Origin: Plumapathes pennacea
Taxonomy: Eukaryota > Cnidaria > Anthozoa > Antipatharia > Myriopathidae
DNA: 64,000 bases
NCBI GenBank assembly: GCA_964036295.1
Contig: OZ038464.1
Location: 24,378,008 to 24,442,007 of the forward strand
Direction: 5' to 3'
The notes under the pieces were generated by a model. It was not told where the DNA came from. It ran no database searches and was given only the letters and a program-made list of their open reading frames with translations. Of the stretch, positions 1 to 64,000 are shown in pieces. Every line of letters begins with the position of its first letter. Positions within the stretch are counted from its first letter, which is position 1. Made by a program: the position numbers and the translations under genes.

Positions 1-470
1 CAACCGCATGACCAAAAACATGACGACTACTGTACTAGAGCCCGTTTTGCTAAGCAGAAAAAGAGCTCAGGTTGCCGGGTGGCACTTCAACCGAATGTTA
101 CAGAACCACACAGAGAAATCTACAAAAGTCGATTTAAACGGCTTAAATTTGGCTCAAAACTACCGCGAAAATGAAGGAAATGCCATTTCAGGGAGACCAG
201 ACTCAAAGTTTTCCGGGGTAGCATATCCCGAACCCCCCTAGAAGTTCATGCCTTTCAGTCGCTCGTACCCATGCACAATTCTGCAAAAAACCTCACCTTG
301 GAATCAAAAAATGTTGGCAGGTACACATACTGACCGCGTTACCAACTACACAAAACATTGACCAATCATAAACAGACCACGTAACCGAATACACTTCACC
401 GACCACGTCCCGAGCACATAAAATAGGTGCCTATCAGTGCAACTTGTTCAAATTAATTTACTGGGTCACT
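1..470. repeat. 3' flank of SLC12 copy 1, homologous to 3' flank of copy 2
   Basis: Shared blocks with about 17930-18205 include agagcccgt, cacacagaaagatctac-like and GTCCCGAGCACA, in the same order and orientation. The duplication that made copies 1 and 2 therefore extended past the stop codon. No clear polyA signal is seen on the minus strand. Confidence 0.6.
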
Positions 471-3400
471 TTAGGAATAAAAAGTAAGTACGTCGGTTTG
501 ATTGCCTCGCACTAACAGCACAGGAGGCAAGTCCGCCGACAACACCTCCAGCCAACTCATATACATCAGTGGTGTCACATCTTGTTTGTACAACGGCAGG
601 GACAGAATTACCAGTTTAGCTTCCTTGGAATGCTCGCGTACCATTTCTCCAATTCGAATCATCCTCAGAGTTTTCTTTTTCTCCACTTTGTCATCTTCCA
701 GTTTCTCTGAAGTGTGAAGTTTCTTGAATTCCTCGATGTGTTCTTCAGCGGGCTGCTTGCTTCCGTCTTTTAGCTGCTCGACACTGCTAACATCAAATCG
801 AAACTTCTTCATCAAGTTGGCCATATGGACTTCACTTTTAATCACGCCGTGTTTGCTGCGCATTTCGACAGAGAAGATGCGCAGTTTGCAGCCTTCCCAC
901 CATCGGTGTTGGGTGAGGAGGTACGGGATCAACATGGTAAGACCACCGTCATCATACAGCCACCACACGTGAATCTCACCCTTCTGCTTGGACTCGAACA
1001 CGGCGGGTTTGATGTCATCAGAAGTAGCATCCACCTCTTCTTCATTCGCAGTCGGGCTCTTGGCTTCGGGTAACTCACTTTCTTCTAGTTTAACTCTCTT
1101 TTTAATCGTCGAGCTCTCATTTTCTTCCATCACCGATTCAGACTCAAATGAAGGCTCGTCACTCCCTTGGTTGAGACGCAAAATAGCCAGTCCGCAGTTG
1201 TTTTCAAAGGCATCGTTTATGATGCCCAAATACTTCTTGATGGCTCCCTTCGTAGCAGTCTTCCAGTTGTTTTTAAAGCCAAGCACTAAAGTGTTTGGTT
1301 TCATCTTCCCGAGACCTGACAGCTGTAACATAAATCGAACGCCATCTCGGAGAGTGGGAGCTGAAAAAAAATGAATAAATAAAAATGCTGTGCAGTCATA
1401 CGGTAAACACAAAGCTGAAAATTAGTTGAAATATAAGGGAAGAGCAAGTTATCCACCAAGAAAGGGCAAGGGTAAGGTGGACATGTCGAAAGCCATAAAG
1501 AATGTGTTGGCGGACGTTTCAAAGGTTACGAAGGGTGTCAGCGAACACGGCACCAATTCTTTTCGGCATTCAACTACATTTCCGTATCAAGCTTGCGTCC
1601 GCGATACGTTCTTCGGTAACAGCAAATGGAGCGACAGGAGAAAAGATTGTCCAAACAATACCTGAACAAGACGCACGGAAGGCGCTAATGTTGTATCGTT
1701 TGAGCCACCGTTTATCTTCTTCTTTTCTTTTCTCTTCTTCATTGTTATTTTTTTTATCTTGACCAGATGTGGAATCCGTATAAATGTCTCCGTACACCAT
1801 GAGCCCCACATTTTTAGTCATGTGGGACACCAAGAAGGCAAGATCGGGCCGTTCAAATGGACGTCCTGTCAAAACCAGGCAATGGGGACGGAAGTTCTTC
1901 ACGTGTTCATTCAACCTATTCAGATTGAGATTCATTTTGAGAGTACGCGTTAATTCGTAGGCTTCGGCTGAAGAGCCCCAGTTTACCTGCAAAACAAATC
2001 AAGTATATCAAATGAGCCAGATAAGTCTCTATACTATTTTGACTAGTTTGCCCTTTTAGGCCCCAAGACCAAGACTGTGATTCTGCAAACCTTCCCTAGG
2101 CAAAATGTATCGAGTGGCGTTAGGAGAAATTATATTCTAACCAGCTCAATCTTCCATATGCAGAACTGATTAAAGCCGCTGACTATGTTGCAAGAAGAGG
2201 TTTGCTTCTGACCACTCTTGGAAACACGAAAAGAGATATATGGGACAGTGAAACAGAAGAAAGAGACGTGGGGTATAGCAGGAGACACAGAGAAAAAGAC
2301 AGAGATATGGAGGCAGAAAAGGATGTGCAGAGAAATGAGGTCAATATGTAAGCATACAGAGAAAGGAAGGGACGCAGGAAAGAGAAAACGATAAAAAGAA
2401 ATGACACTGATCTTATAATGTAACGAGATAAAGTTAAAAAAGAAACAAACTTTCCCAAAAATTAGATATATAGCACCACGTTGAGCTGTACAAGTATATA
2501 AGATATGGAAAGTAGACGTACAGGTATATTAAGGATGTGATAACAATTCTATTTTCCATCATGCTCCTACAGTGTAGCTCTTTTCAAGTTACTTTCATCT
2601 TACATTTCTCTATCTAAGGGTGCCGCATCTCTGTGTGCCTTTTGAGGAATCAAGTTAGGAAAACAGGGACCGATTTAAGAGGGAAAAAGGCCTTTCGCAT
2701 AGATCTTACCTGAGGTTTCCATTTCTCCAGATACATGTACAACAAAAATACAATCACGATAATAATCAGGGCAGCCCACCAGTTGATCAGGAACATGATC
2801 GCCACACAAAGGAGGGATGCCACCAAGGACACCCACATGTTGTAAAACTTGAATGACGGCCTCCACCCAGGCGAACGGGACAGAGATGCACTGAACACAG
2901 CGAAATTGATGAGGGTGTAGAGAACCAAGGACAAATTGGAAATGATTGGTGCAATAACGTTCAAGTCTGCCATGAAAATGAAGGCCAGTGCAATAGCAAA
3001 GCCAAGCAAGTAGGCTCGACGCGGTTCTTTACCAGCTCCGTATCCGCGGCCAATAGCATTCATTTTAGGGAAAAGTTTGTCCTTGCACACGGCCTGGAAA
3101 GTCTTGGGACCACCGACAAAACTGGTCAGGGCAGAAGAGAGGGTGGAGGCGAAAATGCCTCCAGTGATGATGAGGCCCCAGCCTGAAACCTTTACCATAA
3201 CCTGAAAAATAAAGTAGCATGTGTGAAAACAGGTGTAAAAGTCTTTAATAAAAACAACAAAAACAGCGGCAAAACCAGTAATGGCTAGTGCTAGTAAACC
3301 AAGTAAATACGACAAAATGCTACAACGATGCTCAATGGGTTCATCACTTCATTCACAGCTTACACAGCAGGCCAAGTTTCGCTACAGAACTAATTGTTCA

Positions 3401-6400
3401 ATATTAAACTCTTGCTTTTAATTTTGTATACCGCTGCAAAGTGCTCGTGCTGCTCTTTATCTCTTTTTACCGTATTGGCAGTATTTTCATCGCTAAAGGA
3501 AACCTCTCTATTTTGCTTTTGGCTGACAATATTTTACAGTGCTGTTCTGGGCCAAGTAGAGTCGCCCTTCCAGCTCGCACTTCTTCTCCCGAGTCTCTTG
3601 ATAGGGATTCTCCTAACAAGAAAGCCGTCAATTGATCATTCCATCATCTTTCATAAAAGTCTATGAAATACTGCTGACCGGCTCTAGAATATATTTCTGA
3701 CAAGAGAATAAAAAACAAATTGAACTTGATCACTCCTGACTCCTTGCATAATTCAACTTTAGAGAGCTTGACTAATGCCTCAATAAAGTAAATTTCAATC
3801 TGAGTTATAACAGCCTGTATGCATCTCATCAACATAAAAGCTTTTTTCAGGATGTCTTACAATATAAAACTGGTTAAATCTTTATGTAAGGTCACACATC
3901 CCATATTACCTGGAAGTCGTTGAGAAGACCATACATCGTGCATATTTGAGTTGCGCATGATGGAGTAGTCTGATTGGCTGTCACCACAACTTCACCTAAT
4001 GCTTCCCGCAGATAGACCGCCCCTATCAACCAACCAAGGAGAAGGTACACTACAGTGCTTATGAGTATGGCCAGCAAGGTGCCCTTGGGAACAGCCGTCT
4101 GCACATTTTTCAGGTCACCTGAGATATTCGCTCCCGCTAGAATACCAGATGCTGCAGGAAAACACACCGCAAACACAGAGAAAAAACTCTCTCCTTTGAA
4201 ACTCGGCCAAAAGTTGGTCTTGAGTACATCACCTTTATATCCCGTGTACCCTTGTGCCTCGCTTGCACTGCTCTGTGGGCCAATGAACGTTCCCACTATG
4301 ACAACGATTATGGAAATGACGACAATGGCAAAAAGGAACATATGAGTGCGCATAACCCAGGACTTGCCAACCAGTGTCACAACGAGCAACAGAATGACAG
4401 TAATGCACCCAATAATACGAATGTCATTGAGTTCGTCAATCATCAGGGCATCGTTGTCCTTCAAGAGATCACGCACTGTTTCTGCAAACCCAACTACGTA
4501 CATGGCTGCAGATATGGGTTTCGCAATCGCGAACACCGTCCCAATTGATCCACCAAACTGGGGTCCAAGTGTTCGAGAGATCAAGAAGTATGCGCCACCT
4601 ATAAAATGAAGGAAAGAGAGTTTTAAGATTTAAGCCTTACTTCTCTCTAAAAAAATTATTATGGGAGAAGCAATAAAGGTTGATGCAGACGTGCTGAACA
4701 CCATAAATGATTGTCTGGCCAACATTCTTTACGGCATTTCAGCATAAGCCTTATCAATATGAAACCAAGTCTTTCAACATTAACAAAATAAGCAAACAAA
4801 ATGAAGTCCTGACCTCCTTTGACCTCCCCATTGGTGCAGATTGCTGACAAGGACAAAGTGGTAATTGTCGTCACAAGTGCTGACAACAAGATCATTATAG
4901 AACCCAGGCCAATGCCTGCTTGGCCGATGACCCAGGGTAAGCGTAAGTACAAGATGACACCCCAGATTTCGAGCAAACAGCGCAACAGCACACCCCTGAT
5001 CCAGCCAAACTTTGGTGCACTATTTGCTGGAGCTTCTGGTGGTGATTCTGATTTCTTGCCAGCTTCTGCATCGTCCACTTGACTAGAATCAGGCTGTGAG
5101 AAGGCAATGGAAATGAGGAATAATGTGAATGTGGTTGGTGTAGCTGCAAACCAATCTTGTGGTCGCTGTGAGACAGCAACAGAAAGGGAAATGAGACGTA
5201 TCTTCAGCGATCAATTTTAATTTTCTTTTTATGATCATATAGTATGGAGAACAAGGCATTGACAGTATTATGGGTTGCAAAGTGCATGACCCCGAGGTCC
5301 AAACCCTTATACCCTCTCATATACCTTTTCTTTTAAAGAAAAGGTTCCCCTTTCACATACCTTTTATAAAAAATGGTACCCGCTTTCATATACCTTTCAA
5401 TGGGACTATTGCACATTTTTGGGGTGAGATCGTAACAAAAGGACTGAAATTCCCAATTTTTTATTTACTTCCATCCTGAAGAAGGTACGGCCCTTTCATA
5501 TACCTCTAGTCTAAAAAAGCCACCCCTCCTGGAAAAGGTACCCCTTTCTGGCGGAGCCTCCCAGTACTCCCCGAGCGGACCGAAGAGAAGACTCCGCAAA
5601 GACAACAGCGCATGAATGCCGACCAAAAGCGACATGAACAGAAGCGGGCAACACAGACAACTCCGCAAAAAGAACAGCGCTTGAAAGCGAATCGGGACCT
5701 TCAGGAGAAAAAGCGGGCCGAAGAGAAGACTCCGCAAAGACAACAGCGCATGAATGCCGACCAAAAGCGACATGAACAGAAGCGGGTAACACAGACAACT
5801 CCGCAAAGGGAACAGCGCTTGAAAGCAAATCGGGAGCTTCAGACGCCGTTTTGTGTTAAACTCAGATACTTATTTAGAAAGGACAAGCAACAAAGGTTAG
5901 TCAGTGGAAACCGAACAATCACCGTGACAAATATATTGTATCCCGTATAGCTTGTAACTTGATCACTTCAAGAATGTATTAAAATCTGTATGCTGATCAT
6001 TTTCCCTCGAAGTATTGTTTTACTACGCTTCTGTCGCCAGTTTCGGCTACCGTATTCGCTCAGAGCAATCGGAACTTGGAGTCTTGAATGATTTAGTCAG
6101 ATGTCTTATTTTTCTGTAATCTGACACGCGGTGATTGCAGCGAGAATCGTTCACAAGCCCTTAGAAGTATTACTGGGTCTGAAGCCCGTGTATAATTGCT
6201 CGTGGCCGACGAGCTTAGGATTGCACCGTGTGTCTTAATCGTCATGTTAGTTTTCTGGGTTACGAATCAGCACACGCTGATTGGTTCACATTGTCACGTG
6301 ATATGCGATGACGTAAGGTGATCGCGAACAGCTTGAGATGCGGGCGAATTGTATTTTCCCGGACGAAAATTGCTAGCCCGACTGAGCGAAAAACGGGCCC

Positions 6401-9400
6401 GACTCTGGCCATAATCCGATTTTTACGGTGAAATGTCAGCAAGACAAAGTGAGACAGAGTTTTTGTCTCGCCACAATGTGCCAGCGTGACATTTGTCTTG
6501 CTGCGTTGTCGGCGAAAACACGGCCAGACTGAACGAGACACACAGAGACATATTTTTCTGCTTGAGCGTGTTATTTGTCAGGCTCGGTTATCGACGAGAA
6601 TGAACGAGACATAGCGGGATAAATTTCGCTTTTGGGGTGGATCAAATTTAATCGGTTGAAGGCTGAACGAGACGGCAGCGAGACAAATCGGTCAATCCTA
6701 AACGCTGGTTTGGACTAACACTAAGCGTGTTTGAACTTAAGCATGACTTATCTGATGTCACTAGCACAGCAATATTCTTGTACTGTAATCTTCCTTTTCA
6801 TTCAAAGTACTGAGTTGTGCAATGTACACAACCGCTTCTGCTTCTGAGACAAACTTGTAACATGAGTACGCATCTTCCGGTGCGGTAAGGTTTGCACGCA
6901 ATGTCTGTTCACGTAAATTAACCCAATCAGTCCACACGTAAACGCAGCATATTGTTTTAGAACAGTTTTACAATTTATTACGAAACGTTTAGAGGAACCA
7001 TAGCGTGAGGAAACGAAGATTCGTGTTCTCTTGGATGACACTTTTCGTCGTGTGCACCCTGAATGAGCTTCCTGATTGGCTACATCAGGGCTGTAAAAAC
7101 ATCATATCACTGGCGCTAAGTAGTGGTTTTATCAACGACTTCAACGGGACATCAGTTGCTTTAGCTTCGATTGAGTGAAAACGTTTGTTGCAACTACGAT
7201 GGCAACGTTCATTTTGTTTACGTTTTCAAGCGAAAGCGAATTCGTGTGAAGTTGCTATTTTGAGTAACACGCACAGGCGTGTGGCGAGATGTTCGGTACG
7301 GCTGTGGGACTGTTGAAAAGATTGAAACCGTTCGCCATCAACACTGCCCAAGACCTGAGCAAGTGAATAGGAGTCCCAACCTTCTGTATGTACCGACCAG
7401 GATTCTTGTAAAAACCCAATGAAAAGCGATTTATCGAAAGACGTATATTTCTGTCAAGACTTCTGATCGAATGGCGAGCAGCCAAAAGTGAGGGAATTGA
7501 GCGAGAATTCTATCGTCGATGTGATATGGTATGTTAGCCAATATTGTTTGACGACTCAGACTTTCCACTGTATTTTGAACAACTATCTTAAGAGATCAAT
7601 ATGTAATTAAATTGCAATTTTGAATCAACTCTGCTGTGTCGTTGGTTATGTGAACGCGTCGCATGTGAACTCCATTTGTTTACCAGCGATACATAAGTCA
7701 AATGACAGGCGATAATCTCGTAGAAAAAATGAGTCCAATGACGGGCGATAAACTCGCCAGAAACAAGCCATCCATATGTCACGGTCAGTCAAGTGTCTCG
7801 CTCGATTCTTGTTCAGTTATCGCCCATTAATTATCGCTCATTGCTGAGCTCCGTCTTGCTCGTGTCTCGCTCAAATTTCTGGCTTGTTTTTCGCCGAAAA
7901 CAGACACCAAAGCTACGATGACTGTTTAGCCGTAAACATTTGACACTGTACATGACATATGTTGCCTCATACATACTGTTATGTCCAAGTCACTGTTGTA
8001 CATTTTTTTTGCCGAAAATAGATCCTTGTGTGACGAAATATCCATCCTCGTAACTCAGGACTCAATCAAAGCGGCTATGTGAGCATATTACATGTATCAT
8101 ACTGCGAGCCTGTGCCGTCAAAATGCTTCGGTTTATCGTATAGAGTGCCTGTTGAAATGTTTCTTCAATTCGATCATGTAGCCTATGTTTTGCAATGGTA
8201 ACTGTATACTAGAAATGAAAAGCACACCGAAATAGCCCTAAGCATTGAATTTGTTAGTCACAAATGGACTGAACACGCTGTGAAACAAAACCGCGAGAAT
8301 ATTGTAAACAACTCTCGTGTTACATTCCTCGCTTTCAATTTTATATTTGCAACAAAGCGCGAATACTCGAAAGCCTAATAAAAGAAACGCATTCAGTAAA
8401 AAGAAAACAGATAAGTATCGAAGCTATGGCTGGATTAGTCGTGGCCTCTGTTTAGAAATAAGTGTTCGAAGTCAAACTGTCAAAAAGACAGTAAATGTCG
8501 CAAGTCACGCACAAGGTCACGCATTACTCTTACAGGTTTTATTTGAGCAAAGTCTCAAAAACCAAGTTTTCTATGCTGTATAATATTTTTTCTGGTGAGA
8601 CTGCAACCCGGTGGGGTAAGGTATGTGCCGTGTACATTTTTGAAGTTAGGTCTGAAATAGTGTATAGAAAATCAGATATTTTGGTCTGAAATAGGTTAAG
8701 GGTTTTCAGGACCGGGCGGCACACCCACGCAAAATTATGATGAGTACCCCCCTCCCCCGGGGACTGAAAATCTCTCTTGGAAGTCTCGCTCTTGTCCTTA
8801 CTTTTAATTTTAGTTTATCCTGGTCTCGACCCAACTCACGCCACGAGCTCACTGCCAATTCCAGTCTTGTTTGAAGTAAACTGTTCAAGTTTTGCTTTGA
8901 TTCTGGGAGAAATCTTGCTGTTTTGAGTGGGTTCACATACAAAACAATTCGAGCCTATTAAATATGCATGTCTGAATCTGGTGCATGCAGTCCAGAGTAA
9001 AAACAAATCGCACAGGAAGCCTATTTAATTGTACTGCCTATGAATTCAAAATTGGAAAATCAGTGTTCCTTTTTTCCCGTACTACGACGGCCGACCAACT
9101 TCAAACTTTGAGTATTAAATTTTGAGAACGTGCTTGGCAGACTGCATGAATTAATTTGACGTGCCGACCGTGGGAAATACGTACTTCGTCACGCAATCGA
9201 TTCTTTTTTCAACGCAAAAGTATAACACACACCATTCTTTTTCTCCTTCCTTTGCGTGTAGCACTTGACTTCGAAGAAAAGATCGAGTCAACATTTCGGT
9301 AAAACAAAGGCTACTCTTGTTGGGAGTTACCAAAGTAAAAGTCCCATCAATGGCAGAGTGAGGGGGTATCTGCGATTATCGTATTTCTAGTCAAATTAGC

Positions 9401-10016
9401 ATATACTTGTGACCTTGTTTAGATTTTAAGTTAGCCAAGTTTGCTTGCGGCGGGTGTATTTGGCAGAATGCAGAACGCGACTGCAGTGAATGAAGACAAA
9501 TCTAACCCTCAGTATCGATCGGTTGCAAAGAAGCCTTCTCGCCGCTAACACAGCATCGCAAGGTGAACCCTGCTGAACGTAGCTTCTGCAAGAACAAACC
9601 TTTTCTTCAGTGCCAATGCCTTCCCGCAGTTGTTGTAACGTTGGTCTTGTGTTTGGTGAGGAAGGGCCACGATAGAACACGGTCATGGGAACGGCCTCGT
9701 TGGTAGTGTAGCCCTGCGTGAAGTGACATTTGCCTGATGCTGTCCTATCAATACTTCGACTAGTTGGCGCATCATGATCTTCATCATCCTCTGACCACTG
9801 ACCATTTAAAGCGAAACCTATATGCACATCTCTTTCTTCCGCAGCTAGAGGTTTGCTCTCCGCCTCGATATCAAATGTTACTACACGCCTGACTTTGAAC
9901 TCTCTTTGACCAGAAGGAGCCGGCGCTGGTTCACTAACTTCGTCGCATTCTTCTGTCGTCTTATTAATATCCTCGACGCCATTTTGGGGCAAATGCTGCT
10001 CTTCTTCCGACGCCAT
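471..10016 (-). CDS. slc12a2-like: Na-K-Cl cotransporter, SLC12 family (tandem copy 1)
   Basis: Six exons (9600-10016, 4814-5093, 3910-4598, 2710-3201, 1662-1986, 471-1360) join with GT-AG borders into 1030 aa. NKCC/NCC proteins carry Na+, K+ and Cl- across the plasma membrane. Exon 1 is the cytosolic N-terminus with the regulatory block [16 protein letters not shown] and [10 protein letters not shown]. Exons 2-4 hold the 12 membrane segments, including [14 protein letters not shown] in TM3 (its Tyr is the K+-site residue in NKCCs, His in NCC) and the TM6 motif ILAGANISGDL. Exons 5-6 are the C-terminal domain, with DHVKNFRP-type, [17 protein letters not shown] and [10 protein letters not shown] motifs, ending TFYS. 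An N-glycosylation sequon (NQT) lies in the loop after TM7. The start is the ATG at 10016; copy 2 begins the same way. Oddities are a Helitron in intron 1, a poly-G repeat just upstream of the ATG, and several changes at otherwise conserved membrane positions (AKPISAA, CFPAASG). Substrate class is inferred. Confidence 0.93.
5568..9390 (+). mobile_element. Helitron A in intron 1 of SLC12 copy 1
   Basis: The 3' end is the shared terminus TGCGATTATCGTATTTCTAG followed by T, as required of Helitrons (CTRR-T). The 5' end is placed at TCCCCGAGCG (5568), matching the 5' ends of Helitrons B and C, with an internal deletion joining it directly to coding sequence. Positions 5612-5950 encode repeats such as NADQKRHEQKR and EKKRAEEKTPQ, typical of the charged N-terminal region of animal Helitron Rep-helicase proteins. 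Rep and helicase domains are absent. Compared with Helitron B it has an extra block at about 6203-8868. The 3' end is firm; the 5' end is inferred. Confidence 0.72.
9391..9599. other. Residual intron 1 of SLC12 copy 1 beside exon 1
   Basis: This is non-repetitive sequence between the Helitron A end and the exon 1 donor (AAG|GTTTGT). The donor context is the same as in copies 2 and 3. No other signal is seen. Confidence 0.6.
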
Positions 10017-10088
10017 TCTCGTTCGAACCAATATTCAGAGCACAAAGCCTATGGTTTCTGTGAAACGAAAATCCGATTGATTGGGCAA

Positions 10089-10310
10089 GGGGGGGGGGGG
10101 GGGGGGGGGGGGGTGCGGCCCGGTGCTCAAAACCCTTATCCTATTTCAGCCCAAATGCTAAAATAAGCAAAATCTAATACCCTATTCTAGACCAAAAAGG
10201 TAAAACTGATATCCTAGTTCAGACTAAAATGCTTGAAAACGATAAGCTTTGGGGCGGCGCATACCAGACGGCTTCCCACTCCCCCCCCTCCCCCTCCCCC
10301 CCCCCGGGGG
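10089..10310. repeat. Poly-G headed repeat just upstream of SLC12 copy 1
   Basis: A run of 25 G (10089-10113) leads into GCTCAAAACCCTTATCCTAT and similar 'ccctattctagacc' steps, ending in C-rich runs (10276-10309). A relative in inverse orientation lies at about 8610-8755 (ggtctgaaatagg, aagggtttt, cggcacaccc), with weaker relatives at about 5270-5530 and 36930-37170. It starts about 70 bp before the ATG and so probably lies in the promoter or 5' UTR. Confidence 0.6.
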
Positions 10311-10313
10311 TAA

Positions 10314-11158
10314 ATACGGAAGTAGCTGTCGAGACAACTGAACCCCGAGGGCTCTCATGCAAATATAAAATGTTTTAAGTAAATAGTCATCACACAATCG
10401 CTGGCTCGCCTGTTACCACGAAACAGCGAAACAACGAAACATCTAATATTAAGAAATATTAACAGCAATATTTAATATCGAACGGCGAAACAACGACCTT
10501 TGTTTATGCGGATCTTGGCGCTCTTGTTGATCATGGCGTAACGAAAACCGTTAGGCGGAATCGCAACCGTTGGTGATTATTGTTCGCTTTTCACCAACTG
10601 AACTCTGTTTTTAAGAGAGAGCGTTATGTTTATTTTATCCACCGGCGCAGTGGGGCGTGATGGAATTGACTCAATTAAACGACCCTTATCCTAAGTAGTC
10701 TCTTCAATCTGGTATTTTTTTTTGTCAGGGTGATGTCGTGTTTCACTTCGGCTTCTAGCAGTCTAGTACCATTCTGACTGCGCCATAATTCTGCCGGAAA
10801 CAAGTCCACAATCAGATTGATGATCTCCAAACTAGCCCCTATCCGAGCGGGACTGAGGCCCACGAGACAACCGTATCTCATCGAGAGTTTTCGCTATGTT
10901 TCATTAGAATATCCAGTGTGTGTGATTGGAAAGCTGTTACAAATACAGCACTATACAAATTTAGTGCGTTACAACACCTCCGGAAATACCGGACAGATTG
11001 ATACCAACTTGACGCAACATGACAACGGGCTTGTTTATTTGAGCAATTAAATATATTGGTATTAGTTATCTCAGTTATTTTAATTAATAAATAACTGTTT
11101 CTCCAAGTGCATTTCGTGTTTATCAATAACACCTGCAATATGCACACTCGGAGTTGTG
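10314..11158. other. Gene-free stretch upstream of SLC12 copy 1
   Basis: No coding exon is recognisable. Short AT-rich palindromes (aatattaagaaatatt near 10446) and repeated GCGAAACAACGA steps are seen near 10428-10497. Confidence 0.5.
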
Positions 11159-11167
11159 GCCGTTTGT

Positions 11168-12336
11168 CAACCTCGTTCCCAGGCTCTTTCGTCTCCCGGG
11201 CCACGCCCCCGAAGAAAGACCCTGGTTCAGGCTGGTCACGTGCATCGCTAACAAAAATAAATTGCTGGGAGGGGTCCCTTTATCAAATGAATTTGTCGTG
11301 CTGTGCGTTTGTCAAAATCTAAACGAGGCTGGAACAAACGACACATCCGCCATGTTCTTTAGCAGTCTTCATTACGCTATTGTTAATAGCAGCTACTGGA
11401 ACAAAATTCTCAAGCCGAAACAAGTTAAGTGCTTGGAAGCAATTTATTCTGGAAGAGATACTGTCGCTGTGCTGCCAACGGGATACGGAAGGTCTATAAT
11501 TTTTCATCTCCTTCCAGAACTTTTGTTCGACAAAATTAATTTTTGCGTTGTTCTTTCACAGAACGGCAAAGCCTACAGCAACTTGACTGGTTGCTAGAAG
11601 CCGCGTAAACCTTTTTCGGGGTCACAGAGTGTAGCATTTGCCCTCCCAAGTTGAACCTGATTTCGTACTGTGACACACACGCGAGAGGTGTTAAACACGA
11701 GGGCGCTTCCCAGGGAAGCGCAGAGCCACTTGTTAATCAACAGCGACCAACAATTCCTAATTAGTAAAACGCCAAAATTTTCCAAATTTTGTTTTTCCTT
11801 GTACTTGAATACCACGCAAAACAAGATGTTGCCTCACGAATTTTCCATCACATAAACATTCATTTTGAGTGCAATTTGAGTAAAATCCAAGAATAATCTT
11901 CAAAGCAAGAAGTTAAATATTCTTGGTGCGCAGCCATGCGTCGCATTAGACCGCGAAATTCAAAATGTATTTTGGCAGCCAAAAGCAAAGTTTCGTTTTA
12001 GAACTCCACATTGAAGTTGCCCGCATGTCTTTACGTTTAGGTATACTTTTAGTCGCCAAGCGGCAGAGAAATTGTATTATGGGCAGCGCGACTTCTGAAC
12101 GCTGCAGGCGCACGTGCGATTCAGCAAACATTATGCAAATTTGGTGTCGAAAGCGGCGAGGCCAAAATGTTTCGTTCCCTAGTGGACAGAGTAGAGCAAA
12201 TTTTCGACTTAACGGCCCCTCCCTCGATTTCTTTTTTTGTAACCGGCCAGATTCTGGCCGACACGTGACCAGCCTGAACCAGGGTCTTTCTTCGGGGGCG
12301 TGGCCCGGGAGACGAAAGAGCCTGGGAACGAGGTTG
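11168..12336. mobile_element. 1.17-kb TIR DNA transposon with 9-bp target duplication
   Basis: The ends are inverted repeats starting CAACCTCGTTCCCAGGCTCT, near-perfect for about 75 bp and recognisable for about 120 bp. GCCGTTTGT flanks both sides directly (11159-11167 and 12337-12345). A 9-bp duplication suits Mutator-like elements, but no transposase is present, so the superfamily is unassigned. It carries a helicase fragment and a TIR-derived frame (LVPRLFRLPGHAPEERPW). Confidence 0.85.
11352..11596 (+). pseudogene. RecQ-like DNA helicase fragment inside the TIR element
   Basis: The frame reads LKPKQVKCLEAIYSGRDTVA, VLPTGYGRS and IIFHLLPELL. This is helicase motif 0 plus motif I of a RecQ-type superfamily-2 helicase. 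The Walker A lysine is Arg (GYGRS for GYGKS), and motifs Ia to VI are missing before the stop at 11597. It is upstream-open into the TIR. It is a captured or decayed fragment, not an active helicase. Confidence 0.7.
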
Positions 12337-12345
12337 GCCGTTTGT

Positions 12346-12861
12346 TTCGCCAAAAAATAAAATTGTCAATAAATGCGGGTGATCGAAAAGTATTGGAGGC
12401 AGCTGAGCGAACACCGGTCAGTTTGCTTAACACTCGTATTTTGTTCGGGCAAAATCTTGTGAGTATTGCTTGAGATCTTTTGAAGTACATAAAGTAGATT
12501 AGACTGTAGACTGTACTTTCGCTCCCAAAAGGGTAGTTTGCGAAATCAAAGCAGCGCTGTAAGGTCGGCTCTCTTTTTGATTGGCAGACTTTGGTTGTGG
12601 TCTAGTTTGTACAACAGGTTTAGGAGGGCATGTGAATGGGGAGGCGAGCCGAGAAGAACAAGTTCTCGTGCCAGACTTCGAGTGACGCGAACAACAAGCT
12701 GCGCGGACAAATACAAGGGCTTGTTGCGCAGGCAAGGAGTGATCATTCTTGCGCGTTAGGAGTGCTTTCCTTTGCTCAACGTTTTAAAATTTGGTTGCCC
12801 GATACATACTTGTTTGGACTTCAAAAACCTCCAGATACAATAAAGTCAGTTTCAGTTATTA
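12346..12861. other. Gene-free stretch between TIR element and Helitron C
   Basis: Short open frames occur on both strands (for example minus 12546-12746) without recognisable homology. It is probably repeat-derived. Confidence 0.45.
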
Positions 12862-13654
12862 CTAGAAATACGATAATCGCAGACATCCCCTCGCTCTGTG
12901 GTGGGTTTTCGGAAGGCGGGGTTCTTTTTTATTCCACTTTGAGATTATTTCAAAATCTTTTTTTACAAAGCACGGTTTGTGTAGCGACGTCACCAGCCGG
13001 CTGCTAAAAAAAATCTTTGTCGCACGGCAGTCTAGTTTGGTTCAGACAACGTGCACAGTCTGCAATTTTCGTGGACACTAGCTGAACCCCAAAGTTCGCT
13101 GTGACAACTTTTACACGCAACTACAGAATACTCCCGAGACTTGAAAGGCGAGAAAAGCGCAACTAGAATCGTGACTCGATCAGTTTTGCACAGTCAGCAA
13201 AGTCGATCTTCGACACCAAAATTTTTATAAGCCGCAATTTCTCCAGCCATTTACGCTGTATCCTGACCACATACGTGTGTGTGTTTTCACTTCATAAATC
13301 TAATACGCTTCTTCGAGTGTAACAAATTTAGAACTGTCAAAGCGAGAGTCGGTTGTTTACACGCTTCCGAAGTCTCGCAAAATGTGTGAATTTTGGCAAC
13401 GTTTGACGAATTTAAAATCTTTGACAGTTCGATTGTACTGAGCGAGCCAACCCGGTCATTAAATAGGCTGTTGCCAAAATGGGGACAGGGACGCGTCAGG
13501 ACGTGACCTTCAAAACAAAAACCCTTCTAACTCCCTTAGTTTTTCTGCTATCGGCTTGAAACTTTCACGCAGAACAGAGAATTTGATTTACTCGAAGCAC
13601 TCATAAAATTCAAGGCGTCTTAGTGAACGGACGGGACAATCCGCAGGTTGCAGG

Positions 13655-13747
13655 TTGGCAGGTTAAATCTGCAGGTTAAATCTGCAGGTCAAATCTGCAG
13701 GTTAAATTTGTAGGTTAAATTTGCAGGTCAAACTTGCAGGTTAAAAT
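13655..13747. repeat. 13-bp tandem repeat (CTGCAGGTTAAAT)n
   Basis: About seven units of CTGCAGGTTAAAT with C/T changes, preceded by degenerate GCAGGTT units from 13642. Confidence 0.85.
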
Positions 13748-13961
13748 AAAAGTCCACTTAGTTGAAATACCTTCAATGCCAAAATCGTAAAAATGCCAAT
13801 TAACAAATTGACGTCAGTTTTTTATGTGTCTGTCCTCTTATTGATCATGAAACGCGTCATAACATTGTCAAAAAGTTGTGGACTCACGAGGCGCTGTGGA
13901 CTCACGAGGCGCTTCGAGGCGCTTCGCTTCGATGCGATTTGGAGCACGCGTGAAAGCTATC

Positions 13962-15935
13962 GACGATTTCGTGGCTATCTCGGTATGACTTGATGTGGCT
14001 TTGTAGGTTTGTGCACGTTATTGACCGTCTTGCGGGCCGTGGAAAGGATTCGGGTTTTGCCGCCATGTTTGGAGCAACAAACCGTACGTGAGGGGTACCC
14101 CGGGGCAGCCCTTTGGTCGACTCAACGAGTCACTAATTCAATGTCACTAATTCATAACTACACTAATTCAAACGGATAGAAGAGGATTATTTTCACTTAC
14201 AGTTCCAGCGCTGCCGTCTGTCATGTTTTCCTCTAATTTCTGTTAAACTGCTGACTAGTAGTGACTCTTCGAGTCAAGCAAAGGGCTGCCCCGGGGTACC
14301 CCCCACGTACGATTTGCTGCTCCAAACATGGCGGCAAAACCCGAATCCTAATTCTACGGCCCGCAAAACGGTCAAAAACGTGCACAAACCTACTAGAAAT
14401 ACGATAATCGCATATACCCCCTCACTCTGCCATTGATGGGACTTTTACTTTTGGTAACTCCCAATAAGAGTAGCCTTTGTTTTACCGAAATGTTGACTCA
14501 ATCTTTTCTTCGAACTCAAGTGCTACACGCAAAGGAAGGAGAAAAAGAATGGTGTGTGTTATACTTTTGCGTTGAAAAAAGAATCGATTGCGTGATGAAG
14601 TACGTATTTCCCACGGTCGGCACGTCAAATTAATTCATACAGTCTGCCAAGCACGTTCTCGAAATTTAATACTCAAAGTTTGAAGTTGGTCGGCCGTCGT
14701 AGTACGGGAAAAAAGGAACACTGATTTTCTAATTTCGAATTCATAGGCAGTACAATTAAATAGGCTTCCTGTGCGATTTGTTTTTACTACTGCATGCACC
14801 AGACTCAGGCGTGCATATTTAATAGGCTCGAATTGTTTTGTATTTGAACCCACTCAAAACAGCAAAATTTCTCCCAGAATCAAAGCAAAACTTGAACAGT
14901 TTACTTCAAATTATACACGGGCTTCAGACCCAGTAATACTTCTAAGGGCTTGTGAACGATTTTCGCTGCAATCAGCGCGTGTCAGATTACAGAAAAATAA
15001 GACATCTGACTAAATTATTCAAGACTCCAAGTTCCGATTGCTCTGAGCAAATACGGTAGCCGAAACTGGCGACAGAAGCGTAGTAAAACAATACTTCGAG
15101 GGAAAATGATCAGCATACAGATTTTAATACATTCTTGAAGTGATCGAGTTACAAAATATATATTTGTCACGGTGATTGTTCGATTTCCACTGACTAACCT
15201 TTGTTGCTTGTCCTTTCTAAATAAGTATCTGAGTTTAACACAAAACGGCGTCTGAAGCTCCCGATTTGCTTTCAAGCACTGTTCCCTTTGCGGAGTTGTC
15301 TGTGTTTCCCGCTTCTGTTCATGTCGCTTTTGGTCGGCATTCATGCGTTGTTGTCTTAATTTGCGGAGTCTTCTCTTCGGCCCGCTTTTTCTCCTGAAGT
15401 TTCCGATTTGCGTTCAAGCGCTGTTCTCTTTGCGGAGTTGTCTGCATTACCCGTTTCTGTTCATGTCGCTTTCGATCGGCATTCATGCGCTGTTGTTCGC
15501 TCGTTTCACGATTTCGCCTTGCTCGTGCCTGTTCCCTTCTCATTTGAAGACGAGCTTCGCGAGACTGTTGTGTTTCAAGTTTTTCAGTTAAGTTTTCCAT
15601 TTTCGTGAACGCAGCTACAATATATTGTTGCTTCGTTCAAATCTAAATGCTTCGTTCAAATCTCATCTCTAAGTTATTCCGAGTAAAACAACAGGGCACA
15701 CGTGATCGATCCGGCCTTTGTTATTGGTTAGCGGGGTAACCGCGCCTAAAGTCGTACGACAGACTGACTGACAAACAAACTGACTGACAGACAACGTTAA
15801 ATTTCGAGATGGCGACAGGCTTGGAGTCCCCAAGTAGGCGGTATAATATTACTGCATTAGTGTCGTGAGTATTTCCCTCACTTCGTTCGGGGACAAAGCC
15901 ACATCAAGTCATATTGAGATAGCCACGAAACCGTC
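13962..15935. mobile_element. Palindromic MITE split by Helitron B
   Basis: The left arm (13962 to about 14150) and the right arm (about 14260-14392 plus 15894-15935) are inverted copies of about 175 bp, starting GACG(A/G)TTTCGTGGCTATCTC. They share blocks such as GATTCGGGTTTTGCCGCCAT and GGTACCCCGGGGCAGCCCTT. Removing 14393-15893 restores a continuous right arm. The centre holds short CACTAATTCA repeats. No coding capacity is seen. Confidence 0.78.
14393..15893 (-). mobile_element. Helitron B, inserted in the right arm of a palindromic MITE
   Basis: Read on the minus strand it starts TCCCCGAACG (15893) and ends TGCGATTATCGTATTTCTAG-T (14393). The other arm of the host MITE preserves the uninterrupted target (ctttg^taggttt at about 14003), so both borders are fixed to the base with no target duplication, as expected for Helitrons. 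It carries an open frame at 15319-15600 (RREQARARRNRETSEQQR, NADRKRHEQKR), the charged N-terminal part of a Helitron protein, with no Rep or helicase domain. It is non-autonomous, 1501 bp. Confidence 0.85.
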
Positions 15936-17930
15936 CAAATAATAATATACAAATAGACTGTAATTGCTTAATTTGGAATTCAGTGGCCCCTGGCCGGGTA
16001 TTTTCCACTTTAATAGCCTTCAAAAAGCAAGAGCACTCCAACCCAGTTACATTTCATCCTTGAATACAGTGTGCCAACAAACACGGCGAGAAAACTTTAC
16101 AGCATTTCCATATGTCAGACTGTCAGTGAAATTATGCAAACATGTCAGGAATCGGATTACACAATCTTGCACGCGAAAAGATCACAGTATAATCCTACTT
16201 GGCCTTCATCACAGTTCCCGGGGCATCAAACGACAAAATATACGGCAATTGTTAAAATACCATAATGATACGTGTACTGTACGTTAATTGGTGTAATTTT
16301 TCAAAACTCACCGGTTCCTGAAAACCACAGCTTCAGCTCTTTTCCAGCAAAGGAAACAAAAACCCAAAACACTATTGTTTACGTCAATACACTGTGATAG
16401 AGCAGTCCTCATACCGCGGGAAAATTCCACTTTCCACTCTGTTGTGCGTCATCTTGTCAAAACGTGGATTCTGAAAACTATAATCCTGTTATTGTGAAAT
16501 TTGCCACGGTGATTGTTCGATTTCCACCGACTGTGATTTGCTACTCCTTTCTGAAGAAATGTCTGCGTTTTAACACAATACTGGAGTCTGGGATTGTGTT
16601 CATGTCGGCCAGTCGATGCCTTAAGAAGTTCGTTTCACGGCTACCAAGCTTGCCTCCGATACACTGGCAAAATATCCGGGCAGTTATACAGCCGTCCGTC
16701 GAAATGCTTGGCCTAATGTATCTGCATCTTGTTGTACAAAATCACTTCCGTTCGTACTCTATCGCATGGCCTAAGAGCCTGGGAACGAGGTCGTACACCA
16801 GACTGACAGACGAACATTAAATTTCGAGATGGCGACCCGATTGGAAGTCTCCGAATAACACGATACTACTGCATTAGCGTCGTGATTAATTCCCTCGCTT
16901 CGCTCGGGGAAAATACGCATCCGTTTCGGCAAAGGTATACGTGTCTACTGCTCTAAAGTAGGGATTGCCTTGGGTGGATATAGTGGTAAAATGATGTCAC
17001 AAAAATATCTGAAATATGGATTTTAGACCATTCTTTGGAATGCCCTGTCTAAAAAAAGGTCACAAAAAATTAGCTCTTTAGCGAATTAAACAGCTGATGT
17101 GGGCTATTGCGGTTCAAATTGCTCAATACTAAACCGCGGAGTGTGGAAAACGTGGAGTATGGAAAATGCGGAGTCTAACGTAATTTTTATGGAAAATGCT
17201 GGGTCTGATAGATCTCATTTCGCGAGTGCATTACTCGCCTTAAACGTAACGCATGCGTGAATTATCGCATTGAATACAAGATGGCGGAAGACGTGGACTG
17301 GAGGTACGTTACAGTACGTTTTCTCGTCATTTTTATCTTCGTCTGATTGTTTGCCAAATGTTGTGGACTTAATCACACGCTCGTAACGTGTTAATAGACA
17401 GGACACAAGTGGAAAAAGCAAACATTAATTTTTAGTTAATCAGTGACTCGGGTAGTCATCGTCAATTCTAGTGGAATCAATGTAAAGCCCCACTGGTTGC
17501 AGAACCATGGGAATGCAATTAATTTACGTGCTGTAGTTTGCGAAGGACCTACAGAGTAGTTCAAAACTATGAACCCGGTGATTGCCGAGAAAAAATGGAA
17601 ATGGATGGGGATTTACCAAACCAGCTTCCTCGCCCTTCCCCGCATGGATTGAATGTGAATAAATACGGTTGGGTATGTTTAGCTATTTCTATTGTATTTT
17701 AGAATAGGCCCAGACAAACAGTAAATTACACCTATCCTACATTAATCCACCCGCCTACACATCAATCGATCACCTAAACATCGATCAATTCATAAGTAAA
17801 GTCAAATCTTCAACACTAGATATAAAAAATTACTGTACCCAAAATTACAAAATAGCTACTTAAATACCTTACTAAAGGCTCGTGGGTATTGTGTAAGAGG
17901 AAAAAATCGGAAGCAAGCTGCACTGGCCGG
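15936..17930. other. Gene-free stretch downstream of SLC12 copy 2
   Basis: It holds the 5' part of Helitron C (to 16910). From 16911 to 17930 there is unique-looking AT-rich DNA with no exon recognised. Confidence 0.5.
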
Positions 17931-18205
17931 TAATCAACCATGTTACCAAACACATCACGTATAAAGGCACACCGACCACTGTGCCAGAGCCCGTCTCACC
18001 TCCAGGCAGAAAAGCTTTAACCCAACCTTGAGAACCACATATTCCTACCATACGAGCAACCTTACTAATCACACAGAAAGATCTACCAAACACACGTAGA
18101 CCACGTTGCTAACGTTACCGAACTATACGTTGTCGACCACATGTCGAGCACGTCCCGAGCACAGTACCGACCAGTCCAACTTGCTCTCGATAAGTTACTG
18201 TGTAT
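17930..18205. repeat. 3' flank of SLC12 copy 2, partner of 1-470
   Basis: It holds the counterpart of the copy 1 flank, including GTCCCGAGCACA about 50 bp past the stop and several CGACCACGT-like steps. No gene is seen. Confidence 0.6.
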
Positions 18206-21200
18206 TTAGGAATAAAAAGTAAGTACGTTGGTTTGATTGCCTCGCACTAACAGCACAGGAGGCAAGTCTGCTGACAACACCTCCAGCCAACTCATGTACA
18301 TCAATGGTGTCACATCTTGTTTGGACAACGGCAGGGACAGAATTACCAGTTTAGCTTCCTTGGAATGCTTGCGTACCATTTCTCCAATTCGAATCATCCT
18401 CAGAGTTTTCTGGTCTTCCACTTTGTCATCTTCTAGTTTCTCTGAAGGGTGAAATTTCTTGAATTCCTCGATGTGTTCTTCAGCGGGCCGCTTGCTTCCG
18501 TCTTTTAGCTGCTCGACACCGCTAACATCAAATCGAAACTTCTTTATCAAGTTGGCCATACGGACTTCACTTTTATCCACGCCGTGTTTGCTGCGCATTT
18601 CGACAGAGAAGATGCGCAGTTTGCAGCCTTCCCACCATCGGTGTTGGGTGAGGAGGTACGGGATCAACATGGTAAGACCACCGTCATCATATAGCCACCA
18701 CACGTGAATCTCGCCCTTCTGCTTGGACTCGAACACGGCGGGTTTGATGTCATCAGTAGTAGCACCCACCTCTTCTGCATTAGCAGTCAGGCTCTTGGCT
18801 TCGGGTAGCTCACTTTCTTCTTGTTTAACTCTCTTTTTACTCGTTGGGCTCTCACTTTCTTCCACCACCGATTCAGAAGGCTCCTCATCTCCAACGAACT
18901 TGCCTTGGTTGAGACGTAAAATGGCCAATCCGCAGTTGTTTTCAAAGGCATCATTTATGATGCCCACATACTCTCCAATGGCTTCCTCCGTATCAGTCTT
19001 CCAGCTGTTCTTAAAGCCAAGCACTAAAGTGTTTGGTTTCATCTTCCCGAGACCTGACAGCTGCAACATAAATCGGACGCCATCTCGGAGAGTAGGAGCT
19101 GAAACCGGCAAGAATAAAACAGGGGTCAAATGGTAAAACACAGTATTGTAAATTTGAAATGCAAGAGAACACCAAAAAAAGATCATTTATCGTTCAATCA
19201 GCTTTACTCTGAGCAAGCCATCAACTGAGGTAGGTTAATGTAGACATGTTGAACGCCGTAAATAACGCGTTTGCTCGCGTCACAAAGGGTAGTCGTTCGT
19301 TTGAGCAAATCAGTATGAAGGAAGTCAACGCAAACGGCATTTTGTACGGTATTCAACACATCCACACCAACGTTTACGTTGATACGTCATTCTACGTTTT
19401 TCAGCTACATACCGATGCAAATAACTTAAAAGAGAAAGATTGACAAAACAGTACCTCCACAAGATGCACGGAAAGCCTTAATTTTGTGTTTTTTGAGCCA
19501 CACTTGCTCCTTTTCCTTTTCTTTTTCTTTCTCTTCTTCACTTTTTCTCTCTTTATTTTGATCTGATGTGGATTCAACTCTTATGTCTCCGTACACCATG
19601 AGCCCCACATTTTTAGTCATATGCGACACCAGAAAAGAAAGATCGGGTCGCTCAGACGGACGTCCGGTCAAAACCAGGCACTGGGGACGAAAGTTCTTCA
19701 CGTGATCATCCACCCTGTCCAAGTCGAGGTTGACGTTGAGCGCACGCGTGAATTTGAAGGCTTGAGTTGCGGACCCCCAGTTGACCTACAAAACAAATTA
19801 AGCATTGGACACATCCTTATGTGTTAATGTAAGGTTGTTGTAGGTATATCTAACGTCGTAAGGTTAGCGTAAGCTGACGATTTAAACCTTAAGGCCTGGA
19901 AAAACGAGGAGACATTGTTGCGTCAATATTGTATCCTTCGATGTTTCCAGGGTGGCAAAACGTGCGGCAACATTGTTGCGCTCAGCGCGGACAAAACAAA
20001 TGTTCTGAGGTTTAGTAGAAACATTTTTTGTTGCCAGGACACAAATTTTGTGTCGTCGACAAATGTTTCGCGCGTGGCAAAACGGGCAACATTCGGGAAA
20101 CACTGATGCGAGTGCTACCAAGGTTGCCGCCACAATGTGTTCTCGTTTTTCCGTGAGGCCTTTAGCCCTTTAATCGGGGCAAGTAGCAGACGAAGTCCAA
20201 CACTCAAAACGTCAACTTACACTATCTTTACAGCATTAAACATATATATGTACATCAAGCGGGACACTCATCGGGACAATGGGGAACGAGATGCGGGAGA
20301 GTTATCCACAAAACTGGAAAGATATAAGGATTTAGAAATAGAAAAACAGGTTTTTGTAGACACTCACCGAAGGTTTATTTATCTGCAGATACAAGTACAA
20401 CAAAAACACAATCACGATGGTAATCAGGGCAGCCCACCAGTTGATCAGGAACATGATCGCCACACAAAGGAGGGATGCCACCAAGGACACCCACATGTTG
20501 TAAAACTTGAATGACGGCCTCCACCCAGGCGAACGGGACAGAGATGCACTGAACACAGCATAATTGATGAGGGCATAGACAACCAGGAAAAAGTTGGAGA
20601 TGATTGGTGCAATAACATTCAAGTCTGCAATGATAATGAAGGCCAGTGCAATAGCAAAGCCAAGCAAGTAGGCTCGACGCGGTTCATCACCAGGTCCATA
20701 TCCGTGGCCAAAAACATCAATTTTGGGGAAAAGCTTGTCTTTGCACACAGCCTGGAAAGTCTTGGGTCCACCAACAAGACTGGCCAGGGCAGAGGAGAGG
20801 GTAGATGCAAAAATGCCTGCAGTAACAATGGGACCCCAGCCAGAAACCTTCATCATGACCTACAAACAAATTTGACAATAATCATACACATACCCAATAT
20901 TGTGCAGAAAACCGAATGCATTTCAAAAATATACATAAATGACCTTTTCCATTATATTTGACAAGATGTGATGGGAAACATTGCAGCTGCAAATGACTGT
21001 TTCTGTGGATATGAAACTCTTATGTCTATTTATGGAGTATGGGTCAGCAAAATAATGTGTGGAAGGAGTCTAGCTAAAACCTTGATGTTATGGAAAGTTG
21101 AGAACTGGTGAACATGTTGATGGCCCCTTAACTCTTTCACTCCCAAGCTTAAAATACAGATTCTCCCAACCTTTTCAGAAGGAACTGTATGAGGGATGTA

Positions 21201-24200
21201 GTGAGAATTGATAGTTTAATCAGCTTTCATTTAAGCAATGTATCAAAAGCCAAGTTCTCCTTACTATGATATATATCTAGTGAGAAACTGAAGGAGAAAA
21301 TTGAAGTTGATCACTCTTGGGAGTGAAAGGGTTAACCCTTTCACTCCAAAGAGTGATCAACTTTAATTTTCTCCTTCAGTTTCTCACCAGAGACATATCA
21401 TACAGAAAAGAGAACTTGGCTTTTGATATTTTGCTCAAATGAGAGCTGAGAATATTATCACATACTGTACGATGAAATATGAGTCGCACATTACCTGAAA
21501 GTCATTGAGGAGACCATACACTGTGCACATTTGAGTTGCGCATGATGGAGCTGTCTGATTGGCTGCCACTACAACTTCACCCAATGCTTCCCGCAGATAG
21601 ACCGCCCCTATCAACCAACCAAGTAAAAGGTACACTACAGTGCTAATTAGTATGGCCAGCAAGGTGCCCTTGGGAACGGCTTTCTGCACACTTTTCAAGT
21701 CACCTGAGATATTCACTCCCGCTAGAATACCAGTGGCTGCAGGAAAGAACACAGCAAACACAGAGAAAAAATTCTCTCCTGTGAAGCCTGGCCCAAAGTT
21801 GGTGTTAAATACATCACTTTTATAACCCGCATATCCTTCTGCCTTGCTGGCACTGCTCTGGGGGCCAATGAATGTTCCAATTATGACATTGATTATGGAG
21901 ATAATTAGGATGACTAGCAGTAACACTTGGGTGCGCATAACCCAACGCATGCCGACCAGTGTCACACCCAGCAACAGAATAACGGTAATGACACCAATGA
22001 TACGAATGTCGTTGAGTTCATCAACCATCAGGGAATCGTTGTCCTTCAAGAGATCACGCACTGTCTCTGCAAACCCAACTACATACATGGCTGCAGCAAC
22101 AGCATTTGCAATCGAGAACACCACTCCAATTGATCCACCGAACTGGGGTCCAAGTGTCCTAGAGATCAGGAAGTAAGCACCACCTATGTACAAAGAAAAG
22201 ACAGTTTTCAAGCTTTTATAGCCTATTTCTTCCTACCTGCCCTAAAAAATGTGTTGTGATGGGAGCAAGTAATGTACTGATATGCTGAACATGCTTGGCA
22301 CTGGTTCATAGCAACAAGGGGTTTCACTTTTTCTTACATCTTGTCTATTAATCTCTATTACAAAATGTTGTCAATTACAACTCAAAGCGACAGTATATGG
22401 TAGGTGGTTGGCCTGAAAAACATGTAACTTATAGTGCTGGACGAATTAAATATATATAAATAGAGTAAATTTTCACGGATTTTTTTTTCATGGGAGTTTA
22501 TTCTTGTGGGATTTAATTTTCATGAATCATCGGAAAATCTGTGAAATTCACAAAAATAAACTCCCACAAAAATTTCATGCCACAAGGTACATTATGCCCT
22601 GCTGATTAGCAAACAAAATGAAGTCCTCACCTCCTTTGACCTCCCCATTGGTACAAATCGCTGACATGGACAAAGTGGTCATTGTTGTCACAAGTGCTGA
22701 TAACAAGATCACAACAGAACCCAGGCCAATGCCTGCTTGGCCGATGACCCAGGTTAAACGTAGGTACAAGATGACACCCCAAATGTTGAGTAAGCAGCCA
22801 AACAGTACTCCCCTGATCCAGCCAAACTTCGGTGCACCATTTGCTGGAGCTTCTGGTGGTGATTCTGACTTCTTGCCAGCTTCTGCATCATCCACTTGAC
22901 TAGAATCAGGCTGTGAGAAGGCAATGGAAATGAGGAATAATGTGAATATGTATGAACCTTACATGTACAGTAAAACCACTAACTCAAACTCCCAAGGGAA
23001 ACAAGAATAGTTCAAGTTAGTGGGAGTTCAAGACTGAAAGGGAAATCCAATGGAAATGGGTTTAAGTTTAAAATAGCAGGGAGTTTGAGTTAACCAAGTT
23101 TAAGTCAGCAGGGATCTACTGTATATATCAGAAGGCTCCTCCCAGACAGAATTGAATTAGCTGCCAACAAGACTACAGTGATTTGAAGTCAGAAAAAAGC
23201 CAATATTTAACATTGGCTGGGCAGAGGGTGAAGTGTGAGCAGGTGGGGGGTAAGAGAGAAATGAGGGGGCATAGCCAATATGTTCTCTCCCTTTTTCCCA
23301 GGAAATTGCAAAAGATCATGGTGTAATATTGTTCAGATTTCCACAGTGACTGAGGAGCTTTCATGCCAACCTTTTTTTCTTTAGAATAATGCAGGAATTC
23401 AGGAATACACCAGATATAAGACACATCTGTAGGTATATATTTGATTACCGCATACTACGAATTCATGCTATTGTAATTTAATATGCAAAATACCCAAAAA
23501 GGAACTTCTAAAATTATAAATTACTGAATTTAAATAATTGAAAATTTTAATGTCCAGACGACGTTCTATACATACGGTATGACTCCAGTAAAGCATAATT
23601 TGGAAAGGAGTTATCTAAATACACCCGAACACGAGTGCAGGTGTACAAATCAATTAAACCACACAAAAATAAACCAAATTTCGAACACTTGGGCAAAAAT
23701 TAATGTTAAATGATAGCGATTATGGTTCAATATATTTAATAGTCACGACCACGATGTTATATAAAAATCGATTCGTTTTATCGTCAAGTTACAAAATCCA
23801 GAAAGAAATGTTGTTTTGAACCACAATTTGTGAGCGAGGTATATTATTATAACACGGATACCCTCGTAATACCATAAACTTCCCGCTGGTTCTGCTCGCA
23901 AAGTTTTGCAGCCAACCTTCGCAACTGCTTCATTGCAAATACGTTTTATCGCACACACATTACTCGTAAAATGAATCAAGGTATACTGATGAGAACAAAC
24001 CTTTCCTTCAGTGCCTTCCCTCAGTTGTTGTAGCGTTGGTCTTGTGTTGCCACGATAGAACACGGTCATGGGAACTGCCTCGTTGGTAATGTAACCCTGA
24101 GTGAAGTGAGGTTCGCCTGATACTGTCCGATCAAAACTTGGGCTAGCCGGCCCATCATCATCTGATCCCTGATCATTTAAAGTGAAGCCTACGTGCACAT

Positions 24201-24381
24201 TGCCTTCTTCTGCAGGTGGGGGTTTGCTTTTTGTCGCGATATCCTCAGAAGTTACCGGCTGGACATTGAACTCTCTTTGACCCGAGGGAGCCGGCGCTGG
24301 CTCACTAACTTCGTCGCTCTCTTCTTTCGTCTTATCCTCGGAGTCATTTTGGGACAAATGCTGCTCTTCTTCCGACGACAT
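18206..24381 (-). CDS. slc12a2-like: Na-K-Cl cotransporter, SLC12 family (tandem copy 2)
   Basis: Six exons (24001-24381, 22631-22910, 21495-22183, 20368-20859, 19455-19785, 18206-19098) give 1021 aa. Exons 2, 3 and 4 have exactly the lengths of copy 1 (280, 689, 492), and protein and intron edges are very similar, so the two arose by a recent tandem duplication. Conserved parts are the Thr block [18 protein letters not shown]3 [16 protein letters not shown]6 [18 protein letters not shown], the NQT sequon before CATQMC, and the C-terminal [17 protein letters not shown] and [15 protein letters not shown]. Unlike copy 1 it keeps the family consensus in TM3 (ANAVAAA) and TM6. The N-terminus reads REFNV where SPAK/OSR1 docking would need RFxV. 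Intron 1 is only 1.1 kb, against 4.5 kb in copy 1. Intron 4 holds a MITE, and a long palindrome lies in intron 3. Family assignment is firm; Na/K/Cl stoichiometry is inferred. Confidence 0.94.
19891..20162. mobile_element. MITE in intron 4 of SLC12 copy 2
   Basis: Terminal inverted repeats AAGGCCTGGAAAAACGAGGA and, at the right end read in reverse, AAGGCCTCACGGAAAAACGA. Length is about 272 bp with no coding. TTA-like bases flank both ends. Confidence 0.7.
21215..21447. mobile_element. Long palindrome (foldback) in intron 3 of SLC12 copy 2
   Basis: Arms of about 115 bp meet at GGAGTGAAAGGGTTAACCCT (about 21322-21341). Arm blocks include GAGTGATCAACTT(T/C)AATTTTCTCC and GAACTTGGCTTTTGATA. Related single arms occur near 37200-37265 and 51020-51070. 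Confidence 0.75.
22475..22590. repeat. Inverted repeat in intron 2 of SLC12 copy 2
   Basis: TGGGAGTTTATTCTTGTGGG (left) is repeated inverted on the right side as TTTGTGGGAGTTTATTTTTG. It has MITE character and is absent from the matching intron of copy 1. Confidence 0.6.
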
Positions 24382-26510
24382 AATAAGAAACTCTCGCGCT
24401 TCTACTGGTAAAACCCGAGCCGTCCAAAAAGGAAATCAGCAGTTATTTGCAGAGGCACTCTGACAAGGACTGGTGACTAGTGCCCTGCCCATTTGCCATT
24501 TCTAGGGTCAAAAAAAGGCACAAATTTCGAAGATTATTTCGTCTCAAAATTCCCACCCAACCAAACTGTCAACCTAGATTTGGATCCAGTTTAACCACGC
24601 CAAAATTATGCCTTTTAAGGTCACTCCGGAGTTTCATCGGACGCACTCGTCCATGACAAACTTTGGATAATAACTTTTTTGGCTTTTATGCAATTCCTAT
24701 GAAACTTTGAGGAACATTGCAGCTATCGTTCAGCAATAATATGATAGAATTCGATTTAACTTGGGAAAAATATTTCCAGTGAAATTATAGCTTAAGTGGA
24801 CAGCACTTTTTGAACAAAATCACACCCAGTGAAAAAACTGCACATGGGCTTTTAGTTAGTCCTTGATCAAAAGTCTGCATCAAGAGAAAGTACCAAGGTT
24901 ATTTGATGGTTATTCAAGCTTTGAGCAGCTGGGCCCTGGCCTTAAGACATGCATGTACAGGCTTCTTCTGGTAAACACATATACCACAGCTTTTTTAATT
25001 GGATGCCTACAAAATTAAAGAATTTTAAACAGAATCTATATAACAATACGCTAAGCAACTGCTGGCCAGGCTCCTGCGTGTGTTAATGCTCTTTCCAAGG
25101 CCTCCTCATTCCTTATATGGACAAATTAAACCAGTAATAAGAAAACTTCTGACGCACTAAATGCTTGCAAACTCATTAGTCATTATTTGTCGTGACGTCA
25201 ATTCAAAATGAATTGCCACCACAAGCAAGCCAGATATCCACTTGACCATTTCCATTCAACCCAGCCGAGGATGCGACTACTGAAGGTGAGAACTCTGTTC
25301 GAGTTTAGAAAGAAAATTTCAGCTGTCAGGTGACTAGATGGCCACATGTTCAAATCAAAGCAGCAAGGCAGCTGTAAGCTCGCGAATTTGTAAAAAGTAC
25401 TTTTGCTGGAGTGGGTATTTAAATAGAACTGGCTCAAGGTACATCGTAATAATTGCTCAAATTTAGGTATGTGGAAGTTCACATCCGTTTCCTTGGGCCT
25501 CCACTTTTGCTGAACCGCATATTCGATTTAGTCTCAGTTTTGAAAACCCTCATTTTCAAGGCAGCAGAGGGTGAAAACTATAAAACTTAGACGCTCAAAA
25601 TGGGAGAATTCAAAATTCTTCACCGAGTACCAAATCTTTGAACCGGAAGGAGACCTCCCAGAGTTGCACTGAAAAAGTCTATCCATTACTTCATTACTCA
25701 TGTCATGCACAGCACAGCTTATGCACCTTTCTTCTTTTGGCCAAGTTTCAAGTCAAATAAGTGAAATCTGATAACTTGTTGACATTACTTGCGGTTTTGG
25801 TCAAATTCATTTTCGAATTCTTCTTCCAGTTCTGTACAGTATTGTTCATTGCTGGCGAAAGCTATGCAAAGCAAAGCAAATATAATCAAACAATAGAAAT
25901 ATTTCGACAAGCTGAAGTCACTCAGGGCTGTCAGTGGTCACAGGTCTTTCGACTTTTACTTATGCTTGTCAAACAACCAAGAATTTACCCAAGCCTCTGT
26001 GATAATGGTTCTGAAGTGCAACAGATCTACTGGCAATTCAGGAATACAATGATAACAATCAAAATAACTCCAGAAAACGTCTTCCCATCTCTTCATTTCT
26101 TCATGCATATTCACTGATGCTCAAAGTGGGACGCTTAAAAATGCCACCGCAAAAACTACTTCGACAATCGCATTCTCAGTTTTGTTGCGTTGTCGGTAAT
26201 ATCAATACTGCCCAAACTGGAAACAGAACGACTTCCATATTTGGAATCCATTGTTGACAGCACCGGAACACATTCCAGTTGAATGGATCGTATGAAGCTT
26301 TGCTTTTCACCACTTTGTGTTGAACGCGAGCTTAAAAATGGGATTTTGATGTCAAATGATCAGTGGTTTGACAATTAGAGTTAAAGAAGTTTGCACTTTG
26401 ACACTGTAAACATCATTTGGGATGCTCGAAATGTAATTTAAAAAGGAAAAAAAAGAAAGACAGAAAAAAAGGAAATAAAGAAATCCAATCACTGTATTTT
26501 ACAAGGGTTC
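24382..26510. other. Intergenic, SLC12 copy 2 promoter side to NACA 3' end
   Basis: No exon is recognised. A plus-strand frame at 25761-26117 (118 aa) has no family features. It presumably contains the copy 2 promoter and 5' UTR, but no TATA box or initiator stands out. Confidence 0.5.
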
Positions 26511-26532
26511 TGCTAGTCCAATATATTTTGTC

Positions 26533-26538
26533 TTTATT
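26533..26538 (-). terminator. NACA polyadenylation signal AATAAA
   Basis: The plus strand reads tttatt, 108 bp beyond the NACA stop. Confidence 0.75.
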
Positions 26539-26645
26539 GGTGGAAGCAAACATAAAACCTAAACTGTACATGGAGCATACAAAAGACTGATTTGTTGCAT
26601 CGTTAAATTACAAGAGTGTAGAAGAAACTCTTCCCCTTATCTTCC

Positions 26646-29900
<3,255 letters not shown>

Positions 29901-30062
29901 CTGCAACATCGTGAAAATAACGTGAGACCACAAACAAAAAACCTCATCGCACAAAACTATCACCGCAGATGCACGCAATGATGATCCCACTTTCAGATAG
30001 TTTTCTACAAATCCAAATTATTCAGAGGGAACATTCGATGGAAGCAGATAACTTTCACGTAC

Positions 30063-30150
30063 CTTTCAGGAGGAGCTGTGGACGATAAAGTCATGCGAAG
30101 GGAGTTACGATCGCTATGGGTTGTGGGATAACCGAGAGAGACTGAGCTCT
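30063..30150 (-). promoter_or_regulatory. NACA 5' UTR exon and promoter-proximal region
   Basis: A donor on the minus strand (CTGAAAG|GTACGTG, last exon base 30063) pairs with the acceptor ending just before the ATG at 29900. The 5' edge is estimated. Upstream (30160-30175) is a GC-rich patch (ccgcgcgcggg on the plus strand). Confidence 0.5.
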
Positions 30151-30175
30151 AACAAATAAAATTAAGCCGCGCGCG

Positions 30176-31900
30176 GGAAATTCTCCCGTTGTTCCACAAG
30201 TAATCTATTCTTCCTCTGAAGACAAAGAAATAAAATCATACCGTTCATTCATTCGTTCGTTTTTGTTTTTTGTTTTTTGTTTTTGTTTTTGTTTGTTTTT
30301 GTTTGTTTGTTTTTTTTTGCTGCTTCCTGTAGACTTAGCCATGCAGCGGAAGGGGATGGGGGGGGGAGGGGGAAGAGGGTGCATTGGGGTAGTCTGTCAT
30401 TGAATTTCAAACTTGTAATCAGAAATTTAAAAATAGCTCGATCTGCGCATTGGTTGTCTGTCAGGTGCGGAACTAGTGCACGTTCCGGGTGGTGGCCCTC
30501 TGATAGTTATCAAAATGGGACTGGGAAGTAAAGCGTCGCAACTTTGGAGCCTAACTTCCTATTTTAATAACAAAAAGACTGTGTTGTGAGCCCCACCCAA
30601 ATAGACTCGCAGCACAGCACACTGGCTTTCTTCGAGTTGCGCTCCGTTTGCATTTTTGCCCACTTGCGTCTATTTCGGTCGACCTCAAATTTGCACGCAA
30701 GTGAAGCAAAAATATTTTTTTTCTGTTTAGTTTTTACCGTTTAACCACGCCACCCAACGCAAGTTGAGACGAGTTGACGCAAGCTGTTTTATTATGGAAT
30801 TAAATTACTTTTGCAACTTGCGAAACCGTTTGGCCAGGGCTTGGAACAAAATTCATGTCATGGCGGATTATCTCGCTGAAGACAGGTGTCTCTTTACTTC
30901 AGACCAACATCGAAACCACAGTGTAGCCGCATATCTCATATACAGGAACAAGAAACATTTAATAGTTCTTTGTAGCTTATATTATCGGTAAATAATTTGG
31001 AAAACACTCCGCTTATATTAAATTAACAGTCGCACGTTTCACTTTGCTTAACTTTAAAGCACATTCTCGTGGCAGGGTTTAACATTATCGCTACAAATTG
31101 ACATCTTTATGGATAAGTTCGGCGCAGCCTAGTAAATTGTTTTCTCAGCAGCCACGAAATTACAAAATCTAACAAAAAACAAAGTGCCACTAGAAGTATG
31201 CAAATAAATAGGTCCGCTGCCTACTGCGCATGCCACAGGATCCCGTGCGGATAAACGCAGTCCTCGAGCTGATTGGGCCGTCTTGAGTTGTTTAAATAAA
31301 TTATAAATAGTCTCTTTTTTCTCTCTCCCCTTCTTCCTCTTTAAGGTACGCACAACTAAGAATCAATCTCAGTGTAGCAGGCGTAACTTGCGTTTTGACG
31401 TGTGAACACACACTACTTACGTCTGCGTTTGTTTAAATATAAATTAAGCGTCACGGAGACAACTGCACGTGACAAATACAAGGCCAGGTTGCTCAAAATT
31501 CTAACAACCTCAAGGTTTTGATCAAAGACTGACCAAAAAGCTTTGCCAGCTCAAAATATACAGGCGAGAAAAAAAAAAAACTAGAAAAAGTCCAGAATTA
31601 GACGCTTTGAACAACTAGACCCTGGTGTTTTTTTTTTGTTCATACAACACGAACGTCGTGCCTGGTTTCCACGAGCGACGCCCTATATCGACCAGTTTCG
31701 CAGGGGTCTGAGCTTGACGGATCCTAACTTTCCACTTTCTGTCATGTCGGACTGCCTTCGTCGATAGTGTTAGCATGGCTAAGTTAAATTTCAAGGTAGA
31801 TTTCTAAGGTATTCCCCAATAAACTCAATAAACACTCAAAAGAGTCGTGATCCGCCAGACTAATTTCGATGTGCACTCAATAATAGAAAACTTTTGTCTA
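30176..31900. other. Intergenic, NACA promoter to SLC12 copy 3 3' end
   Basis: T-rich (gttttt)n at 30258-30318 and a G-rich stretch at 30352-30380 that could form a G-quadruplex. No exon is recognised. Confidence 0.5.
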
Positions 31901-34900
31901 TTAACAGTAAAACGTCAGCACGCTCTCATGATTACCGCGCACCAGCAACACGGGGGGTAAGTTGGCGGACAACATCTCCAGCCAGCTCATGTACAGTGTT
32001 GCTGACGTTACCTCTTCCCTGGGAACCGGAAGAGTGATCACGATAAGCTGAGCCTCGCTTGAGTGTTCGTGCAGCATCTCCCCAAGCCGGATATGACGCA
32101 ATGTCTTCTTGTCCTTATCGAGCTCCGCCTCATTTTGAAATTCTTCGGACACCGGAAGTTTCATGAAGCTCTCTATGCTTTTACCTGTGGGACGTCTGTT
32201 AATTCCTTCCACGGAGACAACGCTGCTGACGTCGATGCGGAATTTTTTCATCAAGTTCACCATGCGCACCTCGTTAGTTTTGATTCCATCCCGCGCTGGG
32301 CTGAGTATTCTCAACTTGCAACCTTTCCAGTGACTGTGAAGAGAAAGCAAGTACGGCAGCAGAACTGTCAGTCCGCCGTCATCGAAAAGCCACCACACAT
32401 CGATGGTACCCCTCTGCTTCTCCTGGAAAGTAACGGGCACCACTTCTGAATCGATGAGCCTCGCGCGCTCGTCTTCATTCTTGTGGTCTTCCTGCTCGCA
32501 CGGCAGCTCTTTCTCGTTTGCCTTCTTCTTGACACCGCTGACCTCAGCTTCACTCGCGGGCGTCTCTGACCCCGTGTAAGCCTCCTCCTTTGTTGCATCG
32601 CCAGCTTCGCTTCCACCAACACTTGCGGCCAAAAAATTGATTTCGCTGTCAGGAATAGTTGGTCTTTCGGAGAGGCTAGACCTAGAATCGCTTAGTGGAC
32701 TCTTCCTAATGTTCCAAGAGTCTCCACTGGGCGAGGTGGCCCGTTCAACTCTAAATATTCTTCCAACCTCTGCCTCTTTTTGGCTTGTGGATGGGGATTG
32801 CTCTTCACTACCCTCCTCCAGGTCCGTTGGTTCCTGCTGGCCCTTCACTTTAGCGTCCTCTTCACTCTCGGCCCAGTCGTCTTCACCGCCAGTAACTTCT
32901 GGCTTGAAGTCGAGGTGTTCTTTCACTCTCAAGATGGCTACTCCATAGTTGAGCTCGAACGCGTCTTGGATTACTTTTACGTACTCTTCGACATCCTCGT
33001 TGCTTTCTTTCGCCCAGTCATTCTTGTAGCCCAACACCAATGTGTTGGGACGCAGTTTCCCCAAACCAACCGTCTGCAGCATGATTTGTACGCCTGCACG
33101 TAGGGACGGAGCTACGGGGATCAAAACAGTAGGTTTAGAATTGACTGCCGAGCCTTAACTCAAACAAACGAAAAAGAGAAAAGTGTTCGAAGTAAAACCG
33201 AGAACGGATCCATAATGACCAAAATCTGTTCTCAGTCGGATTTACTTAGAGGAGGAGCAAATCGGAGTAACTCCCGTTTCAGAATAAATCGAAGCACGAC
33301 CGAAACACCAAAGTTGACCAAACTAGAAACGCGCCCTAAAGCAATGCGAAACTGATTCAGCTAAACATTTTGATCGAGCTAACGCGGAAGCTTCATCGTC
33401 CTTTCTTTAGTTTTACACTCGTAGGGAGTTTGTTCCTTACCTGTACAGATCGTGTGAAAAGCCCGAATCTTCTTCTCCTTGAACCACCGGTCTTCATACT
33501 CCCGAATCTTAGTGAACTTCCCAGTCCTCACTTCTCCGCAAACCATGAGTCCTGCGTTCCTAGTCAGCTGCGACACGAGGTGCGCCAGGTGAGGCCGGCT
33601 TGACGGCTTTCCGGTCAGCACCAAGCACAGCGGGCGGAAGTTCTTCACGTGATCTGCCACGTGATTCAGGCGATGTGTGAAGCGCAGGGCCTGGGTGAAA
33701 GTTAGCGCCTGAGCAGAAGATCCCCAGTTCACCTGTATATTTAAGTAGATAAGACATGAGAAAGTGACAGAGAAAAGACAATTGCGCTGTTTTCATTCAT
33801 AATAATGAAAAATTTTGTCTTTTTCCTCGTTCTACGAAGCGCTCCGAAAAGTGTGACAATATATAGGTGCGGGGTATCTGTAGTCATTCAAATCGCCTGC
33901 GGATGTACAACGCCCAAAACCCCAAACTCATCACGTGATCGGATATTGTTTCCTCGACCAATCAGTGTTCAAAAGTACATTCAGGAATTAAAAGCCCATA
34001 AATCGTTGCACACCTCATTGTCGGCCATATTGGATTGAAAAGACTTCAAGAAATAAACTCAGAAGGAAAAGATCTATTTCTCTCCTCGGTTATGCTCTGA
34101 TAAAACGCGTCGTTTTCGAGCGTCAGCGAGACAGATCATAAATTTAATTAACTTGGTTACCCACAAGTCAATTGGATCCAAATCCCAATAAAGTGGATAG
34201 TACGCGCAATCTAATTGGATACGCCACAAGCATAGCACGTGCACGTCAAACTGGCCCGTTTATCTTGAATTTAAAGTCACGCGATATTCCGTAGCTGTAC
34301 TTACCGGGAGTTTCTTGTAGTCCACATACTTATAAAGCGCCGTTATAATCAATATGGTAACCAAGGCGGCCCACCAGTTGATCAAGAACATTATAGCCAC
34401 GCACATGAGAGCCCCAACCAAGGACACCCACATGTTGTAGTACTTAAACGAGGGCCTCCAGCCAGGAGAACGGCCCAACGATGCGGCAAAGACGGCATAG
34501 TTGATAAGTGCATACGACATGAGGAAAAAGTTCGAGATGACAGGCGCGATTACGTTCAGTTCGCCAATTGCAATAAAAGCGCCGGCGACGAGGAACGTCA
34601 GGATGTAACCACGACGAGGTTCCTCCCCAGGGCCCACTCCCACGCCAAAGACGCCGATGTAAGGGAATATGTCGTCTTTGCACAATGCCTGGAAAGTCTT
34701 GGGGGCGCCCACAAGGCTGGCCAGGGCCGAGGACAGAGTTGCCGCAAAAATTCCACCAGTAACAATTGGCCCAAAGGCAGATATTTTCTCCATGACCTTT
34801 TATAAAGGACAGAAGAAATTAAGAATGACCCTTCGTAATGAGACGCCAAAAGGAAGTAGACGGAGACGGAGAAACGAGAGACAAACCAGGAGAGAACAGT

Positions 34901-37900
34901 ACCAAGGGCGAAGGTCAGAAAGAAGATATTGAACATCGTACTAAAATAAGGGAAGAAGTGCGGGTTGGAGAGACGAGAATGCACAAAACACACAGACAAT
35001 CACAAAGACAGAAAGAGACAGTGATAGAGACAGAGATAAAGACCAAAGACAGACACAGGGATAGAAAGCAAGACACGGAGTTCATGTCATGCACGTACAC
35101 TGCAAGACGAAAACTTTAGTGAAAAGAAAAGAATAGGACAGAAGAACAAATGAGAGAAAGAGAAAAGATGGGTAAGAAGGATAAGGAAATGAGGAAGGGA
35201 AACGAAAAGACGTGAAACGTTGAACCTAAAACGATCTTACCTGGAAATCATTGATTAAACCATAATCACATTTGTGGCTTGCACAATAACTGGGTGAGGC
35301 TGTGCCGTTAATGGACCCATTAACTGAAAGAAGTCCAGCAATGATTCCCGATGCATCGCGTTCCACACAAGCTCCAGCCATCCAAGCCAGGAGTAGGTAC
35401 ACTATCGTGCTCAGGACAATAGCTATCATCGTGCCCTTGGGGATTGCTTTTTGAGCATCCTTAAGATCTCCTGAGATGTTCACCCCAGCGAGGATACCAG
35501 TTGCGGCAGGAAAAAAAACTGCAAACACCGAGAAGAAACTCTCCTTTCCGCGATAGTCAGGGCCAAAGTTTTTGTTGAACAAATCTAGAGAATACCCAGA
35601 AAAACCTTGAGCCTTGCTTAAGTCATTTTGTGGACCAATAAATGTCCCTACGATTGCATCTGCGATGGAAATGAGCAAGATGGCGAGAAGGAACATCTGT
35701 GTGCGAACAACCCATTCAAGGCCGATCAACGTCACACCTAGCAGCAGAAGTACAGTCAAAATTCCAATAATGCGAATGTCGTTGATCTCATCGACCATGA
35801 GTGCATCGTTTTCTTTTAGCAGATCTCTCACAGTCTCGGCAAATCCAACCACATAGAGAGCCACTGCTACAGCATTTGCAACTGAAAAGATCAGTCCAAT
35901 TGATCCACCAAACTCCGGACCCAGACTGCGGGAGATGAGGAAATATGCGCCCCCTGCAAAAGAAATGAAGCAACTTGAGGCGCGCCATGTCCACACAATA
36001 TATTCTTTGCTGTTCAGACAAAAACGGTGAAAACGGTAATCGAAAACGGAACTTTTCGAAAACGTATTAGTTGTGGATGGGAAAATGAATAAAAAAACGC
36101 TGTCGTAAAAAAACGGATTTTTTTTGTCTTCAAGTGAAAGAGGATACGTGTGGACATGGCCTAAATTAGTGGTAATGTAGGGTGGTGGAGTAGGAATCTT
36201 GGTGGAGCACCCCTTCCCACTTTTCAGTGTTAGCGTGATAAACACACGAGCACTACATCACCAACATTGAGAGAAGGATGTGGGGGGTGGGGTGGGGGCT
36301 TGGTTTAAAGAGACTGCTCTCTAAATATTAATAACAGCTGGGTCTTACCTCCTTTGACCTCTCCATTTGTGCATACTGCTGACATGGAGAGAGTTGTAAC
36401 GACAGTAACAAGTGCCGATAACAGGACAATGACTGTAGACCAACCAATCCCAGATTGTCCCACAACCCATGTGAGTCGAAGGAACAGCATCACACCCCAG
36501 ATGTTCAATAGACATCGGAGCATGACACCTTTCAACCAGCCAAACTTTGGTGCCGCTTTGACAACCTTTGGCTCTATGGGACCTACTTCTCCACTGCTGA
36601 AGTTGCCCTTCTCCACATTACTTGGATCCCTGACACCATCAGGTGACTGTAAGTGAATTCACAGAATGATAGTGAGAACTCTGGACAGTATCTTTATTTA
36701 CTGATTGATACCTAATAGTATCACCTCTGGGATGCCTGTCTTGCCTGTATTTCAAAAGTAGCCCTAGTGCAAAACCGTTCTCATGAAACTTAGTTTCACT
36801 CACATGTTCAAACTCATTTTTATAAGAAAAGTCTTGCATTACCAATCAGGGTTTTTAAAACAGAGGCATCAGGCATCTTTGAAATGGCCAGCCATTCATT
36901 CCTTGTATACATATAAAGACCTACCCCATGGGGTATGCCTCAGAACTTTGGTGGGGATGTGCCACATCAACAAATATTATTGTTCTCCAAACCCTGACCT
37001 TTTTTCAGACCAAAATGTATTATTTTCCATGCCCTTTTTCAAACCTGTTTCCTAAACCTCATAGCCTTTAACTGTGGTCCCAAACATATCTGTAAAAATC
37101 TACACTGCCCATGATGAAAAAGACAAAATCTGTGGCCCTGTTTCAGACCAAAATGTTATAAAACTATACCCCTGGAGACCGCACCCCTCAATCCTGTTGC
37201 TGGGGATTGTGAGAGAAGTCAACTTCAATTTTGTTTCAGTCTCTCAGTAGAGATACCATAATATTACAAACATGACAGTGAAAGTGATGTTGAATTATAG
37301 TGAATGGTAACTTTAGCAGTGGAGGTAGAACAGATCACTTTCCCTGTTATCCTCTGTCCACAGTTTATACAATTATTTATATAACATCTATAACACTTCG
37401 ACATTAGCATATAAAAATCATATCATAACACAAAATAATATGCCACACTTTTTCACAAAGACCTAATGGCAGTTAACAGTTTTCTGACAGATGAACTGAG
37501 CTGATTAAACAAAACAATTCTCACTACATCATTCATCGCACACCCAGCCCTGCCAAACAATATAATGTCCCAGCCTAAACAGGAAACAGCTACAACATGT
37601 GCTGTGAAACCCCCCATGCAAGGTCTAGATTGTCAATTTTTCAAACTTTCAGTTTTGTTCTGCTCACTATCTTTTCTGTTTTTGTGATTTTTTTTTTCTT
37701 GCACTGCTTTCACTGTAAAGGTTTTTAGGCCCCTCCCCAGCCATATCTTTTGTGTCAATAATCAAACTGGGTTAAAGTGATAAAAGTATAATTTTACAAT
37801 TTTTTTTTTTTTTTTTTTTTAAGTGTTATGAATTATTATATACTAGTAGAAGTGTTTTTTAAATCAAAATCAAATAGCTTCATATGCACTTTATTATCAT

Positions 37901-38869
37901 GTGCCAAATCTTGTGTCAATATCCAGATGAAAAACCCACTCTCATTCTTAACCCCTAATCCTCTAGTATATCTACAAAATATTGACCCACAAACCCATTG
38001 TCTTGTTGTGATAATAATTATCATGCGTGCACTGACGTACTTTGCATAATAGACAAGTAATTTTCCGATGTCAAGTATAATATTGCACTAATCAAATATA
38101 TTGTATGCAGTTTCATAAATTACTGAGCTAAAGTGTATATCTAACTGCCCTTCCCTGTGTATTTTCCAAACAGTTCTGTGTGAACAGGAGAAATTAGTAG
38201 GAACTATGCGAAAGATTGTCTGAGTCGTTTAATAATAATGAGATGGGAAGAGAATATATGGCGACAGACTTTGAACTAGTAATCTCACAAGTGCCTTCGT
38301 TAAGCAAAGAGATAGATATGTTTTACATATCAAAACACCTGCTCTGGATAAGGGAGCGGTCATTAAAACTCGAAATAATGAAGTCTGTCTCTTATATTCA
38401 AAACAAAAGCAAGCTGCTGGTGTAAAATACAACTGTAGAGATGAAACTGGGCATAGATTCTTAAGAAGAAGGAAATTAAGTAGCAACGAAGAAACACGCA
38501 AACCTGTTGATCTCTATTGGTTTCGAAGCCTTTTCTCAATTGTTGAAGTGTTGGTCTTGTTCGCTCGTGTGCTTCGTTCCTGTAGAACACTGTCATCGGA
38601 ACAGCTTCGTTCGTCGCATAACCAATTGTGTCCATCATGGACAATGGAGGACAAGACGATGGTGATTCAATGAGACTCGCTTTGCGGCCACTGGGTGGTG
38701 AATCTTTCGTGTTCTCCATCGGAGTAGTGCTAGTAGTAGGTTCAAACTGGACTTGAGCGACTCTGAAACGCTGGCTAGACGGAGACACATTCGCCGGCGG
38801 CGATGACGTGGGAGGTGACAGATCCTTCCAAGATACGCTCCCCTGATCCCCATTTGATTCTCCTTCCAT
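31901..38869 (-). CDS. slc12a2-like: Na-K-Cl cotransporter, SLC12 family (tandem copy 3)
   Basis: Six exons (38504-38869, 36349-36646, 35241-35953, 34305-34796, 33441-33732, 31901-33111) give 1123 aa. Intron positions and phases match copies 1 and 2, but exons 1, 2, 3, 5 and 6 differ in length, so this is the more distant paralogue. The N-terminus carries RFRVAQV, a canonical RFxV SPAK/OSR1 docking motif with the spacing seen in vertebrate NKCC1, then the Thr block [20 protein letters not shown]3 ([17 protein letters not shown]) and TM6 ([18 protein letters not shown]) match the family. The loop after TM7 has two sequons (NGS, NGT) before SYCASHKC. The C-terminal domain has a long Ser/Glu-rich insert (about residues 770-910) between the VAILRVKEH strand and [20 protein letters not shown]. 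The protein ends TFYC rather than TFYS. It is probably the least derived of the three; this is inferred. Confidence 0.94.
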
Positions 38870-40579
38870 GATATTGGATGAATCTCAGAGGAACAATATA
38901 CTGAAACAGGAAACAGACAATAAATCATCTGGCCGACCAAGATCGGGAGCTCTTTGTTGTGGAAAAGTAGGTACTTCATGTTACACATCATATACGCTGA
39001 ACGGATTGCGTGCGCCCCTCCCCTCCCCTCGTGGAAACAAAACCATTCTACCACATTACATTCCCGGGGGTGGTAGGGACGTTCCGCCCGCTAGGGATCG
39101 TTTTCAAGTATAAAATTTACATTTTCGTGTCTTAAACAGGTTTATCTCCTGAAGAAGCTAAAAATGTTTGTTCAACAGAAGTGTTGATACCGCAAACTTC
39201 CTTCATTGGCAAGTATCTGCTAATGTTCCTTCGATATATTAAGAGCACAGTTATCTGTAGAGCCCAACCGGGGTAGGGGATGGGCCCTTGACCGCAGTGC
39301 CCACACGTGGCGATTTAAAAAAAAAGCCGGGGGGTGTTCTGAATTGGAAAATTAATTGAATCAGTACAAAACTGAAATGAGTCAGCACTGTGGTTTTCCG
39401 GTGACAAATATCAGACCAAACAACTATACCCCTGAAGATGCCTAAATTACGTGGAAGAAGTGGATTCGGATTAAAAAATATTCTCTTTACTTTTCCGCCA
39501 CTAAAGATTCTGTCCGTAGCGCGTGCTTTCAAAACCTCCAGTCTTCTCGACTTTTTAAAATAATATAAACTAAAGCTAGCTTTATGCCAAAGCGTCGGCG
39601 GGCACAAACGCATCGGTGTGCGATTCCATTCTCTCAATATATTCCCGATAAAAATAAAAAAAAAAAAAAAAAAAAAAGGACAAATTCTATGTACACGCGC
39701 GGCCGGGTGAGGGACTCCCAGGCCAAACGGTACTCTCAAGTCGAGCCAAGTTGCAAAAAAGAACATCAATTGTCATAACAAAACTTGATGCAATCACCTT
39801 GTGTTGACTTGGCTTGGGTGGCCAAACGGTAAAAAGCTCAGGGTAGAAATTTGAGTTCGACCAAAGTCGGAGACAAGTTAACTCACCCAAGTCGAAAACT
39901 TGGATTGAGTTGTTTAGACTTGGAGTATAATAAACATGCAATAGTTTGTTTCTCTTTGCCGAGCCGGGCGCTAGCATGTATGGGAGGTCCGAGGGCATGC
40001 ATGAAAACTAGAAATAAACGCCGTGCGGCAAAGTTTCGGTGGTCACGCAGCAATTTTTTAAACGCCCGACATCAATATTCATTAACCAACTGTCTCCGTG
40101 TGGTTTATAAGCAATATAATCTCCTGGCGGAAACGAGACAAGAATCCCGCATCCCGAAGACCCACCTACAGGGCGAGTGGATATCTGCGATTATCGTATT
40201 TCTAGTTAGTTTGTAATGTTTGTAACTTTATATATATTGACAATTCATGTCACTCAAGCTCTCCCACAACAATAAAATGCGGACACACAAACACAAAAGT
40301 CTAACAAAACAACTTGTCTTTGTACAGGCATAACATATCCTCGGTATTGCATTTTTGCGTATTTTACAACGAAGGGGTAATGAATAATATTTGAGCAGAC
40401 CGACAAAGCAGACAAATGTCTGCGTGTGTCAGTTACATCGCTTACAACTCAGTTTAGAAGTTTCGTCGCAAAATATTTACATAGAAATTTCAACACAAGA
40501 TTGATTCTCCTAATTAAGAAACTAAGGATCTTCCTTAGTTTCTTTAGCTCAAGTTTTAGTTCAGTCATAGTTCATTTCT
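38870..40579. other. Intergenic, SLC12 copy 3 promoter side to OS9 3' end
   Basis: It includes a C-rich/GC patch (39010-39095) upstream of the copy 3 start, a poly-A run (39655-39677) and a Helitron 3' end at 40205. No coding exon is recognised. Confidence 0.5.
40170..40205 (+). mobile_element. Helitron 3' terminus (fourth copy)
   Basis: GGATATC then TGCGATTATCGTATTTCTAG followed by T. The body extends to lower coordinates; no TCCCCGA 5' end was found upstream, so its length is unknown. Confidence 0.65.
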
Positions 40580-40585
40580 TTTATT
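40580..40585 (-). terminator. Putative OS9 polyadenylation signal
   Basis: The plus strand reads tttatt, 286 bp past the OS9 stop codon. Confidence 0.5.
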
Positions 40586-40870
40586 TGATTAAAAAAAAAA
40601 AGCTAGCCAGCGTCTATCTTGTTTCACAGGCCGGCGTATTATGTTTGTAGCCTCGGTTGAACCAAAACATTTGGTAACATCTTCACTAGATTCTTCCAAA
40701 TCAAATCCAGCACTAACCAAGCCCTAAACCTGACGCTAAACTCTTGCCTTGCCTAAAGCCAAATTCGATTTAGGCTTAGTTAGTGATTTTGGAGCACCTA
40801 GTTTAGTCTTCACGTATGATATATTCCTCTATTTCGATTGCTGCATGGTTTTCCACTTGTATACACTGCA

Positions 40871-41867
40871 TTATATCGTAAAAACTTCCAACTCATCGAC
40901 ATCTTCGTCATCATCCTCGCGCGCGGCCTTCCCGAGCCGTTCCTTGTCCCAAACCAAGTTGTAGTTGTCTTCAAGCGCCATTTGACGTTTCCTCTCCTTC
41001 CCTGCCTCCTGACTACCACCCTGAGGGGAAGAAGATAGTCAGTCGTCTGTAAGGAGTTTGTGTGCATGTGTTCGTGTATGCGTCCAAGTGCGTGTGGTGT
41101 GTACACACGCTTGCAAGATTTGAGAATTAGGGCTCGGTCACACTAAGAAGTTTAGTCGATAATAACTCAGCATCGAGAGCAATACGAGCTTCTTCAATCA
41201 TTGTTTGGTAGCAACTTGCTGAGATACATTTCTGGTGATAAGCGCTGTTTGCACTTCAAATGATAAAAATGTCGATGATTAATGTCGTTAAAGTTACGAA
41301 TACGACCGGAGCAATACTAAACTTGTAATGTCCCAGACTAAAAAAAAAACTAAACAACGGTGCTTACCAGTAAACCCATGAGCATATTCTTGAATTGCGT
41401 CGTTTCCTCGTCTGACAACAGCTGCGTGCCACTCCCATCGTCGAAATTTTCAAGTGCTTCACGAGAGGTCACGATTTTCACTCGAACTTTTCCTGGCGAC
41501 AAAAGAAAAAGTGAAGCAGTCACTCTTGCTTGCTTCAACAGAGTTGCAACAATAGCAAAAGCCGCAGCAGCTAGCAAGAGGAACGAAAAGTAGAGCATTC
41601 TTGGCCAATCAGGGACAAAACCCAAACCTGGTTGCGCGAACTTCACACGCAAGCAAGTAAGTCGCGATGGCGTTTACTCGAACTGCTGATTCGTTCAAAG
41701 TAAAACAACTAAAGTCAAATTACTTTGGCTTTGGTTTTGCTTTCCATCTTCATTTTTAAAACGTTCTACGTACACACACATACGCGAACGTACACTATCT
41801 CTATCTGCCAGTCTGTCTCTCTTCAACTTCGTCGTCTTTAGCTGTTTATCTATCTTTGTCTGTTCCT

Positions 41868-41913
<46 letters not shown>

Positions 41914-44900
41914 TTTCTTTCTTCTCTTTCTTTCCAAATCCTGCAGCAATGCCAACAATACAGACGAAAGCGCGCGGCCTCACCTGCGGTGGAAATTCCC
42001 GAATTCTTAAGATGTTCCTTCATGATTTCCTCCATCTTCTTTGTGGCTTTCCGGATTCTGGATTCTACGCTTGCGGCCGTCGTCTCATCATCAAGATCTT
42101 CTCCATCTTCTTCTGACCAGATAGGGTTGCCATCTTTCTTGATCTTTGTTACGCGCACTCTGACACCGCTGCGATCCCCTGAGTCGGGCTCTTCGTCTTC
42201 GTCTTCGTCTTCTTCTTCGTCTTCATCTTCATCTTCATCCTCCTCGTCTGATCTTTTCTTCTCCTCCACGGATCGTTTTTCCGTTTGGTCGATATCTCTA
42301 ATCATGCTCTTAAGTTTATCGAACACTTTTCCCATCTTCAGGCCATTTTCAGTGCCTTCCATGCCGGCCTCGTCCCCTATACGTTCGGCTTGAGCGGCGT
42401 CTGTCGCGCCTTCTTTCAACATATCAATTCCAGCTTGCTTAAGGGATTTCATTTCGTGATCCAGCTCTGAACTGCGACTCAACAGTCGTTTCAACAGAAG
42501 TTTAGCTTTGCTCGCAAGCCGCGCAAAGTCTTCTGGCGTGTCGGGGTCATTCTCCGTGTGTCCTGAGGTGACCATCTCGCCAACCTTGGTTAAAAGTTGT
42601 TTATTGAGTTTTTTAACGGCTGCCATGTCTGCATCGAGTTCCCTGTGGAAAAGTGTTATTTAAGGCCTTTAGCTGCAACATGGTCAACACAGGGCAACAA
42701 GCAAGGCAACAGAAGTGCAAAGACATGAGGGATGACGTAAGAAAATGCCGGCTTGGTGAACCTCATCGTGCCACATTTTCCCTTTTTTTTTTTTTTTTTT
42801 TTTCTAGACTTCTAGTCTAGTAATCTTATAAACTGTCAATTAACAACAATCTCTGCACAAAATCCTGCCTTTGGCAAAGGTTCGCCATGTTTTTGGAGTA
42901 GGAGTTAAAACACTAGCTAAATTGCAGATGTTGCGCAAAAAATCGTCATTCAAAATCGTCTCGTGTAACATCTTTAAGCTGGTATTACACTGGTCGATTT
43001 GCAACGACGATTTGCTTCAAATTCATGCAACGGTGTTGCAAGTTTTTGAATCGCTTTCAAAAACTTGCAACTCATTACAGCAATGCAAACATCGCGAAAA
43101 ATCGTTCGCAATGGGGTGTTACACCTGAACGATTTTTAGCGCAACATCGTATCGTTGCAAATCGACCAGTGTAACTTGCAACGCATTGCAGCACTGCAAA
43201 CATCGCGGAAAATCGTTCGCAATGGGATGTTACACCTGAACAATTTTTAGCGCAACATCGTATCGTTGCAAATCGACCAGTGTAACTTGCAACACATTGC
43301 AGCACTGCAAACATCGCGGAAAATCGTTCGCAATGGGATGTTACACCTGAACGATTTTTAGCGCAACATCGTATCGTTGCAAATCGACCAGTGTAACATC
43401 ACCTTAACATTGTCAGAAAGTTCAAATCCACTCGGCGCATAAAAAGTGACGTCAATTTATTAATTAGACGATCTGCAGTGCCGTTACCTGCTGGTCTCCT
43501 CGTAGCGCTTGATTCCCAGCTTGACGGTGTCGAGGGCGTCCTTCACCTTCTCATCCTCGCTATGTTCCACCCTCTTCATCATGTTTTTCACTATCTCTAA
43601 CTCTCTGTCCATTTGCGCACGTGCCTCAGCATACTGCGTTTCCAGCAGAGACTGCAGAGCTTCTTCCGTCTGCATGAGATGCCCGTTTTGTATGTCCATC
43701 TGCCCTATCAGTCGGCTAATGGTCGTCAACAGCTTGTATTCGTTACTGTTCTTCTCAAGTTTCCCTTCTTTCTCCATTTCACTCACGTACTCTGTCAGCC
43801 GGTCGAGTTTGTCGCCCACAGCTTTCTTCAAGCCATCGACATGCCTGCGTGTGAAAACGGATTATTGTGGCGGACTTGAGACATTGCACAAAGGCAGACT
43901 CAGTGATCTAATAATATTTAGTTTCGCCAATAATACAATAAACGTTTAATATGGTTGCCATAGAGGTCTTAAAATGTCACCGTAAATTGTGTTTAGCTAC
44001 TACCTGCAAACAGTGTCAAGACATCTGAACAGGGCAATTTTTCTGACTCTAGGATTAAAATTTCCTGACTCCGACTTTCTAATTTTCCCAACCCGTGGCA
44101 ACTTGTTTAAGAAAGACATATCATAAGCAAAAGTTTTGCTTCCCGAAAGCTTTGCAGCCGCAGCTGCAACCGGACCTCTAGTAATTCGTCGCGGTATGGA
44201 CGTTAGTCATATCTGATCGCTTGTACAGCAAACAGCTAATACAGCATTGAGCCAATTATCTTTATGTCACCTGTACTTACTCTTCTGGTAGGGAGAATTC
44301 GTGGCACAAGACTCAGAGCTCAAGCTCTTGTTTGCAGTGCACAAAAATGATCATTTTGTGAGAAGCAAAAAAACGTACTGTAGATCACTCACTATACCTG
44401 TCAAGAGTCTCTTGCTCCTTCGCTTTGAGGTTTTCTTCTGAATCTGGCTCGTCGGCTTGAGATCTTTTTTCGGTCGCATCCAAAGCTTCAGAAAAAAAGA
44501 CAAGCGAGGTGACGAAACGAAGGGAAGGCGAGAGAGAGAGGAAAGGCTTCCTTGCTCCCTTCTCTTCCCGGCCACCCCCACTATAATTTAGTCCAGCTCT
44601 CGAATTGTCTATCCAAGTTTTCTGTATATACAAGTAATTTCATTCTGATCACGTGATGGGAAAAAAATCGAACTCACGCGTCGCCTGCGCTGCTTCCGTA
44701 AAGGCTTGAAAGAACTGAAATATCATTCAGACTGCGAAAAGATCACCTTACCATCTGGATCAACGCCCGTGACTTGTCTTGTCTCTTCTGCGGATGCAGT
44801 GTCAGCTGAGTTGTCTTGTCCACTTTCTTGAGTGATGTCCTTTGTGCCACTTTGTTCAGTTCCTTCACCTGATTCATCAAAACCTGTTTTGGTCTCCGCG

Positions 44901-47900
44901 TCCGAACCCGTTTGACTTGTTTGCATTTCATCTCTGGTCTCCTCGACTCCTTTGTTCTGTCTAAAAAATTCACTCAAATTTGAACTTTGAACTTTAGTCA
45001 TATAGCAATTTAGGAATGTGGGCCGCTCGCAGCAACTTTTTGCCGACAAAAACAACAACAACAACAACAAAACAACAACAACAAAACACAGAAAAATTAC
45101 ATATTTGATAATGATTATAGAGATTTTTATATAGGAGAGTAATATCTCACTAACTTAGCATTAACCACCAACCAAAAATGTGATGCACTTTGACTTATTA
45201 ACAACTCATAACGTCATGCTCCAAGCTGTTTTCTTTACTCAATTTCCTTCATCATTAAAACCCTCACCTCCCGGTTTGCCTCTTTCTGAGCACCTTGGAA
45301 CTCATGATTGAGATAGTGTCGTGACCGTAGTCACCCTCCAAGTCTGGTCGATCCTTCCGCCTGCCCTTTGTGATGTCCACTCTATTGACCCCTATCGTAT
45401 CCTTAGCGATATTTCCATCGATCCACATCTCGTCTTCAGACTCCACGGCTGGTTCGTCCCACGGCCACAGTTGGCTTTTCTTCGCTTTCTTCTTTTTCGT
45501 GGGTTGTTCCGTTTCTCCCAAGGATTCAGGGGCGTCAGTCCTCTTTCGTCGTGCCTGTTTTTCTTCTCTGGCTTTTTTTCTCGCCTCTGTAGCTTTTCGC
45601 TTATTTTCTGTTGGAGAAACACATCGCGGTATTCTGGTTACAGCCTGTTTGTAAATCTCTGTTTCTCCATCACGAGTAATCAAGCAATCACAGATCACAT
45701 CAGGGACATCTGCAAATATCGTATTTCTAGTAGAGCTTATTCTTAAGGTCTAAAAGTTATGCAAGTTCTTCTCGTTATTACAGCTTGATTCCAAGGGCGC
45801 ACTTCTTTCGGCCGACCACGTTACTGACCACGTACCAACCACATACCGACCACGTAGAGACCACATACCGACCTTTAAAAACTTATCATTGTACACTAGT
45901 TCTTTTCACTATTGGAGCCTAATTCTTCTGAATTACCTAAAACGAAATATAAAAGGTTTATGTGGTGTTAGGGAAATTGATATGGTCTCAACTTAAGGTG
46001 ATTCCCTAGTTTTGCATTGCGCATATTTAGTGCGCATAACACTTTTGAGATGGTGAACATTGAAAACCACCGAAATTTCAAGATCGAAAGTTCTTTATAC
46101 TCTTTACGCAAAAAAAGTTACTCGTCCCAGTCCCCTCTCGGAAAGAGAAATTTTGAAATGAAAAATTTGCCTTTTCCGAACAATTGCGCAAAAACGAGCA
46201 TGGAGACCCCCCTTTTTTATTTCATGTATTTCAAGTAAATACGATTCTCCATAATATATCCCAATTTAAAGAATGTTCCATTTCACAATTTTGAAATATT
46301 TGCATTTGAATATTATTACACTGTGTTTATATAGCAAAGTAGTTGCATACTAAAGTCCTGTAGCATGAAAACGAGCATGGTGACCCCTAATTTTTATTTT
46401 ATTTTTTTAATGTACTAGAAGTAGTTAGTATTTGTGCAAAGTTTTAAAAAAATTCCATTTCAAATTCTATTTCGATGGAATCAACTTAAACTCAGGCAAG
46501 AACCATCAAAATGTAAGTTAACTTGGTCCGGACATGACCTTTCAATCAATCAAAAAGTAGAAAGAAGATCATAATGAAATATGGGTATGGTGTGTGAGTC
46601 TTACCAACTGTCTCCAGGTAAATGTTGAAGTGGTGTTCTGGCAGAGCTGGTGAACAAGTTATTGGGTGCAGTTTTTCGTCTGCTGGTGGTTTAAACAGCG
46701 GGTTCTCACAGAGACGTGCTGTCAGCACTGTGATTATGTAGGTACAGGAGGACGGCTCATCGACTCTGACAGCAGCATCAGGATTGCCTTTTTCACACAT
46801 GAACTAAGAACAAAACAAGTCATAATTTCAGTAAATTACTCTTAGGTTTCCCAGCTGCTTGCCAGTAACCAGGCATTAAGACACAGAAATGTAGTTTGCT
46901 GCCTGGGTGGCTTATGTTCTGGTAATCCACTTCAGTTTCAGCTCACCTTGACCAGGGTCTCCCGTGGTTTCCCTGTAAGGTCACACTCTGTCCCATTTAC
47001 ATAGAAATGGCTGTGAAATCTTTTTGTCTTGGTCTTGGAAGGCTTCTCCTATAAAAGTAACCATGATTGTTAGTACACAGTAAAATTATTTAACAAAGGG
47101 TGAAGTCAAAAAGATCAAGTTGACAGCCAAGCAAGTCTTACCTGAAGGTTCACCTCTTCTTTAGTCCAGTCAGTCTGTGACTGATAAATACCTAATGAAA
47201 CTTTGTCTCCCACAACCATATTACCTGACAATGCCAAGAACAATAAACATGACACATTATGATATCTGCTAGCTGGTCATATTCATTAAAATTATTTTAA
47301 CATATTTTTACCTTCTTCATGATACTGGCTAATCTGTTTTCCAATGCACACTTCATATGTCCACCAACCATTACTCTGCAGACAATAAAGGAATGTAAGT
47401 CATAACTTATTGACCTGGATACGAGTCTTACTAGGCACATTTATATCATGAAATCACCATCTCCAAGACAGGTTAATTCTTTCATAAAATTTTACTTTAA
47501 AATAACTGTTTTTATTATATAGACATGAGTGTTTTACTGGAAAATATACCGTGCGTAAAATCCATACGAAACTACATCCGGGACCCAAGTGGCGTATTTT
47601 CCATATCGTTGGCATCATTTCAGCTTTTGTATGGTTGTTTGTGCAATTTCTCGTAAAACACTCGTGTCTAATATAATAAAAAGAAAATTACACGGCGGCT
47701 TGAAGATATGGATTTTATTTTCTCGAGGTAAAAACAATATTTTACTCACTCGCAAAATGCTCGTTCGTAAAATATTGCTTTTACCACTTGAAAATAAAAT
47801 TCATATCTTCACGCCGCCATGTAATATCCTCTATTTAGTAGTACTTATTAAGTAATTAGTCCTACTCAGGCCAGTTCACTACTCTTTTGAAGCTGGAGTA

Positions 47901-49616
47901 AATAAATAGCAGGAAATCTACTAGTGCAATAGGTCCATAACTAGTGATATGGCTTTCGTTACACACTGTTTACAGCTACAAAAAAGTACATGAGAATCAA
48001 GTCCATGCAACAAAACTTTGACATATTAAATTTGATTATTAATGCTGCATGCCACATGATTTGCATGCATGTCAAGTGAAAGCAGTCTATTAATTAATAC
48101 TATGTTTCACCAAGAACTCAACTTGTCAACATACATGATATAAACACTTCTTCTCCATTGGCTGCAGCAGCTTGGCTACATCTTCTGTGGAGACCTGCTT
48201 GCCTTCCTCTTGTTGTTTTTGTTTACTTTCCATCACTGGTAGAGTACATTGGTACTGTTGTCCATGTTTGGAAGCCAACAACATGATATTGGTCATGTCT
48301 GGAGACTGGTGGCAGAAAGATCAAAGGTGCTGTTTATGACCATGCACTGTCTACAGACAATGACCTTCTAAACTCGATTGACATCCCTCATGTAGTCGGT
48401 TTAACTGTACAAATCTTTGGTTCTTTGTTAAAGGATGTTGGAAGAACATGAGGAAATATTAAAAATCTCAAGCCACAGGTAAGAGATTTTCAACTTAAAT
48501 CTCATGTGTTTATAACAGAGAAAAAGACATGTTAGCATGTTATATTGCATACAGTATGCTATATATTGTTTTTATTTTAATTGCCATGTCTTTTTTATCA
48601 CAATATAAAAATGCTCTTAACCAATCAGAGCATGCCTTCTGTCAATGTTACAATTTACAATATTTATATATTATTAATTTTTTCTGCATCAAAAAATTGG
48701 TCTTTCAGCACAGCCTCTGGTACTAGTAAGGTTAGTATAATAGTTTTTGAGAAAATATAATATTCTTCCACGCACAGCACTGTGTAAGAATGTGTATCAT
48801 GGTTGTAATATTTCATTTTGACTCATAGCAGAAAGATCTGGCATTCTTTTGTGTCAGATAATCTGCATTACCTGCTGTGAAGTCTAGCTGCCTTGCATAC
48901 AAACAAACTGACCAATATTGAAACAGCTACATGACTGTAGTATATGCTGTCTCACAATATATAAGGGATTGTTTTGATGGTGATAATTTTAATGGAATTT
49001 ACTTGAGAAGGGAAAAGAATAAACTTTATTTAGTAATTTTTAATTTCCTGCAGTTTTTTTTTTTTTTTTTTTTTTTATAATGCAGCTGTCAAAAACAGCT
49101 GTAAGTTCAATCTATTTTCGTGCTCTAAAACAACTTTTAATCTTCGTAAAAATTCGTCAAGAAAAATAAAATCGTATTTATCAACATGAGTGTCCAGTGG
49201 AATTTTCCAGGACACCAAAGGAACTCATTTATCCCGGCCGGTGTTTAGATCGGTACGGGGTCAATAAATTGCATCGAAACTATAAAGATGTTTCCTGTAG
49301 ATCGGTCCATTAATGTCGAGACTACACCAGCTTTCACTATTCCCCTATGAAATAGCATCACCCAAAAGCCACCCTTGAAATCTGAATAACTTTCTTAGGT
49401 GCTTCTTCACAAGAAGCGATTTTCTACGTTGCGTGCTGTCATTGGCGTACCGTAAAATATCTGCAAACTTACCTCTTTTAGCAGGACAGGTTCACTTAAG
49501 ATCTCTAATCCATATTTAGTACCATGTAGTTCCTCTATATTAAGTAGTGACGACGTTATCGAAATACAAAAGGCGAAATTAGAGAAGAAATAAAGTTTTC
49601 TCCTTCCTGTCTCCAT
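40871..49616 (-). CDS. OS9: OS-9 ER lectin (ERAD substrate receptor)
   Basis: Thirteen exons (49473-49616, 48135-48305, 47312-47375, 47142-47224, 46947-47048, 46605-46803, 45268-45607, 44752-44960, 44398-44485, 43488-43844, 41984-42642, 41368-41492, 40871-41020) join to 896 aa. OS-9 reads trimmed N-glycans on misfolded glycoproteins in the ER lumen and passes them to the HRD1-SEL1L ligase. A signal peptide (residues 1 to about 25) precedes HGTKYGLEILSEPVLLKE. The MRH lectin domain follows, with the Trp pair and Gln of NGWWTYEVCIGKQISQYH, then NGTECDLTGKPRE, and RVDEPSSCTYIITVLTARLC. The middle is variable and charged, with a Lys/Arg-rich exon 7 and a long Asp/Glu run in exon 11. The C-terminus (GVRVRVTKIKKDG; VRVKIVTSREALENF; KERKRQMALEDNYNLVW) matches the OS-9 tail. 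The family is firm; single exon edges in the middle are less so. It shares a head-to-head promoter with QPRT. Confidence 0.93.
41866..41930. repeat. (TTTC)n microsatellite in OS9 intron 11
   Basis: About 15 uninterrupted TTTC units, about 55 bp from the exon 11 donor at 41984. Confidence 0.9.
42974..43407. mobile_element. TTAA-flanked MITE with internal tandem repeat, OS9 intron 10
   Basis: TTAA at 42974-42977 and 43404-43407 bound terminal inverted repeats that share TTACACTGGTCGATTTGCAA. TTAA targets suit piggyBac or Kolobok elements. No coding is present. Confidence 0.8.
43085..43403. repeat. 111-bp tandem repeat inside the MITE
   Basis: Landmark ATCGTTCGCAATGGG(A/G)TGTT recurs at 43101, 43212 and 43323, exactly 111 bp apart, nearly identical between units. 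Each unit contains one TIR-like segment (CGATTTGCAACG inverted). Confidence 0.9.
45052..45092. repeat. (AAC)n microsatellite in OS9 intron 7
   Basis: Interrupted AAC units (aacaacaac...aaaacaac). Confidence 0.85.
45695..45730 (+). mobile_element. Diverged Helitron 3' terminus in OS9 intron 6
   Basis: ATCTGCAAATATCGTATTTC then TAG-T matches the shared terminus with two internal changes. OS9 exon 7 begins only 123 bp to the left, so little or no Helitron body can be present unless exon 7 lies inside it. Confidence 0.55.
47524..47832. mobile_element. Compound foldback element, copy 1 (OS9 intron 2)
   Basis: Two adjacent hairpins. The first runs from GAGTGTTTTACTGGAAAATA to its inverse TTTCTCGTAAAACACTC. 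The second runs from ACACGGCGGCTTGAAGATAT to its inverse ATATCTTCACGCCGCC. It is nearly identical to 58395-58722. Confidence 0.8.
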
Positions 49617-49923
49617 CTTTGTTTCGAAGCAGTGCGCGCATTGGGTGATGGGATTTATTTTGATCGTCCGGTAGAGCGACCTGGCCTGGCAATCTCTGAA
49701 ATTAATTCTTCAACAAAAGCTAATCGAAATGTTCGGTATGTTACGCAAAATTTTTCGATCAGTAATGGCATATCAGTCTTATGCCGCCGTTCTGACTTTG
49801 GCATACACAGGCAAATTATTTATTTGTTCTGCATCAGCAGAAATTCCGGGGGTCTGGGCCCCAACAGTCAGGACTTTCACGTAGCCTTACACGAAGTACT
49901 GACAAGGGAATATCGTCGGAAAT
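49617..49923. promoter_or_regulatory. Shared head-to-head promoter region of OS9 and QPRT
   Basis: 307 bp separate the two divergent start codons, which leaves room only for two short 5' UTRs and a common promoter. No TATA box is obvious. Confidence 0.6.
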
Positions 49924-50841
49924 ATGGCCGTAAACGCCCCCACAAACGATTCGAACCTTCGCCTTCTTCTTCACCCAGTGTCCATCAGAAAGCTAGTTTG
50001 CCAGTGGCTGCAAGAGGACACTCCAAGTTTCGACTATGGAGGCTTTGTTGTCGGCGAGACGGAAGAAACAGCGTTGCTGCTGTGTAAGTCACAAGGAATT
50101 TTAGCAGGGGCGCCATTTTTCGATGCCATCTTCGACGAGCTGGGATGCAAGGTAGAATGGTCGTATCCTGAGGGTTCACAAGTCGTACCAATTTCCACCG
50201 TAGCAAAGGTAACAGGCAAGGTGAACAGGATCCTTCATGGAGAAAGGATTGCGCTAAACTGCATTACAAGGATAAGTGGGATCGCTACAAAGGCGAGGAG
50301 GTTGCTCGAGGTCAAACAGAAGGCGGGCTGGCACGGGGAGATAGCAGGAACGCGTAAAACAACCCCAGGTTTCCGTATGGCAGAGAAATATGCTCTCTTG
50401 GTGGGTGGAGTATCCACGCATCGTTACGACTTGTCTTCTATGATCATGCTCAAAGACAACCATATCTGGACGGCAGGCAATATCACACAAGCCGTCAAGA
50501 ATGCCAGGAAAGCCGGGGGCTTTTCCATAAAGATCGAAGTGGAGTGTCGCAGCATCGAAGAAGCAAGAGAAGCCACTATCGCAGGGGCCGATATTGTCAT
50601 GTTGGACAACTTTGTGCCTGAAGCTTTGCACAAAGCAGCGGAGGTATTGAAGACGGAGTTTCCGAAGCTAATTATCGAAGCAAGTGGTGGAATTAATGAA
50701 GAAACTATCAGGGAATACTTTGGGCCAAATGTTGATGTGATCTCCTTGGGTGCACTCACTCAGGGTTATAGCACTGTAAATTTTTCCTTGAAGATCAAGA
50801 AGGAGGGTCATGACCCACATAATCCACTGGTGAAAACCTAG
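49924..50841 (+). CDS. QPRT: Quinolinate phosphoribosyltransferase (nicotinate-nucleotide pyrophosphorylase)
   Basis: A single uninterrupted frame of 305 aa (human 297). The enzyme condenses quinolinate with PRPP to nicotinate mononucleotide, CO2 and PPi, the entry of tryptophan-derived quinolinate into NAD synthesis, in the cytosol. Conserved blocks in order are [65 protein letters not shown] (substrate-binding Arg and Lys), [16 protein letters not shown] (His and Lys of the active site), [31 protein letters not shown] and [11 protein letters not shown]. The ATG at 49924 gives the family's normal N-terminus. No intron is visible, whereas vertebrate QPRT has several. It starts 307 bp from the OS9 start on the other strand and ends 432 bp from the stop of the convergent QRICH2-like gene. 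A full set of catalytic motifs argues that it is functional. Confidence 0.97.
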
Positions 50842-51123
50842 GTTTACTTTGTATTTTTTTATACAAAAGATATATGATTGTGATAATAGTTTTCTCTTGA
50901 GATCATATGCTAATTCTCCCAACAATTCAATAAGAAAATATCTGGTGAGGTTTTGAGAATCCACAGTGTAATATAACCAATAGTTCACATATATTAAATG
51001 CCACGTTTTTCCAGACTGGAAGATAAATTGAAGTTGATCCCCACCCTCCACCCCTGGGATGAAAGGGTAACAAGACTCTGTGTTATGAGGACGTAGGAAA
51101 AAAAGTGTCCCACTTTTCAACTC

Positions 51124-51129
51124 TTTATT
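51124..51129 (-). terminator. QRICH2-like polyadenylation signal
   Basis: The plus strand reads tttatt, 145 bp past the stop codon. Confidence 0.65.
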
Positions 51130-51273
51130 ATTTCTTCTCAAAGATATGGCTGACAAGAAGGACAAACTGGTCAAAAAAAGCAAGCTCTGGATATTTTAGA
51201 TTCAGATTATATTTGGCTGAACTAAATGATTCAAAGACAAAAGAGCCAAAACTGAAATGAAATGCGAAGACTC

Positions 51274-54200
51274 TCAGCTATCTTGTGCATCAACAGTTTG
51301 TTCCTGTGTGGGAGCTGGGGAGGGTGTTGGCGTGCCACTGCGTCGCAAGGACCGTCGGGAACTCCTACTACCGGCACGTGACCCAGCCGATTTTGGTTTC
51401 TGAGGGAGGTGGGGTAGGCAGGGCAGATTGTCCACCAGCCCCTTGTAAATGTGGCCATCTTGTCCTAAGATGTCCACCGCCTGAAGGTCCTTCGGAGCCG
51501 CCGGCACAAGAAAGTCAAACTCTTCTTTGTTAAACTGCAAACCGCGGAAAATTGCACGACTGTGGGGGTAGGTGAGAGTATGATTTCCGCCGCACGCTCG
51601 GTCCGTCATCTCGTTTAGCTCCTCGAGGTCCCGGGCACCACTGGGGAAAGAGGAGTCGGTGAATTTAGCGTAAGAGTGGCAAAATCCTTATTTTGGTCAA
51701 GCGAAAACAGGCAACACATTAGCCGGTTTAAATTTGTACAGGAAATTAGAGACAAAATGTAGATCACTATGAACGAAAAGAATCAGCTTCTCAGAGGAGC
51801 ATTCACCTTTCATTCGAAAATTAATTTTACTCATGTTCATTTTCGAAGCAATTTCACTTCATACTGAAGGTAGGCCTTGGACAAAATTTTTAAAAGTGAC
51901 TAACGTTTTAGGCCAAAACTTTTTTAAAAGTTCACTTTGTTTATTGGTGCCACCTTCAAAATCACCTAAACGATATTTTTTTGCACCTGAGCAGTGCATT
52001 GAGAAAAATGGAAAAAAACAGTTGTCGCTAAGATCACAACTCTTGCTGATATCGTCCTTACAACTTCCTAACTGCGAAGATAACAGTTCACTTACAAAAA
52101 AGTGCATTGCAAGTATTCAGTTTATCTCAAACTTACTCAGTATTCAACCAACCTTAGCCTCAGAATTTCTTTCTGTAACTTCTGCCGCTGCTTCTCGAGC
52201 AGTTCAAACCTCTCCTTGGTCATTTCCAGACCTCCCTTAAGCATGTGCTGTCGGATTTGCTCAAGCTCGAAAGTGGTGTAGGGACGGCTCGACTTGGCTC
52301 CAGGCATTGGCTGGATTGCGGGTAATGCCGGGAAGATCCCGTCCCGTGCGTATTTGACAGGTCGAGCGCACGATATGCAACTGAAGTTAGGTAAGAGAGG
52401 TTTGCGGAAACCAGCTGCGAGATCTTCTTTTGGTGGCTTCACTGCAGGTTTGGGCCGCATCGCCTTTAAACGGGCCTCCAGAAATTCTTTGAGGGGACCG
52501 ACTTCTTCTTTGTCCAGTTTCTTGTTGACGTCGTTTGAAACCGTATTTACAGCCTGTTTGAGTGTGTCTTCCTGTTGAATAAAGAACGGTTGCAAAATGT
52601 TGCAGTGCAGTGGTACAACACAGACATAGCGCATCATCAACACAATTCAATAGATAATATGGTACGATCCGCATAGTACAAGGCAAGAATGTGCAGTACA
52701 CAGAAAAATTATAGTCAACTGTAGTCCTTTGTGAAAAAATAAAGCAAATATTAGCAATCCATTTCCATCCGGACCCGTTGAGAATAACATTAGCCAGAAA
52801 TGTATGATAGTTTTTAGTGTTTGGAACCATAATCAAACATTTTCAGATGCAAACATAAACACAGGCAAAAGTCTGGTCCCTTTAATAAAGTGAAGCACAA
52901 AATAAACTAATATAACACCCCCAAATTATTAAGCTAATCTAAATACAATTATTCTCACAGGACTTACATGCCCATCCAATCTCTGCAGCAAATCCCTTAA
53001 CGACTGATCAACCAGTCCCATGCAGCGATCAAAGTCATCGCGACCAACTTTCATGTCCACTTCCCTTTTGTCAGCCTTGAACTCGAAGCCCTCACTCATC
53101 AAGTCCTTGTCGGCCTTGAGATCCTGCAGCTGTTCAACTAAGCTGTACAACTCATCCACGTGTTTCTGCTTCCTGTAGAGCTCTTCGTCCATCTGTGCGT
53201 TGGCTTTTTTCAGGTTGTCTTTCTCTGATTGCAGATCGAATATCATGGTGCGAATGACACTTATTTCCTCGCGGTGAGAGGAAGTGCTTGAACTCTTTCT
53301 TAGTGGGGGTGCTTCTGGTTCTTTTGACGTCTCCTCTACTGCTGTCCGTATAAAAAAAAAGAAGCAATTGGAACTAAATCAATCAAAGAATTACTCGAAT
53401 CAACAATAACGGACGATAATAAAGTATCTGAAATCATTTACAAACAGAGGACCAAGATCCGAGTAAGATTTTCAGTTTTAAGCCTACTCGATTGTCACGA
53501 CTTTCGTTCTCTCAACAATAACACTGCCTTTTTCTTTACTGTATGTTACAAGGTGTCACATCTTAAATAGCAAACGTTTGAAAGTTGTTGCAGAATTAAT
53601 CAATAGCTATTTCTACCCAATTGAGTTTGTGCGCGCAATGTAAAAACAGATAAGCCTCGACCATGCAGCTTCCACATGGTTTTCACTTACCTGGACTCCT
53701 CTCCTGTGAGCGGGTTTCCTGCGTTTCTCGTTGGAGAAGAGTCACGTTGCCTTTAAGCTGATGTATCTGTAGCTGATTGTCTTCCGCGAGTGTTTTCACG
53801 TTTTCGAGGGACTTGCTGAGCTCCGTCAGAGAGTTCCCTGTGCTTTGGATATTTTTGCAGCTTTTCTCGAGTTTATCGTTCAAAACGTCCAGTTCCTGTG
53901 CGTTCTTCTTCTCTCTTTCGTTGCTACTCGAGTTTTTTCCCAGCTTCAGCTCCGCCTCTAGCTGTTTGACTGCTTCTTCTTGATCCTTAAGTTTCTCCAA
54001 AATCTTGCGGATTTCTGCCTTTGGTGCTAATGAGACTTCCTGAACCTGGTTTTGAGATGCTGATGAGACTTCCTGAACTAGCGGCCTGGTCTCAGAGGCC
54101 ATCGCTTTTTCAACTTGCCGGTTAACGTACTCTTCAATAGCCTTCATATCAATTGACGCATTCTCGTCGTTTTTTGTATCCACAGATCCTGATAGTATAA

Positions 54201-55062
54201 TCTCGTCCAGTGCTTCTTGTACTCTTTCAAAGGACTCTTCGAGTAACTTCAACTCTTCCGCACTAGCCATGTCAGCAATTGTGTTCTTCAATTGCTCCTT
54301 CCAGCTCTTAATCTTACCTAATTTTGCTAGAATAGATGGAATACGATCGATGTTTGTAAAGTCGTAGTTTTTCATCTCGCGAAGGTCTGCTGTTACGGCG
54401 TCGACCATTTCAGTGAGACCCTCGACAGAGTTCTCGACCGCTTCCAGTCTCCTCTCCACGTTTATCAGCTGAACCATATCATGGGCGGGAGTTTTTGAGT
54501 CACGTCGGACTAGCGAGGCTGCGGAATGCACCATATCTGCTAGCGGCTGCGGCGTGGGAGTGCTTTCGAGAGCATCCAAACGAACTTGCATGTCTGTGAC
54601 TGTCTTTTGAAGATTCTTTAGAGATTCAGTTTTTCCCAAAAGGACCTCTATGGATCGCTTGGGGGAGTGCACAGGTTTTATGACCTCTTGAGGCGTTTTG
54701 TTCCTGTCTTCTTGTTCTTTTTCCTTTTTTGTACTTTTTACTTCTGGTTTTACTTCTGGTTTTGAAACCTTCGCCGCGTCTGGCAAACTTTCAGTAATAG
54801 TTTCCTCTTCCTCTGGTTCTTCAACTTCATCTTCAGGAACGTCAGGAGTACTGGGCCGAAGAGCTATAACACCCTCTTTGATAAAGTCATGTGCAGACTT
54901 AAAGTCTCCCTCGCTGGTGATAGCGATCAAGTTTTTCGACAATCCAAGGTGCCTCAAAATTTCATGAAGCACGCCACGAAGGATGTTAAAATTCACGGCG
55001 CCGACTTCTGGTGTAGCGAGTGCAAGGTCCACCAGCTGTTTCAGCTCAATGTTTATAGACAT
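51274..55062 (-). CDS. QRICH2-like: QRICH2/C16orf96-like protein with DUF4795
   Basis: Four exons (53691-55062, 52968-53338, 52153-52571, 51274-51640) give 842 aa. The N-terminus (LVDLALATPEVGAVNFNILRGVLHEILRHLGL) matches the start of C16orf96/QRICH2 proteins. A long acidic and coiled-coil region follows, with a Pro/Glu stretch at about residues 75-130 and heptad-like Leu/Glu segments to about residue 450. DUF4795 spans the last three exons: LYSLVEQLQDLKADKDLM, the CISCARPVKYARDGIFPALP cysteine motif, RPYTTFELEQIRQHM, then CGGNHTLTYPHSR and VDILGQDGHIYKG. The tail is Ser/Arg-rich. Human QRICH2 is much longer because of a Gln-rich insert absent here, and is known as a sperm-flagellum protein; a ciliary role here is inference. 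A polyA signal (51124-51129) lies 145 bp past the stop. Possible donors offer two phases at 52153; the chosen one keeps the frame into exon 4. Confidence 0.9.
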
Positions 55063-56590
55063 TTTCAGGTGGTTGGATCACGAGCTAGGATTACACTTTA
55101 CAAAACCGACTTTTTGATTCCATTTACGTTCCACCTGTACGCAACAAAGGAGCAATGGCGCGCGCTCCACTCAATTATCCGTGACGTCAGGAGTGTTGAT
55201 TAATTCGAGTGGACACGCGAGGACTCCACGCGGAATACGATTATTGGACGAGAGCGCTCATGGCATCTCTCGTTCATTTGCTTCGTCCACTCGTTGAGTT
55301 AGGGAGAGCAAGAAACAACGAGGCAGAAAGAGAAAAAGACAAAACATAAGCTGCGGACATAGCGTTTTTGAAAAATTTAACCCCTTCGCTTTTATGAGTT
55401 CTTTTTTGTAGTGACTCATTAGAGCTTTTCTTTGAGTGCTCACACTCTAAAGTTTCGGAGTTAGAAGTTGTATCTTGGTTGAATCCAATTTGCCTTTGGC
55501 AAAGGAAGCAAACTAACTAAGTTACGCGAAACCATACACTGCACTTTATTTCAGAAGAACCAGCTGCCCGTGATAGGCGTGGATCAGTCGATAAATATAG
55601 TTTCTGGTGACACAGTGTTCCAAACAGGTTCGTTTTGTCTCTGATTAGACTAATGGGATCTTCTTGATTCTCTCCCGTCCAATCGTAATATAGAATGGGG
55701 AAGTGAACACACTGAAGAAGTTAAGGGTTGAGTGACATAATTGATCTGAACTGCAAGATATTCCGTAGCTTTAGAAGAGCTGTTCACGAATATAACTCCA
55801 GGGAAGGAACTCGAGATTTCAAGATTATTTTAAGCACTTTTCAGGTGAGAAGTCTAATTGGGCTAAGGCCAATTGTTTTATTTCTGTTTTTGAAACCATA
55901 CGTCTCTTACCTTACTTCATGGGGTCTGTCGGAATACTTTAGAATAGCACGGTTTAACGAAGCAATTGCTCCCAACGTGTAATAGAAATTATCCCGCAGT
56001 GTTTGACGTACTGTGCTATGTGTTACTGGAGTATGGTATTGCAAAGATATCCCTTTAATCGCGTCACTTATCAAAATCAACCTTGTCACTTCTTTCGGCG
56101 GCGCGGCTTTTGTTTGAATACAAGGACTATATAGCCGTTTCTAGCCAGGTTTTCAAATAAATAACATGGGATAAGTTAGTCTGTAATATACGCGCACACA
56201 AGCGGTCCTTGAATAGCACAACCAGGAAAAATTGGATCTTTTCCACATTACAGAAGAAAAACAAATCTAATTCTAAAAGTACATTTCAAGTTATGTCCAG
56301 AATATTTCCATATACCCGAGAAAGAATTGGACAACTACAGAAATTAAATTTCAACCAGCACATTTCTAACTCATTAACGACATTTAACCCTTCCAAAAGC
56401 AAAAAACGGCCAACCCTGAACTTTAAAATGATGAGCAGTGCGTCCATATCAGTTCATGTTCAGGCTTGTTTAGTTAAGTTTACGATATATTTCATTTTTT
56501 TCTTTGTACCCAGATTAACATGCCAGTACATTATAATAAAAGGTAACGCCTAAACTGAAAGCGTATTTCATGTGATTTACTCCAAGTCTT
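55063..56590. other. Intergenic between QRICH2-like gene and secreted gene 1
   Basis: These are divergent genes, so both promoters lie here. A TATA-like box for gene 1 is at 56129. The short plus-strand frames at 55728 and 56209 have no support. Confidence 0.5.
56129..56135 (+). promoter_or_regulatory. TATA-like box for secreted gene 1
   Basis: TATATAG in the context GGACTATATAGCCG, followed by an open 5' leader and an acceptor just before the ATG at 56600. Confidence 0.4.
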
Positions 56591-56599
56591 TTTAGGAGC

Positions 56600-57893
56600 A
56601 TGAGGGTGAAGTTTCCTTATTCAAGTTGCCTTTTAGTGGCGCTCTTGGTCAACTCGTTTGTCGACTCAAAAAACATCGACTTGCCCAAGTCGGATTCAGG
56701 TTTGCGGCAACACGACCCACTGAGCAAGTTAACGGGCACGCCAATCGACAAAGCAGATGGAGATAGTGACAAGCTCGGAAATCAAGTAAAAGGTTGGTTA
56801 GATACGAGTGTGTGCGTGTTTGTATGTCCTACAAAGTGCATGTGGAAAACCTATAACGTTAGTTTAGGGTTAGGTTGTTATTTTGGGCAACGTTATGGAG
56901 ACATAAAATAAGATGATTTGAAATTAGGTCGTTCAAGGGCTTATCAACGCGCCCAAGTGGTACAAATGTATCGGAAAGCCGAACTTGCAACCAGCTCAAA
57001 GTTCAGTTATTGCATTTATTATTGTCAAATTCGCGTGCATAATTGGAGCTCGATCAGTTATCACTTTAGACAAGCTGGTAGAAATATTGTTTTTGCCATC
57101 TTGTTTCCAAAAAAAGCCGAATAGAAATTGAAGTATCTCCGTGAGGAAGGAAAACTTCCTGGTTAAACTTTGTTTTAGCATTTTACATAAAAGTTCTTCT
57201 AATATAAGAAAGTCATATGGCATTTGCGCGTCACATTTAAGTTTATAACAGTGCCGCCTTATTCTTGCTTCCTTACGAACAGGGCAGAGTGGGCAACAAA
57301 GCGATAACAATGGTCAACCCTCTGCTGCAAATCAGTATGGAGCCGGTGCGGGTACTAACGCTTATGGGACGTACAATCTTAACAACGCAGGTGCAGCGTA
57401 CGGGTCTAATGCCCCGATGTATGCCGGGAACCCTTACGGGGCCCCATTGGCACCCAACAATTATCCTTACAGTGGCGCATACGGTTTGAATACATGCGGC
57501 TGCTCGCAGGGCAATAATCAGTTTGCACATGGAGTTAATGGTTATAATCAAAATCAAGCCGGATCAAAGCTATTGCGTAATCAGGATGCGATTGCTAGGC
57601 AGGGCTATCAATATAATCAAGGTTATTTTGGTATGCCAGCCTATGCGCAGTACCCTCTTTCGCCGGCTTACCCTGCGCCCGCTTTTGGTTACGTTTATCC
57701 GCAAAACAACCTCTACCCTTACAGCTACTACGGGCCACAGCAACACTACTACCACCACCACCTCCAAAAGAAACGAAAACAGGACATTGGTCGGCAAGAT
57801 AAGAAACATCGAGTGAAGAAACAGAAAGATGAAAAAAGCCGACACAAGAAATATTATAGAGACGAGAGAAGAGGAGAGAAGAAACACTACTGA
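56600..57893 (+). CDS. Secreted Tyr/Asn/Gly/Pro-rich protein, uncharacterised (tandem gene 1)
   Basis: Two exons (56600-56792 and 57283-57893) with a phase-1 intron give 267 aa. I recognise no named family. Exon 1 encodes a signal peptide (residues 1 to about 22, MRVKFPYSSCLLVALLVNSF) and a charged linker. Exon 2 is low-complexity: GQSGQQSDNNGQ, then repeated Tyr-Gly, Asn-Tyr and Tyr-Pro steps, one CGC pair (residue about 147), a His cluster (HYYHHHL) and a very basic 40-residue tail rich in Lys/Arg. An acceptor (tttttag) ends 4 bp before the ATG, so a non-coding first exon lies upstream; a TATA-like box is at 56129-56135. A polyA signal follows at 57934-57939. Architecture and intron phase match the next gene. 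It is likely an intrinsically disordered extracellular protein, perhaps matrix or mucus; no biochemical function can be read from it. Confidence 0.8.
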
Positions 57894-57933
57894 GATAACT
57901 TGCAGCCCAAACAAATAACATCCCGAATTGTAA

Positions 57934-57939
57934 AATAAA
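57934..57939 (+). terminator. Secreted gene 1 polyadenylation signal
   Basis: AATAAA 41 bp past the stop. Confidence 0.75.
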
Positions 57940-58239
57940 GCAGTCTGCAGTTAAACTAATCGTCTACATCTTATTCCAACAATTCTTTAGAACGTAGCGT
58001 GCTTCATAGCAGATAGGGTACACGACGCGTTGACATGTCAAAAGCACCCCACCCCCTCCCCCCAAGATGACAGCCTTGCATATTGCTTGCAAGCTACTTA
58101 AATCTCCAGAGAATTTAAAAGTTCTTTCCCAAAGGCACCAACGAATAGCATAACCAGCCTGACAAAATCATCACCAAGCATCGCATTCTGCTGTATCGTA
58201 TCGGTAGTGCGATTATGGTTATCTGATGTTATCTTATCT

Positions 58240-58312
58240 TGTGTTATGTTATGTTACGTTATGTTATGTTATGTTATGTTACGTTATGTTACGTTATGTT
58301 ACGTTGTGTTTG
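58240..58312. repeat. (TTATG)n microsatellite downstream of secreted gene 1
   Basis: About 14 units of TTATG/TTACG. The following GTGTTGTGT...CTTGTCATG is echoed at 62868-62895. Confidence 0.85.
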
Positions 58313-58394
58313 GTCAATTGGCATTGTGTTGTGTCTTGTCATGTCGTATCATTGCGATTTTTTTATTATGGTATATAGTATATGATTTTTTATT

Positions 58395-58722
58395 CACGAG
58401 TGTTTTACTGGAAAATATACCGTGCGTAAAATCCATACGAAACTACATCCGGGACCCGAGTGGCGTATTTTCCATATCCTCACTAGTGAGGATATCGTTT
58501 GCGCCATTTCCCGCTTTTGCACGGTTGTTTGTGCAATTTCTCGTAAAACACTCGTGTCTAATATAATAAAAAGAAAATTACACGGCGGCTTGAAGATATG
58601 GATTTTATTTTCTCGTCGTAAAAACAATATTTTACTCACTCGCGAAGCGCTCGTTCGTAAAATATTGTTTTTACCACTCGAAAATAAAATTCATATCTTC
58701 GCGCGGCCGTGTAATATCCTCT
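58395..58722. mobile_element. Compound foldback element, copy 2
   Basis: Same two-hairpin layout and nearly the same sequence as 47524-47832, in the same orientation, with a short extra inverted segment (CCTCACTAGTGAGG) in the first loop. Confidence 0.8.
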
Positions 58723-58857
58723 ATATATTGTTTGGGATCATTTATGGACATCATCGACCACTTTTGTATTAAACCAAAAATCTCGTTAAAAGGCAGTGGA
58801 ATTTTAACCACTGAATGTAAAACGTCCCTTTCATTACACGGACCGTTTCTATTGGTG

Positions 58858-59110
58858 GTTTCTATCAGTTGACCTGATCGTAAAGTAGGGGAGAAAACAC
58901 CTGTTTTTGTTTGATCATAGTAGCATCTAAAGGCACAGGTCTGGCATTGTTGTGGTGGCTCCCAGGTGATTGTACAGGTCAGCTGGGTCGCAACCCCTCT
59001 AAATTACCTGCGGAAAGAAGTGAACGCATTCATCCAGGGACTATGAGGTAATGTACTGTACGTAAAACGTAACAAGTTATATGCTTGTGAAGCCCACAAA
59101 ATCTAACACG
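58858..59110 (+). repeat. Duplicated block upstream of secreted gene 2
   Basis: It shares ordered blocks with 63668-63950: TTCTATCAGTTGACC, GACATTGTTGTGCTGG-like, CTGTACAG, and GGATAATGTAA/AACGTAA-like. It lies about 0.8-1 kb before the gene 2 ATG. Confidence 0.6.
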
Positions 59111-59869
59111 CCAAAGCCCGTGTTACGCGCGCTGCCAGTAAAGGAAAGTTACTTGAAGGTAAAGCAAAAACTTTTGATTTCAGAACGTTTTTTTCCCAAA
59201 GCGCTAATCTCAGAGCTATTAGTTTAATTCATTATAGTGTCAACTTAAGTTGCACGAATGCAATGTTTCTGTGTGTCTAACAATTGAATAGTTGTTGTTT
59301 AGTTGTTTAGTTGCTAATATTGTTATTGATAACTGAAGTCCGTTACTAATTCGAGTATAACATAAACCGTAAACACGGTTTTTCGTGAGTACACTAAACA
59401 CAACTGATTTTTCTTCTCATCCAGTCACAAGCATTTAACATCAGGAAATAGAGTGGTAAACTGTATGAGGAAACTAGATAGAACAAAGAGAAATAAATAA
59501 TGCAGGAAGTAGTGAAAAAAGAATCAATGAAAGAAAGAAGCAGAGAAATAAACGGAAGCATAAACACTTTAAATATTTCTTTGTCACTGGCAATCAGGCT
59601 TTTACAGCCAATTAAAGAGAAAATTATCTAAACGGCTTTAAAAACGTCGGGTCGAGAATAGTCAATCTGAAAGGTCAAATAAAACCATAATGAAATGGTA
59701 ATAAGATAGAATAGTCGGCATTCTGTTTTCCGTAGAATTGAGTTGAACCCCTCAAGTTATACCAGATTAATTAGAGTAACCAGTTTTGCTACTCAATTAT
59801 TACACATATTTTTCCCGCCTCTTTCACAAACTTTTTCATCGTTTGTGTGTCACACAGGCCTCAGCAAAC

Positions 59870-62168
59870 ATGCAGCTCAAGTTTCTGCTATTGATGTGCG
59901 TTGCAGCAGTGCTGTTGGTTGATATTCTGGCCGTACCTACTCCACCGCTAAACCGGGACGAAAAAGAAGAGACGGAGAAGACACAAGATGAAGGAGAAAA
60001 AGACGAAGGAAGCAAAGTTGAAGAAAACAAGCATGAGATAGAAGAAAAGGATGAGATAGAAGAAAAGGATGAGACAGAGAGAAAAGATGAAACAGAAGGA
60101 AAAGGTGAGGCAGAAGAAAAAGATGAGACAGAAGAAAAAGATCAAACAGAAGAAAAAGATCAAACAGAAGGAAAAGATCAAACAGAAGGAAAAGATCAAA
60201 CAGAAGAAAAAGACAAAACAGAAGAAAAGGATGAAACAGAAGGAAAAGATGAAGCAGAAGGAAAAGATCAAACAGAAGAAAAAGATGAAGCAGAAGGAAA
60301 AGATGAAGCAGAAGGAAAAGATGAAACAGAAGAAAAAGATGAAGCAGAAGGAAAAGATCAAACAGAAGAAAAAGATCAAACAGAAGAAAAAGATCAAACA
60401 GAAGAAAAAGATCAAACAGAAGAAAAAGATCAAACAGAAGAAAAGGATCAAACAGAAGAAAAAGACAAAACAGAAGAAAAGGATGAAACAGAAGGAAAAG
60501 ATCAAACAGAAGGACAAGATCAAACAGAAGGAAAAGATCAAACAGAAGGAAAAGATCAAACAGAAGAAAACGAAGAACAAATTGTAGATGAAGAAGAGGA
60601 CACTACAAATAATGACGCTGAAGAGCCCGAGGCAGACGAAGCCAAGTCAAAAGGTCGTAAACACGGGAAAGGTGAATACAGTACCAATTCAATGTAGACA
60701 GAAATACAAGAGACAAAGAGAGAGAGACAAATATCAAACTAAATTGAAGGGACGAGATAAATGGAGATAGAAATACAAGATAGAACAAAATAACTGACTG
60801 TGGAAAGAAACACTAGCGAGAGAAATAGACAAACATAGGGCCCGGTTTTTCGAAAGTCGATTAAGCTAATCCAGGATTAACGAAATTATTTCTCTCGACC
60901 TCTCTCCCAATAAACAGCAAGGTTTTGTTCGTAGATGGATTAGAAAGCTTGTTCCAGCTTAAAACGTTATCACGAAAGTCGTTGTGGACGAAACTTTTAC
61001 GTTTTCTGGCTAAAAAATGACAAGAAAGTTTAGACCTAATCCAGGATTAGCCTAATCATGCTTTGAAAAACCGGGCCCAGATGTCTTTTTTTTTCAATGC
61101 TCATGTAAACATTTAGGGTCGACTTTTTTAAACAAAGTCTAACTTAGCCTGGTTAAATGGAAGTTTAGACGGATGCCGTAAAACAGGGTTAGCCAAACGG
61201 AAAATTGCGTTTTTAGAACATGGATCGGAGTCGGTTTGTAAAGACGACGTTTAGCCGTTGTCCGTTAAGCATGGCTATTGTTTTAATCTTGTTTAGACCA
61301 GGACTTTCTTAACCGCGGTCTAAACCTTGTTTAAAAAATCGGCCCTTAGGGTCTAATTCTCCCAACCTGCCAGAAAATGTTATTTTCCAACTGAGTTTGG
61401 CCATCTGTGGTTTTCGGTGGCTTGATCAGTATCTTAGTGAGTGAGTGAGTGATGGCCAAATTGTAGACACCAATGACTTCCACAAGTGCTACATATATCC
61501 GTGAGTCAAAAAGGGGAAAAGACAGAGAGAAAGACTGATAGACAGACAGACAGACAGACAGAAAGCGAGAATGAGACAGAAACAGATGACAAGAGGGGAG
61601 GCAGAGATTGCAAAAACAACAACAACAACAAAAAAAACAATACAAAACAACGAATAATTCATTATCATTTGTTTCCCTGAAACATCAAGAGTTCCCTGAG
61701 TTTCATATCTTACTTGTAATCGCAGGGAACACACGAAATGACTACGGCCGGTACGGTCAAGGCAGAGTACAGCCTCCGTACAACCCACAACAACAGCGGT
61801 ATCCCTACAACCAACAGCAGCGGTACAACCAGCATCAACAGTATAACCAGCAACCACGATACAACCAGGGGTATCAATACCCACCAAACTACCCGCAACC
61901 CCAGCAGTATCCTCAAACATACCCAAGACCGTTCCCTCAGCAGTACCCCCCACAATATCCCCAGCCCCCACAGTTTCCTGTTTTCCCGAGTTATCCTCCA
62001 TCGCCTTACGGCTTCCCCTTTCCACAGAACCCCATGCCCATGGGCGGCGGTTGTGGCAGTCCCTGCCAACAATTCCAAAGTTTCTACACTCCTCCGGCAT
62101 ATTATCAGCAGCAGCAACAACAACCATGCTGCCGAAGCCACGATAGGAAAAGAAAAGGGAGGAAGTAA
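59870..62168 (+). CDS. Secreted protein with 30-unit acidic KDQTEE repeat and Tyr/Pro/Gln-rich tail (tandem gene 2)
   Basis: Two exons (59870-60671 and 61726-62168) with a phase-1 intron give 414 aa. Residues 1 to about 21 are a signal peptide (MQLKFLLLMCVAAVLLVDIL), followed by VPTPPLNRDEKEETEK. Residues 54-233 are 30 uninterrupted hexapeptides of the type K-D-(Q/E/K)-(T/A)-E-(E/G), alternately acidic and basic with net negative charge. A basic patch SKGRKHGKG closes exon 1. Exon 2 is Gln/Tyr/Pro-rich (RYNQ, QYPP and QQYPQ-like steps), with Cys at GGGCGSPC and QPCCRS, and ends in a basic tail DRKRKGRK. An in-frame upstream ATG (59786) exists, but an acceptor (cacacag) at 59858 and the clean signal peptide favour 59870. 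The donor used is AAAG|GTGAAT. If unspliced, the frame stops at 60697. Polyelectrolyte repeats resemble those of biomineral or mucus matrix proteins in character only; function is unknown. Confidence 0.8.
60029..60568 (+). repeat. 18-bp coding repeat, 30 units
   Basis: 540 bp of in-frame 18-mers of the GAAAAAGATCAAACAGAA type, with no interruption. Other frames of the same DNA are also open (plus 60069-60587, minus 59948-60580) purely because of the repeat. Confidence 0.95.
60838..61078. mobile_element. MITE in intron of secreted gene 2
   Basis: Terminal inverted repeats GGGCCCGGTTTTTC(G)AAAG, with internal CTAATCCAGGATTA repeated on both sides. Confidence 0.8.
61116..61345. mobile_element. 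Second MITE in the same intron, TTA target duplication
   Basis: TIRs GGGTCGACTTTTTTAAAC and GGGCCGATTTTTTAAAC, flanked by TTA on each side (61113-61115, 61346-61348). A 3-bp TWA target suits PIF/Harbinger-type MITEs. Confidence 0.75.
61542..61562. repeat. (CAGA)n microsatellite in intron
   Basis: About five CAGA units; an (AAC)n run follows at 61614-61630. Confidence 0.8.
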
Positions 62169-62271
62169 CAGGACAGGTCAAGAAACAAAAAAAACGTTCC
62201 TAGATCAGCGGTATCTTGTGCTAGAGGCGAGTCAGGGTGTAAAATAATAGCCTCCGGCATCAAGTCTGATC

Positions 62272-62277
62272 AATAAA
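62272..62277 (+). terminator. Secreted gene 2 polyadenylation signal
   Basis: AATAAA 104 bp past the stop. Confidence 0.75.
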
Positions 62278-62279
62278 AT

Positions 62280-63381
62280 TTGCTTTTCATTCGGTGTGAT
62301 TCCCCGCGTGTAGATTCTGCTTACCCCATTCCACAGCTTTCCACTTCGTATGTCTTAGCAACTACTCTCCAAACTCTGGGAAAATCTGTTTTTTCCTTAT
62401 ACATTTTCGCTCTGCAAGAACACTGCAATATCAAGCAAATGGCGTCTTTTGCTTGTGACAGATTTGGTGCACATGTGCTCTTCGTGAGGCATGCACGCGG
62501 TTGGATAGCCTGAATACCACGTGAGCACGAGGAGCATGAGCGTCTAGGGCAAATTTGTCTTTCTGCAGTTATGGTAATCATCATTGTCTTTATTCTTTGC
62601 CTGATTTGACATTCAACCTTTCTCCATTCCAACATTTCTTCATGATTTTTCTGACGAAAAGAATCCCAACCCCCAAGAGCCCAGAAGACCGCAATTTCAT
62701 AATACCAGGGCACATAACTCTCTGGAGGAATAAATTCAACCCCAAAGCAACCTACATTGGCCAAATAACAACATTCATTAGTACTTATCCATATTGAAAT
62801 GTTGTATTGTACATACCGTATTGTACTCGATTGCATGTGTTATTTTGTTTTGTTTTTGGTTTAGTTGTGTTGTGTTGTGTAAAGTCTTGTCATGCTGTAT
62901 TCGTATGTTTTATCCATAGAGAGGCTTTCGGGTGGTTTTCGTAAAACCAAAACCAAAGCAATTACAGCACCAATCACGGATGATGTAAGGAACACTGTAT
63001 CAAACTCATTATAATTCATAGGATTTTATTAGCCAATCAGTGCATTGCATTTGGTCAGGTGGATAGGTCCTGATACAGCTTCATGATCAAACACTGATTC
63101 GAGCGTTTGATCCAACTTCCGATTCAAGGGATGAACATGCCCTAATTTGCGTATACATTCCTTTAATATATTTTTTAAAAACTCGTGCTTCTTCTTCGAT
63201 GAGAGTTCCAACTGACTGTCAATGACCTCGTGCTTTTATTATTCTTGGTATGAACATTCAAACACTTGCACTCGTTTCTTTAATATAACCAACCAACCAA
63301 CCAGAAGTCAAATTTGTTTTACTTTGAAGAAGAGACAATGAAAAGTGCAATATAATACCATTTTCTTGCTTGCATTAATAG
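62280..63381. other. Gene-free stretch after secreted gene 2
   Basis: No supported exon. It contains AAAACCAAAACCAAAG-AATTACAG at 62943-62970, a short dispersed repeat also present near 29095-29125 and 63565-63582. Confidence 0.5.
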
Positions 63382-63512
63382 AGGGTTTGCACGGCGGTCA
63401 TGTTGGATGGTAGGAACAATAGAATTCAATTCCTCTGGGAAAGAAATGCTACTGTTATGGAAAAGTATTTCATTGTTCCTGTCATCCAACATGACCGCCG
63501 TGCAAACGCCTC
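63382..63512. mobile_element. Short MITE with about 40-bp inverted repeats
   Basis: GAGGGTTTGCACGGCGGTCA on the left; the right end read in reverse is GAGGCGTTTGCACGGCGGTC. Length is 131 bp. Confidence 0.8.
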
Positions 63513-63667
63513 TTGGTTTGCTATCAAACTTGTTTCAGCTAATCCGAAAGCCAGCATAGCAAACACAAAACCAAAGTAATTGACACGATTACTTTCGACA
63601 TTGTCTCAGTTAAAATGCTCGTCGGAAAAAGGTAATTGAATTTCAACCGGCATTGCATGTCTTGGTT

Positions 63668-63950
63668 TCTATCAGTTGACCACAAGCATAAAGTGGGCGA
63701 GAATGTACCTGCCTTTATTTGACGAAAGTAACATTTCAAAGAGCAGGTTTGACATTGTTGTGCTGGTTCCTAGATGCCTGTACAGTCAGCTAAACCACCC
63801 ACACACATTCTAAAAGAAAAAAACCTCGAATCTTTGCTACAAGACGATTGGAAAATCCATTCATGCATGCAAGGATAATGTAATTAACGTAACACGTAAA
63901 AGTGGTTCTACTGTGGAGCTCACACACACTTTGGTCACTTGTGGTCGAAT
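63668..63950 (+). repeat. Second upstream-type block at the right edge
   Basis: Counterpart of 58858-59110, 4810 bp further on. By analogy a further secreted-protein gene may begin about 1 kb beyond, outside the window. Confidence 0.5.
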
Positions 63951-64000
63951 ACAGGACGATTGTTACACTTACTGCGTTTTAAAGGGAAGATATTTAAGGT

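Follow-up and report, generated by a model that had tools for sequence, protein, structure and literature searches.

The window analysed here, a 64,000-nucleotide stretch of Plumapathes pennacea DNA, carries two neighbouring predicted genes on the plus strand, gene A (56600-57893; product of 267 aa) and gene B (59870-62168; product of 414 aa). As an earlier note on this DNA had proposed, the predicted genes share one design, in which a hydrophobic leader and a charged stretch precede a phase-1 GT-AG intron, and a second exon rich in Tyr, Pro, Gln and Asn carries closely spaced cysteines and ends in a basic tail (Table 1). The intron follows an identical Lys-Gly junction in A and B and splits the same Gly codon. 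Leader boundaries were set by hydropathy, which peaks at 2.55 in A and 3.25 in B, together with the -3,-1 rule, and the prediction of secretion is a heuristic call on these leaders.

Splice sites were scored with approximate matrices and ranked against all GT (3589) and AG (3857) dinucleotides on the plus strand of the window. The gene B donor and acceptor rank in the top 0.8% and 1.2%, and the gene A acceptor in the top 1.8%; the gene A donor is weak (top 3.7%). An alternative gene A donor at 56786 was rejected, as it scores 0.5 versus 1.8 and leads into another exon-2 frame with a stop at 57489. Acceptor-like sites also lie directly 5' of both ATGs, where exons would start at 56596 and 59858, so the description of A and B as two-exon genes may be incomplete. 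Upstream of gene A there is one strong donor candidate, at 55845; no donor over the gene A threshold is present for a gene B 5' exon in 57900-59850. A fold-back element occupies 60838-61078 inside the gene B intron.

Table 1. Predicted features of the locus, in window coordinates.
Feature	Position	Strand	Description
Possible gene A 5' UTR intron	55845..56595	+	donor CAG/GTGAGA at 55845, acceptor AG at 56594-56595; prediction only
Gene A coding exon 1	56600..56792	+	193 nt, ATG at 56600, phase 1 end at Lys-Gly
Gene A exon 1 parts			leader aa 1-23; balanced charged region aa 24-64
Gene A intron	56793..57282	+	490 nt, GT-AG, predicted; donor AAG/GTTGGT weak
Gene A exon 2	57283..57893 incl. stop	+	Tyr/Gly/Ala/Gln/Asn-rich; Cys136-x-Cys138; 42-aa basic tail (+13)
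Gene A candidate poly(A) signal	57934..57939	+	AATAAA
Spacer 1	57944..59160	.	blocks 57944-57976 (weak), 58040-58154, 58744-59160; colinear with spacer 2
Gene B coding exon 1	59870..60671	+	802 nt, ATG at 59870, phase 1 end at Lys-Gly
Gene B exon 1 parts			leader aa 1-22; acidic region net -71, in-frame six-residue repeats
18-nt tandem array within gene B exon 1	60040..60570	+	29.5 copies (TRF)
Gene B intron	60672..61725	+	1054 nt, GT-AG, predicted
Gene B exon 2	61726..62168 incl. stop	+	Gln/Pro/Tyr-rich; C377-x3-C381, C402-C403; short basic tail (+6)
Gene B candidate poly(A) signal	62272..62277	+	AATAAA
Spacer 2	62562..64000	.	paralogous blocks 62562-62595 (weak), 62657-62769, 63579-64000 (to window end)

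The low-complexity exons of A and B are the two most extreme in composition among 349 stop-free segments in the window. A charged stretch follows the leader in both, as the earlier note had it, but is balanced in A (seven positive and seven negative residues over 41 aa, net 0) and strongly acidic over 245 aa in B. The acidic units of B carry net charges of -1 to -3 in the 26 in-frame units counted, a count that leaves aside three more units lying beyond the first one that is irregular. The gene A tail is very hydrophilic and includes seven acidic residues; that of gene B spans 13 aa, counted from the CC onward. In a charge-hydropathy comparison, each of the six segments examined plots on the disordered side of the line, the middle region of A only just (-0.036). 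Dibasic sites are present in A and B, and neither contains a furin-type RX[KR]R site or a run of at least three G-x-x.

We further note that the exon-2 region of gene A has one stop-free frame among six, which is the coding frame; its residue entropy is 3.81, one reverse frame is lower (3.74), and codon position 1 is without constraint (1.99 bits). Exon 2 of gene B is also open in three further frames; this, the lower reverse-frame entropy and the unconstrained position 1 in A count against the main reading given below. Of the six frames in exon 2 of B, residue entropy is lowest in the one that is translated (3.29). Its third codon position is close to random (1.98 bits), with constraint at positions 1 and 2 (1.76 and 1.75 bits), which indicates coding selection, so that repetitiveness is kept at the protein level.

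A new observation at this locus is that the spacers 3' of A and 3' of B are colinear duplicates, the best block, which extends to the end of the window, being 73% identical over ungapped columns. Two of the blocks reach scores attained by 0/100 and 0/200 shuffles. The intervening segments, 58346-58743 and 62800-63578, show no similarity to each other (97/200 shuffles attain the score), and no further copy of the largest block stood out in the window (best other score 41, taken without a shuffle control). Tandem duplication at the locus, as read from the sequence, is thus supported by non-coding DNA. The blocks were also considered as a minus-strand Cys-rich coding exon (CQTC-like) and rejected because stops disrupt the frames in a different way in each copy. 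Alternatively, a single long mobile element that inserted twice may account for them. Most simply, the spacer duplication carried gene B, and a third, B-like gene is predicted, probably near 64.7 kb, just past the window end.

The duplication seen in the spacers is probably not the event that gave rise to A and B. When copies of the gene A intron were simulated at spacer divergence, all 200 runs scored at least 166, compared with 27 for the actual introns; this assumes that introns drift as spacers do, and the argument would be less telling had one of the introns been lost or replaced. Introns, upstream flanks and exon-2 DNA show no match between A and B, and the spacer duplication therefore looks younger than the A/B split. 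Similarly, no similarity is found between A and B in the 250 nt 5' of the ATGs (495/500 shuffles attain the score) or between the first 250 nt past the B stop and the 3' side of A (267/500).

Between the two genes, the leader DNA aligns in register from both ATGs with a score reached by 7/2000 shuffles, and the leader proteins with one reached by 13/5000. Exon-2 proteins are modestly above shuffles (14/1000 reach the score), while exon-1 proteins (260/1000) and tails (963/1000) show no similarity above them, in keeping with the claim that the sequences hardly align; the charged regions, too, cannot be aligned. We read A and B as old paralogs, on these matches and the shared phase-1 Lys-Gly junction, with weaker support than for the spacer duplication. 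In the wider exon-1 DNA comparison 4/60 shuffles attain the score, so this kinship may be chance or convergence. Conceivably, A and B are unrelated low-complexity secreted genes that evolved independently and are neighbours by chance, a reading we consider unlikely though of real weight. It would accommodate the lack of similarity above shuffles in introns, flanks, exon-1 proteins and tails, as well as the fact that the visible duplication accounts only for B and a downstream copy; phase-1 introns after leaders are, moreover, common. Against it stand the leader match in register at both ATGs, the same split Gly codon after Lys, and the location of the window's two most extreme compositions on one strand with ATGs 3.3 kb apart. 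Since the spacer duplication is probably not the source of the pair, the proposal that architecture is kept while composition drifts is a comparison of two old paralogs or, conceivably, of unrelated genes.

Searches for known relatives returned no Pfam family or domain in A or B, no match to the bacterial and archaeal models of NCBIfam for either exon-2 protein (exon 1 of gene B has two, far below cut-off), and no PDB match by sequence for the whole of A or for exon 2 of B. Pattern matches to exon 2 of A in viral contigs (6) and to exon 2 of B in bacterial and archaeal genomes (132) yielded no confirmed relative; animal genes are not expected in either collection. These searches agree with the earlier statement that no named family is apparent. 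The broad class of secreted low-complexity structural proteins does accommodate both, each having a leader (by heuristic), a repetitive region and no known folded domain. Proteins of this kind are known, but no named family emerged for the pair in the searches made.

Several named groups were compared with the pair. Minicollagens have central Gly-X-Y repeats and a cysteine-rich domain of characteristic pattern, and neither is found in A or B. Galaxins are built from di-cysteine repeats. Their Cys content is 11.76-12.7% (PMC4890752), while A has no CC and B has one, with 2 cysteines in 244 mature residues (one CXC) and 4 in 392 (one CX3C and one CC, 20 residues between them), respectively. The lysine-rich matrix proteins (KRMPs) of pearl oysters form a multigene family whose expression lies in the mantle that builds the shell. 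Like the predicted A and B products, they are modular secreted proteins, combining a basic region with a low-complexity one rich in Tyr (PMC3191542; PMC4498902). A precedent for the mode of action proposed below is the suggestion that the KRMP basic region interacts with carbonate or acidic proteins and that the Gly/Tyr region becomes cross-linked (PMC3191542). However, KRMPs run from signal peptide through a Lys-rich basic region with six cysteines to the Gly/Tyr region (PMC3191542), whereas in A and B the order is reversed, the basic part being a C-terminal tail, mature cysteines number two or four, Gly makes up 11.9% and 7.1%, and B has an extended Glu-rich block in addition. Silk-like structural proteins, including shematrins, are secreted, low-complexity and structural as well, and only 22% of those found resembled one from another taxon (PMC4944945); they are defined in SilkSlider by glycine-rich domains, unlike the Tyr/Pro/Gln/Asn-rich A and B. 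The coral SAP, SAARP and CARP proteins are secreted and have an acidic block, a combination predicted here for B only. They are Asp-rich, and SAARP and CARP have in common a non-acidic region between acidic domains (PMC4890752), whereas Asp amounts to 5.3% of mature A and 9.4% of mature B, and B combines its richness in Glu with a second exon rich in Gln, Pro and Tyr. Finally, the putative adhesion proteins AC714, AC1077 and AC4076 of the diatom Amphora are Tyr-rich with a signal peptide; AC1077 has 17.6% Tyr and 23.4% Pro, and AC714 and AC4076 carry dense negative and positive domains for which coacervation was proposed (PMC4220933). B differs in joining both charge blocks and a Tyr/Pro region in one chain, and we claim no homology.

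We propose, at about an even chance of being right, that A and B are old paralogs belonging to a small tandem array and that their products are secreted, intrinsically disordered proteins with a structural or adhesive function in a matrix. A place in the skeletal organic matrix, where the acidic block of B would bind Ca2+ and a framework around aragonite would be built from the Tyr-rich parts together with the basic ones, is an unlikely specific role. The net charge of the B pro-region would suit it, as would the secreted acidic and uncharacterised coral-specific proteins of coral skeletal proteomes, the tandem arrangement of some skeletal genes (PMC4890752) and the enrichment of calicoblast-expressed genes for those born in Hexacorallia, Scleractinia or one coral species (PMC8162421). 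Yet the acidic skeletal proteins of corals are high in aspartate (PMC4890752), whereas mature B has 19.9% Glu and less than half as much Asp, and mature A carries a net positive charge; none of six A and B peptides is printed in the main text of the papers searched, which counts weakly against this role.

It is decidedly improbable that A and B are structural proteins of cnidocysts (nematocysts or spirocysts), matured from an acidic propeptide and cross-linked by cysteines. Nematocysts do have low-complexity structural proteins (PMC4944945), and predicted secretion, richness in Pro and the cysteine pairs near the end of B would be in line with this; the missing G-x-x runs, minicollagen-type cysteine array and furin-type site argue against it. 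A long Tyr-rich region would be left without a role if A and B were precursors of cationic host-defence peptides, in which an anionic pro-region neutralises a basic tail later freed by proteolysis. Such precursors exist in Hydra and corals, the acidic part of B does precede its basic tail, and dibasic sites are available in both proteins. But the pro-region of A is neutral, its hydrophilic tail holds acidic residues, the tail of B is short, and neither protein has a furin-type site, making this reading very improbable indeed.

The best reading thus remains close to that of the earlier note, secreted, fast-evolving, low-complexity proteins of matrix type, which is partly supported overall; A and B are most likely building blocks of glue, mucus or matrix. 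The sequence itself gives the predicted gene anatomy, the leaders, charge blocks and composition, and the spacer duplication; secretion, cross-linking, coacervation and tissue are what we infer beyond it. In the mechanism we envisage, both proteins would be translated into the secretory pathway, where the charges of the N-terminal block, which in B is strongly acidic, would keep the chain soluble or allow Ca2+ condensation in secretory granules. After secretion the Tyr-rich middle would associate through Tyr/Pro/Gln/Asn stickers and then be cross-linked through tyrosine oxidation and the few cysteines. The basic tail would bind polyanions, whether these are acidic glycans, mineral surfaces or the acidic block that a B-type partner supplies, and through these steps together the proteins would turn into a gel, a glue or an organic framework. 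More speculatively, and with little likelihood in our view, the genes may represent an unnamed tandem family of self-coacervating secreted proteins, each chain with an acidic block, Tyr/Pro/Gln stickers, a cysteine clasp and a basic tail, whose coding exons outpace spacer turnover through repeat expansion, so that neighbours retain charge architecture and lose nearly all alignable sequence.

Repetitive secreted matrix proteins are poorly recognised by homology. At this locus the spacer copies can still be aligned while the older neighbouring genes retain little beyond architecture, which offers a dated test of protein change, and the predicted third gene should reveal whether exon 2 outpaces spacer DNA in divergence. 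If A and B are secreted to skeleton, mucus or glue, the pair adds candidate materials proteins.

The earlier note had proposed two adjacent genes, each with a phase-1 intron, and these models are borne out in the sequence by the predicted exons of gene A and its downstream neighbour gene B. Both predicted introns are GT-AG, phase 1, and split a Gly codon 3′ of Lys. Scored with approximate matrices, the splice sites of both genes rank well with the exception of the weak A donor, which falls in the top 3.7% among 3589 plus-strand GTs. Just 5′ of each ATG lies an acceptor-like site (scores 3.3 and 3.1), and A could use a strong donor at 55845. Either gene may therefore have an untranslated first exon, A more clearly so; for B, no donor over the same threshold was found within 57900-59850.

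Predicted genes, open frames and fold-back elements in the window
Feature	Position	Strand	Remarks
Gene A coding exons	56600-56792, 57283-57893	+	267 aa
Gene B coding exons	59870-60671, 61726-62168	+	414 aa
Candidate poly(A) signals	57934 (A), 62272 (B)		
SLC12-type cation-chloride cotransporter genes, three in tandem	471-10034, 18206-24435, 31901-38884	-	outer limits set by eye from similar open frames
Open frame	5510-5950	+	
Open frame	15015-15413	-	
DUF4795 gene	52137-55077	-	DUF4795 matches at 52137-52646 and 52929-53378
Open frame, possible first exon of the DUF4795 gene	53683-55077		464 aa
Probable MITE-like mobile element, two copies	58395-58727, 47524-47837		88.6%
Fold-back insertion, spacer 1	58566-58726		long hairpin, right part of the element above
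Fold-back insertion, spacer 2	63385-63507		hairpin; two 49-nt arms, 86% complementary
Fold-back element, B intron	60838-61078		two 42-nt arms, 83% complementary; GGGCCC at outer ends

The A protein runs from a leader through a 41-residue region (7 positive and 7 negative residues) and a 161-residue region (net +1, 24 Tyr, Cys136/Cys138) to a 42-residue tail of net +13. The B protein runs from a leader through a 245-residue region (net -71) and a 134-residue region (20 Tyr, Cys377/Cys381) to a 13-residue end that starts at CC (net +6). Motif scans of both proteins found no Gly-X-Y run, no furin-type site and no N-glycosylation motif past the leader, and Pfam returned no family for either at E up to 10. 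By the charge-hydropathy line, all six tested segments class as disordered, the A middle region barely (-0.036).

Among 349 stop-free segments of at least 60 aa from six frames of the whole window, the exon-2 segments of A and B rank highest in Tyr+Pro+Gln+Asn+Gly content per 60-aa stretch (0.88 and 0.65; next 0.42). Exon 2 of B is stop-free in three frames besides the coding frame, so its openness is no evidence; residue entropy, though, is lower in the coding frame than in the other five, and codon position 3 is close to random, unlike positions 1 and 2. Exon 2 of A is stop-free in the coding frame only; a reverse frame has a residue entropy of 3.74 versus 3.81 in the coding frame, and codon position 1 is without constraint, which counts against a strong claim for A. 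Exon 1 of B holds an acidic array of 18-nt tandem repeats (29.5 copies by TRF). Across the 26 in-frame units tallied up to the first irregular one (three omitted), net charge is -1 to -3 per unit, and 12 synonymous and 33 non-synonymous differences separate the units from the consensus, a synonymous share of 27% versus 15% expected under uniform change.

Kinship between A and B is likely rather than proved, since shuffles leave a shared signal-peptide bias uncontrolled. The leader proteins align with a score matched by 13 of 5000 shuffles (10 of 2000 when repeated), and ungapped identities over leader residues 2-18 are matched in 178 of 20000. Leader DNA aligned ATG to ATG is matched by 7 of 2000 shuffles, or 4 of 60 using wider stretches. 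The exon-2 proteins are matched by 14 of 1000, and their low-complexity part alone by 47 of 1000. Neither the exon-1 proteins (260/1000) nor the tails (963/1000) show similarity between A and B, and no alignment over shuffles was obtained for introns (51/60), upstream flanks (44/60) or exon-2 DNA (16/60). BLASTP with composition correction off gives 8.8e-7, a value inflated because A and B share composition.

The spacers 3′ of A and of B are colinear. Block 58744-59160 matches 63579-64000 with a score of 161 (best of 100 shuffles, 52), with 274 of 374 ungapped columns identical and 91 gap columns. Block 58040-58154 matches 62657-62769 with a score of 52, reached by 0 of 200 shuffles with a microsatellite masked. 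A short block (57944-57976, 62562-62595) is weak by score alone (30/500), but sits at a nearly equal offset (4618 versus 4617). The stretch separating the two larger blocks is unmatched (97/200), and the fold-back insertions within it differ. These alignments are most simply explained by a single tandem duplication that spans about 57944-62561 and carried gene B, with the second copy running from 62562 past the window end; a second copy of B should begin near 64.7 kb (59870 + 4840), and A would then be an older neighbour. Alternatively, the spacer blocks may be one long mobile element inserted twice; scanned over the window, the largest block shows no further standout copy, and the A upstream flank does not match it (50/60 shuffles). 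The A intron was probably not copied together with the spacer: 200 simulations of such copying gave scores of at least 166, and the observed score is 27.

Further genes in the window are SLC12, QPRT, DUF4795 and NAC domain genes, a set consistent with animal DNA. Seven tested exons of the SLC12-type genes match Pfam SLC12 or AA_permease. The two opposite-strand open frames at 5510 and 15015 share, by eye, a repeated basic peptide of the QQRMNADQKRHEQKR type, and Pfam gave nothing over cut-off for them. The DUF4795 gene, presumably QRICH2-like, is directed away from A; its possible first exon matches no Pfam family over cut-off, and roughly 0.8 kb separates it from the candidate donor for an A 5′ UTR.

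Identity with KRMPs is rejected, as order, cysteine number and composition all differ, and minicollagen and galaxin are rejected on the features tested. Known coral acidic skeletal proteins are aspartate-rich, whereas A and B miss that richness. Six peptides of A and B were sought in the main text of open-access papers, and none turned up there. On the likeliest reading, each gene makes a disordered, secreted protein for structure or adhesion, in which charge blocks could drive condensation and bind surfaces or polyanions, and Tyr and Cys could serve cross-linking. Structural proteins that are low in complexity and lineage-specific occur across animals (PMC4944945), and in two coral genomes some 30% of the genes (29.9% and 32.6%) are tandem duplicates (PMC10236652); the locus thus fits a known pattern.
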